The notes beneath the pieces were generated by a model that saw nothing but the letters and a program-made list of their open reading frames with translations, was not told where the DNA came from and made no database searches. Shown one piece after another: positions 1 to 64,000 of a stretch of 64,000 nt of DNA. Source of the stretch: Isoetes taiwanensis (Eukaryota; Streptophyta; Lycopodiopsida; Isoetales; Isoetaceae); contig JAJEKV010000010.1 of NCBI GenBank assembly GCA_021234155.1, positions 15,097,329-15,161,328 on the forward strand, given 5' to 3'. Both the position numbers and the translations under genes were made by a program. Position 1 is the first letter of the stretch. Each line of letters begins with the position of its first letter.

Positions 1-464
1 AATATTTGTACAAAATTAACACCATTAAGTACATTCCCTCAAACCTTTTGGTATTTTGCAAACCTTAATATACAGTATACAAAAATTTGTACAGCCATAC
101 CCCACAAACGAGGATCGCCATGTATGGTCCAGATTAAGGAATAAAGGGCAAATATGCCCATCCGACAGCTCTCGGTGCCCGGAGTAATCCCCCGTGTGAA
201 TATGCACCCAAACCAAAGGGGGTTTCAGTGGGATTTTAATTTAAATGTGTTAGATGCAATGATTTGTATGAATTGATATTAATGGTAGTTATGTATGGGT
301 TGTTATGTGTGGGTTTATAAACTCGAACCTCAAATATGATGTCTCATTAATTTCGGCCGGTGTCTCATTTTCTATCCATCCTAAAAAAATCTAAAAACCA
401 TTTCCACTGCCGAAAAAATAACTAAAATTATAGTCGATATATGTTCAATTATGCCCAAAATATA
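1..464. other. AT-rich sequence, no gene recognised
   Basis: No ORF here resembles a known protein; the longest reading frames are about 60 codons and have no recognisable motif. The right edge (447-464) is the first copy of an 18-bp target-site duplication belonging to the LINE fragment that follows. Confidence 0.5.
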
Positions 465-721
465 CTCAGGTACAAGCTATTTCAAAGCTTTCTGGTGTTC
501 CCGGGATTAGTAGAGCGGAAGTTTGCCATTTGGCGGGACTTCTTGGGTGTTGTAGATGGTGATGGTCAGTTTGTACAGCAGTAGAGTTGCAGTTTTTCTG
601 TGAGTTTGTTGTGGAGTGTCGAGGTATCGCTGTCTCTTTGGGGCAGTTCTCCTTCCTCCTCACTTGCTTTGTAACATTACCATTCTTTTAATATATTGAT
701 GACACAGTTCTTCAAAAAAAA
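465..721 (+). mobile_element. 5'-truncated LINE (L1-like) 3' end
   Basis: A 257-bp insert ends in a plant L1-like tail (TTTTAATATATTG, then a short spacer and a poly-A run from 714). It is flanked by a perfect 18-bp direct repeat, AATTATGCCCAAAATATA, at 447-464 and 722-739. A long target-site duplication plus a 3' poly-A tail is the signature of target-primed reverse transcription. Only the 3' untranslated end is left and no reverse transcriptase codons are visible. A SINE is possible but I see no tRNA-like A or B box at the 5' end. Confidence 0.8.
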
Positions 722-739
722 AATTATGCCCAAAATATA

Positions 740-1059
740 TGCCAAGGTGTTAACAGTAACTCTCTCTCTAATGAATTGCCCCTTGAGATGGAGCTACTCT
801 AGATGTTGAAAGAGGCAACAACAGCCAATAAATAACCTAAATAGGTACCATTAGGAATTTAATTGCCTATTTACTAACACCTAAGCTCCAAATATTTAAG
901 GATGCCTTAATCACGTAATATAGGCCTTTACTCCCCCTGATCAGGCATCATTAACTTTTACATAAGACTCCTTAAGATAAGACTTCTTAAGACATATATG
1001 ACATCTAACCGACTTACATATGGTACTCAACAATATTCCTTCAACCATAGCAAAGCATT
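740..1059. other. AT-rich intergenic DNA, nothing recognised
   Basis: No gene, repeat unit or RNA recognised between the LINE fragment and the first LTR-like sequence. The left edge of the LTR fragment is approximate because similarity to the other LTR copies fades gradually. Confidence 0.4.
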
Positions 1060-1818
1060 CCATAGCCCCCGTAGCCAGGTGGGTTGCTATGCACAAGCTG
1101 CATAATAATAGGAACTAAGGGGTCTAAACTAGAACCATCCTCTAGATAACAGCCACTAGGTGTATACCCCCCTTCCCAATACACAAGATCAACCAACATC
1201 GTACGTCAATATAACATGATAAATAATAATGATCCATCTAAGCCTAATCACATGCATCTAACTTACAGTTAGGGTTCATTGATTAGGGTTCCAAACCTAG
1301 ACTGGGGGTTCTAGGAAGGCTCTACTAGCAAGATAAGATAGTAGCTCATCTGGAATCCTAGGTTCCATATGATCTACCTATGAAGCTACTATGAATATCT
1401 GCTCCGGACAAACTTCCTCCAACTCCTTGGGTCTCCATGATTTGATGATGAGTCGAGTGATTCCTCCTCCTTCTGATAAACATGCTGCCTTGGGCTATCG
1501 ATTTGAGCTATGCTGCAATGAACAGTGCTCGAAACGGAGTTTCGAGCAAAGAACAGGTCTCAAGGCAGGTGGAGCCAAAAAGTGGCCTAGGGTTAGGGTA
1601 CTTATAGGTTAGGGTTCACGTGGCACCAATGGGGTGCTTCCATGTGGTAGGTGCCCATATAGGTTGAGGCCATGTAGAAATGGCCTTAAACCTAAGGTTG
1701 GCTAAGTTATGTAATTAACTTGGCCATGCTCCCTTTTCTACTTACTATGGTGTACAAGGCTATAATGATAGGCTTGTACAGTGACGATTAATGATATGTA
1801 TTTCCGGGGAACGTCACA
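1060..1818 (-). mobile_element. Truncated LTR of the A/B chromovirus family (A0)
   Basis: This stretch aligns by eye with the second half of the complete LTR at 1979-3506 and with the B LTRs. Shared landmarks are the segment containing CCCCCCTTCCCAATACA and the terminal GGGGAACGTCACA at 1806-1818. It is followed by a purine tract when read on the minus strand (AAGGGGGGAGAA), the polypurine tract expected next to a 3' LTR of a minus-strand element. Its outer half is missing, so it is an old, degraded copy. Confidence 0.75.
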
Positions 1819-1978
1819 TTCTCCCCCCTTATGATAATGATGTCCTCAACATTATGCTACGGTGACTAACCTGCACTAACACTGTATAAGGACTTAACTA
1901 TATTGGAATGATTAGCTTGCTATTAGCTACTTATTACGTATATATAAGCTATATTTGTACCTATACAAAATAATATAG
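1819..1978 (-). mobile_element. Polypurine tract and short internal remnant of A0
   Basis: About 160 bp follow the A0 LTR. The first 20 bp resemble the start of the internal regions of A1 (3507 on) and B (18739 on), including the minus-strand purine tract. The remainder is unclassified. It ends where the A1 LTR begins with TGTGACGT at 1979, as if A1 had inserted just inside A0. Confidence 0.5.
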
Positions 1979-3506
1979 TGTGACGTCCCTTATTTCATGT
2001 ACGATGCTCCCATCGTATCCGAAGCTGGAGTTCATCCCTCTGGCAACCAAGTTGACAGAGGCTGTCCATCTAGTACCTATCCCTTGACAAGGAACCGGTG
2101 AGGAAGAATGGACGTGTCATTCATCCCATCTTCCCTCGGGGCCGTCCTAGCTGCGGAAGCATAAATAAACATGAGCACATGACATCAAATATAAATAGCT
2201 CCACCTCGAAGGGTGGCTCACCATAGCATACATATGAAAGCACATCAACAACATCATCACAGGGGAGATCCTACCCAAGGCTCAGACTCAAGGGGTATGG
2301 ACTGACGGCTTGGGTCTCCAAAAGCCATTGCAGACAGAATTCATGTCAATGGATTGGGCTAGCATAAGAACATGGCTGTTGAGTAGTCATCTCCATCCGC
2401 CCCTCCTGTGCATACTTTGCAGATTAGGCTGATAAGTCTTGGTACCGAACCGTAGCGTATCGGGTGCATACCCAAGGGGCTACTCCTGGTTTTCATCTCC
2501 TCAGTCCCGATGAGGCAGGAGGAGATCACTTCCTCCAGAGGTATGCATGCCCATCATAGGCGGCTAGAGGGCCACTGCCCATCTATAACTTGAACCTCAT
2601 TGAAGGCAACGCATCGGCCAAGAGGTGTTGAGCCCAAGCCTCGCCCACACGTAGTGGCAAGCCATCAGGCCTAGCCTGCTAAGATCCCTGGTAGGCTTTA
2701 TACACCAGAGGGATTGATCTGCAATGGGACATGTCCTCCTTATCCACCGGTCTAGCCCCGCTACCCACAGCCAGGCGGGCTCTTATGCACAGGCCTCATT
2801 AATTGAGAATTAATGAGGCTATCTAGATACATCAACTACTGAAGCTTTCAAGATCTCTACCCCCCTTCCCAATACACAGGAGTGCGCATAGAATAGAATA
2901 TCATCACGTAGAACTGAAATACAAACTAACATTTAATCTATCTATCTAAACATACATGGTTAGATTCCTTTGTTAGGGCTTGTGATCTCATAATCTATAA
3001 GGCTGCTAAGGCTAATCTAACATGCTATCCCAGCTCATTGCCGGACTAAAAGTTGGCATTGCACAGCAAAATCACTGGTTACCTAATCCCTGGCTTGCTC
3101 TCGCACCTCGGATCGCGTCCATGCCTTTGCCTGGGTCGAAGGCGACTGAACCTGGAGGATCTGTTGTGCAAAGACGGTTTGGCAGCGTCTGGCAATGCGA
3201 ACTAGCAGCTTGGCTTGGCCGAAAATGGCCCAAGGACGCCGAAATGCGAATTAGGAAAAGATTTAAGGTTCTTCCTTTTGTTCCTTTTTACATGACCTTT
3301 TAGGATTAGGGCTAAAATGACATATGGGGTTTTGCCACGAGGCAAAGGGGTTAAATGCATATGTTTATAGACACATGCAACATAAGAGGTTGCCCCCTAG
3401 GGTGTATCCCTTTCCGGTTTCCAAGTATGTCATCAATGTGACATGTACGAGTGGCGTGGTAGTATAATATATGTATTTGTACCGTATATTATGCTGGAAC
3501 GTCACA
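1979..3506 (-). mobile_element. 3' LTR of chromovirus A1
   Basis: This 1528-bp LTR has perfect inverted ends, TGTGACGT at 1979 and ACGTCACA ending at 3506. It matches the organisation of the B LTRs throughout, though with considerable divergence. Immediately inside (3507-3517) the minus strand reads as a G-rich polypurine tract next to the LTR. That makes this the 3' LTR of a minus-strand element whose coding region lies to the right. The 5' LTR is not in the window because C interrupts the element. Confidence 0.85.
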
Positions 3507-4208
3507 ACCTCCCCACGAATTGATGTTGTTCTCGGCGTCACGAGTCTCTCCACCTTGGAAACCTGCATGATCCCTGCAACACATTTCATGCATGCAATTC
3601 TTATAACAATCACTCAAAGGTAATATTTAAGTTTAAGTTTTATAATCACATCCCTTGTTTCATAGCATGATGTAATAAGGTGATTTCTCAACTCTTACTT
3701 ACATTAACATTTAATATTCACAAAACTTTTATAATTTGCACACTTATCATTAGCAGGGTTTTCAATTTTTTATGATTTAAAGGTCCATTTGGTCTCCTTG
3801 CAACACATTATGATAAAACATGTGTTGTAAGTCTTCGCAGTGTGACCCTCCTGCCGCTAGACACTCCTATTGGCCTGTAGGTCCAACACTACGTTAGTAC
3901 ACATTTATTTATTATAAAGTTGGTTATAAGGAAACCACCTATTTAATTACACTTAATCAACTATATGGATGCAAGACTAATCTTCCGGCATAGGAAGAGG
4001 ATGCTTCTTTCATCATGGCCGTGGAGACAGCGCCTTATAATGCCTAGGATGATCACTCATGCCTACACCTTTCGTCGCCCTTTGGCGTGGAGAATGGCGT
4101 CCTCCCCATAGTAGGTGTTGACTAGAGGTGCTTTCCTTTCAATGCATGAACTAAATGACCTCTTATCTCTCAATTTCATCTACTTCCGTGGCGATGGAAG
4201 TAGACTTC
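3507..4208 (-). mobile_element. A1 internal 3' untranslated region
   Basis: Non-coding sequence between the A1 polypurine tract and the end of its pol gene. It shares blocks with the matching part of B (18739-19615), such as the segment around 3790-3900 with its pyrimidine-rich CCTTGCAACACATT motif. No ORF was recognised. Confidence 0.6.
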
Positions 4209-5360
4209 TTAATCTACCTCACACTCACCTATCGGTTCGGTGTCGACTACTTCTGTGACGAGTCGACCTTTGCATTGCTCCATGAATTGGAGGTACTGCT
4301 TCTCCAAATCTGATTGTAGTACCCACCTAGCGTCTTCCACAGGTAAATGTGTCCACTTCACTAGGTTTTGAAGGAATAGGGATCTTCTTATTTTCTTGTA
4401 GGACCTATCAAAAAGAACCCCTGGGATGATCTCAAGTTGGTCGTCCGTCATATTTAGTAACTCTGTTATCTCCAATACCTCCTTTGAATTAGGAGCGTGC
4501 CTCTTCAGGAGGCTTACGTGGATGAGCTTATGGATTTTGAGATGTGCTGGCAGATTCAACTTGTAGAATTGGCTACCTACTCTTTTGGTGATCTTAAACG
4601 ACCCAACCATCTTGGAGCAAGCCTCTTGCAATTTCCAATGTGGAGCTTCGCTTGTTTGACCTTGATCTTCAGCCACACTTTGTCCCCTACTTGGAACTCT
4701 CTTACTGATCTGTGCTTATCGGCTACGCTCTTCTACCGGCTCCTTGCTGCTAGAAGATAACCTCGCACTTCCTCCACCAATTGTTGCATGTCGGCTAGCA
4801 TCTGCTGGGATACTTCTACCTTGGACACGGGATTGTGCCAAGTGTCTGGGGTCAAGCATTGGTAGCCGTAGTTGATCATGAACGGCGACATTTGAGACAA
4901 CTCCTGCTTGGTGCTATTGTATGCAAACTCCACCAAGTGAATGTAATCATCCCACTTTGATTGCTTCTTCTATACATAATTCCTCAATATATCTTCAAGT
5001 ATCCGATTCGTACGCTTTGTCTGCCTATCCGTCTGAGGGCGATATGATGTGCTCATCGATAGCTTCGTCTGGATAGTGGTGAAGAGATCTCCCCAAAATG
5101 CACTCATGAACTTCGAATCCCTATCAGAGATTATCTCCCTTAGCATCCCATGGAGTTGGAAGATCTTCTTTGTGAACAACACGGCAACATCCAATGCCGT
5201 ATCCGTGGTCCTACATGGCAAAAAATGTGCCATTTTTGACAACTTGTCGACTACTACCATGAAGGCATCCTTGCCCCTTATGGTTCTTGGGAGCCCTGTT
5301 ATGAAGTCCATGCTTATTACCCCATTTGGCATTTGGCACTGGCAATGGCAATGGCTCTAA
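4209..5360 (-). pseudogene. Integrase and chromodomain end of A1 pol (broken)
   Basis: Reading right to left, the fragments are an integrase core (5332-4970, with ISMDFITGLP and ISDRDSKF carrying the first two catalytic Asp residues), a connecting piece (4936-4733) and a C-terminal part (4676-4209). The C-terminal part has the FYKLNLP...HKLIHVSLLK signature and a chromodomain-like tail (FLQNLVKWTHLPVEDARWV), which identifies a chromovirus. The third catalytic residue, normally Glu in the TERTNR motif, is Lys here (TKRTNR), and frameshifts separate the pieces. The gene stops abruptly at 5360, where C has inserted. Reverse transcriptase and gag should lie beyond C, outside the window. Confidence 0.85.
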
Positions 5361-5956
5361 TGTTAGTCCTGTACGTCCTAATACAGGACTATTCATGCAC
5401 ACGACGGACCAGGTCAAGGCTAAAGATCCACAGTCAGGTGGAGGTCAGTCGTCAAAGGCCCCGCAGAAGACCAAGCCGCCGCAGACCACGCAGTCAAAGG
5501 CCGTGCCCGGGACCAAGAGGAGGCGCACAGAGAAATGATGCACTGTCACCATCTGCGCCATTTCAGGGTCTCAAGAGGCACCGCCAACGTTCCTACAAAT
5601 CAGGCCTCCTTCCAGGAGTCGGTACCGAGCTTGACAGAGTATCTATATTGGGCCAAAGGCCATTGTACTATATATATGAGTAGATCTAGCCCTCATGGGG
5701 TAGATGAGTTTTTGGTCTTATCTCACTTCTGCCTTCTCTCGATTGCGAGAGCTCATGTATCACAATTGATATCAAAGAGTTTTGTTCTCTTCATTGTGTT
5801 TTACATTGTTCTTTTTGTTTTCCTTGTTGTCTCTTTTTCCTTCCTTAGTTTCTTTTGCAAATCCCGCGTGACACAGCTACCGGATTCTCCTGTTTGATCC
5901 ACGGGTCCTCACAGCAGGGCTGTCTTGCAGGAGTTCCCGAACCCAGACCCCAAACA
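5361..5956 (+). mobile_element. 5' LTR of element C
   Basis: This 596-bp LTR starts TGTTAGTCCTGT and ends CCCCAAACA. It is the reverse complement, with moderate divergence, of the two LTRs of N at 7197-7773 and 17650-18221. That places C and N in one family but in opposite orientations. Short ORFs that cross it are read-through and are not genes. Confidence 0.9.
5669..5677 (+). promoter_or_regulatory. TATA box in C 5' LTR
   Basis: TATATATAT lies in the LTR in a context (GTACTATATATATGAG) that is conserved in inverted form in both N LTRs, for example at 17903-17912. Conservation between diverged family members supports a real core promoter for the element transcript. Confidence 0.6.
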
Positions 5957-5957
5957 C

Positions 5958-5974
5958 TGTCGCCGCTGCCGGGT
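5958..5974 (+). other. Primer binding site of C (tRNA-Asp-like)
   Basis: One base after the LTR the sequence reads TGTCGCCGCTGCCGGGT. This resembles the tRNA-Asp-type primer binding site used by Athila elements (TGGCGCCGTTGCCGGG) with a few mismatches. The same position in N reads similarly on the minus strand. Confidence 0.55.
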
Positions 5975-6003
5975 CTGATTTTCTTTCCCTTCTTTCTTTT
6001 ATC

Positions 6004-6025
6004 ATGTCTGCCCGAGCCTTCACCC
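6004..6025 (+). pseudogene. Start of C gag, cut by B
   Basis: An ATG at 6004 opens a frame that is interrupted by B after about 21 bp. The reading frame resumes across the duplicated CACCC at 30427. The equivalent region of N (minus strand, just inside its 5' LTR) shows the same downstream peptide, so this is the likely gag initiation codon. B therefore landed almost on the translation start. Confidence 0.55.
6021..6025. repeat. Target-site duplication of B, left copy (CACCC)
   Basis: CACCC occurs immediately left of the B LTR start (TGTGACGT at 6026) and immediately right of the other LTR end (ACGTCACA, then CACCC at 30422-30426). A 5-bp duplication is typical of Ty3/gypsy integrases. Confidence 0.9.
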
Positions 6026-7196
6026 TGTGACGTCCCCTACTCGTATACGGTGCACTCACCGTATACAAACAGGAGTTCATCCCCCATACCAGCTCCATGC
6101 TAATACAGGGCCCTCCACATGACACTGCAACCGTGACGGGTTCCAGTGGGAAGAGTGGAAGGGTCATTGCACCCCGCTCCCTCGGGGCCTACCTAGCCGC
6201 AGAAGCGTAAACATACATGTCGAGAAAGCACATACATCAACATCATATGACCATCAATGAAGGATGGTCCTCCACATATCTGCATAGACAAAGGTCAAAG
6301 ACCTTTGCACATAGGAAATCCTACCTAAGGCTCGGACTCAAGGGATGACTGGACGGCCCGGGTCTCGAGTTCATTGCGCATGGCATTCATGGCAATGGAT
6401 TTGGCTGGCATATGAACATAGCTTAGGGTTGTCCACTCCATCCGCCCCTCCCCGTGCACACTTTGCGAGTGAGTGGTCCAAAAGTGTCGGACCGACAGAA
6501 GCCCGCCGGGATGCATAGCCAAGAGGGCTACTCCCGGGCTCATCTTCCCGGCCCCGATGGGGCAGGTAGGGATCACTCCCTCCGCAGATCTACATGCTGA
6601 CTCAAGGTGGCTAGAGGGCCACTTGCCTCAGATTCGACCGAACCCACCGGAAGGTGAACACCACCCCACGGGTGTCGAGCCCATGCCTTGCCCGCACGCA
6701 GGCAAGCCATTGGACCTAGCCACGCTGGTTCCCCAGTAGGGCCTTACACACCGTAGGAACCGCTCATGAGTCGACACAAGAACCTCCTTCTCGGCCCGGG
6801 CCCGCCCCTTCACCCACACATCCCTGTGGCTCTTGCGCCACAGGCCTAATCTACAAGCAGGCTAGCGAGGCTACTCTAGGAGCATCAACTACAAAGCTTT
6901 AGGTCTCTACCCCCCTTCCCAATATAAGGAGCTCATAGAGATGCATCATCCATATACTTCACAGAGAACTAAAGAACTAGATCTAATCTACAACATAGAG
7001 TTAGGTTCTTTAGTTAGGATCTGCTATCTAGAGATCTAGAGGGCTGCTATGGGCAATCTAATAGGCTAAACCTACTGATTTATTGACTAAAATAGGGTTT
7101 AGACTATCTAATTGGCCAAATACCTGATCCTTGAGGGGCTCCTCCTGACCTGAGCTCGACCATCCTGCTGAGACGCTCGAATCAAGGGAAACTAAG
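6026..7196 (-). mobile_element. B left LTR, first part (interrupted by N)
   Basis: This starts TGTGACGTCCCC and tracks the right LTR (28760 on) to ...GGGAAACTAAG at 7196. There N interrupts it. The uninterrupted sequence at about 29905-29940 of the other LTR shows the empty site, with GGGAAACTAAGGATG continuous. Confidence 0.92.
7192..7196. repeat. Target-site duplication of N (CTAAG)
   Basis: CTAAG at 7192-7196 precedes the N LTR and is repeated at 18222-18226 after the other N LTR. The B right LTR has a single CTAAG at the equivalent place, which confirms the duplication. Confidence 0.93.
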
Positions 7197-7773
7197 TGTT
7201 TGGGGTCTGGGTTCGGGAACTCCTGGAAGACAGCCCTCTGTGAGGACCCGTGGATCTAACAGGAGAGTCCGGGGGACTATGTCACGCGGGATTTGCTGAA
7301 AGAGAAGAAAAGGAAGAGAACAGAACAAATGAGAGAAAGATGATAAGCTTCCTTGATATCAATGATGAAAATACATGAGCTCTCGCAATAGAGAGAAAAC
7401 TGAAGTGAGACAAGACTCAAAACTCATCTAAAAACTTATGAGCTAACTCTACTCATATATATAGTACAATGGCCTTGGGCCCAATATAGACACTCGACCG
7501 ATTCTGCCGACTCACTCGGAAGGAGGCCCCGATTTGCGGAATGTTGGCGGTGCCTCTTGAAGTGCTCTAGAATCACGCCGACGCTGGCGTGACGGGTCGC
7601 CACTTGTCCGAGCGGCGCTCTTGACAGCCAAAGGCTTTGATCAAGGTGGCTCGCCGCTTAGTCTTCTCAGGAGGCTTGGATGTCCAAATCGGTGGTTGAC
7701 CGAGGATCTTTGAGCTTGACCTGGTCTCGACGTATGCATGAATAGTCCCTGCACTCAGAGGCACAGACTAACA
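7197..7773 (-). mobile_element. 3' LTR of N
   Basis: 577 bp, running TGTTTGGGG to ACTAACA on the plus strand. Just inside (7774-7790) the minus strand reads TTTGGTGGGGGAG, a polypurine tract adjoining the LTR, so this is the 3' LTR of a minus-strand element. Confidence 0.9.
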
Positions 7774-7849
7774 CTCCCCCACCAAACGACACACCAGAGT
7801 GAAGAAAAGGAGGAAGCGCCGGAGGGCGGGAAGCCATCACCTCAAAGTG

Positions 7850-9800
7850 ATCCTCACGGAGTGAGGACGGGCCCCATTATGGTACCGGCCGATGAGATCT
7901 TGGCGCGATTGAAGAGCTTGAGGAGTGTCTTGGCCAAGGGCGTGATCAGCATCAATAAGAAAATGAGAGCGCATACCATGTCTTCAAGTGCGCCGGGGCA
8001 TCCAAGAAATGTAATCGACACTCCATGAGGAGACAAATCAAAGGCCAAAGGCACCGACGCGGCATTTGATTGGGTTGAAAAAATGGGACGCCGATTTAAG
8101 GAGCTTAGCAAAATGCATTTGAGGGCAGCGCAAAATCCCGCTTTGAAGATGGACGTAGGATCGTGAGGTGGAGGCGCTTCCGCAAGAAGGTGTTGAGACC
8201 ATGAAGCGCATTCCGCGCTGGCTGTTGCCAACCACGCCATTAGCAATGTAGATCCAATTGGTGGTGTTGTCCGTGAGTAGCACCTTCTTCCCAATGTGAT
8301 CGGCTAACAAAACGGGATCCCACCGAGATCCGGCCGAGATCCGAGGTGGTGTCCACCGCATGACCATCCATGACCTTGGTCCAAAAAGGAAGGCGCCAAT
8401 CGATGTCGAAAACCGGGCGCGGAGGGACGCCTGTGGAAGCATAGGGAGAAGGAACCATGCCCGCGCATGGGTTGCCGAAAGCGCCTCCCGGAATTGACCC
8501 GGACAAGATCCGGATCAAGTGCCCCACACCAAATGATCCCAAAGAGAAGCGAGAGTCGAGAGTTGACAGAGGGCTATCCCATCCCGTGGGGGACCGCCTT
8601 GCTATCCAACAGAGCACAGAATCGATTGTAACCCAAATGAGGTGTCGCATATAGACTTGTGCATAGGGAAGATCTTCTGATGTCCCGTGATACTTCCTAA
8701 TTTGTTGTTGCGCTTCCGCTTTGCCGAGAGATAAATGATTGGCAAGCTCGCATGTACCCCGATGAAAAGTTTTGGTCCGAAGGGATCCGCAAGATATGGA
8801 TTGTTATCCCGAAGCACCCATTGCGCAGTGGGGTCACCACTCGAAAAGCCGGGCGTGGCCCATTGCCAAAGTTTTCCCGTGTATCACCCGGATAGAAATC
8901 ATGAAAGATATAAGCCATGGGGCTGAACCACGCCGAAAGTGAGAAAGTCCGGATCGGCACAAAGGGGAGATCAAAGACAACAAGGGCACAAAGACAACCC
9001 TTTGTCTTCAATGGAGAGTTCGCCAAATCCGAAAAATCAGCACTCGCCGCTGGGATATCTACAGGCCATCCGCCGCGTGCCACTTTGAAAGGAAGAGGTG
9101 GCGCCGAAACCAACCACGTAATCATGATAGCGCAGGAGGGAGCCGGAAGTCCACCGGCATTCTCGCGGAAGAATTGAAGTCCGGCCAAGTTTGGTTTGAG
9201 CCTCATCGCCAGATCAATAGCTTGCCGCAATGTTGTTCGAGATCACGGATCTGATTTTCCTTTTCGAGGAGGAGGCGGATCGTCACGGACCCAAGCTTCG
9301 AAAGGATTGACCTGGAGGAAGATTTCCCCTGTATTGAGACGGCACACGGCAATCTCCGCTGGGCCATCGAAGTATTTTCTTTTCTCGCACCTCCGTCGTA
9401 GCCGATCTTGAAGAGAGGTGAGCCGAGAGGTTCAGTAGAAAGCCGAGCCGGGGAGGAGGCAACTTGAGCATCTCGGGCGAAAGATTTTGAACTTGAGTGC
9501 GGAAGTTTTCACACGCCCGTACAAGGCATTGAGTTTAGCAATATCTTCATCCTTGGTACTTTCGGAGAGCAGCTTTGGACTTGTTGTGCTCCAATAGAGT
9601 CTGAATTTCTGACCGAGCCGAGCCCGCCGATCCGCGAAGTTGGCTGACTTGAGCTTGTGTACTTTGAGATCCGCATGAGCCCGTAAGAGAGCTTCATGCT
9701 TGTCTTGAAGTTTGGCCTCCAAAGTTGCAACTTGGGCAAAGGCGGCTTGAAGGTCTTGTTGTACCGCATCGAGGCCTCGAAAAGTGCTCATTGAACCCCG
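7850..9800 (-). pseudogene. N extra ORF, C-terminal half (env-like, membrane anchor)
   Basis: Downstream of pol, where Athila-type elements often carry an envelope-like ORF, several overlapping frames remain. From the N-terminal side they show a Gln/Ala/Lys-rich coiled-coil-like stretch (9806-9500), a segment with FHDFYPGDTREN near 8890, and a C-terminal part with a strongly hydrophobic run, IFLLMLITPLAKTLL, near 7910-7955. The C copy of this region keeps the same order (VFD motif followed by the FYPG-like motif). An env-like role is inferred from position and the anchor only; there is no sequence proof of a fusion protein. Confidence 0.45.
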
Positions 9801-9826
9801 GGCCATAAGAGCCGCCTTGGGATTCC

Positions 9827-11440
9827 TCAGAACTTAAGTGCGCAGCTTGAGCATCCTCGGCCGATAATTATACAACAATTGCCGAGGGTGTTGTGGTGGT
9901 GGAACCGGGCCGTTGCCCCGGTGTGGGAGGTTTGGGAAAAATGATGTGAAGTGGATGGTGTAGCGGAGGAAGAGACAAAGGACATGAGTGTGACTGGGTC
10001 ATGACCGTGGGAAGATGGGCGGATGTGCCAACTTGGTGATTGACCGAAGGGAGCCGAGTGGAAGTATGAGAATTTGGTGGTGTGGGAGGGAAGTAATGAC
10101 GATGAGGGCTTGAAAGTGCCCTCCCACGTAAACTTCGAAATGGAAGTGGTACCCCGGGCGTCCATTTCTTGGAGAAGACGATAGAACATCATTTGGGGCC
10201 AATCTATGTGGTGCTTGGAGTGTGTAGCAAAGAAGGACCAGGTTATAGAAAGGCTTATTGATATGGGTGTTCTTGATAGAATACCCCAGAATTTGGCCCA
10301 CAAAAATTTCACAAAGGTCTCATGAGGCTTGTCGATATTGGTCGACGATGGACATTGGCGTGATAAGCAAAAGCGCCAAAACGTGACATCAATATCCCGT
10401 ATAGCGGACCATGATACACAAGGAGTGTGCAAGGGAATATGAAATACCTCGTAAATCAAGTGTTGAGTCAATGAAATAGTGGTGCCATCGACCACGCGGG
10501 TGTACCCTCTTGGCGGTCAAGTAACAATATTGGCGATGAACCGCCGCAGAATCGGGGTGATTTGGAGCCTAAGTTCCATTTGAGAAAATTCAGAAGCTGG
10601 TGTCGCTCAAACTTCTTTATTGGGGCCAACAAGGGCTTCACCTGAAAAGTGGGCCAAGAAGGATACAGAGGAAAAAAGGGCCGATCCTTGGGGAGCGAGT
10701 TTGAAGTGTAGAAAATCGTGGGGCAGCCATGAGAAGGATGTGCGTAATCTAAAAGAGATGCCAAAGGCGGAAGACGAAAAGTCGAAAGCACCTGAGGATG
10801 AAAGCGCAGAGGAACGAAAAGGTTTGTTTTAGGGCGCAATAACCGGAGGCTTAAGAGGTATGAAGAGTGCGAAACAGAACCGCTGATGATGCCAAAAGTC
10901 AAAAGATGCGAAGAAGGGGATTGAGAGGCAAAATTTGGCTAAGTCCCCAAAAACGTAAGGGAGAAGCAATGAACGGTGAGGATGAGACGCGAAAGAAAGA
11001 TCGGATGTGACAGATGGCAAAGGACATCCATTAATGTTCGACGGGCGGGAAAGAAGGAATGGCATTCAATGCCGGGCAACTCTCGGCGGGATATCATTAA
11101 AAGGAATGTGTCGAAGGTACCATTGCTAGATATGCGCGGGAGAATGATTCTCCTTTTAGAAACAAATTTTGCATTGCAAAACACGCTGGCGATTTGTGTG
11201 ATTGGTCCACGCCGACAAGGAGTTCCTCGCCATGGCTATATAAGACGAACCGAAAGTGAAACGAAGGCATCCGATGGCGCCAAGATGGCGGTTGGGTTTC
11301 AACGAAGATTGCACCATGCCGACGAACCGCCGAGTGGATCACTTGTAAGATGAATTGTTCGATTCGGCGCCGCCACAACCGCGGCATTCGTGATGGACGG
11401 CCGGTGTGCCGGATGGTGAACATCCCGACCAAGACCAACG
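9827..11440 (-). pseudogene. N extra ORF, N-terminal half (plant transposon domain-like)
   Basis: Fragments at 11184-10939, 10902-10468 and 10495-9827 are collinear with 53.75-54.80 kb of C. The best-conserved block has LIYEVFHIPL and then HIDWPQMMFYRLLQEMD. This pattern, a W/F-rich segment followed by an ID...I..L helix, recalls the domain found in Athila-type ORFs annotated as putative plant transposon protein. The function is not established. Frameshifts split the frame at least three times. Confidence 0.45.
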
Positions 11441-11459
11441 GATGGAGGTGGTTCTCACC

Positions 11460-11760
11460 TTCGCTGGGATCCGGAGCGTAACCTCTACCATCTCCTCCTC
11501 AGATCACCTCTCAAGCCCAACCCCGAGTAGAGGGTTTTTCCTCTTAGGACTTAGTAGATAGGGCTCTCGAGCCCGCTTTTGTATATAGGGCGCGTCTATA
11601 TGAAGTAGCCGGGTCAGTGCCCACATTTTGTAAAAAATCTCCACTATAATATAATCTACCGCCTTTCTAGTCACTTTCTCTCAGGGTGTTTGATTCTCGA
11701 ACCGCCTCTGTGTTTGGATGTTCACCGTCTGCAGGTGATGAAATGCTTTGAGACGAAAAC
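11460..11760 (-). other. N non-coding spacer after pol
   Basis: Pyrimidine-rich and AT-rich sequence between the end of integrase and the extra ORF. The counterpart in C (53290-53700) shares short blocks such as the AAAATGTGGG segment. No gene was seen. Confidence 0.4.
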
Positions 11761-12860
11761 CATTAACTAATGTAGGTAATGGAGTGCCATCTAATTCAAA
11801 TGAAGTTGGAAAACACTTGGTCTAACCACTTGAACAATTTGATAAGGGCCAAGCCAACGAAACTTGAGTTTACCCTAAAATTTTTGTACCGAATCATAAA
11901 GAAGAACCAAATCTCCTTGTTTGAATGTTTTTTGTCTTCAAACGCTTGTCATGTAAAGATTTTTGCAACTGTTGTCCATGAAGAACACGAATATAAGCAT
12001 CCCTTCGAAGTTCATCCAACCGTTTCTAATTGATAGACCCGCTCTTTGAGAGCAAATGGTGGATTATGAGCAAAGAGCTGTTGAAACCGAGTGTTGGAAG
12101 AATGAATTCAAAGGGCATGAGAGCTTCCTCGACCATAAACCAATTTAAAAGGAGTGTGACCCGTAGCAATCTTGAAACAAGTATTGTAGGCCCAAAGAAC
12201 AAGAGGGAAGTTTTGTCTGCCAACTGCAAGGGAAGCGCCACAAATTTTTCTTGAGAATGGTGACCGAGTTTTGTTGGTGCTTTCTCGCCAACCCATTGCC
12301 TTGAGGATAGTAAGGTGTGCTCTTGTGATGATGGATCAAGAGATAATCCGTCGCCTCTTTGATAGTATGATTGATGAAATGAACACCACCTGGCCACCGA
12401 CCAGCCCGTAGGGCAGCCAATCGCGATAATTTGTTGATAGAGGACTCGAGCCGTGCTTGGCCAGCAGTTGTTGTCCGAAGTGCACAAGCTTCCGCCCATT
12501 TGGTGGCGTGGTCGGAGAACCGTAATGTATCGGCACGAGTGTGCCGCCAGAGGGTCTATAGGTCCCACAAAGTCCATTCCCCATTTGGCCGAAGGGAAGT
12601 GGCGCATGCACCGGCCAAGGGAAGAGCCGCCACGGGTCGGGGCCCCACCCGCCGGCAAGCCACACACGGCGGGCGTATGAGCATCTTTGAAGAGCGTGGC
12701 CAATAATACCCCCAAGAAGAAGAATTTTATGCGTCGCGGGTGTCACCATGAAAATGACCACCACCGAGCCCTTGATGAGCTTCAACAATGTCCGAACTTC
12801 ATGAGGTAGAACACGCCGGGCGATGGTGTCCTTACCCTTTTTGTAGAGATGTCCCAAGCA
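11760..12860 (-). pseudogene. N integrase (broken)
   Basis: The pieces match C integrase: WGMDFVGPIDP with the first Asp near 12585, RESTNKT with the catalytic Glu near 12270, and then FKIATGHTPFKLVYG. The zinc-binding N-terminal region is at about 12860-12700. Integrase joins element cDNA to host DNA. At least four frameshifts interrupt it, so this copy would not make the enzyme as read. Confidence 0.75.
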
Positions 12861-12899
12861 ACCATGGTGTAGTCACGACCTCGCGGAGAAATTGATGGC

Positions 12900-14620
12900 G
12901 ACGGGGATTGTCGCCATGGTGAGAGAGCCGCCTCATCTTCTCGTGGAAGAGCACCGAGAGGAGGTACCGCTGAAAATCATGGAACCAATGTGGTGTTGCC
13001 GACTAAAAAGAGTTGAGCATCCCGAAAGGCATCCCGAGACCCCGCTGCGTGATCATCGCTGTGGATGCGGAAAGATAATCCGAACAACATGAGATTTGCC
13101 TCGCCTTCCGAACGATTTCAAAAGGAGCAAATTTTGGAGAAGAAGGACCCAACGAAAGCAATGCGCCCGTGGGCGGGATTTGTTGATCAAATAGAGAAGT
13201 GCTTGGTGGTCCACAAAGAACTTGATTTGACTGCCTAAAAGGTAATGACGGAGCGCTGGACACGTAAAATGAGACCCAAAGCTTCACGCCCGTGGCGTAA
13301 TAGTTGCGCCGCAGAATTGAGTTTTCTACCGGGCGAAGCGAATTGGTTTATCGCTGTGCGATCATATTCTTGAGAAAGAACAGCTCCAATAGCAAACGCC
13401 GACATCGACATGAACGCGGAAAGGGCTTGTCCCATTGAGGAGGAACAAGAACCGTGCCCGAGTAAGCAAAAGCTTCAATTGTTGGAAAGCAAAATTACCG
13501 GGAATTCCAAGCCCGTGTGGATTCGCCACCGTGAGTTTATGAATGGGATCCGCAATGGCCGCCACCCGTGTATGAAGGTGGAGTAATAATTGACCTTCCC
13601 GTGAAAGAGCGCGTCTCTTTTGATGTTGGCTGGTGCTTGAGCTTTGAGCACAATAACCGATTTTGGCGTGATCGCTGGTGATTCCTGCTTTCTCGACAAC
13701 ATGGCCTAACGTAACACCGGCGTGACGCAAAAGGTGCATTTCTCGTGATTGAGACTAATGCCTTACTCATCACATTTCGGAAGACGAAGTTCCAATTTAT
13801 CCAAATGGTCAGCCATGGAACTATAGGCGAGAAAGTCATCTTGAAAAATTTGCAAGAAGGGATTTTCCTTCATGAAATCATGAAAAACCGAGCATGATGC
13901 GCTGAAATGTGGAAGGAGAGTTGGATAATCCAAAAGGAACCACCTTGTAGGCAAAAAGTGCCCCCACGGGTGGTGAAAGTGGTCTTGAGTTGATCGATTC
14001 TTTGATGGAGATCCGATTGTAGCCGAGAAACCATCCATAAAGGAGTACATCTCATGTCCAGCCACTTCTTCCGTGAACTTGGTCTCGTGGAAGGGAAGTG
14101 GAAAATGATCACGCCCGTGGCCCCATTGAGTTTCCGATAGTCTACACGACGCCGATCTTACCATTGTGCTTAAGGGCAATGACGATAGGGCTCACCCATT
14201 CGTAATGTTTGACCTCATAGATCAAACCCGCAGCAAGGAGTTTGTCAATTTCCGCCTTGGACGCGATCACGGTAATTAGGGTTGAGCCTGTATCGCCGCT
14301 GCTACACCGGGTCGCGTGCATCGATTTGGTAGGAATGGTGAGTTCCCCAAGCTTTTGTTGATTCCCCAAGATCTTTGTAACCTGTGCTAAAAATGTGTTT
14401 GAATTTTTTGAACAGCCGTGGACGGCCCTTTGACGATAAGGAGCCGGAAGGTTTGCGGCAAGAATGCGACAAAGTTGATTGTTGCCAACATCCACGATCT
14501 CAACTTCGAGTCCAATATGAGGTATGACTTCAAAGATCCCGGACAATGTGTGCGTGGAGGTTGGAGCATAACCGATGCGTGGCACTTTGGTGGTGAAAAG
14601 AGAGGTTGCTCGGGCCATCT
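12900..14620 (-). pseudogene. N reverse transcriptase and RNase H (broken)
   Basis: Reverse transcriptase runs from about 14620 to 13500. The catalytic loop reads FQDDFLAYSS at about 13850-13820, a variant of the YxDD box with both Asp residues present. RNase H follows (DVGVC/FAIGAVLSQEYD region near 13420-13370, ending with the YLS...TD part near 13060). An in-frame TAG followed by CAG lies at 14304-14299, in exactly the place where C also has TAG CAA. Several frameshifts are present. Confidence 0.75.
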
Positions 14621-14946
14621 AGCGTTGGTTGCTTCATGACGCTGCAGGTACATCGCCAGAGTTGCGGAGTGTCCGTGACCGAAAAGTGATCAACGCTGTT
14701 GGATTCGATTGCAAGGAGCCGTGTAGAGGTCAAGCAAGGCAGCCACCGGGGTCCCGATCAAGAGTCATTTCTCCCAAGGATCGCGATATTCGGGGTAGGA
14801 GGACAGGCGACGCTGCTAGGGTAGCCTGAACTTGATAAATATTCTCGAAGCGCCTTCAGAATCGGTTCCGAGAGAGGGTTCCGCATTGTCAACGGAAATG
14901 ATCCCCGCCTCGCTTGCAAGTCCATGGTGGCATTGAGATGACCATC

Positions 14947-15290
14947 TCAGATGACTAACCGGGTCCGCGGGCCCAAGAATGGATACTCTTTGCCCAAGCG
15001 AGAAAGGGTCTTCCCACCAAAGATTTCATAGTCACCGGATCTTCGCCAGCCTTTCCAAACTCCAAATTCCATGGGAAAGCGGAGATCTCCAATGTTGATG
15101 TGAAGAATAGGTGTGACGCCTTGAGGTCTCGTGGATATGGCCATTAGCCAATTTGATGTCATATGGGGCAACGAAAGAGTTGTGTGATGCCCATTTGTTT
15201 TGCGGAGTTTATCCGTGATGAGATTGACCGCACTACCTCCATCGATTTGAACATGGTTGACTTGTCGATTTCCCACCGCTGCATGGACCG
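14947..15290 (-). pseudogene. N aspartic protease
   Basis: The frame contains NHVQIDGGSAVNLITDKL, where IDGGS is the active-site loop, followed by GDLRFPMEFGVWK. It aligns along its length with the protease of C at 39905-40215. It would cut the Gag-Pol polyprotein. The flap and C-terminal glycine-rich part (GGKTLSRLG) are frameshifted relative to C. Confidence 0.7.
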
Positions 15291-15329
15291 CGGGTGTAGA
15301 GGTAGCCACCCCCAACTAAAACAACAGCT

Positions 15330-17600
15330 TGGGAGTGGTAACCGGTCCTTGAGAGCGTGACAGAAGTTGTAAAATGGTAGCCAAGCTTAAAGGAATTTTG
15401 ATCTTGGCAAGCTCCTCTTGGAGTTCGAGAGGTACATGAGAAAAAGGATCTGCTTCGGTTCCACCAAAGCGGGAGTGCGTGGCGTGGAAGCGAAACTTTT
15501 TTGAGTAAGTCAACCTCGGCTGCAATATTGGGATATGTCTGAGAGCGTGGAGGTTGAGATGTTGAAGGTGTATCTTGTCTTTGTTGAGCTCTAGTGGTGG
15601 CATGAACATTTGCCAATGTGCGGCCTTCAGCAGCTTGCATGAGATTCAAAATGCTTTGGCGAACTTTGGGCATGACATTTGGCATGAGCTTTTCTAAGTC
15701 AGGTGCAAAGTGAACCTTTTTTTCGTCCTCATGAGGAAGGGTGTCAACCGCAAAGGCGGGGTTCGGTCCTTCCGAATAATAGTCAAGGGGCGTGATGCCT
15801 TGGTGCGGCGTGAAACTAGACCAACCCAATTTGACTACCGCATGGGAGGATTGAGTGCCCAAAAATTTCCTCTTGGGCTTGTTGATCCAAACGAGGTTGA
15901 TTTGCCGGAGCTGGTTGATAGCGTGATTGCTTTGGGGCGCTTTGGGGCTTTTAAGAACTGGTCGCGGGCCTTGTTTGCCATTAGCTAGCCAGAGTTGGTA
16001 AGCCGTGAGGCGGACCGATGTGGTCTGATTGGTACCAGGAAGCTGTACCTGAACCTGTGGAAGTTGAGGACACGCCGTGGTGGTATGACCCCATTCTTGA
16101 CAGTGATAACACTGAGCTTTAGAAGGATCAAAAGGAGGTCGTTGGTTGGATCCCCGTGGTTGGTCCCCGCTGTCGATAGAGTTGCGTGGGCTGCACCTGA
16201 AGAGGTGGCTGCTGATAGTGCGATTGTGGCTGAGGTGTGGTTTGCACTTGATAAACCATTTTGTTGCGGAACGGTGTGGGATGAGTGCGAGTGCACTCTT
16301 CCGTGGCATGATTGCACATGTTGCATCGCTTGCAATGAGGCGGGCCATTGGTGGAGTTGCACTCATTGGCCAAATGGCCTTGATATTTGCAAATATGGCA
16401 CCGATTTGATCACCTACTGGATTAGCGTGTTGAGGCCAAACAAACCGCTTGTGGAACCATGACGGGGGTGGAATGAACGGGAGCTCTTGAAGAGCCACGC
16501 CTCGGGAGGAAACATTGACGGAGTGATTGACAAGGTCGATAGCCTGCTCCAAAGTTTTTGGACGCAGGTATTCAGTCATGAGTCGAATAGCGGGAGGAAG
16601 TCCTTGGAGAAACCGGCACCAAAATGCGGCTCTCGTAGGGTACTCCTTGAGCTTATCGGAGCGAATGTGAAGTCGATCCGCAAAAATCCCTGCGGACTCC
16701 GTGGGCTCTTGTTGAAGTTCATTGAGTTGCTTGAGATGAAGTTGATCATCATCCGTGGGTCCCAGAATGAGACGTAAAAGCAAAGCGGTCGCATTTCGGA
16801 CCATCTTTGTTTCCAATGGCTTTTGTTGGACATGAGCCATTGATGAGGAGAGCCACGCAAAGGTGGTGGAAAAAGATGTGAAATTTCAGTTGAGGTTGCG
16901 CGTGCCCATTTAGGACAGCTAGAGCCTCAAATTCTTCCATGTGGGCCGAGCACTTTGGTCTAGCGGTTTGCCTTTCGTGTTGCCAAAGGTGGGATAAGTC
17001 GGGCCAGAGTCCCGAAAGGTAGATGTGAAAGTGCCGGGCTGGACAGAAACGGGATAGTGAGGATATTGAGGTTGAGGTGGATTTGGCATTGTGCCCACTT
17101 GACCCCGATGAAGGGGTGATCATGGTTGAGAAACCGGCAGCCGAGCATTGGTTTTAGATCCGTAAGGTTGTAAACAGAAGAGCAAAGGGGAAACGTAGGG
17201 AAAGGATATTCCGGCAGGCGCAAAGGAGACATGTGGATAGCCATGCCCACCCGGGGAGATGATGGTTATGGGCGAAGAGGCGATGGCCTTCAAGAATGAT
17301 GGATGTAGGCATGTTCGGGGGTATGAAAGTACGGTTGAGAAGGTTGAGCCTGATAAGGCTCCCCGATAGTGATGAGGGGACCGAGGTTGTGAGCAATGTT
17401 TGCACGCTTTGGGGCGGGAACCGGACGCAGATCGACACGAGGGGTGGGTGGCGCCGACCGAGCCCTAGACCAAGATGGCCGCCTCTATGTCATAAGGTGA
17501 TCCATACATGTCGCTGGGTCAGGTTTCGACGCCGATGGCGCCCAAGCGAGATGCCGCTCGAGAAAGGAGTTCTTCCGGGCGGAAATTACTTTACGCATTA
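15330..17600 (-). pseudogene. N gag (capsid and nucleocapsid)
   Basis: The gag core has AHMEEFEALAVLNGHAQ near 16940, then LRPKTLEQAIDLVNHSVNV near 16560-16510. Further on is a CxxC...H-type cluster (NECNSTNGPPHCKRCNMC) and a CCHC zinc knuckle, CYHCQEWGHTTTAC, near 16120-16080. After this comes FDPSKAQ-type linker and KVHFAPDLEKLMPNVMPKV near 15720-15660. Gag packages element RNA. A 535-codon frame survives at 16840-15236 but mixes true and shifted frames. Confidence 0.75.
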
Positions 17601-17649
17601 TGGCGGCGAGAAGAAAGTAGGAGAAAATCAGACCCGATCGGGCGCTGTT

Positions 17650-18221
17650 TGTTTGGGTCCGGGTTCGGGAACTCGAAGACAGACCCTCCGTGAGGACCCG
17701 TGGATCTAACAGAGAGTCCGGGGACTATGTCACGCCGGGATTTGCTGAAAGAGAAGAAAAGGAAGAGAACAGAACAAATGAGAGAAAGATGATAAGCTTC
17801 CTTGATATCAATGATGAAAATACATGAGCTCTCGCAATAGAGAGAAAAACCGGTGAGACAAGACTCAAAACTCATCTAAAAACTTATGAGCTAACTCTAC
17901 TCATATATATAGTACAATGGCCTTGGGCCCAATATAGACACTCGACCGATCTCTCGTGCCGACTCACGGAAGGAGGCCCGATTTGGAGGAATGTTGGCGG
18001 TGCCTCTTGAAGTGCCTAGAATCACGACGACGCTGGCGGTGACGGGCAGCCACTTATCCGAGGCGGCTTCTTGGATGTTCAAAAGGCTTTGATCGCGCTG
18101 GCCCGCTTAGTCTTCGTGGGAGGCTTGGATGTCCTGACCCGTGGTTGACTGAGGATCTTTGAGCTTGACCTGGTCTGACGTATGCATGAATAGTCCTGTA
18201 CCAGGAGGCACAGGACTAACA
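17650..18221 (-). mobile_element. 5' LTR of N
   Basis: 572 bp, nearly identical to 7197-7773. The minus-strand TATA box is the CATATATATAGTAC segment at about 17902-17915. Inside it (17649 leftward) the minus strand reads ACAGCGCCCGATCGGGTCTG, the degraded counterpart of the Asp-type primer site of C. Confidence 0.9.
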
Positions 18222-18226
18222 CTAAG

Positions 18227-18738
18227 GATGTAATTCTCCCAGCGAAGTTCGGATGCGGTTTACTGCTGAGGCAGCCAAAACAGAAGTTCTAAAGCCCCCA
18301 AAATCGAAAATTGGGCTAGTTAGGGTTTCCTACCCTATATAGACAAGGGAGTTGGCTAGGGTTTCCAATTATCCCCTTTTGGCATGTGGGATAATTGGAA
18401 ATGGGCCCACTTGCCTTTAAGGGCTAGGTGGCCAAATGTGCACACATGGAAATGTGTGCCCACATTAATGTGTACATTGGAAAATGTGCACATTAATTGC
18501 ACCTATGGGTGTGGCCCACTTGGCATGAAGTGTCCACTTGGAAATGTGTGCCCACATTAATGTGTACATTGGAAAATGTGCACATTAATAGTTGCACATA
18601 TTTCTGGCAAGTTGCCCCCTAGGGCTACTCACTGCTACACGCTTAGCGTAGCGCATACACGCCACCGGAGGGGTGGTAATGCTGACGAGGCAAAGATGCG
18701 GTATACGCCCCGGGCGATATCGTTGGCCGAACGCCACA
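18227..18738 (-). mobile_element. B left LTR, second part
   Basis: This continues exactly where 7196 stopped and ends AACGCCACA at 18738, followed by a minus-strand polypurine tract (GGTGGGGAGAA) at 18739-18749. It contains a direct repeat of about 50 bp with period 92 (18449 and 18541, starting GAAATGTGTGCCCACATTAA) that is also present in the right LTR. Confidence 0.9.
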
Positions 18739-18749
18739 TTCTCCCCACC

Positions 18750-19610
18750 TTGAATTGATGTCGCCCGCGGCAAAGATCGGGGTTTCCCCACCTTGGGATC
18801 AACCCCGACCCGCAACAACTTGATACATCACGATGGCTACTATAATTCCTACACATTTATTAAAATTACCTTAAGGTAATATTTTTATGACATTATCACA
18901 TTGTTGTATTATAACATAACTTATCAATTCACAACATTACTAACAGATTACTCCAAAATTCACTTAACATTACAATTAAGTTCATCAAAATTTAGAATTA
19001 ACGTCCCGAGGTACTCTTCATTCCTTGCAACACATTCCAACAAAATTTGTGTTGCAAGTCTTCAGAGTCTTACCCTCCTTGCCCTCCCGAGCGCTCTCTT
19101 GGCTGCTCGGGTCGACACTACGTTAGTACCATTTAGTTATTAAATAAAATTTTGGTTATATGGTGACCACCCCACCTATCTACATGGATGCATGGCTAAT
19201 CTCCTACAGTAGGGAAGAGGTGAATCTTCCATTATGGCGCCGCTGAGACAAATACTATATGCCTATATGCGGCTCATGCCTACACCTCTAGTTGCCCAAC
19301 GTGGAGGATATCCTTCTCGCGTGGGGGCTGGCGGATAGATTCCTCCTATCAAAGCATATATGGGGCTAAAGGTGCTTTCCCTATCAATGCATTCCTTCAT
19401 GACCTCCTTTCTCTAGGGTCGCCTACTTAGCGGGACGTAAGTAGACTTTCTAATCTACCTTCCACTCTCCCAAGCGGAAACGCGGTCATGCCTACATTGA
19501 CATTATACCACGCCCTAGAGATCACCGTAGTGGTCCCATCATCGGTAACAACGCATGCGACCCATACTAAGCATAGGTTGCATGCGTAGATTAATCTTAC
19601 TAGACAAGAA
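18750..19610 (-). mobile_element. B internal 3' untranslated region
   Basis: Sequence between the polypurine tract and the end of pol. It has blocks in common with A1 at 3507-4208. No reading frame of interest was found. Confidence 0.5.
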
Positions 19611-19615
19611 TTAAC

Positions 19616-20966
19616 CTACACAAATCGACATGCCTGAGCCGATTTCTTCTGAGATGACCTTGCCGTCCCCATTGCTCCATAAACCGTGGATACTTGCTTT
19701 ACTAAATCTTTCTTAAGTACCCACGCCGCTTCTTCCACCGTAAGTGTTTCCACTTGACCAAATATTGGAGGAATTTCGATCTCCTCGTTTTTTCTTGAAA
19801 GCTTTATCAAGAATCAATTCGAACTATCTCCACCGCTCCTCCGCCATTTCCAACAACGTTGGCGAATCCAAGACTTCATCCGGATTTGGGTATGCTTCTT
19901 CAACAAACTCACGTGGAAGACCTTATGAATCTTTTAGGTGTGCTTTGGCAAATCTAGCTTGTAGGATTGATTACCTACTCTCTTGACTATTCCGAAGGTC
20001 CAAATTTCACCTTGGAGCAAGCTTCTTGCAATTGCCGATCCCGAAGCTTCTTTCCGCTTCACCTTGATCTTGAGCCAAACATCATCTCCAACTTTGAACT
20101 CTCTTATCGCTTTTGATGCCCGCCTTCGGCGATGCTCTTCGACGACTTTTGCTGCTAGCGTATAACCTCGAACTTCTTCCACAAGCCGCCGTGCATATCG
20201 GCCAACATCTGCCGCGAAACTTCCACTTTTGACACGGGGTTGTGCCAAGTATCCGAGTTAGGCAATCGATAGCCGTAATTGATCATAAATCGGCGACATT
20301 TGGGATGATTCCCGCTTGGTGCTATTGTATGCGTAACTCCACCAAGTGAATAAATTCTTCCCACATACTTTGCTTATTCCGATATAGTTTCGTAGCATGT
20401 CCTCTAAAATCCCTGCTGGTCCGCTCCCGTCCGGGCCATCCGTCGAGGATGGTATGCCGCGGGGTCATGGATAGCTTCGCCTGAATTGTCGCAAAGAGGT
20501 CTTGCCAAAGGCGCCATGAACTTCGGATCCCTCGGGAGATGATCTCCCTTGGCATGCCATGAAGCCCCAAGATCTCTTTGGTGAAGAGCTTTGTTTGATC
20601 CATAGTCAGATCAGGTCCCGCAAGGCACAAAATGTGCCATCTTAGACAACTTGTCGACCACTACCATCAAGGCATCCTTCCCTCTTGCCGCCCTTTGGAA
20701 GTCCCGTGATGAAGTCCATGCCGACACCTCCCACTTAGCGTTTGGCACCGCTAATGGCTCTAATGCCCCCGAATTGGTGCCGCTTTCGCTTCGCCTGGCA
20801 TAGCTGACATTCCTTGATATAGCGAGCTATTTGCTTCTTCATTCCTCGGGTAATAATAGCTGCCACCTTGAAATATGTTTTCATGAATCCCGCGATGGCC
20901 AGCTATTGGGTCAAGCAGCGTGTCATGGAGGATCAACTTCCTTACACCGATGATTCGCACGCACAA
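19616..20966 (-). pseudogene. B integrase with chromodomain (frameshifted)
   Basis: Read right to left, this shows the zinc-binding end with DPIAGHRGIHENI near 20910, then core pieces 20630-20322 (LHGMPREIIS; PGRERTSRDFRGH holding the catalytic Glu that A1 has lost). The C-terminal domain at 20248-19934 (VGDDVWLKIK; KRVGNQSYKLDLP) and a chromodomain-like tail (VEEAAWVLKKDL) near 19700 follow. The chromodomain is thought to steer integration to modified histones. Small indels break the frame about every 200-300 bp. Confidence 0.78.
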
Positions 20967-21000
20967 CTTGTTCTTATGGTATAACAGGTTGCCTTCCTTC

Positions 21001-22446
21001 TTATAATGCTTGAAGGCCTCCCGCTTTTTCCTCTGTTCTAGCCTCCTTAGAAAGGCTTGCCCATACTTCCCTCGAAATCCACATCCGCTGGCAAGGACTC
21101 TTCAATCCTCTTACCAAAATCGCCGGATATCGCCGAAATTGCGCTGTAATGCACTCTAGTTGCGGGGGATGCCTTGAAAGCGCATCCGCTACCACATTGA
21201 GCTTCCCCGCTTGTAGACTATATTAAAGTCGTGACTCTTCAAGGAACTCCATCCACCTTCTGCCTCGAGGTTGAGGTGTGGTTGCGGAATACATATTGAG
21301 GCTCGTGGTGCAGATCCAACCGAAACTTCCTTCCCAAAAGGTAGTGCCTCCATATTCTTAATGCCCCGACAACCGCAATTCCTCGATGCGCGTGGGGTAG
21401 CGCCTGCCTCGCGCCGCTCATCTTCCCCGAATCATACGCTACCACACGCTCTTCTTTGCATAAGCACCGCACTGTAGCTATCTTACCGCTGATGCTGTTG
21501 CTACAAGCTTATCTTTCCCGTCCCAAGGTTAAGACTGGGCTGTTGTTAAAGCTTCCTTCAACAATTCAAACCCTTGGGGCTTTCTTGTGCCAATGCTCTG
21601 CCCAATCTTTCACTTTCTCACTTCCAGCGTCAAGTCCATTAAGCGGGGCTGCTATCTTGGCAAAGTTCTTTACTGAACTTCCCCTCAGAGTACCCCCGCT
21701 AGGGCGAGGAAACTTCTGACCTCGTGCATTCTTCGGCGCCGGCCACCGAATGACGGCTTCAATCTTTGCGGGGATCCGCCGAGATGCCTTCTCGCTGAGA
21801 TCACGCGGACCAAGGTATTCCACCTTCTTCAGGCGGCGGCACTGGCGCCAACTTGGCGCATAACCGTGCCTCTTCAACTTCTAGCACTCTTCTCAAGGGT
21901 TGTACGTGCTCTTTCAAGGGATCTGCTATACACCAAAATGTCATCAAAGAAAACAATCACAAAGGTGTCCAGAACTCCTCGAAGATATCGCTCATGAGCC
22001 TCATGAACGTTATGGGGGCATTTGATAAGCCGAAAAGGCATTACCGTGAACTCATAATGCCCATACCGCGTTCCTGCAAGGCGGTCTTATGGATATCTTC
22101 TTCCTTTATCCCGATCGATGATAACCCGACCTTAAGTCGATTTTTTGAGAAGATCTTTGCACCTTGAAGCTGATCCATCAAGTCGCCCCGATCTTGGAAG
22201 CGCATACTTGTTCTTAATGGTGTGCTTGTTCAACCGCCTATAGTCTATGCACATCCTTAGACTGCCATCCTTCTTCTTAACAAAGAGAATGGGCGCCCAA
22301 ATGGCGTAAACACTAGGTCTAATAAAACCTAGGTCAAGCAGCTCCCGCAAATCGCTTTTTAGTCTCGGCCACAATTCCTGCGTTGTCATTCTATATGGAG
22401 CCTTGCTCGCTGGCTTTGTTCCCGGTTCGAAAGTGCAATCTCGCAC
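21001..22446 (-). pseudogene. B reverse transcriptase and RNase H (frameshifted)
   Basis: Reverse transcriptase includes [18 protein letters not shown] near 22290-22235 and a catalytic loop FFDDILVYS around 21960-21930 with both Asp residues intact. The thumb lies at 21877-21566, and RNase H follows (RIWRHYLLGRKF near 21350; VADALSRHP at 21195). Order and motifs are those of a plant chromovirus pol. Frameshifts separate the pieces but the key residues I can see are conserved. Confidence 0.8.
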
Positions 22447-22739
22447 TCAACTCCCCTATATGGAGGGAGCCGCTTGATCTCATCTCGAAAGAGATCATGG
22501 AACTCCGCGGATCGCCTTAGCTACTTGCTTCGCAACTTGTCGAGCACCTTGTCTTCTTTGCTTCCTTCCCATTCGCTCACTAATCTCAAGCTTGAAGATG
22601 TATGCCACTTGCTCACTCTTGATGCACTTGAACAGTACCGCTTAGAAGACATACACCGCATGATGGGAACAACTTCCTTACACTGCTATCTCAATGATCT
22701 TGCCGTCGGGCGTTGGGAAGGTCACCTTCCGCTTCCCAC

Positions 22740-23080
22740 AACCGATAATGGCCCCTCGCTGGCCCAAGGTACTCCATTCCTATGATCAAGTCATACTTGC
22801 CAATGCCCATTACCCCCTATCCGGATATTAATGCCCGCAAGTCGATGTCGGTTAATTCTCTTGCCCGGCCGTCCTTTTATCGCACCACTTGCTAAAACAA
22901 CGGGTCTTGGTTTTGACTTTAGCGGCTTCAACTTCAACATCCGGAACCATTCCCGGGGATGCAGTTATGGCTACTTCCCGAAGTCTATCAAGACTATGAA
23001 GGACTTAGCCTTGGCCTTCCCTACCGTGGAAATTACCTTATACCGCTCTCTCTGTTCGTATCTATTAAGCAAAGATATGA
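22740..23080 (-). pseudogene. B aspartic protease
   Basis: The minus strand reads KAKSFIVLIDFGK near 23040-22975, with the Asp of the active site. Further on is a GIGKYDLIIGMEYLGPARGA segment near 22815-22755, equivalent to the LGxYDVILGMDWL motif of gypsy proteases. The frame shifts once or twice between the two. Confidence 0.65.
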
Positions 23081-23084
23081 CACT

Positions 23085-24430
23085 CACCCCAATGTAGTCG
23101 CTGGCCTCTTCGCCACCGCCGTCCGACAAGCAAGGCCCCAATCTCCCAACTCCGCTAGAGCCGCACTCATGACGAGGGGGCAGCTTTGTCGCCCCATGGC
23201 CCGGCCGAAGCACCTGGCACAACCGCTTATGCACTCCTGCCTCTTTTCCTTGGGCATTGCCCGCAAAAGGATCGCGACCGCTTTGGAGTAGTTTGACCCT
23301 CCTCGCTTGTCCTTGAAGGACACCGCTTTTCTCCCGGCCGCTTCCCCGGTTCCCACCATATGGGGATCTAGCCGACTGGATCTGCCGCCTCGGCTATAGC
23401 TTCGTCGCCTTTGCCTTTATCCCGAAGTACCACCGCCGCTCGCTATTCTCGAGGTCCCGACCCCCGCAAGCTTATAGCCTTGGATTCCGCTTCGAGCATC
23501 TTGTCCTAGGGTTTATTGCCCTCACAAGCTTAAGTGATCTCCTCATTCAAATTTCAATATAGCTTTCTCGCATGCTTTCTCCCAACTTCGGCACGCATGT
23601 TCTTTAGCCTCATGAATTCCTCTCAGATATTTCTGACTGATTTGTTGCCTTGCCGCAACCTTTAAAACTGCCGTGATCATCTTTGGACTTATGTTCCCTT
23701 GGGACGTAATGGCGCTTGAAGGCTTTTGCAAACTTCTTGAACTTACAAGCATCCCCGCTCAAGCCGCGGTGCCTTTGCATAACCCTTCCACCAAATCCGT
23801 GCGGCTCCTTTCAAGTTGGCCGTTGCAACTCGGGCTTTGTCTTTATCTTTCATGGTATAAGCGTTTAGGTATTTCCGCCATTTCGTCCAGCCATGCCTCT
23901 TCCAATCCCGACTGTTTCTCCCCGAGAACTGCTCCAGCTTCGCCTTCCATACATTGCCCAAAGGTCGAATCTACCTTCTTCTCGTAGTCGAGGCCCCGGT
24001 GTCTCTTTTGTCGCCCATCCGGGTGTTCCTCCGCCTTCCATCCGTTCGTTCTCGAGCCTCGTTCTTCCTCTTCCTCGGCTCTGAGTCTGAAGTCCGAGCT
24101 TGAGCCGGAAGATTCGGGCTGGAGGATCTCCTTCTCTTGCTCCTCTTCTTGTCTTTTTCCCCCCTCGAAGCGATGCTTGCGGCAACCGAAGTTGCGTGCC
24201 CACCGACCCACTCACGCTTGCGACAAGTAATGCCTTTTATCCGCTCCGTCCCGTCCTCATCCGGGCTATCTCCTCCTCCTCGGGGTCATGGGTTCCATAT
24301 CTTCAAATAGGTTCCTTGCGGGGTGGTCCGGGTGGGGTTTGCTCTTCTATAAGATCTCGCAGCTTGTCGTTCCCCGCGTTTAGGCCTCTAGCTGCATCCA
24401 CAAGCAATTCATGGCTATATGATTAGTTTC
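23085..24430 (-). pseudogene. B gag
   Basis: Fragments at 24211-23843 (acidic and basic N-terminal part), 23961-23743 (KDKARVATANLKGAARIWWK, the conserved core helix of plant gypsy Gag) and 23752-23543. A damaged CCHC region near 23260-23170 (GCARCFGRAMGRQSCP in one frame, PGHGAT in another) follows. The start is probably close to 24430. Gag is separated from the element's 5' LTR by more than 4 kb of additional genes. Confidence 0.65.
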
Positions 24431-24570
24431 ATTTGTTCTCTTGCATTATTTATGTTTGTTGGTATAGTTGTGGGGCAAAAATACATCAACAAAGTATTTA
24501 AAGTGCAATAAGATTTATATTCATATATCATATAATATTTCGATACAAAAAGTCTCCCCGGATCAAGAGT

Positions 24571-26110
24571 TTAACTAGTCTTGAAATCACCGGTAAGACG
24601 ACGGATTGTCTTCAAGAAACTTCTTAACTTGGGCCGTCCCCTACCGAAAGTGACCCAAGTTCCCCGATGATGCTTGCCGACGAAGCCTCCCCTCAGTATG
24701 GCCCCCACCAGGGTCTTCTACCCCGCGGTCGGATGTAAGGGCCGCAGATCATCGCCAATCTCGGCCCGACGCCGGTGGGGTATGGCGAAGTCGAAGAGGT
24801 CAAGTGCCATTGCCCTCTTGACTAAGACAGCATAGTCGACATTTGTTGCTATTCGAGCATGCCTGCCGAAGCCTGAGAGTGCAATCAGCATGAACACTCC
24901 TTCTTCGCCTCTGACTGAACTTGCGGTGAATTACCGCTATTCTCCCATCCATCAGCAGCGGCAAGTAGTACCGAGCGACCTATCGTGTAGTGTCGCCATC
25001 GCTTTGTTTCTCCTCATTTTGTTTGGCCTCCCCGGGCGTGCTACATCTGACCTCAATTTCAGTCAGCTCCATGTAGTCTTCCATTGTGCGGTCGAGCCTC
25101 CTGAGGTCGATTCCTTCTCCTTTTGGCAGGGGTGATATCGGAGGACTCGGCATTAGGATGCTCGTGGTCTTCCCACGGATCCCCATCTGCTCTTGGAGGC
25201 GAGGAACTCCTCCTCTGGTGGCGACTCCCGCCGGTCCATCATTTGCCTTATCTTCAGAGGGCCTCGATATCGGAGGTCGCCTCCCCGCAATAGGTGTCGG
25301 CCTCCCTCACTTGCGCCGGTGCCCCGAGGCTCCCCGACGATGAAGTCGTCCATGTCGGTTTGTCGCAGCTTGGTGGAGCGATTCGTCCAACCCGAGCTCC
25401 CCTCCCCTCGTGATTCGGAAGGTTCTCGATGTCGCTGAGGAGTAGATACTCCTCTCCGTTAATGATGATCGGGCTAGGCTTGTGATGCCTAGCCCGGAGT
25501 GGGGAGCGACTTCGATGCCCCCGGGCCGCTCTGCTCGGAAGTTGATCAGGCCTCGCTCGCTTTGGCGCCGTTCTTCGCCCTTGAGTCGAAGCTCCGTATC
25601 CTTTCGCCGTCCGGCTCCTCTTCTTCATCCTCTTGCTTCCCTGCTTCCTCGTTGATACCGCAAATAAAGATACGCTCTTCCTCCCGCGACTGCTATGGGG
25701 TCTACCTCCATCGGAGGGATAGAGGCTGCCCCCATCTGCTTCCTCGGCGGTGGGATAAGAAGATGGCTAGGGCGGCGGTGTAAGAGAAGTACTTGGTCCC
25801 GCTGGCGCCGTGACCATGTAGTCGGTAGCCTTTGCCCTTGTTAGTCAAGTACTTGGCGATGTTGGGGACATCGCCCAAGGCCGCTTGAAGAGATGGGCGG
25901 GGACGAAGTATCCTATGCAAGGGGACTTGAACAAGGGAGGGTCCTACCCTAGCCTGAAATTCTCGCTAGCACCGCCTATATGTTTGGGGTTGCATTCAGC
26001 CAGAGCTTGATGTCGATTTCCTTCACAAAGACTTGAAGATGTCGCTGACATCCGCCCAAGAAAGATGGGCACCGGGCGCCGTACCATCGCCCAAAATCAG
26101 CCGGGGCCAT
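24571..26110 (-). pseudogene. Histone-fold-like module 1 of B (H2B-then-H2A-like, tentative)
   Basis: An ORF region starts at ATG 26110, about 110 bp below a TATA box, and ends at a stop near 24589 or 24571. Fragments recall H2B first: DIFKSL...KEIDI near 26040-25995 (compare YIFKVLKQVHPDIG), and RPSLQ...ASGTKYFSYT near 25890-25760 (compare KPTITS...SEGTKAVTKFTS). A polar, acidic linker of roughly 250 residues follows. Next come H2A-like pieces: GRIA near 24945, then AIPHRRRAEIGDDLRPL at about 24790-24735 (compare [20 protein letters not shown]) and LVGAILRGG near 24705 (compare the H2A docking segment). The frame is broken several times. Each match is weak alone; the order and the neighbouring H3 make histone ancestry plausible. 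Otherwise it is an unknown protein. Confidence 0.4.
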
Positions 26111-26223
26111 TGATCTAGCAAGGAAGGGAGTATCGACGGATGCGTAAGCCTCTGTGGAGCTGAAAAGATCGCCTAAGCAAAGGGGGGAGCAAATTTGCGG
26201 TGGTGCCAAATGAGAAATGGGGA

Positions 26224-26234
26224 CTTATTTATAG
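26224..26234 (-). promoter_or_regulatory. TATA box of module 1
   Basis: The minus strand reads CTATAAATAAG, a consensus plant TATA box, 114 bp upstream of the first ATG (26110) and downstream of two palindromes. Module 2 has the same arrangement, which argues against chance. Confidence 0.6.
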
Positions 26235-26411
26235 AAAAGGGGAAACCCTAATTTTTGGGTGGCCTAGAATTTATCAAAATTAGGCAATTCTCGACCTATT
26301 AAGGGATGCAATTGCAAGTTTGAAGACTATTTCTAGAGTTTGAGCATGCTAAGACTCACTCATCGAACTTATCGTACAACTTGGAGATCATTTGGTGAAG
26401 AATTAGGTTTA

Positions 26412-26472
26412 GGTCTCATCGCTTCCAGCCCGATTTCTAAAATGTAGAAATCATTCCGGCCGACGGTGAGAC
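26412..26472 (-). repeat. Palindromic element, module 1 copy 1
   Basis: On the plus strand: GTCTCATCGC, then GATTTCTAAAATGTAGAAATC, then CGACGGTGAGAC. The outer arms (GTCTCA/TGAGAC) and the inner arms (GATTTCTA/TAGAAATC) pair, giving an imperfect hairpin of about 60 bp. It is one of four related copies in B. Confidence 0.75.
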
Positions 26473-26603
26473 ATGGGTCCCATTGGGCTAGGATTACTCA
26501 ATTTAGGTGATCTAAGGCTGTAATTCCACTAAACTCATCGAAGTTAGGCGCAATTGACCCCTTACTTGGTCGATTTGGAGCTGTTTTGGGCATTTTGGGC
26601 ATG

Positions 26604-26670
26604 GTCTCACACGCTGCGCCCAAACATTTCTAAAATGTAGAAATTTGTCCCGCGCGACGACGTGTGAGAC
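26604..26670 (-). repeat. Palindromic element, module 1 copy 2
   Basis: GTCTCACACGCTGCGCCC pairs with the CGCGCGACGACGTGTGAGAC arm around a core of ATTTCTAAAATGTAGAAAT. It lies 132 bp from copy 1, almost the same spacing as the two copies of module 2 (127 bp). Confidence 0.75.
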
Positions 26671-26814
26671 ATCGTCTCAATTTTGCTCAAAGCTCCAATT
26701 TACTTAAAACAAAAGCTAGGGATCGATATCTTGACCTATTTAAACGGGGTTTGAGACTTTATTTACACAAAATTTTCTTTATATTAACAAAATTTTTCCG
26801 CTTATTTACAAAAC

Positions 26815-28112
26815 TCAAGGGCGTTCACCCTTGATGTGCCCGGCAAGATACATATCCCGCCTCATGAGGGTAACCCTCTTCGCGGCACCGTGCGTGCCGT
26901 TGAATCTTCAAAATGCTTTACTATGTGTGCTTCGCCGCCGCCTTTTGTAAACACAAGAAAGATCTCGCCGGTCACGCCGCATGTCCCTGTTGTATTCTTG
27001 TATGACTTCTCGGACCAAACGCTGAACGGGCGCCGGGGATCAGGAGTCCAGTAACTCTTTCCGAAGTGGCGGATCTCCTTGAGTGCCCCCGCTTCCAAAC
27101 TTCTTTTTTTGCTCCGCTTCTTCCCCGGGTGCTCGGGAGGCTTGGGTTTTGGTGGAGGGGGCTTGATTAATGCGGCTCTTCGTCGGTGTCCGCCTTCAAT
27201 CGTTCTCACACCCTGTTCCCGGTAATATCGTTTGTACGCCCCACCTTGCCATATAAGCTTTGTGTTCCCTAATCCTCTTCCATAGACCTTTAGGGGTCTA
27301 TCACATATGCTTCCCGCTGCGCCGCTGGGCTTTGACTCTATCCCACGCCGGAAAGGTGGGGCTTCGCTAGCTGTCCGGTCTCCTCCCCTTCTTGGGCTGT
27401 ATGCGCTCGGGACCTCTTCCTCCTCGACCGGGGCTTTGAAGAGCTTGCCCGCCTCAAGGCCGCACGTAATCTCCATCCGAAGTCGTTCGGTGGTGGGCGG
27501 GTCTCCCCCCGACGGCTCGTTGATGATCGGGACCTTCGCTCGCTTCAGGCCTTTACCGCCTTCCTCTTGCCCCGCCTTTACGGCTTTGGCCTCCTCTTCT
27601 TGGGTCCGGCCCCAGCCGTGAGTGGTCGTCTTCCCCGCTCTTTGTCCCTCTCCCCTTGCGGGCGCCCTTGGCCATTACTTAGACTGGCGACGCGTCGCGC
27701 GAGGTCGGCCTCTTCTTCCTGGTGAGTTCCGGTGCTGCCGCTCCTCTCTTCCCCGCTCCTCCTCGGGTGGACTCGGCAGGGTTGCTCACGGGACGTTGAT
27801 GGGTCCCCGCTTTGTTCCCTCTGCTCTTCCCCGCGGGTTGGCGCCCTCCCCGGTATTTGCTCCCGCCACTTTGCCCACTTCTTTTCCTCTTCCGCGCAAT
27901 TTCGCCGAGGATCCGGTTCATGACGCCTGGCCGGCCATCCCTCCAAGAGCTCTCAGGTGGTCCGACCACCACTTCCCTCGGCCGACGAAGATTGGCCGTG
28001 GAGAAGGCGTTCCCGGCTAATCCCGGGTGTGAAAGAAGGGCCTGATTTACCGGGCGCTGGAGGATCCGCTTCGGCTAGGCTTCCTTGCAGTCTGCTTTGT
28101 GCGGGCCATCAT
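26815..28112 (-). pseudogene. Histone H3-like gene carried by chromovirus B
   Basis: Translation from 28112 (or 28109) gives M(M)ARTKQTARK, the first nine residues of histone H3 including Lys4 and Lys9. A basic, Pro- and Glu-rich insert of roughly 330 codons follows (PPPPKPKPPEHPGKKRSKKR near 27150). Then the H3 core appears in order: ALKEIRHFGKS (about 27087; H3 ALREIRRYQKS), QRLVREVIQEYNRDMR (about 27025-26980; H3 QRLVREIAQDFKTDLR), EAHIVKHFEDS (about 26935; H3 EAYLVGLFEDT) and KRVTLMRRDMYLA...KGERP with stop at 26817-26815 (H3 KRVTIMPKDIQLA...RGERA). Canonical H3 is about 135 residues; this is near 430. Frames shift at least four times, so as read it is broken, but B shows such small indels everywhere. 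Family identity is secure; function is unknown. Confidence 0.88.
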
Positions 28113-28210
28113 CTTACGGTTTGTCGATCGGAGCTAAGCGCCAGGAGATCGCCTTGACAGTCACGAGCGAAGTTCTAGGGAAGAACAGGAAAAATGGGAG
28201 GGGTCCGGGT

Positions 28211-28220
28211 CTATTTATAG
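28211..28220 (-). promoter_or_regulatory. TATA box of the H3-like module
   Basis: The minus strand reads CTATAAATAG, 99 bp upstream of the first ATG. This is a strong plant TATA consensus inside the element body, separate from the promoter in the LTR (minus-strand CTATATAGGG at about 30027-30036). It suggests the gene could be transcribed independently. Confidence 0.6.
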
Positions 28221-28294
28221 GGCCAATTTTAGGTCAACTTTTAAACTACCTTTTTGGGTTGTCTAGAGCACCTAAAAACACCTAATTAAGCAAG

Positions 28295-28361
28295 GTCTCA
28301 CACGTTGCGCCCAGCCCGATTCCTAGAATCTAGAAACCTGTCCTGGCGCGACGTGTGAGAC
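28295..28361 (-). repeat. Palindromic element, module 2 copy 1
   Basis: GTCTCACACGTTGCGCC pairs with GGCGCGACGTGTGAGAC (16 of 17 positions) around a core containing TCCTAGAATCTAGAAA. This is the best hairpin of the four. It lies 75 bp upstream of the TATA box. Confidence 0.8.
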
Positions 28362-28487
28362 ATGGTGGGGCCCACTATTAAATTAACATGTATCATGCTA
28401 AATCTACTAATTCTTAGCTTAAAATTAGAGTTATCAAGGTATTTTACTGTAATTTACAACTTTTTTTTTTTTGGTGTCAATGTTAAT

Positions 28488-28556
28488 GTCTCATCGCCGC
28501 TACCAAAATTCGGATTTCTAGAATGTAGAAATCATTCCGGCGCCGACGTGTGAGAC
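28488..28556 (-). repeat. Palindromic element, module 2 copy 2
   Basis: GTCTCATCGCCGC, core GATTTCTAGAATGTAGAAATC, then GGCGCCGACGTGTGAGAC. It resembles module 1 copy 1 in the left arm and core, and module 2 copy 1 in the right arm. Confidence 0.75.
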
Positions 28557-28743
28557 CACCCTACTTTTGATGTTGGCTCATCGATTTTAGTCTTTTTACG
28601 CTTTCTATTCATTTTAACTCAAGTACTAGCTTAGCATAAACTACAAAAATGAGAAAAAATTTCTCATTTTTCGAGGTTTTGAGGATCCTATCAAGTTAGT
28701 GCTACGGGAATGGGCTGCTTTGCTCTTGGTCTCCAAGAACATA

Positions 28744-28755
28744 GCTCTGATACCA
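28744..28755 (-). other. Primer binding site of B (initiator tRNA-Met)
   Basis: The minus strand reads TGGTATCAGAGC, a perfect complement to the 3' end of plant initiator tRNA-Met, four bases inside the 5' LTR. This fixes the orientation of B and shows that the histone-like modules lie inside the element, between primer site and gag. Confidence 0.93.
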
Positions 28756-28759
28756 ATCG

Positions 28760-30421
28760 TGGACGCCCCCTTCTACTATGATACGGTGCACTCACCGTAT
28801 ACAAACAGGAGTTCATCCCCATACCAGCTCCATGCTAATACAGGGGCCCTCCACATGACACCGCAAACCGTGACGGGTTCCAAAGTGGGAAGAGTGGAAG
28901 GGTCATTGCACCCCGCCTCCCCTCGGGCCTACCTAGTCAGCGGAAGCGTAAAACATACATGTCAAGAGCACATACATCAACATCATATGACCATCACGGG
29001 CGATGGTCCTCCACATATCTGCATAGACAAAGGTCAAGATCAGACATAGGAAATCCTACCCAAGGCTCGGACTCAAGGGATGACTGACGGCCTGGTCTCC
29101 GTGAGTTCATTGCGCATGTAATTCATGGCAATGGATTTGGCTGGCATATGAACATAGCTTAGGGTTGTCCACTCCATCCGCCCCTCCCATTGCACACTTT
29201 GCGAGTGGGTCCAAAAAGTGTCGGGACTGGATCAGAAGCCCACGGGATGCATAGCCAAGAGGGCTACTCCCGGGCTCATCTTCCCGCCCGGGGGGCGTAG
29301 GGATCACTCCCTCCGAGATCTACATGCTGACTCAAGGTGGCTAGAGGGCCACCGCCTGCATTCGACCAACCCACCGGAAGGTGAACACCACCCCACGGGT
29401 GTCGAGCCCATGCCTTGCCCGCGCGCAGCTGGCAAGCCATTGGACCTAGCCACAGTGGTTCCCCCTAGGGCCTTACACACCGAGGAACCGCTTCATGAGT
29501 CGACAAGAACCTCCTTCTCGCCCGCCCGGCCCTTCACCCACATCCCTGTGGCTCTTGCGCCACGTGCCGAATCTACAAGCAGCTAGCGAGGATACTCTAG
29601 GAGCATCAACTACAAAGCTTTAGGTCTCTACCCCCTTCCCAATACAAGGAGCTCATAGAGATGCATCATCCATATACTTCACGAGAGAACTAAAGAACTA
29701 GATCTAATCTACAACATAGAGTTAGGTTCTTTAGTTAGGATCTGCTATCTAGAGATCTAGAGGGCTGCTATGGGCAATCTAATAGGCTAAACCCCACTCA
29801 TTTAATGACTAAAATAGGGTTTAGACTATCTAATTGGCCAAATACCTGATCCTTGAGGGGCTCCTCCCCGACTGAGCTCTCGACCATCCCGCCGAGACGC
29901 CGAATCAAGGGAAACTAAGGATGTAATTCTCCCAGCAGAAGTTCGATGCGGTTTTTGGCCGCTGAGGCAGCCAAAACAGAGTTCTAAAGCCCTAAAATCG
30001 AAAATTGGGCTAGTTAGGGTTTCCTACCCTATATAGACAAGGGAGTTGGCTAGGGTTTCCAATTATCCCCTTGGCATGTGGGATAATTGGAAATGGGCCC
30101 ACTTGCCTTTAAGGGCTAGGTGGCCAAATGTGCACACATGGAAATGTGCCCACATTAATGTGTACATTGGAAAATGTGCACATTAATTGCACCTATGGGT
30201 GTGGCCCACTTGGCATGAAGTGTCCACTTGGAAATGTGTGCCCACATTAATGTGTACATTGGAAAATGTGCACATTAATAGTTGCACATATTTCTGGCAA
30301 GTTGCCCCCTAGGGCTACTCACCTGGCTACACGCTAGCGTACACGCCACCGAGTGGCGGTACGCTGCGACGCAGGCAAGACGGTATACGCCCCGGGCGAT
30401 ATACTATGCTGGAACGTCACA
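28760..30421 (-). mobile_element. 5' LTR of B
   Basis: 1662 bp, ending GGAACGTCACA at 30421 and beginning TGGACG at 28760 (TGTGACG in the other copy). It holds the uninterrupted N target site near 29920. The minus-strand TATA box is at about 30027-30036. The 92-bp-period direct repeat is at about 30140-30280. Confidence 0.92.
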
Positions 30422-30426
30422 CACCC
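30422..30426. repeat. Target-site duplication of B, right copy (CACCC)
   Basis: Second copy of the CACCC at 6021-6025. C gag continues directly after it. Confidence 0.9.
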
Positions 30427-31561
30427 CAAAGGAGCTTCTTAGCCAGACGGCGTCTCGTTTGGAGCGCCATCAACGTCGTGAGGTTGCTCGAGATATGTAT
30501 GACACTGGTTATGACATTGAGGGAGGCTATATTCGCTCACGAGCTCAGTCGGCACCACCTACTCCTCGTGTTCACTCTCGTACTGGCTCTCCTCCAGCGT
30601 GTAAACATTGTTCATAACCTCAGTCACCTCATCATACACCTGTTCTGCAACCTCCAACTTATTTCCACACTCCTGAGAGTTCCTACATTCATATCTCCTC
30701 TGGCCATACTCCTCTGCCTTCACAACCATCATCTCCCCCTGGTGGAATGGGATATCCCCATGTTTCTTTCGGCCCTCCCAGGTTCAGACATATCCTCAAT
30801 CTCCTTCTTTTCAATAGACTCTTCCAGTTTACACTCTTACCGATCTCAAACCTCATGACCACGGACCCCAAGGTCCTCCTCCACAGGAACCTCCTTTTGC
30901 ACATCTTCAGGGTCTTTCTGCTCCTTTGCCACCTCATACGGAATCCATGGAAGTTCTGCCCCATTATGTTCCTCCTTATACACCGCCTCTCTATACACAA
31001 GGCCAGTCACATTCTTCTTTTCAGACTCTCAAACTGACCTATCCCACTTTTGGCAGTACTAAAGGCAAACCATTGGATCAAAGTGCTCAAGCCCACATGG
31101 AAGAATTTGAGGCTTTGGCTGTCCTAAATGGTCATGCTCAACCTCAACTAAAGTTCCATATCTTTTCCACCACGCTGCGTGGATCCCCTCATCAATGGCT
31201 CATGGCAAACAAAAGCCATTGGAAACAAAACTGGACTGACATGAAGACTGCTTTTCTTTCTCATTATGGCACCACAGATGATGATCAACTTCTTCTCAAG
31301 CAACTCAATGATCTTCAGCAAGAGCCCACGGAATCCGCCCGGGATTTTGCGGTTCGTCTTCACATTCTCCTCAGCAAACTTCAAGAGTACCCCACGCAAA
31401 GCCAGATCCTCGTCTGGTTTCTCCAGGGACTTCCTCTCGCTATTCGTCTCATGACTGAATACCTGCGCCCCAAGACTTTGGAGCAGGCCATCGAACTTGT
31501 CAATCATTCCGTTAATGTTTCCTCTCGTTCCAGGAGCTACCCTTCATTCCTCCTGTCATGG
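30427..31561 (+). pseudogene. C gag, main part (between B and D)
   Basis: This continues the frame begun at 6004 (KELLSQTASRLERHQRREVA) and then shifts. From 30926 it has the Gag core: AHMEEFEALAVLNGHAQ near 31090, SPHQWLMANKSHWKQ near 31190, and LRPKTLEQAIELVNHSVNV near 31465-31520. It matches N gag at 15.3-17.6 kb closely. A deletion relative to N lies near 31530, and D cuts the gene at 31561. Confidence 0.8.
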
Positions 31562-33342
31562 CATTAGAGAAAATATGGGGTCTTAGAATATCCTTATAAA
31601 AAATGCTTGAAATTCCACATCAGATTTTGCAATCCACCAATAAGGGGCTTGCTCTTTGTTCAAATGGCATGTCTACATGGCAAGGGGATGCCCCAAATAT
31701 TTAGAAAATAGTGCATGAAATCCCCTAAAGATATTGTTAGATATATAGGAATCTTGTTTACGTGAGGTGTGAAATAACTACATTGTATTGCATCGAGCAT
31801 CCAATAGTTAATGCATGAAAAAAAACACAGCTCCCAATTAGTAGTTTCAGACAAGACGAAACCGGTTTAGGGTTCTCAAGTCTGCCTTCACACAAAGTTT
31901 AGCCTAAACTCAACTCGATCAAGCACGCCAGGGTAACATTCTAATCCGGTTTTGGCATTTGATTTCTTTGTGATCATGGTTTTGATTCGTGGTTTCTTTT
32001 CTCGCTTCGTATGCCAAGATCGGAGCAAGGACCGCTTTTTATGCAATAACAAGAATGAAGAAGGCGAATGGGAGAAGCTCCATCTCGAGAATTGGTTCCC
32101 CGGTGACAATGAGGCCTCGCTGCAGTGGCTACCATGGTGTCAAAAAAGGGCTAAACAGCTTAGACTGCTCAAAATTCCCATTGGAAGGGACGAGTAAAAG
32201 AATTTGTTTTTGGACCCGGAGGTAAGGTTGTAATGGATCCGGTTGTGGAGCATGCATACGACTCACATGACATGGCAAAGGAGTCTATTTCAATGAAGCA
32301 TTCCTTTCCTTCTTTGAACCCAACTCGCTTTGCTCCTCGATTTTATCGATGTTGTTTCAAACAAGAGCATAACTAGTGTACTTGAAGTGTACCATTGCGT
32401 AATTGGTCATCCGTTGTTCAAGGATTCACCATGAGGAGCTTGAAAGAAAGAGGTATATGGTTTCATGCATATCATTACAAAGATATCGGTAAAGGGATAG
32501 GAAAGTCGGTAGAGATTGATCTACCGATCCAAACTTATGGGTACCGAGTTTGGTGGATCGCAAATTGTTGACAAAGATACCGAGATCATTTGGGCGTAGA
32601 AGTATTTAAGAATCTTAGGCAAAGAGGAGGAGTGAGATGCTCATTTAAAGTGTTTCTTCCAATTCATGTTTTCTCTTATTTATTTCAATCTGAAACTTCA
32701 ATTAGGATTGCACCACGCACTTATACAATCCGAGGTGTATCCTCTAATAGTCCGAGAGTATATTTTCCGCCGCTGGAAGGAAAGGGATCATGAAACCGGC
32801 AGCAAATCACAAGGTGCACTCCTGCAAATGACACATTTATATTTAGGTGAGGATTGGCAAGTTTTAGCATCGTGGTTTTACATTTGCATATATCTCTGCT
32901 TTTACTAGATTCTCATTGTATTGAATACATTTCTGATTTCTATGGTGTTAAACAGTACAAGTTGTGTAGCCGATGCTATACATCAATTTTTTATTGAGAG
33001 AAGGAAGCGTGTATGGGAGAAATGCCACCGGGCTTGAGATCGAGTAGAAGATCATGGACGAAACTCACCCCTTATGGATTTAGTCATTGGTTTTGATGAC
33101 AGCTGGAGAAGGTGCCGCATGTTGAGGAAGAATGGACTTTACATGAATGTCGGAGTTCTTGAATACATGTGCAATGAATGGTGACTTCTATTTCCTTTTG
33201 AATGATAGAAAGATTGGTTATAGAAGGGAGTGTTCTCAGAAATGCAAGGAATGTAAATCTCCATCTACATTGTGCATCAAATACTTGTTGCTTTAATGGA
33301 TAGAAAAACATAAGAAAGGCAGCTTGGTTTTGCGTGTTCAAT

Positions 33343-33632
33343 TCCTGCAGCCTATGTCTAAATTTGGTTGCTATTTAAGAATATGTTTCTTGCTGGACTT
33401 TACCATTCCCGCGAACTAATACTTGTTGAATCCAAAAATACATCCGCTATAACATTTGGCTTGATTAGTTCATGTAAGCCTTTTTGTCGCTTATGTGAAC
33501 TGGCCGCAAACTCAAGTGGTTAATGGTTTTGTAGGTTCAATTCCTCGCAGCTTTATCTAAATTTTGTTGCTACTTAACAATATCTACTTAGCTGGACACT
33601 ACCATTCCTGTGAACTAATACTTGTTGAATCC
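33343..33632 (+). repeat. Direct duplication inside D (period 199)
   Basis: Two copies of a segment of about 90 bp, ending GAACTAATACTTGTTGAATCC at 33413 and 33612, lie 199 bp apart and have diverged moderately. Confidence 0.7.
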
Positions 33633-33904
33633 ATGTAAGACTAATAGTTCATGAAAGACTTTGCTGTTTTGCAAGACTCTGATTTGATATGACACTGAAT
33701 TGGCAGTGTTTTGGTTAATGTGAACTGCTGCAATCTCAAGTGCTTGTTATTCACATGTCTTAGAAGATTGATTACTGCTAGATATATTACTGTCTTATAT
33801 GTAACTTGGGTTTGGAAGGGCTTTCATATTCGTGCTTGCTCAATAACCATGTTTGCTCGACTTTTAATCTTAAAATGTATGGTTATTTAGTCAACAAGCT
33901 GGAA

Positions 33905-34140
33905 CTTTAGAAGTTCAATGACAGTTAGAAGTTCAATAGACAATGGTATTCAGTTTACACTAAAGTTCAAGAGACAATAGTATTCACATCACACTTAAAA
34001 TGCATTGAAGTTCAATGACAGTTAGAAGTTCAAGAGACAATGGTATCCAAATTTTACACTTAAACATTTAATTGACAATGAACATTGACAGCCTTTTAAG
34101 ACAATAGTATTCACATCACGCTTTAAAATGCATTGAAGGA
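33905..34140 (+). repeat. Degenerate repeat cluster in D
   Basis: Short units built on AAGTTCAATGACAGTTAGAAG and ACAATAGTATTCACATCAC recur irregularly. No coding potential. Confidence 0.55.
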
Positions 34141-35054
34141 TATATTCGAAAAGCGTATAAGAAGAATGTACACACAAAGATGCATGCAAATAGACATTAG
34201 ATTACATGTTCCCAAAAACTTTGAGAGTTTCGTAAAAACCGAGAATACTTGAACATAAGCACACAATGGTGAATATATTTAAGACATTGAAGAATAAACT
34301 CATAAATCGGAAGGAAATACACAAGAAATACATGACCGATTTTATATTATATACTCCCAAAAACAACCGCCTCATGGACGAATTTACAAAAGGCCTGTAT
34401 TACATAGCGTGCATGTTCCATCACAAAAAGAGGTAGCATCATAAGTTATGGAGATGAGTTATGGAGATTCATATACATGGTCGAAAAACAAAAGCACAAC
34501 ATCGAAAAAAAAAAAAAAACACGGGGTATCCTAGGCACGCCCAGAGGCTGCATCCCCGAGCTCCATACGCAGTGTCATTGCCACCACCTTTGAATAACCA
34601 TCTCCGTATAGCCATGGTCCGAATGAGGACGGTTAGCCATCACTGAACCTTATCGTAAACTACAGCCCCCTTTCGAACTAGGCGCTTCCACCTCCACACA
34701 CCTAAAAATCATCGACATACTTGATCCTCTTGCCCTACAAGGTTAGAATTCACGTACTCGGCCCATGGGAACTCCGCGGGCGGTGATCTTGATTCCGCCA
34801 TGCTCGCTACGATTCTCGGCTGGGTATGGTTCGGGAATTGGGAGGAAGATGAAGAGCACCCGGCCAATCGAAAGTGCAATGATCTCGCATGCATACGAAA
34901 ATGCACCAGATCGTTTTAAAAAGGCGTGCCATGCAATCAATGGCTTCGTCAACTGATATATATATATATTTTTTTTTATTGTTGGTTTAGGGTTGTGCAA
35001 GTTTGGTGTACTATTGGTCACATTTGTTATTTGTCAATGGTCACATTTGGAAAT

Positions 35055-35170
35055 ATGTATGAAGTTCATGGTTCAAAATTGAACCATAAACTTTATGAAC
35101 CATGAACTTTATCAAAATTGAACCATACACTTTATAAGTGAACTTTATGAAGTTTATGGTGAATCTTTGC
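35055..35170. repeat. Palindromic AT-rich cluster in D
   Basis: Nested inverted repeats such as GGTTCAAAATTGAACC recur with CATGAACTTTAT units, and could fold into hairpins. No gene. Confidence 0.55.
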
Positions 35171-35732
35171 AAAGCATAACTAGCATGTTCATTATGCAAA
35201 GCAATGGTCACAATTATGTTTAAATATGGTAACAAGTATTATGGAAACTTAGAATTGTTTTTGGAGTTTGATGTTCATACAAGTATTGCAATTGAAAATA
35301 CAAAAGGGAGTTTGATGTTCGTACAAGTATTGCAATTGAAAATACAAAATTGAAAACAGCAACCTTATATATGACTAAGTTTATTTAACACCTAAGCATG
35401 TGGGATAATTCAACCAATACAGCTATTTAGAGTTTCAGAACTCGACCTTGGGATGGGTTTCAGAACTGATATTGATTGTTAAGTTCTGCTATTGATTGTT
35501 GATATTAAGAACTGATATTAATTGTTAAGTTTCAGAGCTTGATCCCAAGAATTTGATACAAAAATTTTGGGATAGATGGTTGATACAAAAATCGCACAAT
35601 TTGAAACAAGAATATGCACAAAATCCGATACAACAATACAACTATACAACGGGTTTCCCGATATGCACAAATTAAGATATGCCATAAATCATACAAATGC
35701 AGCTTGCTATAAAGTTTGAGATTCATAAGAAA

Positions 35733-37942
35733 TCAGATAACAATATACCTTTTTCCAATTCTTTGTCTCTTGCTTCTCCACTCATTTAGTTTGTTCCTCG
35801 CCATTCGATTGATGACCAAGCCCGTTGTCGACGCCTTCTTCATAGCAACCGCCATTGCATCATGCATAATTGGCGAGGCACGCCTTGCCACATTCTCTTC
35901 ATGTCTTGCTAGCACTCCTTCTATAGAACCATTGTCCCATTTGGACCAATGGATTGGATTGACGAGAAAGTTAGATTACCGCCGCCTCGTTGAGTCTTCC
36001 TATTAAAACCATCTTGGCTTGTTTATGTGATTTTTCCATGCCTTGTGTGTTCCATATGGCCAAGCTGCCATACCTATCTCAAAACCAAGGCCCATGTGCA
36101 AAAATTATATGCACATAATGTGTAACCTCGCTCTCCCCCATGCATCTATGTATGCCTTTGTAAATGCATTAACAATGTACTGAAATTCCAAATTTCGCTC
36201 AAAGAAGAAAGCACTGCTTGTTTAAAACAACAGATTTAAGTTGGATAAGGCATTCCATGCATGCCTTTTTCTGGTTCTTCCATTAGTGGTTCTCATTCCA
36301 TCTCTCGCATCTACAAGTTTTTTCCCTCGGTCCCATACACCTACCTTGGCACTTTCATTGCATAGAAAGTGCTTTGCCCTCTCACCTCCAATAGACACCT
36401 TGGTCGGAACCGAGCTTCTTCCATTGAGGACTGTTTAGTATCCATTTCCAGCTTCACACATCCACCATGCAATCCCCATTTGATAATACTGCCTCCACTG
36501 CTCAATAGCTTCTTTCCGTTGCTTCTCATCCTTAATATTCCGCACAAACAACTCGAAAGCCAAATCATCTTTTCTACTATTCTAACAAGAGCGCAAGCGG
36601 TGTACAAATGTGAACTCTATCCAAGGGAATAGGCAAAATTGGGATCAGATCTTTATCCTTTAGGTGTCTATCGAGCTGAACTCGATTACATTTGAGAGTA
36701 CTCTTTGAGGGGCCATTTTTGTTTCTTTCAAAGTCTCACAAAGAATACAAGCACATTCGAGAAGTCTTTGCACCAGAAGACCTAATATTATACATGGCTT
36801 TCTCAGTTTTCCAGATCTGATGCCGGTGGAAATTAATCAAAAAAGAACCAAAACCTTCAACACAAACCTTCTTACCTTTATTATAGCCGTCCACAAGCAT
36901 AGGTATACCTGCTCTCACTTCAAAGACCCATTTCAGCACTTCATTGTTCTCCTTATGAACTTGGAAAAGGCCCAACCACCACGTGATGCTCCTGGATTGG
37001 ATTGAAAACCACTCGAGTCTCTAGCCTTCCTCTTTAACATTTTTGTTGTTCATAATCTGCAAAGAAATGCCCGATTCATGATCACAAAGACACCCTTTCA
37101 TACTTGACTTTGTGGCTAAGTTCCATTTCATCAAGCTTCAAACAAACCTCCAAATTGGCCGTTTTGAATGCTATCTTCATGTATATTATAGAAAACTACC
37201 ATAAATTTCAGAATGCTCCCAAGTCAAACCACAAATTGTTTCTCTCATGGAGACTTATAATTTTGTTGTCATTGGGGATACCTTTCTTAGATCTTGGCCC
37301 CTAAATAGTGAATGGTGCTTCACACTTGATTGAGTGCATTCCTCCAAGGATCTCTTCAACCATAGTGTTTCTCCTTGCCCCGACAAGATTCAGATGGTGT
37401 GGCCTTGGAACCATAACTTTATTTGTCCCAACCATGTTCAATGCATCCCAGAATTGCTTGAAGAGCAATCTATAAGCACTGTACTAATTCCAAAGCAGAA
37501 TCACATACATTTTGAATTTTATTTGCATCCATTTTAGAACTCACCTCATGAAGAAGCGTGTCCATAACAGATTTCTTCAAATCAGAATTCTCGGTGAATT
37601 TAACATTGAAAGTATTTCTTCTTTTGTGGCAATACTTCTTACAATGCTTCCAACATTCTTCCTCACACCCTTCTTTCCCTTTACTTGATCAGTAGCACTT
37701 GCTTCATAGCATAAATTCTCCTTCGAGCAGCCCCACATTTAATATTAAGTGTTTCAATTGGCTTGAATTCTTTTATTCTCTCTCGAAAGCACCAAGAACA
37801 GTCCTCTTTGATCTCTCCAATCTTCTCTCGCAAAGACACGACATCGTTTCATATTCTTTCTAGCATCTCGCCATTGCCGAAAGTCTTGCAAACTCAGAAT
37901 TGCTTGACACATTGTTTGAAACATCACAATATCTTCCTCCAA
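35733..37942 (-). other. Coding-like remnants in D, product unknown
   Basis: A series of minus-strand frames (37942-37757, 36975-36739, 36607-36344, 35915-35736) reads like the decayed exons of a basic protein. The order is a coiled-coil-like start (EEDIVMFQTMCQAIL), a Cys/Lys-rich patch near 37650 (EGCEEECWKHCKKYC) and later a segment with HDAMAVAMKKASTTG. I do not recognise the family and see no DDE-type transposase motif. It could be the element's own degraded gene or captured host sequence. Confidence 0.25.
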
Positions 37943-38419
37943 TTGAGAATTCCTTTTTGTTAGTCGGGCTGACCTCGCTTATCCTTTTCCTTTCTTTGTC
38001 GCTCTAATCGATCTCTCAATTTAGACAACTCCGTGTCTCTCAAATGCAAGCAATGTGACAAATTGTTATTTTGATAAATTAATTGCAAATCAGATTGTGC
38101 CAGTGCTCTCACAATAGCCTAGCAGCCCCGACTTTCCCACACAAACAAACCTCACAAGGCTTGACACACAATTGAAATTTGGACATTTACCTTGAATGGA
38201 TTTCGTGGGTAAATTTCCCCATCGTCCAGATATCAAAGATGCTTGGCTCCACTCAATCTCAAAGCATTATGTTCTTCTTTGTCGACAAAGAGATTTTGCA
38301 AATTCGATGAAGGCAAGGTAATTCTCATTTGAACCATGGCAATGACTGCAGCTTAGCGTAAAACCATCCCGTAAACTCCATTGTTGATTTTATAATCGAA
38401 TTCAAATGTTTCAAAAGGG

Positions 38420-38595
38420 AAATTCAAATTTGAACTACAATTCAAAATTTCCGAGCACTTTAGAGTAAGGGAAAATCAATATTGAACTGCAATTCAAATT
38501 TTTCCCGCAAATGCAATGAGGGAATTTCAAATTTGAACTATGATTCAAAAATTTCGAGAGCAAATGCAATGAGGGAAATTCAAATTTGAACTCAC
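38420..38595 (+). repeat. Tandem repeat near right end of D (about 52 bp x 4)
   Basis: The palindrome TTCAAATTTGAAC recurs at 38423, 38526 and 38579, with a mutated copy near 38475. That gives four units of about 52 bp with AATGCAATGAGGGAA spacers. Confidence 0.7.
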
Positions 38596-38932
38596 ACGCC
38601 CACATGAACCCTAAACCTTGATCTCGAAGCTCAAATCGCATCCGGCTGCCTTGAAAACCACCGCACACCTCGCTGAATAGGGAGATCTCGTATGCATCTC
38701 TCGAGACACGCTCGAGATCTCACGAAACGGATTCGAGGAACCCTAATCGAGATTTCCTCCTCTCTCTCTCCAAATGACGTGGCATAATGGGATAGGTCTA
38801 CGTGGGCTCTAAGATACACTTGGATTCTATATTTATGAAGGATAAATGCTCTCCAATATAATTAGGAAAATAGAAAAAATAACTTATAATATTTCTTAGG
38901 GGGACACCAAGAGACCCATATTTTCTCTAATG

Positions 38933-39904
38933 TACCTCAAACTGCAGTTCAGCCTCAACACTCCAATCCCCCACGCAGTCAAATTTGGTGCCACATCTGC
39001 AAATATCAAGGTCATTTGGCCAATGAGTGCAACTCCACTAGTGGCCCTCCTCATTGTAAACGCTGCAATATGTGCAATCATGCCACGGAAGAATGCACTC
39101 GTACTCATCCTACACCTTTTCGGCAAAAGATGGTTTATCAAGTCCAGACCACGCCGCAGCAACAGACTTCCTATCAACCTCAGCAATTTCAAGCACAACC
39201 ACCTCAACAGTATCAACAATCTCAGCAGCAAAGGGGACAAAGCAACCGTCCTGCTTTTGATCCTGCTAAAGCTCAGTGCTATCATTGTTTGGAATGGGGT
39301 CATACCACCACGGCGTGCCCGCAACTTCCTCAAGTTCAAGTCCAACTTCCAGGCACGACTCAAACCACTTCAGTCCGCCTCACAGCCTATCAACTTTGGA
39401 TCACAAATGGCAAACAGGGCCCTCGGCCTGTTCTTCGAAAACCACCACGTGTGCCTCAACAATCAAGGTATCAACCAACTCCAGCAACTCCTCAGATGGA
39501 TCAACAAGCCCAGGAAGAGATTTATCAGGCTCTTAATCCTCCAGTTCAACCGTCAAATTGGGTTGGGTTGGTTTCACGCCAGACCAGGGCGTCACGCCCC
39601 TTGACCATCCTTCCTCATGATACGCAACCTGCTTTTGCAGTTGACACGATCCCTCATGCTGAGGACAAAAAGGTTCACTTTGCCCCAGATCTGGATAAAC
39701 TCATGCCTCATGTCATGCCCAAAGTCAGACAAAGTATTCTAAATCTCATGCAAGCTGCTGAAGGACGCACACTGGCTAATGTACATGCCACCACCAGAGC
39801 TCAGCAGCGTCAGGATGCACCTCCATCATCTCAAACTCCACGCTCTCAGACATATCCGAATATTGCTGCAGAGGTGGAGCTTCTCAAAGAAGTTGCTCAA
39901 AGAA
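38933..39904 (+). pseudogene. C gag, nucleocapsid end
   Basis: After D, C gag continues with a Cys/His cluster, CHICKYQGHLANEC and CKRCNMCNHATEEC (about 38990-39100), a Gln-rich linker and a CCHC knuckle CYHCLEWGHTTTAC (39278-39319). After this come RLTAYQLWITNGKQGPRP and KVHFAPDLDKLMPHVMPKV. The frame of about 300 codons is clean. It ends near 39924, overlapping the protease frame, as expected for a frameshift junction between gag and pro. Confidence 0.82.
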
Positions 39905-40215
39905 GTCAACCATGTTCAAATTGACGGGGGTAGTGCTGTCAATCTCATCACGGATAAACTCCGCAAGCAAATGGGCATCAAACAACTTTATCGTGTTCCA
40001 TATGACATCAAATTGGCTAATGGCCATATCACGCGCCCTCAAGGCGTCACGCCTCTTCTTCACATCAATATAGGCGATCTCCGATTCCCCTTGGAATTTG
40101 GTGTTTGGAAAGCAGGGGAAGATCCAGGTGATTATGAAATGTTGGTCGGCAGACCTTTTCTCCGTCAGGCCAAAAGTATCCATTACTGGGCCACGGACCA
40201 GCTAGTCATTACAGA
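39905..40215 (+). CDS. C aspartic protease domain
   Basis: The frame shows NHVQIDGGSAVNLITDKL with the active-site Asp at about 39923, then GDLRFPLEFGVWKAGEDPG and YEMLVGRPFLRQAK, the C-terminal hydrophobic-Gly motif of retropepsins. It cleaves the element polyprotein. It is open and in one frame up to about 40672, in contrast with the N copy. Confidence 0.8.
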
Positions 40216-40670
40216 TGGTCACCTCAATGCCACCATGGATTTGGAAACTGGTAAGATCATTTCGGTCGAACATGCTGAACCTTCTCTCTTAGACACCGAT
40301 TCTGACGAAGCACAGAACATTTATCACGTTCAGGCTCCTCCTGCGAGTCTGTCTCTGTCATCCTACCCTGAATATGCTGATCCTTGGGGCGAGATGACTC
40401 TTGATCAGGACCAGGCTGTGGCTGCTTTACTCGACCCCTATCTGGCTCCTTGCAATCGCATCCAACGTATCGATCATTTTTCGGATACAGAACTTCCTCC
40501 AGACACAGTGGACGTACACGCCGTCATGAAGCAACCATTGCTTGATGCGCTCAGCAACCACTCTTCTTCACCACGCAGAGTGCAACTCATCTTGTCATGT
40601 TTCAACCTCCTGCTCATGTTGTTCAAGACACGAAAGTTATCCCACACATTCAGACTCCTGATGTGGAGAT
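40216..40670 (+). CDS. C protease to reverse transcriptase linker
   Basis: Continuous with the protease frame: acidic, with LLDTDSDEAQNIYHV and MTLDQDQAVAALLDPYLAPC. No domain was recognised. The frame then shifts near 40600-40670 before the reverse transcriptase. Confidence 0.5.
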
Positions 40671-40675
40671 AGTGG

Positions 40676-41640
40676 ATGTTGGCAACAATCAGCCTGTCCG
40701 CCTTGCTGCAAATCTCCCGACCACATATCGCAAACGGGCCATCACGTTGTTCAAAAAGTTCAAACACATTTTTGCCTGGAGCTACAAAGATCTTCGGGGT
40801 ATCAACAAAAACTTGGGGGAACTCACCATTCCTACCAAATCAGATGCATGTCCTGTATAGCAACGACAGTACCGGCTCATCCCCAATTACCATGACTGAG
40901 TCAAGACAGAAATTGACAAACTCCTAGCTGCTGGTTTGATCTATGAGGTCAAACATTCTGAACGGGTGAGCCCCATTGTCATTGCCCTCAAACACAATGG
41001 TAAGATCCGCGTTTGCATGGACTATCGAAAACTCAATCAGGCCACGGAGCGTGATCATTTCCCACTTCCCTTCACAGACCAGGTCCTGGAAGAGGTCGCT
41101 GGTCATGAAATGTACTCCTTCATGGATGGTTTTTCTGGCTACAATCAAATCTCAATCAAAGAATCTGATAAACTCAAGACTACCTTCACCACCCCTGGGG
41201 CACTTTTGCCTACAAAGTGGTTCCTTTTGGGTTATCAAACTCTCCATCAACGTTTCAACGCATTATGCTCTCGGTTTTTCATGAATATATGAAGGAGAAA
41301 CCCTTTCTCCAGATTTTTCAAGGTGACTTTTCCGCCTACAGTTCCATGGATGACCACCTGGATAAATTAGAGCTCGTCTTTCAGAAATGTGATGCGTCTG
41401 GCATTAGTCTCAATCCTGAGAAATGCACCTTCTGCATCACCTCTGGTGTTCTGTTAGGACATATGGTCAGTAAGGCAGGTATCACCACAGATCCTGCTAA
41501 AATCAGTTGCGTGCTTAAAGCTCAAGCACCATATAATATCAAGGAGACACGTTCTTTCCTGGGCAAGGTAAATTATTATTCCACCTTCATTCCTGGACTT
41601 GCAGCCATTGCTGATCCCATTCATAAACTCACGGGTGATG
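40676..41640 (+). pseudogene. C reverse transcriptase (inactivated)
   Basis: Conserved pieces are IRVCMDYRKLNQATERDHFPLP, MYSFMDGFSGYNQI, then VPFGLSNSPSTFQRIM. The catalytic loop reads FQGDFSAYSS at about 41316-41345, whereas N has FQDD, so the first catalytic Asp is Gly (codon 41322-41324). Stops lie in frame at 40858 (TAG, shared with N) and 40897 (TGA). A frameshift lies near 41210. This copy cannot make an active enzyme. Confidence 0.85.
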
Positions 41641-42115
41641 AATCCACTTAGGCTTGGAATTCCCAGGCGGATGCTGCTTTCCAATAGTTGAAGATTTTGC
41701 TTACTCAGGCCCCCGTGCTTGTTCCTCCTCAATGGGACAAGCCTTTTCATGTTCATGTTGATGTCTCCGCATTTGCTATTGGTGCTATACTTTCTCAAGA
41801 ATATGATGCGCACACAGACAAACCAAACCGTTATGCCAGCAGAAAACTCAATCCTGCTGAGCGCAACTACTCTGCCACTGAGCGGGAGGCCTTGGGCTTA
41901 ATTTTTTGTGTCCAACGTTTCCATCATTATCTCTTAGGCATTAAGATCAAGTTCTTTGTGGACCATCAAGCACTTCTCTATCTGATCAACAAATCCACGG
42001 CCACGGGCAGAATTACTCGATGGGTCCTTCTTCTGCAAGAATTTGCTCCCTTTGAAATTGTTCATAAAGCAGGCACATCTCATGTTGTCCCGGATTATCT
42101 CTCACGCATTCACAC
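41641..42115 (+). pseudogene. C RNase H
   Basis: The frame FHVHVDVSAFAIGAILSQ has the first acidic residue, then ATEREALGLIFCVQRFHHYL and FFVDHQALLYLIN, with HVVPDYLSRIH at the end. RNase H removes the RNA strand during cDNA synthesis. TAG stops at 41649 and 41685 separate it from reverse transcriptase, but the domain itself is open from 41688. Confidence 0.8.
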
Positions 42116-43378
42116 AGATGATCCCTCCACGGGAGTTTCAGATGCTTTTCCTGATGCTCAGCTCTTTTTGGTCACGGCCACGCCACATTGGTTTCATAAC
42201 TACCAGCAGTATCTTCTCACTGGTGCTCTGCCCTCCGAAGATCCCACGCTCTCTCCAGAAAAACTTAAATCCCGTCACTGTCAATTTCTCCGTGAGGTCC
42301 GTGACTACACCATGGTAGCAGGCCATCTTTACAAACGTGGCAAGGATACAGTTCTCCGACGCTGTGTTCTTCCTCATGAAGTGCCTGATATTGTTCGAGA
42401 AGCACATGAAGGGCTAGGTGGAGGTCATTTTTATGGTGACACCACGGCACGCAAAATACTTCTCGCAGGTTATTTCTGGCCCACGCTCTTCAAGGATGCT
42501 CACGCTCATGCCCGCAACGTGTGATGTATGTCAGTGTGTGGGTCGGCCCACGGCCCGTGACGCTCTCCCGTTGACGCCGGTCGCCACGCCACTTCTCTTC
42601 AGCAAATGGGGAATGGACTTTGTGGGACCTATCGACCCTCCTGCGCGGCACACCCGTGCCCGCTACATTTTGGTTCTCACTGATTATGCTACCAAATGGG
42701 CGGAGGCTTGCGCACTTCCAGACAACACGGCAGCAACAGCCAAGGTCATCTATACGCAAATCATCACGCGTTTTGGCTGTCCCACAGAATTGGTCAGTGA
42801 TCGAGATGTTCATTTTGTCAATCACACTATCAAGGAGCTGACGGATTATCTGCTGATACATCATCGCAAAAGCACACCTTACTATCCTCAAGGGAATGGT
42901 TTGGCTGAAAGCACAAACAAGACTCTCATCACTATTCTCAAGAAAATTTGTGACGCTTCTCGCACAGACTGGCAAGACAAGCTTCCTACTGTTCTTTGGG
43001 CTTACAGCTGTTGTTTCAAGATTGCTACTGGTCACACTCCTTTTAAGTTGGTTTATGGTCAAGAAGCCTTGATGCCCTTTGAATATGTTCTTCCGACACT
43101 TCGTTTTCAACTTTCTACCACTCATAACCCACCTGCAGCTCTTCAAGAACGAGTTTACCAGCTTGAACAATTGGATGAACTTAGGAGAGATGCTTATATT
43201 CGGGTTCTTCATGGCCAACAGTTGCGAAAATCTTTGCATGACAAACATCTGAAGACCAAAAGTTTTAAAGAAGGTGATTTGGTTTTGCTTTATGATTCTC
43301 GTTACAAAAATTTTCCAGGGAAGTTAAAGTTCAGATGGCTTGGTTATCAAATCGTTCAAGTTGTACAACCCAGTGTTT
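42116..43378 (+). pseudogene. C integrase (catalytic part intact, end cut by E)
   Basis: The zinc-binding part HEGLGGGHFYGDTTARKIL with CDVCQ bridges a frameshift near 42500. The core has WGMDFVGPI (first Asp about 42616), LVSDRDVHFV (second Asp) and NGLAESTNKTL (Glu about 42908), so the D,D,E triad is complete. The C-terminal part, FKEGDLVLLYDSRYKNFPGKLKFRWLG, is the Tat/Athila type without a chromodomain. The CACTA element E interrupts the gene at 43378; it resumes at 53126. Confidence 0.88.
43376..43378. repeat. Target-site duplication of E (TTT)
   Basis: TTT precedes CACTACCACCCC at 43379 and follows GGGGTGGTAGTG at 53122 (TTT 53123-53125). Three bases is the CACTA superfamily norm. Confidence 0.8.
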
Positions 43379-43429
43379 CACTACCACCCCAATTCTGGGT
43401 CCACACTTAAAAACAACAGTAAAAGAAAA

Positions 43430-44480
43430 ACCACATGTTGTTGTTCAAAAAACTCTACATGTGGTTATGTGGAGGTGTGGTTTATTAAGAAGACGGTGTA
43501 GGTTTTTTTTAAGGAGCTATAGCTTTTTTTTTTTTTAAGGTGTGGTTTTTTTTTTAGGTGTGGTTTCATTTTGCGGAAGTGTAGTTTTTTTTTTTAAAGA
43601 TGAATTGTTTTTAGGAGGATGTTGTTTTCTGAGGTGTGGTTTATAATAAGGTGTTGTTTTTAAGTATCTATTTTTTAAGGAAATATGGTTTTTTAAGGTG
43701 TCGTTTATAAGTAGGTGTAGTTTTAAGTAGGCATTTTCTAAGGAAGTATAGTTTTCCTCAGTGGTATGATTTTTTAAGTCTAGGTGTTGTTTTTGAGGTG
43801 TGGTTTATAAGTGAGTGTAGTTTTTAAAGCGGATGTTTTGGAAAGAAGTATGGGTTTTGAGGTGTGGTTTATAAGTGGGTGTAGTTCTTAAATGGTCGCA
43901 TTTTATGGAAGTATGGTTTTTCAAGTGGTGTGATTTTTAAGTTGAGGTGTTGTTTTTTTTGATTGTGTGGTTTATAAGTGGGTGTAGTTTTTAAGTAGGC
44001 CGTTTTTGAAAAAGAAGTATGGTTTTTTTGAGGTGTGGTTTATAAAGTGGGTGTAGTTCTTAAGTGGTCAAGCTTTTTATGGAAGTATGGTTTTCTCAAG
44101 TGGTGTGATTTTTTAAGTTGAGGTGTTGTTTTTGAGGTGTGGTTTATAAGGGGTGTAGTTTTTAAGTAGTCGCTTTTGAAAGAAAGTATGGTTTTTTGAG
44201 GTGTGGTTTATAAGTGGGTGTAGTTTTTAAGTGGTTGTTTTTTAATAAAGTATGGTTTTTCCGGCGGGTGTGGTTTATATAACTAGGTGTGGTTTATATA
44301 ACTAGGTGTAGTTTTTTAAGTAGTTGTTTTTAGTTTTTTTAGGTGTGGTTTTAAGTTGGTGTAGTTTTTAAGTGGCTGTTTTTTAAAGAAGTGTGGTTTT
44401 CTGAAGTGGTGTGGTTTATAACTAGGTATAGTTTTTACGCAGCTATTTCTTAAGGAAGTATGTTTTTTTTTTAGGTTTTC
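43430..44480 (+). repeat. Left subterminal repeat array of E
   Basis: Many irregular copies of GTGTGGTTTATAAGTGGGTG and TAGTTTTTAAGT units fill about 1 kb. They are T-rich and diverged by small indels. This is the subterminal region of the CACTA element. Confidence 0.8.
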
Positions 44481-44589
44481 TTGAGGCTATTTCTTAAGCA
44501 AAGCACCACCACCTGGAATATTGTTTGTGTGCTCAAATTTGGAAATGTATCGTATTGTTTTACATTCATGAAAAAATACCTTCAAAGGT

Positions 44590-45485
44590 TAGATCCAAGG
44601 TGGCTCAAACATGCCACCTAGGCTCCAACATGCCAAGGTGGCTCAAGCATGCCACCTAGGGCACCAACATGTCACCTAGGCTCAAACATGCCAAGGTGGC
44701 TCAAACATGCCACGCTGGCCTACATGCCACCTATAGGCTCCAACATGCCACATGGGCTCCAACATGCGACCTAGGCTCCAACATGCCAACGCGCCTCAAA
44801 CATGCCACCTAGGCTTCAACATGACACCTAGGCTCAAACATGCCAAGGTGGTCGAACATGCCACATGGGCTTCATGCCACCTAGGCTCCAACATATCAAG
44901 GTGGTCAAAACATGCCATGTGGGTTTCCAACATGCCACCTAGGCTCCAACCCGCCAAGGTGGCTCAAGCATGCCGCCTAGGCACCAACATGCCACCAAGG
45001 CTCAAACATGCCAAGGTGGCTCAAACATGCCATCTGCTCCCAACATGCCACCTAGGGTCGCAAACATGCCAAGGTGGCTCATACATGCCACGCGGGCTCC
45101 CAACATGCCACCTAGGCTCCAACATGCCAAGGTGGCTCATACATGCCACGGGCTCCCAACATGCCACCTAGGGCTCCAACATGCCAAGGTGGCTCAAACA
45201 TACCACCTAGGCTCCAATATGCCGCCTAGGCTCGGACATGCCAAGGTGTATCAAATATGCCATGCAGGGCTCCAACATGCCAAGGTGGCTCAAACATGCC
45301 ATGCTCCTACATGCCACCTAAGCTCCAACATGCCAAAGTGGCTCAAACATGCCACGCTGGGCTCCTACATGCCACCTAGGGGTCCAATATGCCAAGGTGG
45401 CTCAAACATGCCACCTAGGCTCAAACATGCCAAGGTGGCTCAAACATGCCACGCTGGCTCCAACATGCCACCTAGGCTCCGTGAG
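44590..45485 (+). repeat. Minisatellite of about 38 bp in E
   Basis: Repeats of AACATGCCACCTAGGCTCC alternate with AACATGCCAAGGTGGCTCA. The two half-units share the AACATGCCA start, and CCACCTAGG and CCAAGGTGG are near inverted relatives. Long ORFs over the array (44752-45527) are translations of the repeat and not genes. Confidence 0.85.
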
Positions 45486-45489
45486 TTGC

Positions 45490-46670
45490 AAGCACCAACA
45501 TTTGCACCGCTTCAAAATTCCAAATAAGTGCATATACTGTAATTGTTTCTCCCCACACGAAGAAGATGACCGATGTGCTTCTTTGTTAGCAATGGTGAAC
45601 TTGCTCTCTATAGCAGCAAAGGTCTGCATACTTCATCATAAAATATATAGCCCGATTTTTGCAAACTTAAACACGTGAAGAGAGCGACACATGTCAATCA
45701 ATCTCAAGCACATGGTCATGCATCCGTTATTCAATATAAAAAAAAACTAAAATTGAATGTACATATTAGGGAATAGCATGCAAAAGCCCCAAATCATGGC
45801 GAAAAGCCCCCATCATCTGTTTGTATTTGCGTCTGCAGTCACACTTAATGATAACCTTAACTATAATCGACAACATTTTGCATGTTTCTAACTTTTGTCC
45901 TTCAAAATAGCAAACCACAATGCATCTAAGATACATGAGCTAAGCATCGTTGGTGGAAGGCAAAATTTCATCGCAATAACAACAAATAATAAAAACAGGG
46001 GATTAGGATTCTAAAACTTCCTATACTTGAGAGCAAGTCCATTGCATCTTCTTATGATGATAAAGCCATTGCTTGCCATCTTGGCCACCAGAAAAACTTT
46101 ACCGGATACGCATAACACAAATGTTCAACCTTTATGTAAGGAGTAGGCACCGCGCAAAGCATCAAAACGTTCTGTTTACATTGGAAAACTCTCGCTAAGA
46201 TAAATGCATTGGAAAACTCGTTTAACGAAACCATTAGAAAACTCTCCCAACCAAATTAAAATGTAAACTTCATCGCAAAAACTCAATGGTGTCACCTTAT
46301 GCCTTCCGCAGCTCGACCATAAAAGAAAAATGGCCCAACTTCAACACTGATTCAAATTAAGCATGCAGGTTTTAAGATACCCAATCAAATTTAGCAATTT
46401 TAAGATACCCAATCAGGTTTACATTGACATACAAAATGTAATACCTCATGACAGATCGAAGATGGCACCTCCTCGCCGGCTTTTGCCCCTAGCAACCTCA
46501 TCTAAAACCATACACATAAGTCAATACGTGTTAATAACCTGAGTCATAAATAAGTCTATTCCTCACCTTAGAATTTGCTTTTGAGTACTAAAACCAAGGG
46601 GTTTGCAGTTTCTTCAATCTTTCATATTATTTCTTTGGCCAATATTTTTCCTAGCCAATATTACACCATT
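45490..46670. other. E interior, no gene recognised
   Basis: AT-rich sequence with short frames only. None resembles a transposase or a known plant protein. Confidence 0.4.
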
Positions 46671-46671
46671 C

Positions 46672-47091
46672 ATCCAATGAAAAATTGCTAAAGTTCCATC
46701 CAATTTGGCCCTTCCTATGGTCCAAAAACCATCTTCTCTCTAAAAAACAAGATAGAGAGAGTAAGTACACCTTTGATATGACATTTCTAAAAAGGCAAAA
46801 GTTGGTCTAAAAATCTCAAAATCAAGCACCATCGTATACATGTCAAAGTTTCCATTATATCACCTCTACATCATTACACTCATCAAAAATTGCTAAAGTT
46901 TCATCCAATTTGGCCATTTCTAAGATCCAAAACCATCTTCTCTCTCTAAAAAACAAAGGTAGAAAGAGAAAGCACACCTTTGACATGACATTTCTAGAAA
47001 AGGCAAAAAGTTGGCTTAAAATTTTCAAAATCAAGCACCATTGTGCATACATATCATAGTTTCCATTATATCACCTCCACATCATCACACA
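46672..47091 (+). repeat. Tandem duplication in E (period 205)
   Basis: A segment of about 205 bp starting ATTGCTAAAGTTCCATCC at 46684 recurs at 46889 (ATTGCTAAAGTTTCATCC). Both copies contain the CCATCTTCTCTCT block and end TTCCATTATATCACCTC. Confidence 0.85.
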
Positions 47092-47191
47092 TCATCAACA
47101 TCACCTGGATGTCACTTGCATATCACCTCCACATCATCACCATGTCATATCCATGTCACAAAAATTTTTTTTGACTAAGAAGATGGTCCAT

Positions 47192-47660
47192 GTCGCTTGC
47201 ACTTGGAACATGGTCGAAGTTGAAGTTGAAGATGTGAAGCAATAGGAACCCATGAATGGGTTTTGGATTTATCCTCCTCCCGGGTGGCAATTAGAAGTCA
47301 AGAGCTTTTGCAAAGAGCAAGATTGTTTGGGATCGCTCGATAGCCGATAGATCCAAACTCTATTTCGATTGCCATAGCTCGCATGCATGTTCGTAAATGG
47401 TGCACCTAGTTATCCATAAAAACAACCACGCTTCAAAGATCCCAAATGTAAAACCCCGTGTGTTGCTAGGTTATTGTAGAGTTTACGTTATGGATTGCGA
47501 AGTTTTGGTCGCTTGCACTTGGGACATGGTCGAGAGGCTGCAGCTTGAAGATGTGAAGCAATAGGAACTCCATGCAAAGCGGTTTGGATTTATCCTCCTC
47601 CCAAGGTGGCAATTAGAAGTCAAGAGCCTTTTGCGTTAGTAAGATTGTTTGGGATCATTC
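47192..47660 (+). repeat. Duplication in E (period about 326)
   Basis: The block starting GTCGCTTGCACTTGG at 47192 recurs at 47518. Both continue through GAAGATGTGAAGCAATAGGAA, TTTGGATTTATCCTCCTCCC and GGCAATTAGAAGTCAAGAG. Confidence 0.85.
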
Positions 47661-48323
47661 GATGGCACACTGGGCCAACTTGAAACTATGCTCAAGTGGG
47701 CTCAAACATGCCACCCAGGCTCCAACATGCTCTCTCCCCTCCCTCCCTCCCTCCCTCTCTCTATGTCTCCTAAACCTCAAGGCCAAGGGGTCCAGGAATA
47801 TCTTTTGGTTCCGATACCAATGCAACCGAAAGCACTTTTTATAAACATCATGCACATTCAAGCCCATGATCTTTTCATAAAAAAAAAGTGAGAGCTCACC
47901 TGCTGACCAGCCATACCATCTTTTAGTGCATTTTCTTGCACCCTCGGATATACTTTTATGTTCTCGCAACAACATGGCGTGCACCTCCAAAGCACTCACT
48001 TCTCTATACAAGAGGACCTCTCACCACTTCAGCTCACTCACTGCGATGAGACGTGCTATGCAAGGTCACAAGCCCGTGCCCAACAAATTTGCAAGATATC
48101 GGAAAGGCTCAAAGAATTGTTCTTGATCAATGGCCGAAAACCCCGGTTGGGATACTTCTAACCGCTTCTCCACGCTTTGGATGATCTCTTTGGTTGTGTT
48201 TTGTATGTAAATCTTAATATTTTATTGTTAGTCTTGTGATGGGGCTTCGACCCCAGGTTTGGGCCTTAGCCCCTTGTTCAGTGCGGGCTTCTGCCCTTTT
48301 GTATTGTTCCCTCCCGTTAAAAT

Positions 48324-48487
<164 letters not shown>

Positions 48488-48499
48488 TGCTTATAAAAA

Positions 48500-50690
48500 A
48501 ATGATTCTACTTTTTCTTTATCATGGCAAAATAATACTACAAAAAGAAAGATGAAACTTAATTTTTAACACAATTTGTATAATGATAGTCAAACACCGTG
48601 TAGATAGATAGTTCGACCTCCACTTTATAATTTCCATTTTTTTCGTGAGCTTTCCAAACTCGACACACCTCTTTTTAGTCCCAAAGTCAGCATGGGGTAA
48701 GATCCTTCGAACGTAAAAGATGGTGCCTTTTAGGTGATTGCCATGGCACAATGCATGAAGGTTGAAAATGACATCCCATCAAGAGGTGTCAAGGACTATC
48801 GAGTCATGCTGCTCCAACCTAATGTGCTGAGATAATGCCATCCGCCTATATGTGCATCACATGTGTCGCCGCCTCAGAGCTAGGCAATCCCTCATCTCGC
48901 GATGCCGGCAATCGCGAAGGTTGAGGACCTATGTCCGCTAAGTGTGTATCCGGCAACAAATCCACTCGAGGTCGAAGTCTCGCAGTTTCGCAGCAATAAT
49001 TTCTCGCTGATGGTATGTTTGGACATGCTATTTGGTCCACAAGATTCTCGTGGGACATGCTTGTCTCATGCAATCGTGGACGAAGTTCTAATAGAACCTC
49101 GCGACGCTAACAAAAGTTCCAATAGTTGTAAAGTCCAAGAGGGCATGCACTTTACATAGGCTAAACTTATTTGGCAATGCATATATACATTGCAAAGAAG
49201 TAGAAGAAGATGATCATTTAAAAGCCCATTAAAACCAACCCTTTTAAACTACAACCAATAACAACAATATGCAAACAAGGCCTCGTGCTTGATTTAACAA
49301 TTCTAAAAACGTACTCTATTTATTAGAGCCTAATGCTTTTAAAGCAAGAACTCAATCTATCTAACATTCTAGAATTGAAAAGAGTTTTTCTCTTATATAT
49401 TCAATCTCATTGATGTTGTCACTTGTCATTCTTGTGTTAAAGCTAAACAACAAAATTAACACAAGAGAAGTTGGATCGCAGTTTTTAGGATGTGGTGTAG
49501 TTATGTGGCACCATCCTGTCTACTCAATCCATCATGGAATGGACGTTGGGAAGCTCATTACGCTCATCCGGTGATTAATAGTAAAAGTTTTTTGTTGAAG
49601 CAAGGTAAAGAAAGATTTTTGCTAAGGATTTTTGCCGCTATATCTCAAAGCACAACAAAATTTCTATAATTGTTCCGATATATACTTGATCCTGAAAATT
49701 ATCAAGATTTATGATGAATCTATGCAAAAAGCAGCTCCGTATTAGATTGTCACAACGATTTCTACAGCCTCCACGGCTTGAAAATATGGAATACAAACCG
49801 CTCTCCAACTTCTATCTTGGGGGGAATGACATTTGGTCTACCATTCCGCACAAGAAGGAGACTTGTTCCCAATCGCGCAGTTGCGAGGCCCCTTCCAGAT
49901 GCCAAAATGGCATCCCAAATGCCATTCCTCAATGCTAATTAAAAAAGTGTATCACCATTATTATTATGAAAAAAGAGCACAAACTTTTTAACGAGCTTTA
50001 TTTATAAAATATAGAACAATAACTTAAATAACTTAGGGTGAAATTACACTCATCGGTGCCCAAACTTAAATCGTTGGTAAATTTGGGCACCCAGAGACAA
50101 TCGGAAATTCGTTTTGCCATGACGTTCATATCACACAGTTGCCCAAGTCTTTAAAAATAAAATCGACATGTAGTTTGCAAGAAACGTGTTCTTATGATGT
50201 TGGGCGATATCTCTTCTTCGAGGTATCAATCTTCCTTCCTATTTATATGAGCCCAAGCACTTCGTCCCACCCCCATATTTATCATATAACGACTTTGAAT
50301 GAGTTTTGAAGCTCCATATGTTCAAAGGAAAGATCTGAAGTTCGGATAAATCCAAATTATTGTTTTGAATGAGTTATGGAGCCACCCTGATTTAAGCAAA
50401 ATGATCAATCTGGGCGATTTTTGCAATTTGCAAAATTTGGAGCTCTCCCCCGATTAAAAAGGCCACTCTTCCCTATTTTGTCTCACATGTTGCTTTAGAA
50501 AAGTTGGGACAAGCGAAATCCCCGTCCAAAAATATTAGGGTGCCAATACGCTGACTGGATGTTTGGCACCCTAGGTGTGATACATATTAAATGCCCAAAA
50601 AGTCCACAAGGCACAAATTTGATTTTCCATTTGGCCTGGCCTTAAGGTAACAAGAACGTTAGAAAACAATTAACGAAAATGAATCATCCT
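48500..50690. other. E interior, no gene recognised
   Basis: AT-rich DNA with a few frames of 60-85 codons on both strands. None has a known motif. Confidence 0.4.
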
Positions 50691-50691
50691 A

Positions 50692-50845
50692 GTGCATCAT
50701 TTCAACGGCAGGGATGAGGCAGAGATGAATGGCCAAGATCGTGATCTTGGTCCTCACATCCTATTGTGCATCATTTCAACGGCAGAGATGACACATAGAT
50801 GAATGGCCAAGATCGTGATCTTGGTCCTAACTTCCTATTGGTCTA
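50692..50845 (+). repeat. 74-bp tandem duplication with palindrome in E
   Basis: GTGCATCATTTCAACGGCAG occurs at 50692 and 50766. Each copy ends with the perfect inverted repeat CCAAGATCGTGATCTTGG (8-bp arms). Confidence 0.8.
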
Positions 50846-50849
50846 GGTT

Positions 50850-52440
50850 AAATTTTCTCTTTATTGGCAGGCAGGTCGATTTTGGCGCCTTCCTTCTTCT
50901 TGTTTCTTTCCGATTTGCACTCTATTGCTTTGCCGCCTTGTTTCTTGGAGCTGTGCGCATCTTGTAGTCTTACAGATCTTAGATCTTAGGATTGGCTGAT
51001 CTTGCAGTGGAGCCCATTTGGCCAGATCTCTGGAGCAATGCAGTAGCACAGACGTATGTAGGGTTCACCACCCTTTTTTTCTAGGCGGAATCCACCGGGG
51101 TGCATCAGCGCTTTAGTTTTATGATCTTATTTGCTGAAAAGATATCACCTGGGCCGATTATCCCATCCCGAAATGGGAACATATGGTGCTTTTTCCATCA
51201 TGTGAATAGGTTATGGCTGGAAGGAAATGATATATCACCAGATTGAATACATGCAGCTTAAATTTTTGGCCATATTGGAGTGTGTCGCTGCCAATTTAAT
51301 AGACGTAGAACTAAGCTCTGAGAAATTTGCTGCAGCAGCACCATAGCTAGATAGCCAGCGGCCTCATGCAACACACTAGCAGATAAAAAGTTTTCTCCTG
51401 TGAGGCTTGGAATGTCAAATAGGCAGTGATTTGGTGCTCTAGGTAATTTGCTCAACTCTTTTAGCTTAATCTGCCTGCTCAAATCTTCAACTTAATCTGC
51501 TCAAAAGTGATCTGCTCAAAGGAGGTGAGTTTGTATATTATGGTCTGATGCTATTTTTCTTCTCAATTTGTTCAAAGCTGGAAGGATGAAGAGGAGGTCT
51601 GGGTTTTGCCGTCATTAAAACCCAACCTGCATTAGAAAGCCATGACAAGATGGCGTCCTTCCAGTCGCATGTAAAAAAAATTCATCTGCATTTACTTGAC
51701 ACCATTATTTCCTTTATCTGCATTCATGTGACACCATTCTTGTAACATCTCTTTCGTGCATTATTAATTTCATAGGTTCCAGAAGGTTTAGCTAAGGTAC
51801 AGCAAAAAACAAAGGTCTGCCCTGGCAAAATAATATTGTAAGTAGAGAATAAGATATGTTTCCATTTTTTGGCATTTTCACAGGTTTGCATTTTGCATTT
51901 GTTCACAGGTTGACAAAGTTTAGTTAGGGAAACAAATAAAAATAAAGGCATGCACTGTGAAACAAAGGTTGTTGGCCTAGGCCCAGCTGCAATGGAGCTT
52001 TGCAGGGATTTTGAAATCCCATGGAACTAAGTGTAATAAAGTGAGGACAAGGAAAAAGTGTGAGTATGTAAAGAACAAGGTTTAAGTAATTGGAATATAG
52101 ATTCTGGAATCATTCCATAATTTGAAAAATACATGATTGGAAATACATGCATTGAAAAATACATTGTTTAGGTAGTAACTGTTACTATCATGATTATTAT
52201 GTCTAGGAATCACAAAAGTTCATAAATACACAGTGTTGGAACTCTATGGTTTAATAATAACTACATATAAGAACAAACATACATAATTGAAGTCATAATA
52301 TGCTTTAAGAACTACTCTATGCCTAATGGAATTATTTGGGTTCGACCCCAAAAGGCAAGAAATTAACAATAGTTTGTACCTGTGGTTTATAAATAAATTA
52401 TTAGTATAAATAACATAGTGCTTTTTCTCAATATTATCTT
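50850..52440. other. E interior, no gene recognised
   Basis: No convincing coding frame, RNA gene or repeat. The sequence becomes progressively more AT-rich toward the right end. Confidence 0.4.
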
Positions 52441-53122
52441 TAAATGTATTTTGCAAAAAGCATGTTGTTTTGTAAATTTTAAACCTATGGTGTAAGGTGG
52501 TTTTTTATTTTTCCCAAAACAATAAATAAACAACCGCTACCCTTAAGAAAATGACGGTTAATTTTTGCCAACTACACTTTGAAAATGCTTTATTTTAAAA
52601 AGCCACATGGATTTTGGTGATAAACAATACTAAAAAATAGCACCTAGTTTCCTTTGATTAACCACATTTCGTTTTCTTTAAACCACATATCATTTTTTGA
52701 AACCAACAACTAAAAACAATATAGTTAAAAAGGTGTAGACAACTACGCAGTTTCCTAGCAAAGTTCGACAAATTTCTATGTAGTTTTTCAGTTGTAATTT
52801 TTTGTTTTTTTTTGTAAACAAATGCTTAAAAACAACATGTGGACCTTTAAGTTTTATTAAGAACCACATGTCTTTTTCACGAAGCAACACTTGAAAACTA
52901 CGGTAATTACTTCTTAAAACAACATGTTGAAACACATGTAATTCCTATCGCAGATAATTTTGACAAAAACTCTACGTAGACTTTAACAAAACGTTGTATA
53001 AAAATTTTGCTAAAAACTACCGCCATTTCTAGCAAATCCGGGATTAAAACAACACGAAGTTTTTTGGTGTTGTTTTTTGCGCATACATCGAAAACAACAT
53101 GGACCGTTTTGGGGTGGTAGTG
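52440..53122 (-). repeat. Right subterminal repeats and terminus of E
   Basis: On the minus strand this begins with the CACTACCACCCCAAAACGG terminus. It continues with repeated ACATGTTGTTTTTAAG and ACATGTGGTT units interspersed with TTTTT runs, related to the first 80 bp inside the left terminus. Confidence 0.8.
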
Positions 53123-53125
53123 TTT

Positions 53126-53290
53126 TCTAAGTCGACTCAATTAGATGGCACTCCATTACCTACACTGCTAATGGCTACCAAACAATTTCATACAAAGAAA
53201 TACGCTGCATACCATACACCCGATGCATTAAGACTCAATCCACAAATAAGGACTAAAGCGTATATTTATATTATAGGAGGAAATTTTTAC
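53126..53290 (+). pseudogene. C integrase C-terminal remnant after E
   Basis: LDGTPLPTLLMATKQFHTKKY matches the end of N pol (minus strand near 11800-11730, which has the same LDGTPLPTLVNG-type segment). It resumes C right after the E duplication. The frame decays shortly afterwards. Confidence 0.7.
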
Positions 53291-53299
53291 AAATGAGGG

Positions 53300-56200
53300 C
53301 GCGTGAGCCTATCTACTCCGCTTATGGGTGTGGCCTCTATTTTCAAAATGTGGGTATCACTATGTATTATCCGCTTATGGGCGAGCCCTATTTACAAAAT
53401 TCGTTAACGAACTCCCTTACTCCGGGTTCGAGTGCAGGTCAGCACGGAAAGTAATTCGAGTAGACGATCGTCGATCCTAGCAGTATGCATCACCACTTCT
53501 GGAGTGGGATTAGTTCGGTCAGATGTTCCGCCATAGTGGGCGCATCATCTATCTGATGTGGATGCCGCAGCTATGTGATTTCCACAGTCCATAGTTACAA
53601 GTAATCCATCTGGCATCCAAATGATAGTGCATCTGGCTGGCCCATGATCGCACTGCGTCTCAATTAATCGCCGTCTTATATGGCCCAACTCGCTTTGGAG
53701 CTCTCGGGCCGACGCGGGACCAATTCATCAAATCTGCTAATGTGGGTTGCAAATGCAAGGCCATTTCTAAATCCGCACCTTTTCTCCCGCGCATATCTAG
53801 CCATGGTACCTTCTCGACACTTCCTTTTATGGGATATCCTACTGAAGCTGTCGTGATACCGACATTCTTCCTTTTCACGCCGGTACAAATGTTTCAGACT
53901 TTCGCCACCGGCCACCGGGCCGATCGCTCTTCACGCCCTCCCATCTCCGCTCATAGCCCCTTCACCGCTTGGGACTTAGCCAAATTTTGCCTCTCAATCG
54001 CTTCTTCAGATCTATTTCACTGCACCATCAACGGTTGCCGCTTCATCCCTCATCACGCCTTCGCCACAAACTTGTGCTCTAAAACCTTTTCGCCTCTTCG
54101 TTGCCTTCGCTTCCGTGACCGTATTTCTCACATCCGCCTTCCAAATTCTCCAAGCTCTTTCGTCATGGCCACTACACCCAATTCCTCAACTTCAAGTTTC
54201 GCTCCAAAGGATCCTACTTTTGAATCAGACTTTTCTCTAACACCAACTTCTTTCATGATGCTCCCAGTTGTGTCCAGTCGAGTCATATGTAATGCCATGG
54301 GCTTTATGCATTCTCCACATTGTGAACTCCCCGACCAACTCTATAACTAAAGCAGCTTTATCGCCACATGATCAATGTTCTGGCTAGATTATCGCTTTCA
54401 CTACCTGGCCGATGGTAACCACCATTTTGCTCCGGCTTTGATTTCGGAAGTATTCCAAATTCCTCTTAATGACCTTCTTTATCTTGTAATTTTACAGACT
54501 GTGATGTCACTCAAGATGGCGCAGTTCTTATCAAGCCAACATGCATCGACTCACCAACATTGCCAAGACCCACTTATACTTCTTTGTAAAGTTTCAGGAA
54601 GAAATTCTATGGGTATTCCATCAAAAATACCCATATCAATAAACAGCTTTATAATATTGTTATTACTTTGGGGCCATCTATTCCACTCCATCCTATTGAT
54701 TGGCCAAATTTTATTTCCTCTCGACTTCCATGAAATTGATCGTCTGCAGCAAAGCACCCACCTCCCCGGCTTCGACACTTCGTAAGTGCTCCTCGTGCCA
54801 TCATCCGCCATTATATTCCCTCTCACACCCGCCTGTGGTCCCTTCCACTTCTCATGCATCCACTCATCAATCCTTTCATTCCTTCCTCACAACCAAAGAA
54901 ATAAACTTCACGCCTCTTCTCCTCGGTCATGTTCAAACAACGCCACGTGATAAAGCCATCGTCTCTTCTTCCTCCACTAATCCATGCCCAACACTTCATC
55001 AAAATTCCCGACGCTACAGACCATCACTGTGGCCTTGCACTTCACCTTCCTCGCCAAGCCCTCAGATTCCGTTCAAGCCGTTGTTCTCTAAGCTTCAGAT
55101 TCCACAAGAAGTCTCATGACGGTGTTCAAGCCTACATGGAGGCTAATGGAGCCATTCACAGGATCTTCGTCGCCACACGCAAGTTCAACTCTGGAAGACA
55201 AACTTCAACAAAAGCATCAGGCTCTTTTACAGTCTTGAAGATCTCTAAGACGCCCAGACAAGCCCGGCTATCGATCAACAGCCGAGTTGCGTATCGACAT
55301 TCGTGAATTGCCAGCATCAAAGAAAGGATCAACTCTCATGCATAAGGATAAAGCCTCTTACCGACCTTCACACCATGTACACCGAAAGCTCTCTCAAAAT
55401 TACAAATTAACTGAAGAGCCTAAAGAGCGAACGAAAATTCTCTCCAAGGCCAATTGGTCACCGCAGTAACCAAGCATCTCTTCGTGACCACCATGTGGGC
55501 TAATGTGTACAAAAAATTAATTGATGACACGTAGATTGCCACGCATCGTGATACCCCGGGCAATCCTTCACATGTGGCACGCTTCTCATTGCATCGGGCC
55601 TTGATCAACCACGCTCTCGCCGAAAAGGCTAATCATCCGCGACCGAAAATCAACTCAAAGAAGTCGCTTCAATCCGGCCAAGACGCTTCAAAATAAACAA
55701 GAGGGCTGGCATTGATATTGCATAGCCGCGATTCCCGCGGATTTCATCTCTACCGCCATCCGGATTATGTGGTTGCCCGACGCCACCTTTTCCGGCGCGT
55801 TGCACGGGCCGTGTTAATGCCCAACCACTACGCAATGCGATTTCTAAGAACTGGCCGGATCTTTCTCGTCAAGACAGCGTCTACTATGCTCTCTTAGTCT
55901 TTGATCAACTAACTGTGAAGATCCCATTTGGTCATCTTCACAATGTTCAGCCGACATGGCCTATTTTTCTGCGATTTTTATCCTGGCCGATTCACAAGAC
56001 AAATTCGTGATGAGGAACATCGAATTTTCAATGCAACCCCTATGCTCACCGGGTTGTTGCTGGACACCAACCAGATTTACGCTGTGGATCATGATCGGTC
56101 TCACACTTTGACAAGAGAAGCATGCCTCGAAGCTTGTTTTAATACTTACCCTCTGCGGGCGCGTAAACTGGAATAGGTGCGAAAATTTAGCTTATCATGA

Positions 56201-56500
56201 GGATCTTCGCTTGCCCAGATGAGTATATGCGCGACTCTTAGAGGCTGCTAACTAACTCATGCCTCTGAAAGCAAGACCATACCCACTGCTGGGTTAATCC
56301 TCCCGCCTATACTCTCACTGGTCCCATAGGGCCGACAATTCTCAAGTAAGTGGGATCAAGACCTTGTTCGTGGAATTCGTGGAGCAAAGCGCAGTTGTTC
56401 TCACGCCTACCTGCATGGCTCACTCTCCATGGCGTTTCCATTAGAGTCCCTCCACCTGTGTTTTCACCTCCGGGACCGCTGCCTTCCCTTTAGACCACAA
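53300..56500 (+). pseudogene. C downstream extra ORF (env-like region), degraded
   Basis: Collinear with N 11450-8350. Shared landmarks are the LPRISSHGTF segment near 53790, WDLAKFCLSIASSD near 53970, and LISEVFQIPLNDL near 54440 followed by the W/F-rich segment to 54750. Further on are VFDQLTV near 55900 and the CDFYPGRF motif near 55975. After about 56190 similarity thins to a VPPPVF block at 56450, then ends. Neither the membrane-anchor segment seen in N nor the 3' LTR is found. Many stops are present. Confidence 0.6.
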
Positions 56501-59168
56501 CAAGCACTAAATGACTTGGCGCTTGCACTAATAAAAAGCATCTTTCAAAGATTCCCTAAAATAATTCTTTAAATTTTGCCACTTTTGGGGGTCACTTAAA
56601 AAATGCACCTCTAAATTTACTTACTGCATGTGCCAATTTAGGAGCCAAAATTATAAAAGTGGCTTGTTAATTTGACATCCCTAATTTAGGTATAAAATAA
56701 AATCTAATTTAAGTGGTTTTGAATACATGGAAAGTGGGAAATGAAAGAACCAATTTAATCTCGGTTTTAATAGTGAAAGCTAAAATGTGGAAATGAAGTC
56801 GTGCATTCTATTGCCTGCTGAGAATCCACCATGTGCTATGCTGTGATAGGCAAGCCACAAAATTATAAAACACAACTAAAACAAAATTGCAAAATGCTAT
56901 GCCTGCGGTTCACAAGATAACATAAATAAAATTCATATATCTATGTCTATGCTGCATAGCATAACATAAAATCTTATTGCCTATGTCTCCTCAGTAAGAC
57001 AAAGATAAATTAAAAAATCTTGTTGCCTCAGGTTCATTGGTCTAATCGAGCATAGCATAAAAATTTCTTGTTGGGAGGCCATATAATATAAGAATCCTTT
57101 TTGTGGTATTTATTCATTCTCTTTGTAAAGAGAACTCATCAAAAAGGGCATGCATAGAGTAGCGAAAAAATTTTCGCTCCAACTCGGGCTTTATGCATGT
57201 CTCTAGCTTATTGAATTAGCCAGTTTGCAGGTTGGAAAAATAAAGGTTATATAGGCACATCCTATTTGAAGAAACAAGGGTTTTGGTCAAGAACGATTCA
57301 TTTGAAGAAACAAGGGTTTTGTCAAGAAAATGATTTTGGTCGGGTCGATTCCGTCTTTGTCGGCCGGTAATCTTCCTAAAAGGTCGGGTGGAAGCGCTCT
57401 AGATACAAATTCAGTGAATGCATGCTGCATATTTTCAATGCGTGGTTTAGGTGGTCCTAAGCGCGACAGAAACACAAGCCATTTTCAATAATCATTCTGA
57501 ATAGTGAAGCCATGGCTTAACATCTCCTCGCATCTCTTTAGCTGCATCTTTTAGCAGCACCTTAGCTCATGTCTTAGCTGCATCGTGGTTTTATGGTATT
57601 CGTAAAATAGGGGACAATTTGGTGAAAGAGGATTTCGTCTTATTTTGATACTGCAAACAAATTTCTATTGCTCGATAAAGATCTTAGAAAACTCCGGTTA
57701 AAGGCTTCTGGAATGAGTGCTCATAATTTCTTCAATCTCAAACTTAAGGCTTGTTTCGAACTATCTAAATGGGCTGGAACATGTCAGCACTCAGCCTTCA
57801 ATGGCACAGCTATTGGAGCTTTGCAAGCAGCATGGTTTTGATCCTAACAAGGATAAGAAATCACCCGTGCATTAAGTATATTCACTCACACCGGGGTAAT
57901 AGCAAAGAAATGCTAAAGGGTTTGGAGTCATCTACCAAGAATAATTTAAATCAGACTCATGTCTTTTCCTCGTGGAGGATGATGATAATACTGACAATGA
58001 AGACATCCAGCCTAATCAGGTCCTTTTATCTTATATTATAAAGTTTTAGTGTATGTCATGAATCAACCCTAATTTGGATGGTTGAGATCAACTAATTGCA
58101 TCCGAAGACCGAGATTTATCACAATTAATTTCCCACCATCATGATTGGCCATAATACTCTAATGTCCTAAGAGGAAAGGGAAAAGGAAAAGGGCTGCGAC
58201 CAGCTAACTGCAAAATATTGCCCCATTTTTTAGGAATAATCCAACCCAAAGCCGCAAAATCCAACCTCTTTAACTCGCTTTTTCTGGCCACAAATCAAAG
58301 CCACAAAAATCTCACAAAAGCCCCTTTTTTCCACAGATTTTACCTCCTCCTTCTTCTTTAACCGCCAGAATGCTTTGTAAATGCAAAATGTAAAATAAAA
58401 ATTGTTGTGAAGATTGAAGATGTAGCGAAAAATTGAGGGAAAAAAAGTCTTTTCCTATGCCGCATAGCATAAGACTTTGTCTGCGCCGCATAGACACTAC
58501 CTACCTAAACTCTACCCACCCATTTTTTAACGTACCTCACTAATTTTGTGTAATTCTACCTACCAAACTTCTACCTACCCATTTTTTAACAACCTACTAA
58601 TTTTGTACTGCCACATCCCACCCAATATTTCTACCTAGATATTCTTAATTCAACTCAGTCATTGATGCCACATCCTTTTAATTTTGGTTCTAACTTGCCC
58701 GCATACATTTCAATTATTTCTTTTTGCATTTATGGTTTGAAAAGGTCCTAACGCGTAGTCGACAAAACTGGCCCTAGCTATATCCTTTCTTTCAACGTTG
58801 GTTACGTGCACAAAGCTTGGATATATTCTTTCCACCTTGTAGGTTTTGCACGCTTAGCTTGGCAATTTTTTTATCCTTAAAGGCAATAACATGACAACCT
58901 TTTTCTTCTAGTTGGCTCCTCTATGTGCATAGCCTTCCACCAACATTTCCTCCTCAACCTTATCAAGCTTTTTTCCACAGTCTTTGGTTGTGTTGTGACC
59001 AATTTGTTTTGTGGCTTTGTTTCTATTTGCTCACATTCTGATGCATGTACTCTCATAAAGTATTATTCGCTAAGGGACCATTGTTCAACTTTAAGGCATC
59101 ATTCAACCTGGGTTGTGTAATGTTGCGAATACACGCTTAAGAATTTCTATAGCTAGTGCATGCCCCAA
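56500..59168. other. AT-rich region after C, no gene recognised
   Basis: Similarity to N ends near 56500, so a further insertion or rearrangement probably starts there, but I cannot define its end. A plus-strand patch at 57715-57985 (MAQLLELCKQHGFDPNKDKK and VEDDDNTDNEDIQ in two frames) looks faintly coding. A 59-bp-period duplication lies at 58500-58610 (CCCATTTTTTAAC at 58519 and 58578). Confidence 0.4.
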
Positions 59169-59760
59169 TACTACAAGAGGATGCCTCGCTAGACGCCGTA
59201 AATCGGCCGTAGCCTCACAAATCGTATTGGAATGCCTGTAGCCGACCGGGTCGATGCTTTTAGCCGACGACAGGGTCAGACTATATTACCCGACGACAGC
59301 CGTGATGATGCGCCGATAAATCATCACCAACGCCGAGTTGCGTCGTGAGTAATCACAGTTAATAATGACATCGAGTTGCGCCGAGTAATCACAAAGTTAA
59401 TAGGCCCATAATTAGTCGTAAAAATCACAAATTTTAGTAGTCGACTTGCATCGAAAGTTATCGCTTAAATTTTACCAAAACGATTAGTCGTTAATCGCTA
59501 CCTTTAAGAGGCCGGGCCAGACGCGTAATTCTATGGTCAAGCTATTAGTCGCCATTGATCGCCATTAATAATCAGGTTTAGTCGACAGAGTCGTGGCATT
59601 AGTCATTTATACTAATGCTTTAGGGGTGGAGATGAGGTCGTATTCTTAGTCATGATATCGGGTCAAACAATGGTCACCTATTAGTCAAATTATGAAAACC
59701 GGCTATTATATAACTGCACGAAGCTACTTCAATAGTCGATAAGAATAGATAAGCCTGAGG
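59169..59760 (+). mobile_element. Left end of a second CACTA-like element
   Basis: TACTACAAGAGG at 59169 resembles the common plant CACTA terminus CACTACAAGAAA with a changed first base. It is followed by several hundred bp rich in TTAGTCG, GTCGTTAATCGC and TAATCAC units in both orientations, typical of subterminal repeats. The opposite end was not found before 64000. Confidence 0.55.
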
Positions 59761-61000
59761 TCAATTCAATTAATTGCAAATTTCAATAAGAGAGAATAAT
59801 AGCGACTTCACATTACAAGATATACACATTAATGATCTACTTCCGCTAGTTCGAAAGATATATACTTCCTAAGTGTTCGGAAAATTTTAGAACAAGAGTG
59901 TCATTGTTTCCGTGATGTTAGTACTTCAAACGCTTTGAATTGACTTATATTAAGTAATGTTTTTAGCCATTGAATTTCATCCACAAAGTCGTGGCTCAAG
60001 TTTCTCACGATGATCTTATGGGTCAGCCTCTTGCCTTTTTTTCCGCGAAGGAACCAATGGTCAGCATCCTAAAAATCATCTTATAGTGCCTTTAATAGCT
60101 TTCAAAATCGCTCAATGTAATGCGCTTTAATTAGACTTCATATCCACATAAGCTAACGACTTCATATCCGGGCTTATATGTGTCACCATAAGGAGCCTGT
60201 ATTATTCACTGAAATGCTGCTGATTCCATCTACAACATTGACCATCATAACATCATATTTTTAACAATGTATACATGCAAGTTATACTCCCAATTGTGAT
60301 GTTTCTATCAATTCTTTCTGTCGTCCAAACTGTCAATCCAAACAAGCATGCTATTGAGATGCATGCGTGTACACTTTTGCCTTTTAACCAAATATGTCAT
60401 AGCTCATCATTAAACAAAATTTTCCTGCAATACCTTAAGAAATATAAAGCCCTTTGTATTCTTATATTCAAAGCAGAATATACTGTGAGTTCTTGTATCA
60501 TGCATCCTTTATTTCATAGAAACTATCTCAGAACTACAAATGACCGCGATCCATAATATCCCATTTATCCAAACACACCTGCATTTTCCTATATTCCCTT
60601 ATGAATATTACATGCTATCTCTATCTGACCATTCAACAGCAGAAATGTGGAAAAAATCGTATATTCTTCAAATGATAAACTTCCAGAAATCAGGCATAGC
60701 CTAAAAACAAACATTATCTCAAGATAGATTTATCATGTAATGCAATGTCTTATTTATTGTGCCTAAAACTTATGAGCAATAATTTAAGCATAAAGACAGA
60801 ATTGAAATGGGTACCCTCTGTTTTGTAAGTGTAATGATACAGTCTCACAGAATTCAGAAATATATGTTGAGCCTCCAGTAGAGTTTAGGGTTGTTGGGTC
60901 TACATGTGCCAAATCTTCCATCCAGCATGCTTGTACTCGCCATGTAAAATATGCATCCAAACATCCAAAATATTAAAGATTGAGATGAAGATCAAGTTAC
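59760..61000. other. Interior of the CACTA-like region, nothing firm
   Basis: Only short frames. A stretch at 60850-60960 is open on both strands without a recognisable protein. Confidence 0.35.
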
Positions 61001-62212
61001 CTGTAAATCCAAAGTAGACTCAAACATTGAAAGAAATGGTAATGAGGCAAGGTTAATATAAGAAAGTGGTCTTGCGGCTGGCTCATCGCCTCTCACCAAC
61101 CATAATCCAATTTAAACAGTTACCATGATCAATTTTATATCTGCATACGCTTACAAAGTAGTGATACCCAACTATAATCCAGTTCAAGGAATGCAAGATC
61201 CCCACTCTACATATCCACAAGTATTTGATGTCCACAAGGATTTAATGGCAAGCTTCATTTGCATGTCATGCAGTTGTATTTGACAAACCGTGATCAAGAT
61301 TTAATGCAGAATGGCTTAGAAGATATGTTCATGCCTGAATTTAAGCCCCAAGCAACAAATTCATATAGACATCTAATTATGCCTTGCATGTCAACATGCT
61401 TACGGAAAAGTCAGTATTTATTAAATTATCAAAAACAACCATTTTATATTCTACCATAAAATGTTGGTGGGCCTCCTATGGATTTTATACCACCTTGCAT
61501 TTTCTGTATCTGCATACCAGTTATACAGGCCACTTTTCATTTCCCCAATTCTATTCTCAAGAAAACTGTGGCATATGAGTCTCCAAATAAGCAGGGTATT
61601 ATACTTAACCTTCTCAAGTGGTGGCATGCAGAATATGATAGAGTAAATCTATAGCTCTATGATAATTATTCCATACAATTTAATTATATCCTCTTTACGT
61701 AAAGGAACCATCCAAGAGAGGTACCCTAAGAGAATAATTCTACGCCAAGTAGGTGTAATGAATTTCCTACAACAGATTAAGGTAGATAAACTAGGGCAGA
61801 TCTGTTTATGCCTTCAAAGTAGTGAGGACATTTCCTGTCTAAACTTTTAAAATTGATTGCTCAATGCAAAAAAGCAACGTAAAATGGAAACTACTGCTAA
61901 GAGAAACCTGGCTGAATTGAAGCTCCTCTACTCTCAAATCGTCAGCATCCAATGGAGCATCGTCCACAGCTTCTGGAGCAGCAGCACTATTAGTGCCATC
62001 TTCATTTGGCTGCAGGATGTGCCACTGTTTTCCTCCCATTTGCATAGTGCATTAAGATCAAAGCATGCAAGCCTGATCAGATCCAAACGATCTTGCTAGA
62101 TCCAAAAACAATGAAGAATATAAGATGTTTCTTTGAACATTGCAGCCAGATCAAGACTTATATTCTGATTAAGTCCATCAGATCCTACCTTTGTTTGCTT
62201 GGGTTTAGCCAT
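61001..62212 (-). CDS. Possible spliced gene or captured gene fragment, unknown
   Basis: Minus-strand pieces look like exons. Exon a (62212-62189) gives MAKPKQTK and ends AAG|GTAGG. Exon b (62024-61908, exactly 39 codons) gives WHILQPNEDGT...DDAPLDADDLRVEELQFSQ between an upstream CAG and CAG|GTTTC. Exon c ends at 61001 (CAG|GTAAC) and contains GDEPAARPLSYINLASLPF; its 5' edge is uncertain. The phases of a and b are compatible. I do not recognise the protein. It could be a real host gene continuing outside, or a fragment captured by the neighbouring CACTA-like element. Confidence 0.3.
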
Positions 62213-64000
62213 GTGGGAAGGCTAAACCCTCTGTCAAGCAGAGCCACCCTACATTATACTTAGTTTTCTTTTGTTCATTCTCTGGGCGCCAGATGGACCC
62301 AGCAGAACAAAGCGACATTGATTTCTTGTTTCCAAATGTTCAACCTATGTGTTCCCAAATGTCAGTCCATTTCCTAAAACGGTGGTCTGGCTGCAGCATG
62401 TCGTATATCTGTCTTGAGGCTTTCGTTCTGATTTTCAAATTAGTAAGCATGTGTACATGCCCTAATGTAAAAGCAGAACTGATCGTTGCTGCAAATCCGG
62501 CAGCCCAATCCTACCAGAGCCCATGAGCTCCATTCTCCTGGAATACTCGCTGAATAATCGCTCTGATCTGTGTACACAGTAATGCAAGAATCAAACCCAT
62601 CTTGAATCATGATTTAGATTCCGCTGATCGCCTTGCACAGGCTGTTCATAGTGCATCATTTCGTTGCAAACGAATAAACTCAAGCAATGGTATCGCGGCA
62701 AGCTGGCCGCCGTGAACATTTCTCTTCCTGGACTCCTCTAAGACATTTGGGAAGTAATTTTTACAAAAACAGCAACTCAAGCAAACAACTTACAATAAAT
62801 GCCTATGGGTTTAAGCAGCACACAGGATTTGACCCTAGAGCCATTGCTGTCAAATCCATGGAATTGTCTATGAATCTATTGATATGAGTTTCGGTTCATA
62901 ACAACCATAGTATTTCCACGGCAGTATCTAATCAGCAAATGAGAAACATAACAAAGGTCTCATTTTAAACATTTATCATCTTTTATAGGTTTGCCTAATG
63001 GAAATGAAGTTAGTAATGTTTAGAATTAGTAATGCTCCAGTTGAAGCTATGGGAAGGGCTTTAATGTGTTTATTAATGTAGCCTCACAAAAGTTGTTCCC
63101 CCTCGTAATATAATTAGATCAATTTTAAATGGCCCGGTTTGATATCCGCAACCCCAACTTAGGTGTTAGTTTGTTGGGTGCTAGATATAGTTGCAAGTTT
63201 AAGGGACATCTTATGATGGAGGGCTTCTAGAGAACTAGAGAACCAATGGGTTGGGCCGAGGAATGACCGTGGCAATGTCAACAGCAATCGCAAAGTGTAG
63301 TAAAGAATATTTTTTAATAACCTCAATGTTTCCTAAAACTAGCTTAGCATTTTATGTAATTTACTAAGCAAAAGTAATACAAAGATGGGACCCATATTTA
63401 CTCTCTCCTCCCACAACATAATCAGAAAGTATAATGGCAAGATCCATCTCCACAAATTTCTCCTTTGCCAAAAACAAACCTATTTTTTGTTGGGTATGTA
63501 ACATGCAACTGACAGAGTGTCAAGTTTGTTCTATGATTTTGTCACAAAACCGACAGAGGGCACTCCATTTGTAAAGGCCAGCTACAAATCGACGATGGCC
63601 ACGCTTTTACTTAAGCAAGCGTAGGACAGCACCTTTCACTTCTTTCTCAGATACTCAAACTGTGACATTCCATATCCATAGCGCATAGCCATCGCATTCC
63701 AAGCTTGGGAAAAAGATGGGCAATGGAATGGTGTGGTGCATTGGGTTGGTTGCATGCTAGAAAGGGGACTATTATCAAAATTCATCACCAAAGAATCGCC
63801 CATTCGAGCATCCAATCTTTTATCTTCCCTCTATTTTTTTTCTTTCCAATCAATTCTTACCAAGCTGTCGAAATTGCGCTTAGCAGATCCTAAGCAGAGG
63901 CATCATTTATAGGTCCGCACTCCAAACAAGGGATCGGGAACTCCCTATTCATTGCAAGAGTATAACCTCGTAATAGTATGCATTTAGGAGCGATTTTCCC
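62213..64000. other. AT-rich DNA to window end, nothing recognised
   Basis: Short frames at 62293-62526 and 62687-62887 carry no known motif. On the minus strand 62480-62330 there is a brief coding-like run (RTKASRQIYDMLQPDHRFRK) that might be another exon of the preceding candidate, but splice context is unclear. Confidence 0.35.

What the first reader, a model, noticed from the sequence alone, without database searches (positions are those of the whole stretch)
26815..28112. Chromovirus B carries a histone H3-like gene with an intact ARTKQTARK tail and a giant insert
Seen: on the minus strand the ORF opens M(M)ARTKQTARK, and downstream, in order, lie ALKEIRHFGKS, QRLVREVIQEYNRDMR, EAHIVKHFEDS and KRVTLMRRDMYLA...KGERP-stop. 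These line up with successive helices of H3, and the stop falls where H3 ends. Known: those nine N-terminal residues, with Lys4 and Lys9, are the most regulated histone tail, and chromovirus integrases target chromatin through a chromodomain. Inference: an element that reads histone marks also carries its own H3, stretched by about 330 codons between tail and fold. It might alter nucleosomes at element copies, package element nucleic acid, or act as a decoy for tail-modifying enzymes.
Basis: partly seen in the sequence, partly recalled or inferred. Interest (0 to 1): 0.96.

Follow-up and report, generated by a model that had tools for sequence, protein, structure and literature searches.

The report
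Histone H3-like gene inside a retrotransposon
What looks like a recently inserted plant jumping gene carries, ahead of its own virus-like genes, a gene for a stretched histone H3 with the famous regulatory tail intact, so a mobile element may be making its own piece of the protein spool that packages its host's DNA.

Summary
The H3-like gene is real. On the minus strand at 28112-26815 lie an exact ARTKQTARK tail, 331 codons of basic low-complexity sequence, and a complete H3 fold. A frameshift-aware alignment gives 44 of 88 identities to plant H3 (score 148; 420 other chunks of the window reach 39). The frame is broken here, but the element's reverse transcriptase has frame changes at a similar density, and its LTRs differ mainly in clustered, indel-rich patches. 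I infer assembly error rather than decay. The host element has paired TG..CA LTRs, TSD CACCC, tRNA-Met-type PBS, PPT, RT, integrase and a possible chromodomain; gag was not shown. The H3 gene lies in sense between PBS and pol, with its own TATA box and AATAAA. Residues kept from H3 concentrate where H3 and CenH3 agree (p=0.0002), which suggests constraint; a neutral-decay simulation of the score did not discriminate. H3 or CenH3 class stays open. Fungal hAT transposons carry an H3 with tail insertions, and a separate 114-protein family shares the tail-insert-fold plan, so I call it a new variant of a known kind. No other copy of the element could be reached; residence, expression and function are untested.

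The parts
6026..30421 (-). Whole host element ('B'), a Ty3-type LTR retrotransposon with a second LTR element (N1, 7197-18221) nested in its 3' LTR
   Evidence: LTR pair, 5-bp TSD CACCC at 6021-6025 and 30422-30426, PBS and PPT in place
28760..30421 (-). 5' LTR of element B
   Evidence: aligned with the other LTR; TG..CA ends
6026..18738 (-). 3' LTR of element B, split by nested N1 (LTR pieces 6026-7196 and 18222-18738, the first 5 bases of the second being the N1 target duplication)
7197..18221 (-). Nested LTR element N1 with its own LTR pair (about 7197-7775 and 17650-18221) and TSD CTAAG
28744..28755 (-). Primer binding site TGGTATCAGAGC (tRNA-Met type), 4 nt from the 5' LTR
   Evidence: tRNA-Met assignment recalled
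28211..28220 (-). TATA box CTATAAATAG, 108 nt before the first ATG of the H3-like gene
   Evidence: promoter function inferred
26815..28112 (-). H3-like gene: tail, 331-codon insert, histone fold, stop (frame broken in this assembly)
28080..28106 (-). Exact H3 tail ARTKQTARK (Lys4 and Lys9 kept; the residue after Lys9 is Pro, not Ser)
   Evidence: tblastn with P0002, 10 of 10 residues identical
27087..28079 (-). Insert, G/R/P/A/K-rich, 21% K+R in the frame pieces counted, no family match
26818..27086 (-). H3 histone fold, 44 of 88 residues identical to plant H3.1
26758..26763 (-). AATAAA 51 nt after the stop codon; longest A run within about 420 nt from the stop is 5
   Evidence: signal function inferred
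21879..22287 (-). Reverse transcriptase, 101 of 135 residues identical to a plant-type RT yardstick, 7 frame changes
20623..20927 (-). Integrase zinc finger and start of core, 42 of 100 residues identical to a yardstick, 4 frame changes
19937..20257 (-). Integrase C-terminal SH3-like piece (PF24626, 27 bits, E 5e-6, just below cut-off 30)
19687..19820 (-). Possible chromodomain
   Evidence: moderate, yardsticks recalled
18739..18751 (-). Polypurine tract AAGGTGGGGAGAA next to the 3' LTR
28290..28366 (-). Palindromic hairpin repeat upstream of the H3-like gene (another at about 28470-28570)
26599..26675 (-). Palindromic hairpin repeat downstream of the H3-like gene

Best explanation
A young Ty3-type, probably chromoviral, retrotransposon of a probable plant carries a captured histone H3-like gene as an accessory gene between its primer binding site and its pol region, in sense orientation. 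The product would be about 430 residues: the H3 tail with Lys4 and Lys9, a flexible basic linker of about 330 residues, and an H3 fold that has drifted to half identity with plant H3 while keeping its core. Gene content and order are shown; an open frame, residence in the family and translation are inferred. The most likely working is that the fold pairs with host H4 and docks in chromatin, while the tail on its long tether is offered to the cell's Lys4/Lys9 enzymes and readers. That would let the element mark chromatin where it sits or draw such factors, perhaps its own integrase, to a protein it owns (inferred, untested).
For: Element anatomy: TSD, LTR pair, PBS and PPT; RT and integrase. 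H3 fold score 148 against at most 39 in 420 other chunks. Constraint: of 53 positions where at least 2 of 3 CenH3 references agree with H3, 35 are kept, against 9 of 35 elsewhere (Fisher p 0.0002); 16 of 44 differences equal a CenH3 residue, permuted mean 5.3, p 0.0002. Young element: 3 isolated mismatches in 1714 LTR columns, other differences clustered and indel-rich. With the same frameshift penalty, frame changes are as dense in RT (7 in 409 nt) as in the H3 fold (5 in 266 nt), so the broken frame is probably an assembly artefact. The fold's divergence from H3 far exceeds LTR divergence, so it is probably older than this insertion. The strongest three-base periodicity of 100 windows (z 4.8) lies in the insert at 27600-27401. 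Precedent: hAT-borne H3 with tail insertions in a fungus.
Against: No second copy of the element could be examined, so residence in the family is unproven. The gene has its own TATA box and an in-sense AATAAA, which would tend to cut the element's genomic RNA short and fits a captured gene as well as an adapted one. No single open frame exists in this assembly. A neutral-decay simulation with frameshifts did not separate the alignment score from decay: of 164 simulated folds of similar identity (kept from 700), 102 scored at least 148 and 36 had no stop. A simpler simulation gave modest signals: 104, 53 and 291 of 3000 for conservative changes, substitution score and freedom from stops. Apart from the one window above, three-base periodicity was weak, pol included. 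LTR similarity could also reflect gene conversion. The residue where H3 has His113 is Ala, which may weaken the H3-H3' contact (recalled). No transcript data.
Confidence: 0.5

Rival explanations
1. Private passenger. A divergent host H3-like or CenH3-like gene, already long-tailed, was inserted recently into this one copy and has no role in the element.
For: Own TATA box and AATAAA; palindromic hairpins lie on both sides; GC rises from 0.46 to 0.65 and falls to 0.44 across the segment; no other copy available.
Against: No poly(A) tract after the stop, against a LINE-type retrocopy; target duplications around the segment were not searched for. In-sense placement in the leader. No other H3 match in the window. 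It would need a host gene of unusual architecture as source.
Confidence: 0.3
2. Nucleic-acid packaging protein. The basic linker and histone fold coat element RNA or cDNA in the particle or pre-integration complex rather than entering nucleosomes.
For: Insert frame pieces are 21% K+R with 31% G+P+S; position upstream of pol in sense.
Against: Nothing here shows particle association; the intact 1-9 tail has no obvious use in a particle.
Confidence: 0.1
3. Ordinary decaying H3 pseudogene captured long ago and drifting neutrally.
For: Frame broken; alignment score fits simulated neutral decay with indels (102 of 164).
Against: Kept residues follow H3/CenH3 conservation and substitutions resemble CenH3 (both p 0.0002). 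An old pseudogene in an element with near-identical LTRs would have had to transpose while already dead. RT of the same element shows similar frame damage.
Confidence: 0.08
4. Chance resemblance of low-complexity frames.
For: Single-frame pieces are individually weak.
Against: Score 148 against at most 39 elsewhere; exact nine-residue tail at a start codon upstream.
Confidence: 0.01

Closest known systems
H3L of hAT DNA transposons in the fungus Pyrenophora tritici-repentis (PMC3538342; passages; section on transduplication, part 1 of 2)
   Same: Mobile element carrying an H3-like gene; all 26 copies have insertions in the N-terminal tail; the fold matches neither H3 nor CenH3 completely
   Different: hAT DNA transposon in a fungus; here an LTR retrotransposon, probably of a plant; insert here is 331 codons (size of the fungal insertions not seen)
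hAT-amplified H3 in Pseudocercospora fijiensis and relatives (PMC6710886; abstract and one results section)
   Same: Histone H3 captured and amplified by a transposon
   Different: DNA transposon; copies inactivated by RIP; no long insert reported in what I read
Orchid Ty3/Gypsy elements with an AlkB-type RNA demethylase ORF (PMC9289625; passages and screen section)
   Same: Plant Ty3/Gypsy element with an extra ORF that could act on host regulation
   Different: Different domain; of the 15 non-canonical domains counted, the section names nine and none is a histone
Unnamed family P0002-P0115: 114 proteins, 73 of them 380-453 aa; full-length members have a MARTKQTA tail, an insert of 285-354 aa and an H3 fold
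   Same: Same plan: tail, giant insert, ALKEIRHF- or ALKDIRH-type fold start
   Different: Insert unrelated by profile (best E 2.3) and by shuffled-control alignment of P0001-P0004; P0002's fold is close to canonical H3; animal-like by a stem-loop peptide (inference); genomic setting unknown
Viral histones, e.g. bracovirus H4 (PMC5423620, start of abstract in listing; review PMC9145170, passages)
   Same: Parasite-encoded histone; [quoted passage not shown]
   Different: DNA viruses, other histone; 'retrotranspos' and 'retrovir' occur 0 times in the review's main text

Membership tests
Ty3/Gypsy LTR retrotransposon | Paired LTRs with TG..CA ends and a target-site duplication | tested here: met
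   LTRs 6026-7196+18222-18738 and 28760-30421, TSD CACCC on both sides
Ty3/Gypsy LTR retrotransposon | PBS and PPT at the inner LTR edges | tested here: met
Ty3/Gypsy LTR retrotransposon | RT followed by integrase | tested here: met
   RT 22287-21879, INT 20927-20623 against recalled yardsticks; RVT_1 E 2e-4 on one piece and SH3_Tf2-1 E 5e-6, both below Pfam cut-off
Ty3/Gypsy LTR retrotransposon | gag | tested here: inconclusive
   No Pfam gag match on the pieces tried between 24.3 and 23.5 kb
Chromovirus | Chromodomain at the integrase C-terminus | tested here: inconclusive
   For two recalled chromodomain yardsticks the best two hits of 508 chunks fall at the homologous place in B and in a relative at 4.3 kb, scores 51-57, but next hits score 50-51; no Pfam match on one piece. 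Leans to met
Histone H3 | Complete histone fold with H3 as best match | tested here: met
   Pfam 66.7 bits on the read-through fold; the 60 shown of 174 PDB matches are H3
Histone H3 | Tail ARTKQTARK with Lys4 and Lys9 | tested here: met
Histone H3 | Continuous canonical tail of normal length | tested here: not met
   331 codons between Lys9 and the fold
Histone H3 | One open reading frame | tested here: not met
   5 frame changes in the fold; probably assembly error
CenH3 | CenH3 as nearest match | tested here: inconclusive
   The 60 shown of 144 PDB matches are all H3 even with a CenH3-leaning reading; recalled plant CENH3 folds score 120 and 130 against 168 for H3.1; but P0001, CenH3-like by my reading, scores 189, and Cse4 is the best PDB match of the last piece
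CenH3 | Longer loop 1 and R-x-T-x-E motif (recalled) | tested here: inconclusive
   VTGE follows RDMR in one frame near 26975, but loop length depends on where the frame changes
Fungal hAT-H3L | hAT transposase and TIRs | tested here: not met
   Host element has LTRs, RT and integrase; no hAT match on the pieces scanned
P0002 family | Homologous insert | tested here: not met

The most novel reading that the evidence does not exclude
A plant chromovirus lineage maintains its own H3/CenH3-like histone under selection. The protein enters chromatin with host H4, and its tethered Lys4/Lys9 tail is the element's private mark or ligand. It could be a partner for its own chromodomain, or could seed centromere-like or silencing-proof chromatin at element copies. 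The interacting factor of a plant group II retrotransposon chromodomain is described as not found in PMC3350952 (passage read).
Probability: 0.17. Interest if true: 0.95.

Novelty: new variant of a known kind. Interest (0 to 1): 0.74.

Why it matters
If the gene belongs to the family, a retroelement would be writing nucleosome components as well as reading chromatin. That would be a direct element-side handle on silencing, and it would make the target of plant chromodomain integrases testable. Together with the fungal H3L and the separate 114-protein family, it also suggests a pattern: H3 genes amplified outside the canonical set gain an insert between tail and fold, in two of the three cases with residues 1-9 kept. 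The pattern can be tested with accurate genomes.

Tried and rejected
Other core histones in the same element: an H4-like score of 57 ending at 25195 was rejected. It covers only H4 residues 2-47, mostly the glycine/arginine-rich tail, and 300 shuffled H4 sequences reach 64 (mean 39.9). H2A's best score is 43; H2B's best is 51, at 49859 on the plus strand outside the element, not followed up.

Intron between tail and fold: the segment is GC-rich and, on the minus strand, A-rich and T-poor, unlike plant introns (recalled). Not tested with transcripts.

Homology of the insert to those of P0001-P0004: the alignment does not exceed shuffles. The family insert profile has best E 2.3 in the whole window.

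The first protein search with the 270-aa frame piece found none of 972 candidates at E<=0.001. The scan of viral contigs with P0002 gave 600 pattern hits and no relative. The tblastn of phage records found none. Three-base periodicity was weak except one window. Rfam scan at gathering thresholds: 0 matches. tRNA scan: 0.

CenH3 as a firm class was not adopted because the signals conflict.

Full report
WHAT IS THERE. The pieces are in different frames, so single-frame searches are weak. Of six frame pieces only 26907-26821 gives a Pfam Histone match, below cut-off. Two pieces match PDB H3 or CenH3 chains at the matching H3 positions, best E 0.045 and 0.014; for the first, one unrelated protein scores E 0.085. 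A scan of the whole window, both strands, in 424 chunks found no second place: the 420 chunks set apart from the gene reach at most 39. The read-through fold scores 66.7 bits against Pfam Histone (cut-off 26.4) and E 3e-21 against PDB H3. Chance is excluded.

THE HOST ELEMENT. Self-comparison shows a tangle that resolves cleanly. A nested LTR element N1 (7197-18221, TSD CTAAG) sits in the left LTR of a larger minus-strand element B. Joining the two LTR pieces for comparison gives an LTR of about 1.68 kb that matches the right LTR 28760-30421, 1.66 kb. B starts TGTGACG at 6026 and ends CGTCACA at 30421, flanked on both sides by CACCC. Beside the 5' LTR is TGGTATCAGAGC (28755-28744), the tRNA-Met-type primer site of many plant elements (recalled; tRNA-Met PBS are also described for Selaginella elements in PMC3350952, passage). 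Beside the 3' LTR is AAGGTGGGGAGAA (18751-18739). Between them, in sense, lie RT (22287-21879, 101 of 135 residues like a recalled plant-type yardstick), integrase (20927-20623) and a possible chromodomain (19820-19687). A diverged relative lies at about 2-5.3 kb, 68-71% identical where it aligns, and its homologous region also scores as chromodomain-like. The chromodomain scores stand only slightly above the next hits. Gag could not be shown by profile. The H3-like gene lies between the PBS and this pol region, in sense. It has CTATAAATAG 108 nt before its first ATG and AATAAA 51 nt after its stop.

BROKEN FRAME OR NOISY ASSEMBLY. The two LTRs differ in 198 of 1714 aligned columns, but these fall into 56 clusters. 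The longest identical run is 178 columns, against at most 100 in 2000 shuffles. There are 3 isolated mismatches against 8 isolated single-base gaps, and differences sit in richer GC context (0.59 against 0.51). In a slightly different alignment, 65 of 122 LTR mismatches are transitions, little above parity, where methylated plant repeats usually show a strong transition excess (recalled). This is what a noisy assembly of a young insertion looks like; patchy gene conversion is another possibility. The RT of the same element gives an independent control: it keeps 75% identity to its yardstick with no stop in the aligned path, yet has 7 frame changes in 409 nt; the integrase stretch has 4 in 305 nt. 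The H3 fold has 5 in 266 nt at the same penalty. The H3-like fold is therefore about as damaged as the RT. I infer that the true frame may be open; only reads can show it. I made no attempt to mend it.

CONSTRAINT. If the fold were a drifting pseudogene, kept residues should not care which H3 positions are conserved. Against three CenH3 references (two recalled, plus P0001, CenH3-like by my reading), 35 of 53 positions where at least two agree with H3 are kept, against 9 of 35 others (p 0.0002). For 3-of-3 agreement it is 22 of 31 against 22 of 57 (p 0.003). Of 44 differences from H3, 16 equal a CenH3 residue, against a permuted mean of 5.3 (p 0.0002) (all). The reading path was chosen by alignment to H3.1, which may flatter these figures. 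Results against this reading: with simulated neutral decay plus 5 indels, of 164 sequences of similar identity (kept from 700) 102 scored as high as the observed one and 36 had no stop. A simpler simulation put the observed conservative changes at 104 of 3000, the substitution score at 53 of 3000 and stop-free at 291 of 3000. Three-base periodicity was weak in most of 100 windows, pol included; the single strongest window (z 4.8) lies in the insert at 27600-27401. I conclude constraint is likely, not proven.

H3 OR CENH3. The fold is mixed. The helix-1 part (QRLVRE) is H3-like. ALKEIRHF, RVTLMRRD and a VTGE motif after RDMR in one frame are CenH3-like (references partly recalled). The 60 shown PDB matches of 174 and of 144 (CenH3-leaning reading) are all H3, while Cse4 is the best match of the last piece alone. 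In frameshift-aware scoring, P0001 189 and P0002 183 exceed plant H3.1 168, maize CENH3 130 and Arabidopsis CENH3 120. The residue before AKRVT is Ala, where H3 has His113, a dimer-interface residue (recalled).

A PARALLEL FAMILY. A search with the read-through protein, scored on the fold, returned 5 proteins among 447 candidates. Four are 422-438 aa with a long stretch before the fold, and three of these begin MARTKQTA. Searching with the insert of P0002 returned 114 proteins (only the 8000 candidates sharing most words were scored). Of these 114, 73 are 380-453 aa, 81 begin MARTKQTA and 74 carry ARTKQTARK in the first 15 residues. Of all 115 proteins held, 54 met my full-length filter, and in the 49 whose fold start was recognised the insert runs 285-354 aa. 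Four of 115 (P0047, P0061, P0097, P0111) contain RSFSGPP near their ends, which is what the animal histone 3' stem-loop would encode in one frame (inference, recalled motif). The insert is not related to the window's by profile or shuffled control. So this is the same plan, not shown to be the same family. The fungal hAT H3L also has tail insertions in all 26 copies and matches neither H3 nor CenH3 completely (PMC3538342). Three cases, not shown to be related, thus share an inserted tail.

HOW IT MAY WORK. Shown: gene content, order, tail and fold. Supported: constraint at the level above. Inferred: an open frame, translation, pairing with H4, chromatin docking, and use of the tethered tail as mark, decoy or ligand. 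Plant group II chromodomains lack some methyl-cage residues, and the interacting factor of the one tested was not found (PMC3350952, passages). An element-owned H3-like partner is therefore a specific, testable idea, not a result.

IS IT KNOWN. The listings of searches showed no histone gene in an LTR retrotransposon. A 2026 review of plant TE gene capture contains the word histone nowhere in its main text (PMC13317346). The 121-genome screen of extra domains in angiosperm LTR elements names nine of its 15 domains in the section read, none a histone (PMC9289625). The library holds open-licence papers only. I rate it a new variant of a known kind.

LIMITS. A plant is inferred from the PBS and the neighbouring Ty3-type proteins (recalled). 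The genome search tool did not complete, and no other copy of the element was seen.

Noticed in passing
P0002-P0115 (proteins, not in the window): A family of 114 listed proteins, 73 of them 380-453 aa, with a MARTKQTA start in 81, a 285-354 aa insert in the 49 measured and an H3 fold, some truncated or frameshifted; four contain a peptide that looks like the translated animal histone 3' stem-loop. Organism and mobility unknown.
   Followed up: partly
26599-26675, 28290-28366, about 28470-28570: Three copies of a ~75-bp imperfect palindrome (GTCTCACACGTCG...), strong hairpins, two before and one after the H3-like gene; may mark how the segment arrived.
   Followed up: partly
6026-7196 with 18222-18738 against 28760-30421: LTR differences are clustered and indel-rich, a sign of an uncorrected long-read assembly; broken frames in this window should be read with that in mind.
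   Followed up: yes
7197-18221: Nested LTR element with TSD CTAAG inside the LTR of element B.
   Followed up: partly
24.4-26.6 kb: About 2 kb between the H3-like gene and the pol side with K/R-rich frame pieces (e.g. 25766-25254); no Pfam match on the three pieces scanned.
   Followed up: partly
1979-5349: Diverged relative of element B (about 68-71% identical where it aligns), with a chromodomain-like stretch at 4.3 kb.
   Followed up: partly
11811-15263 against 39903-43378: Two inverted copies of another Ty3-type element, 78% identical over 3.5 kb.
   Followed up: no
49859 (+): Best H2B-like frameshift-aware score of the window (51), outside the element; may be chance.
   Followed up: no
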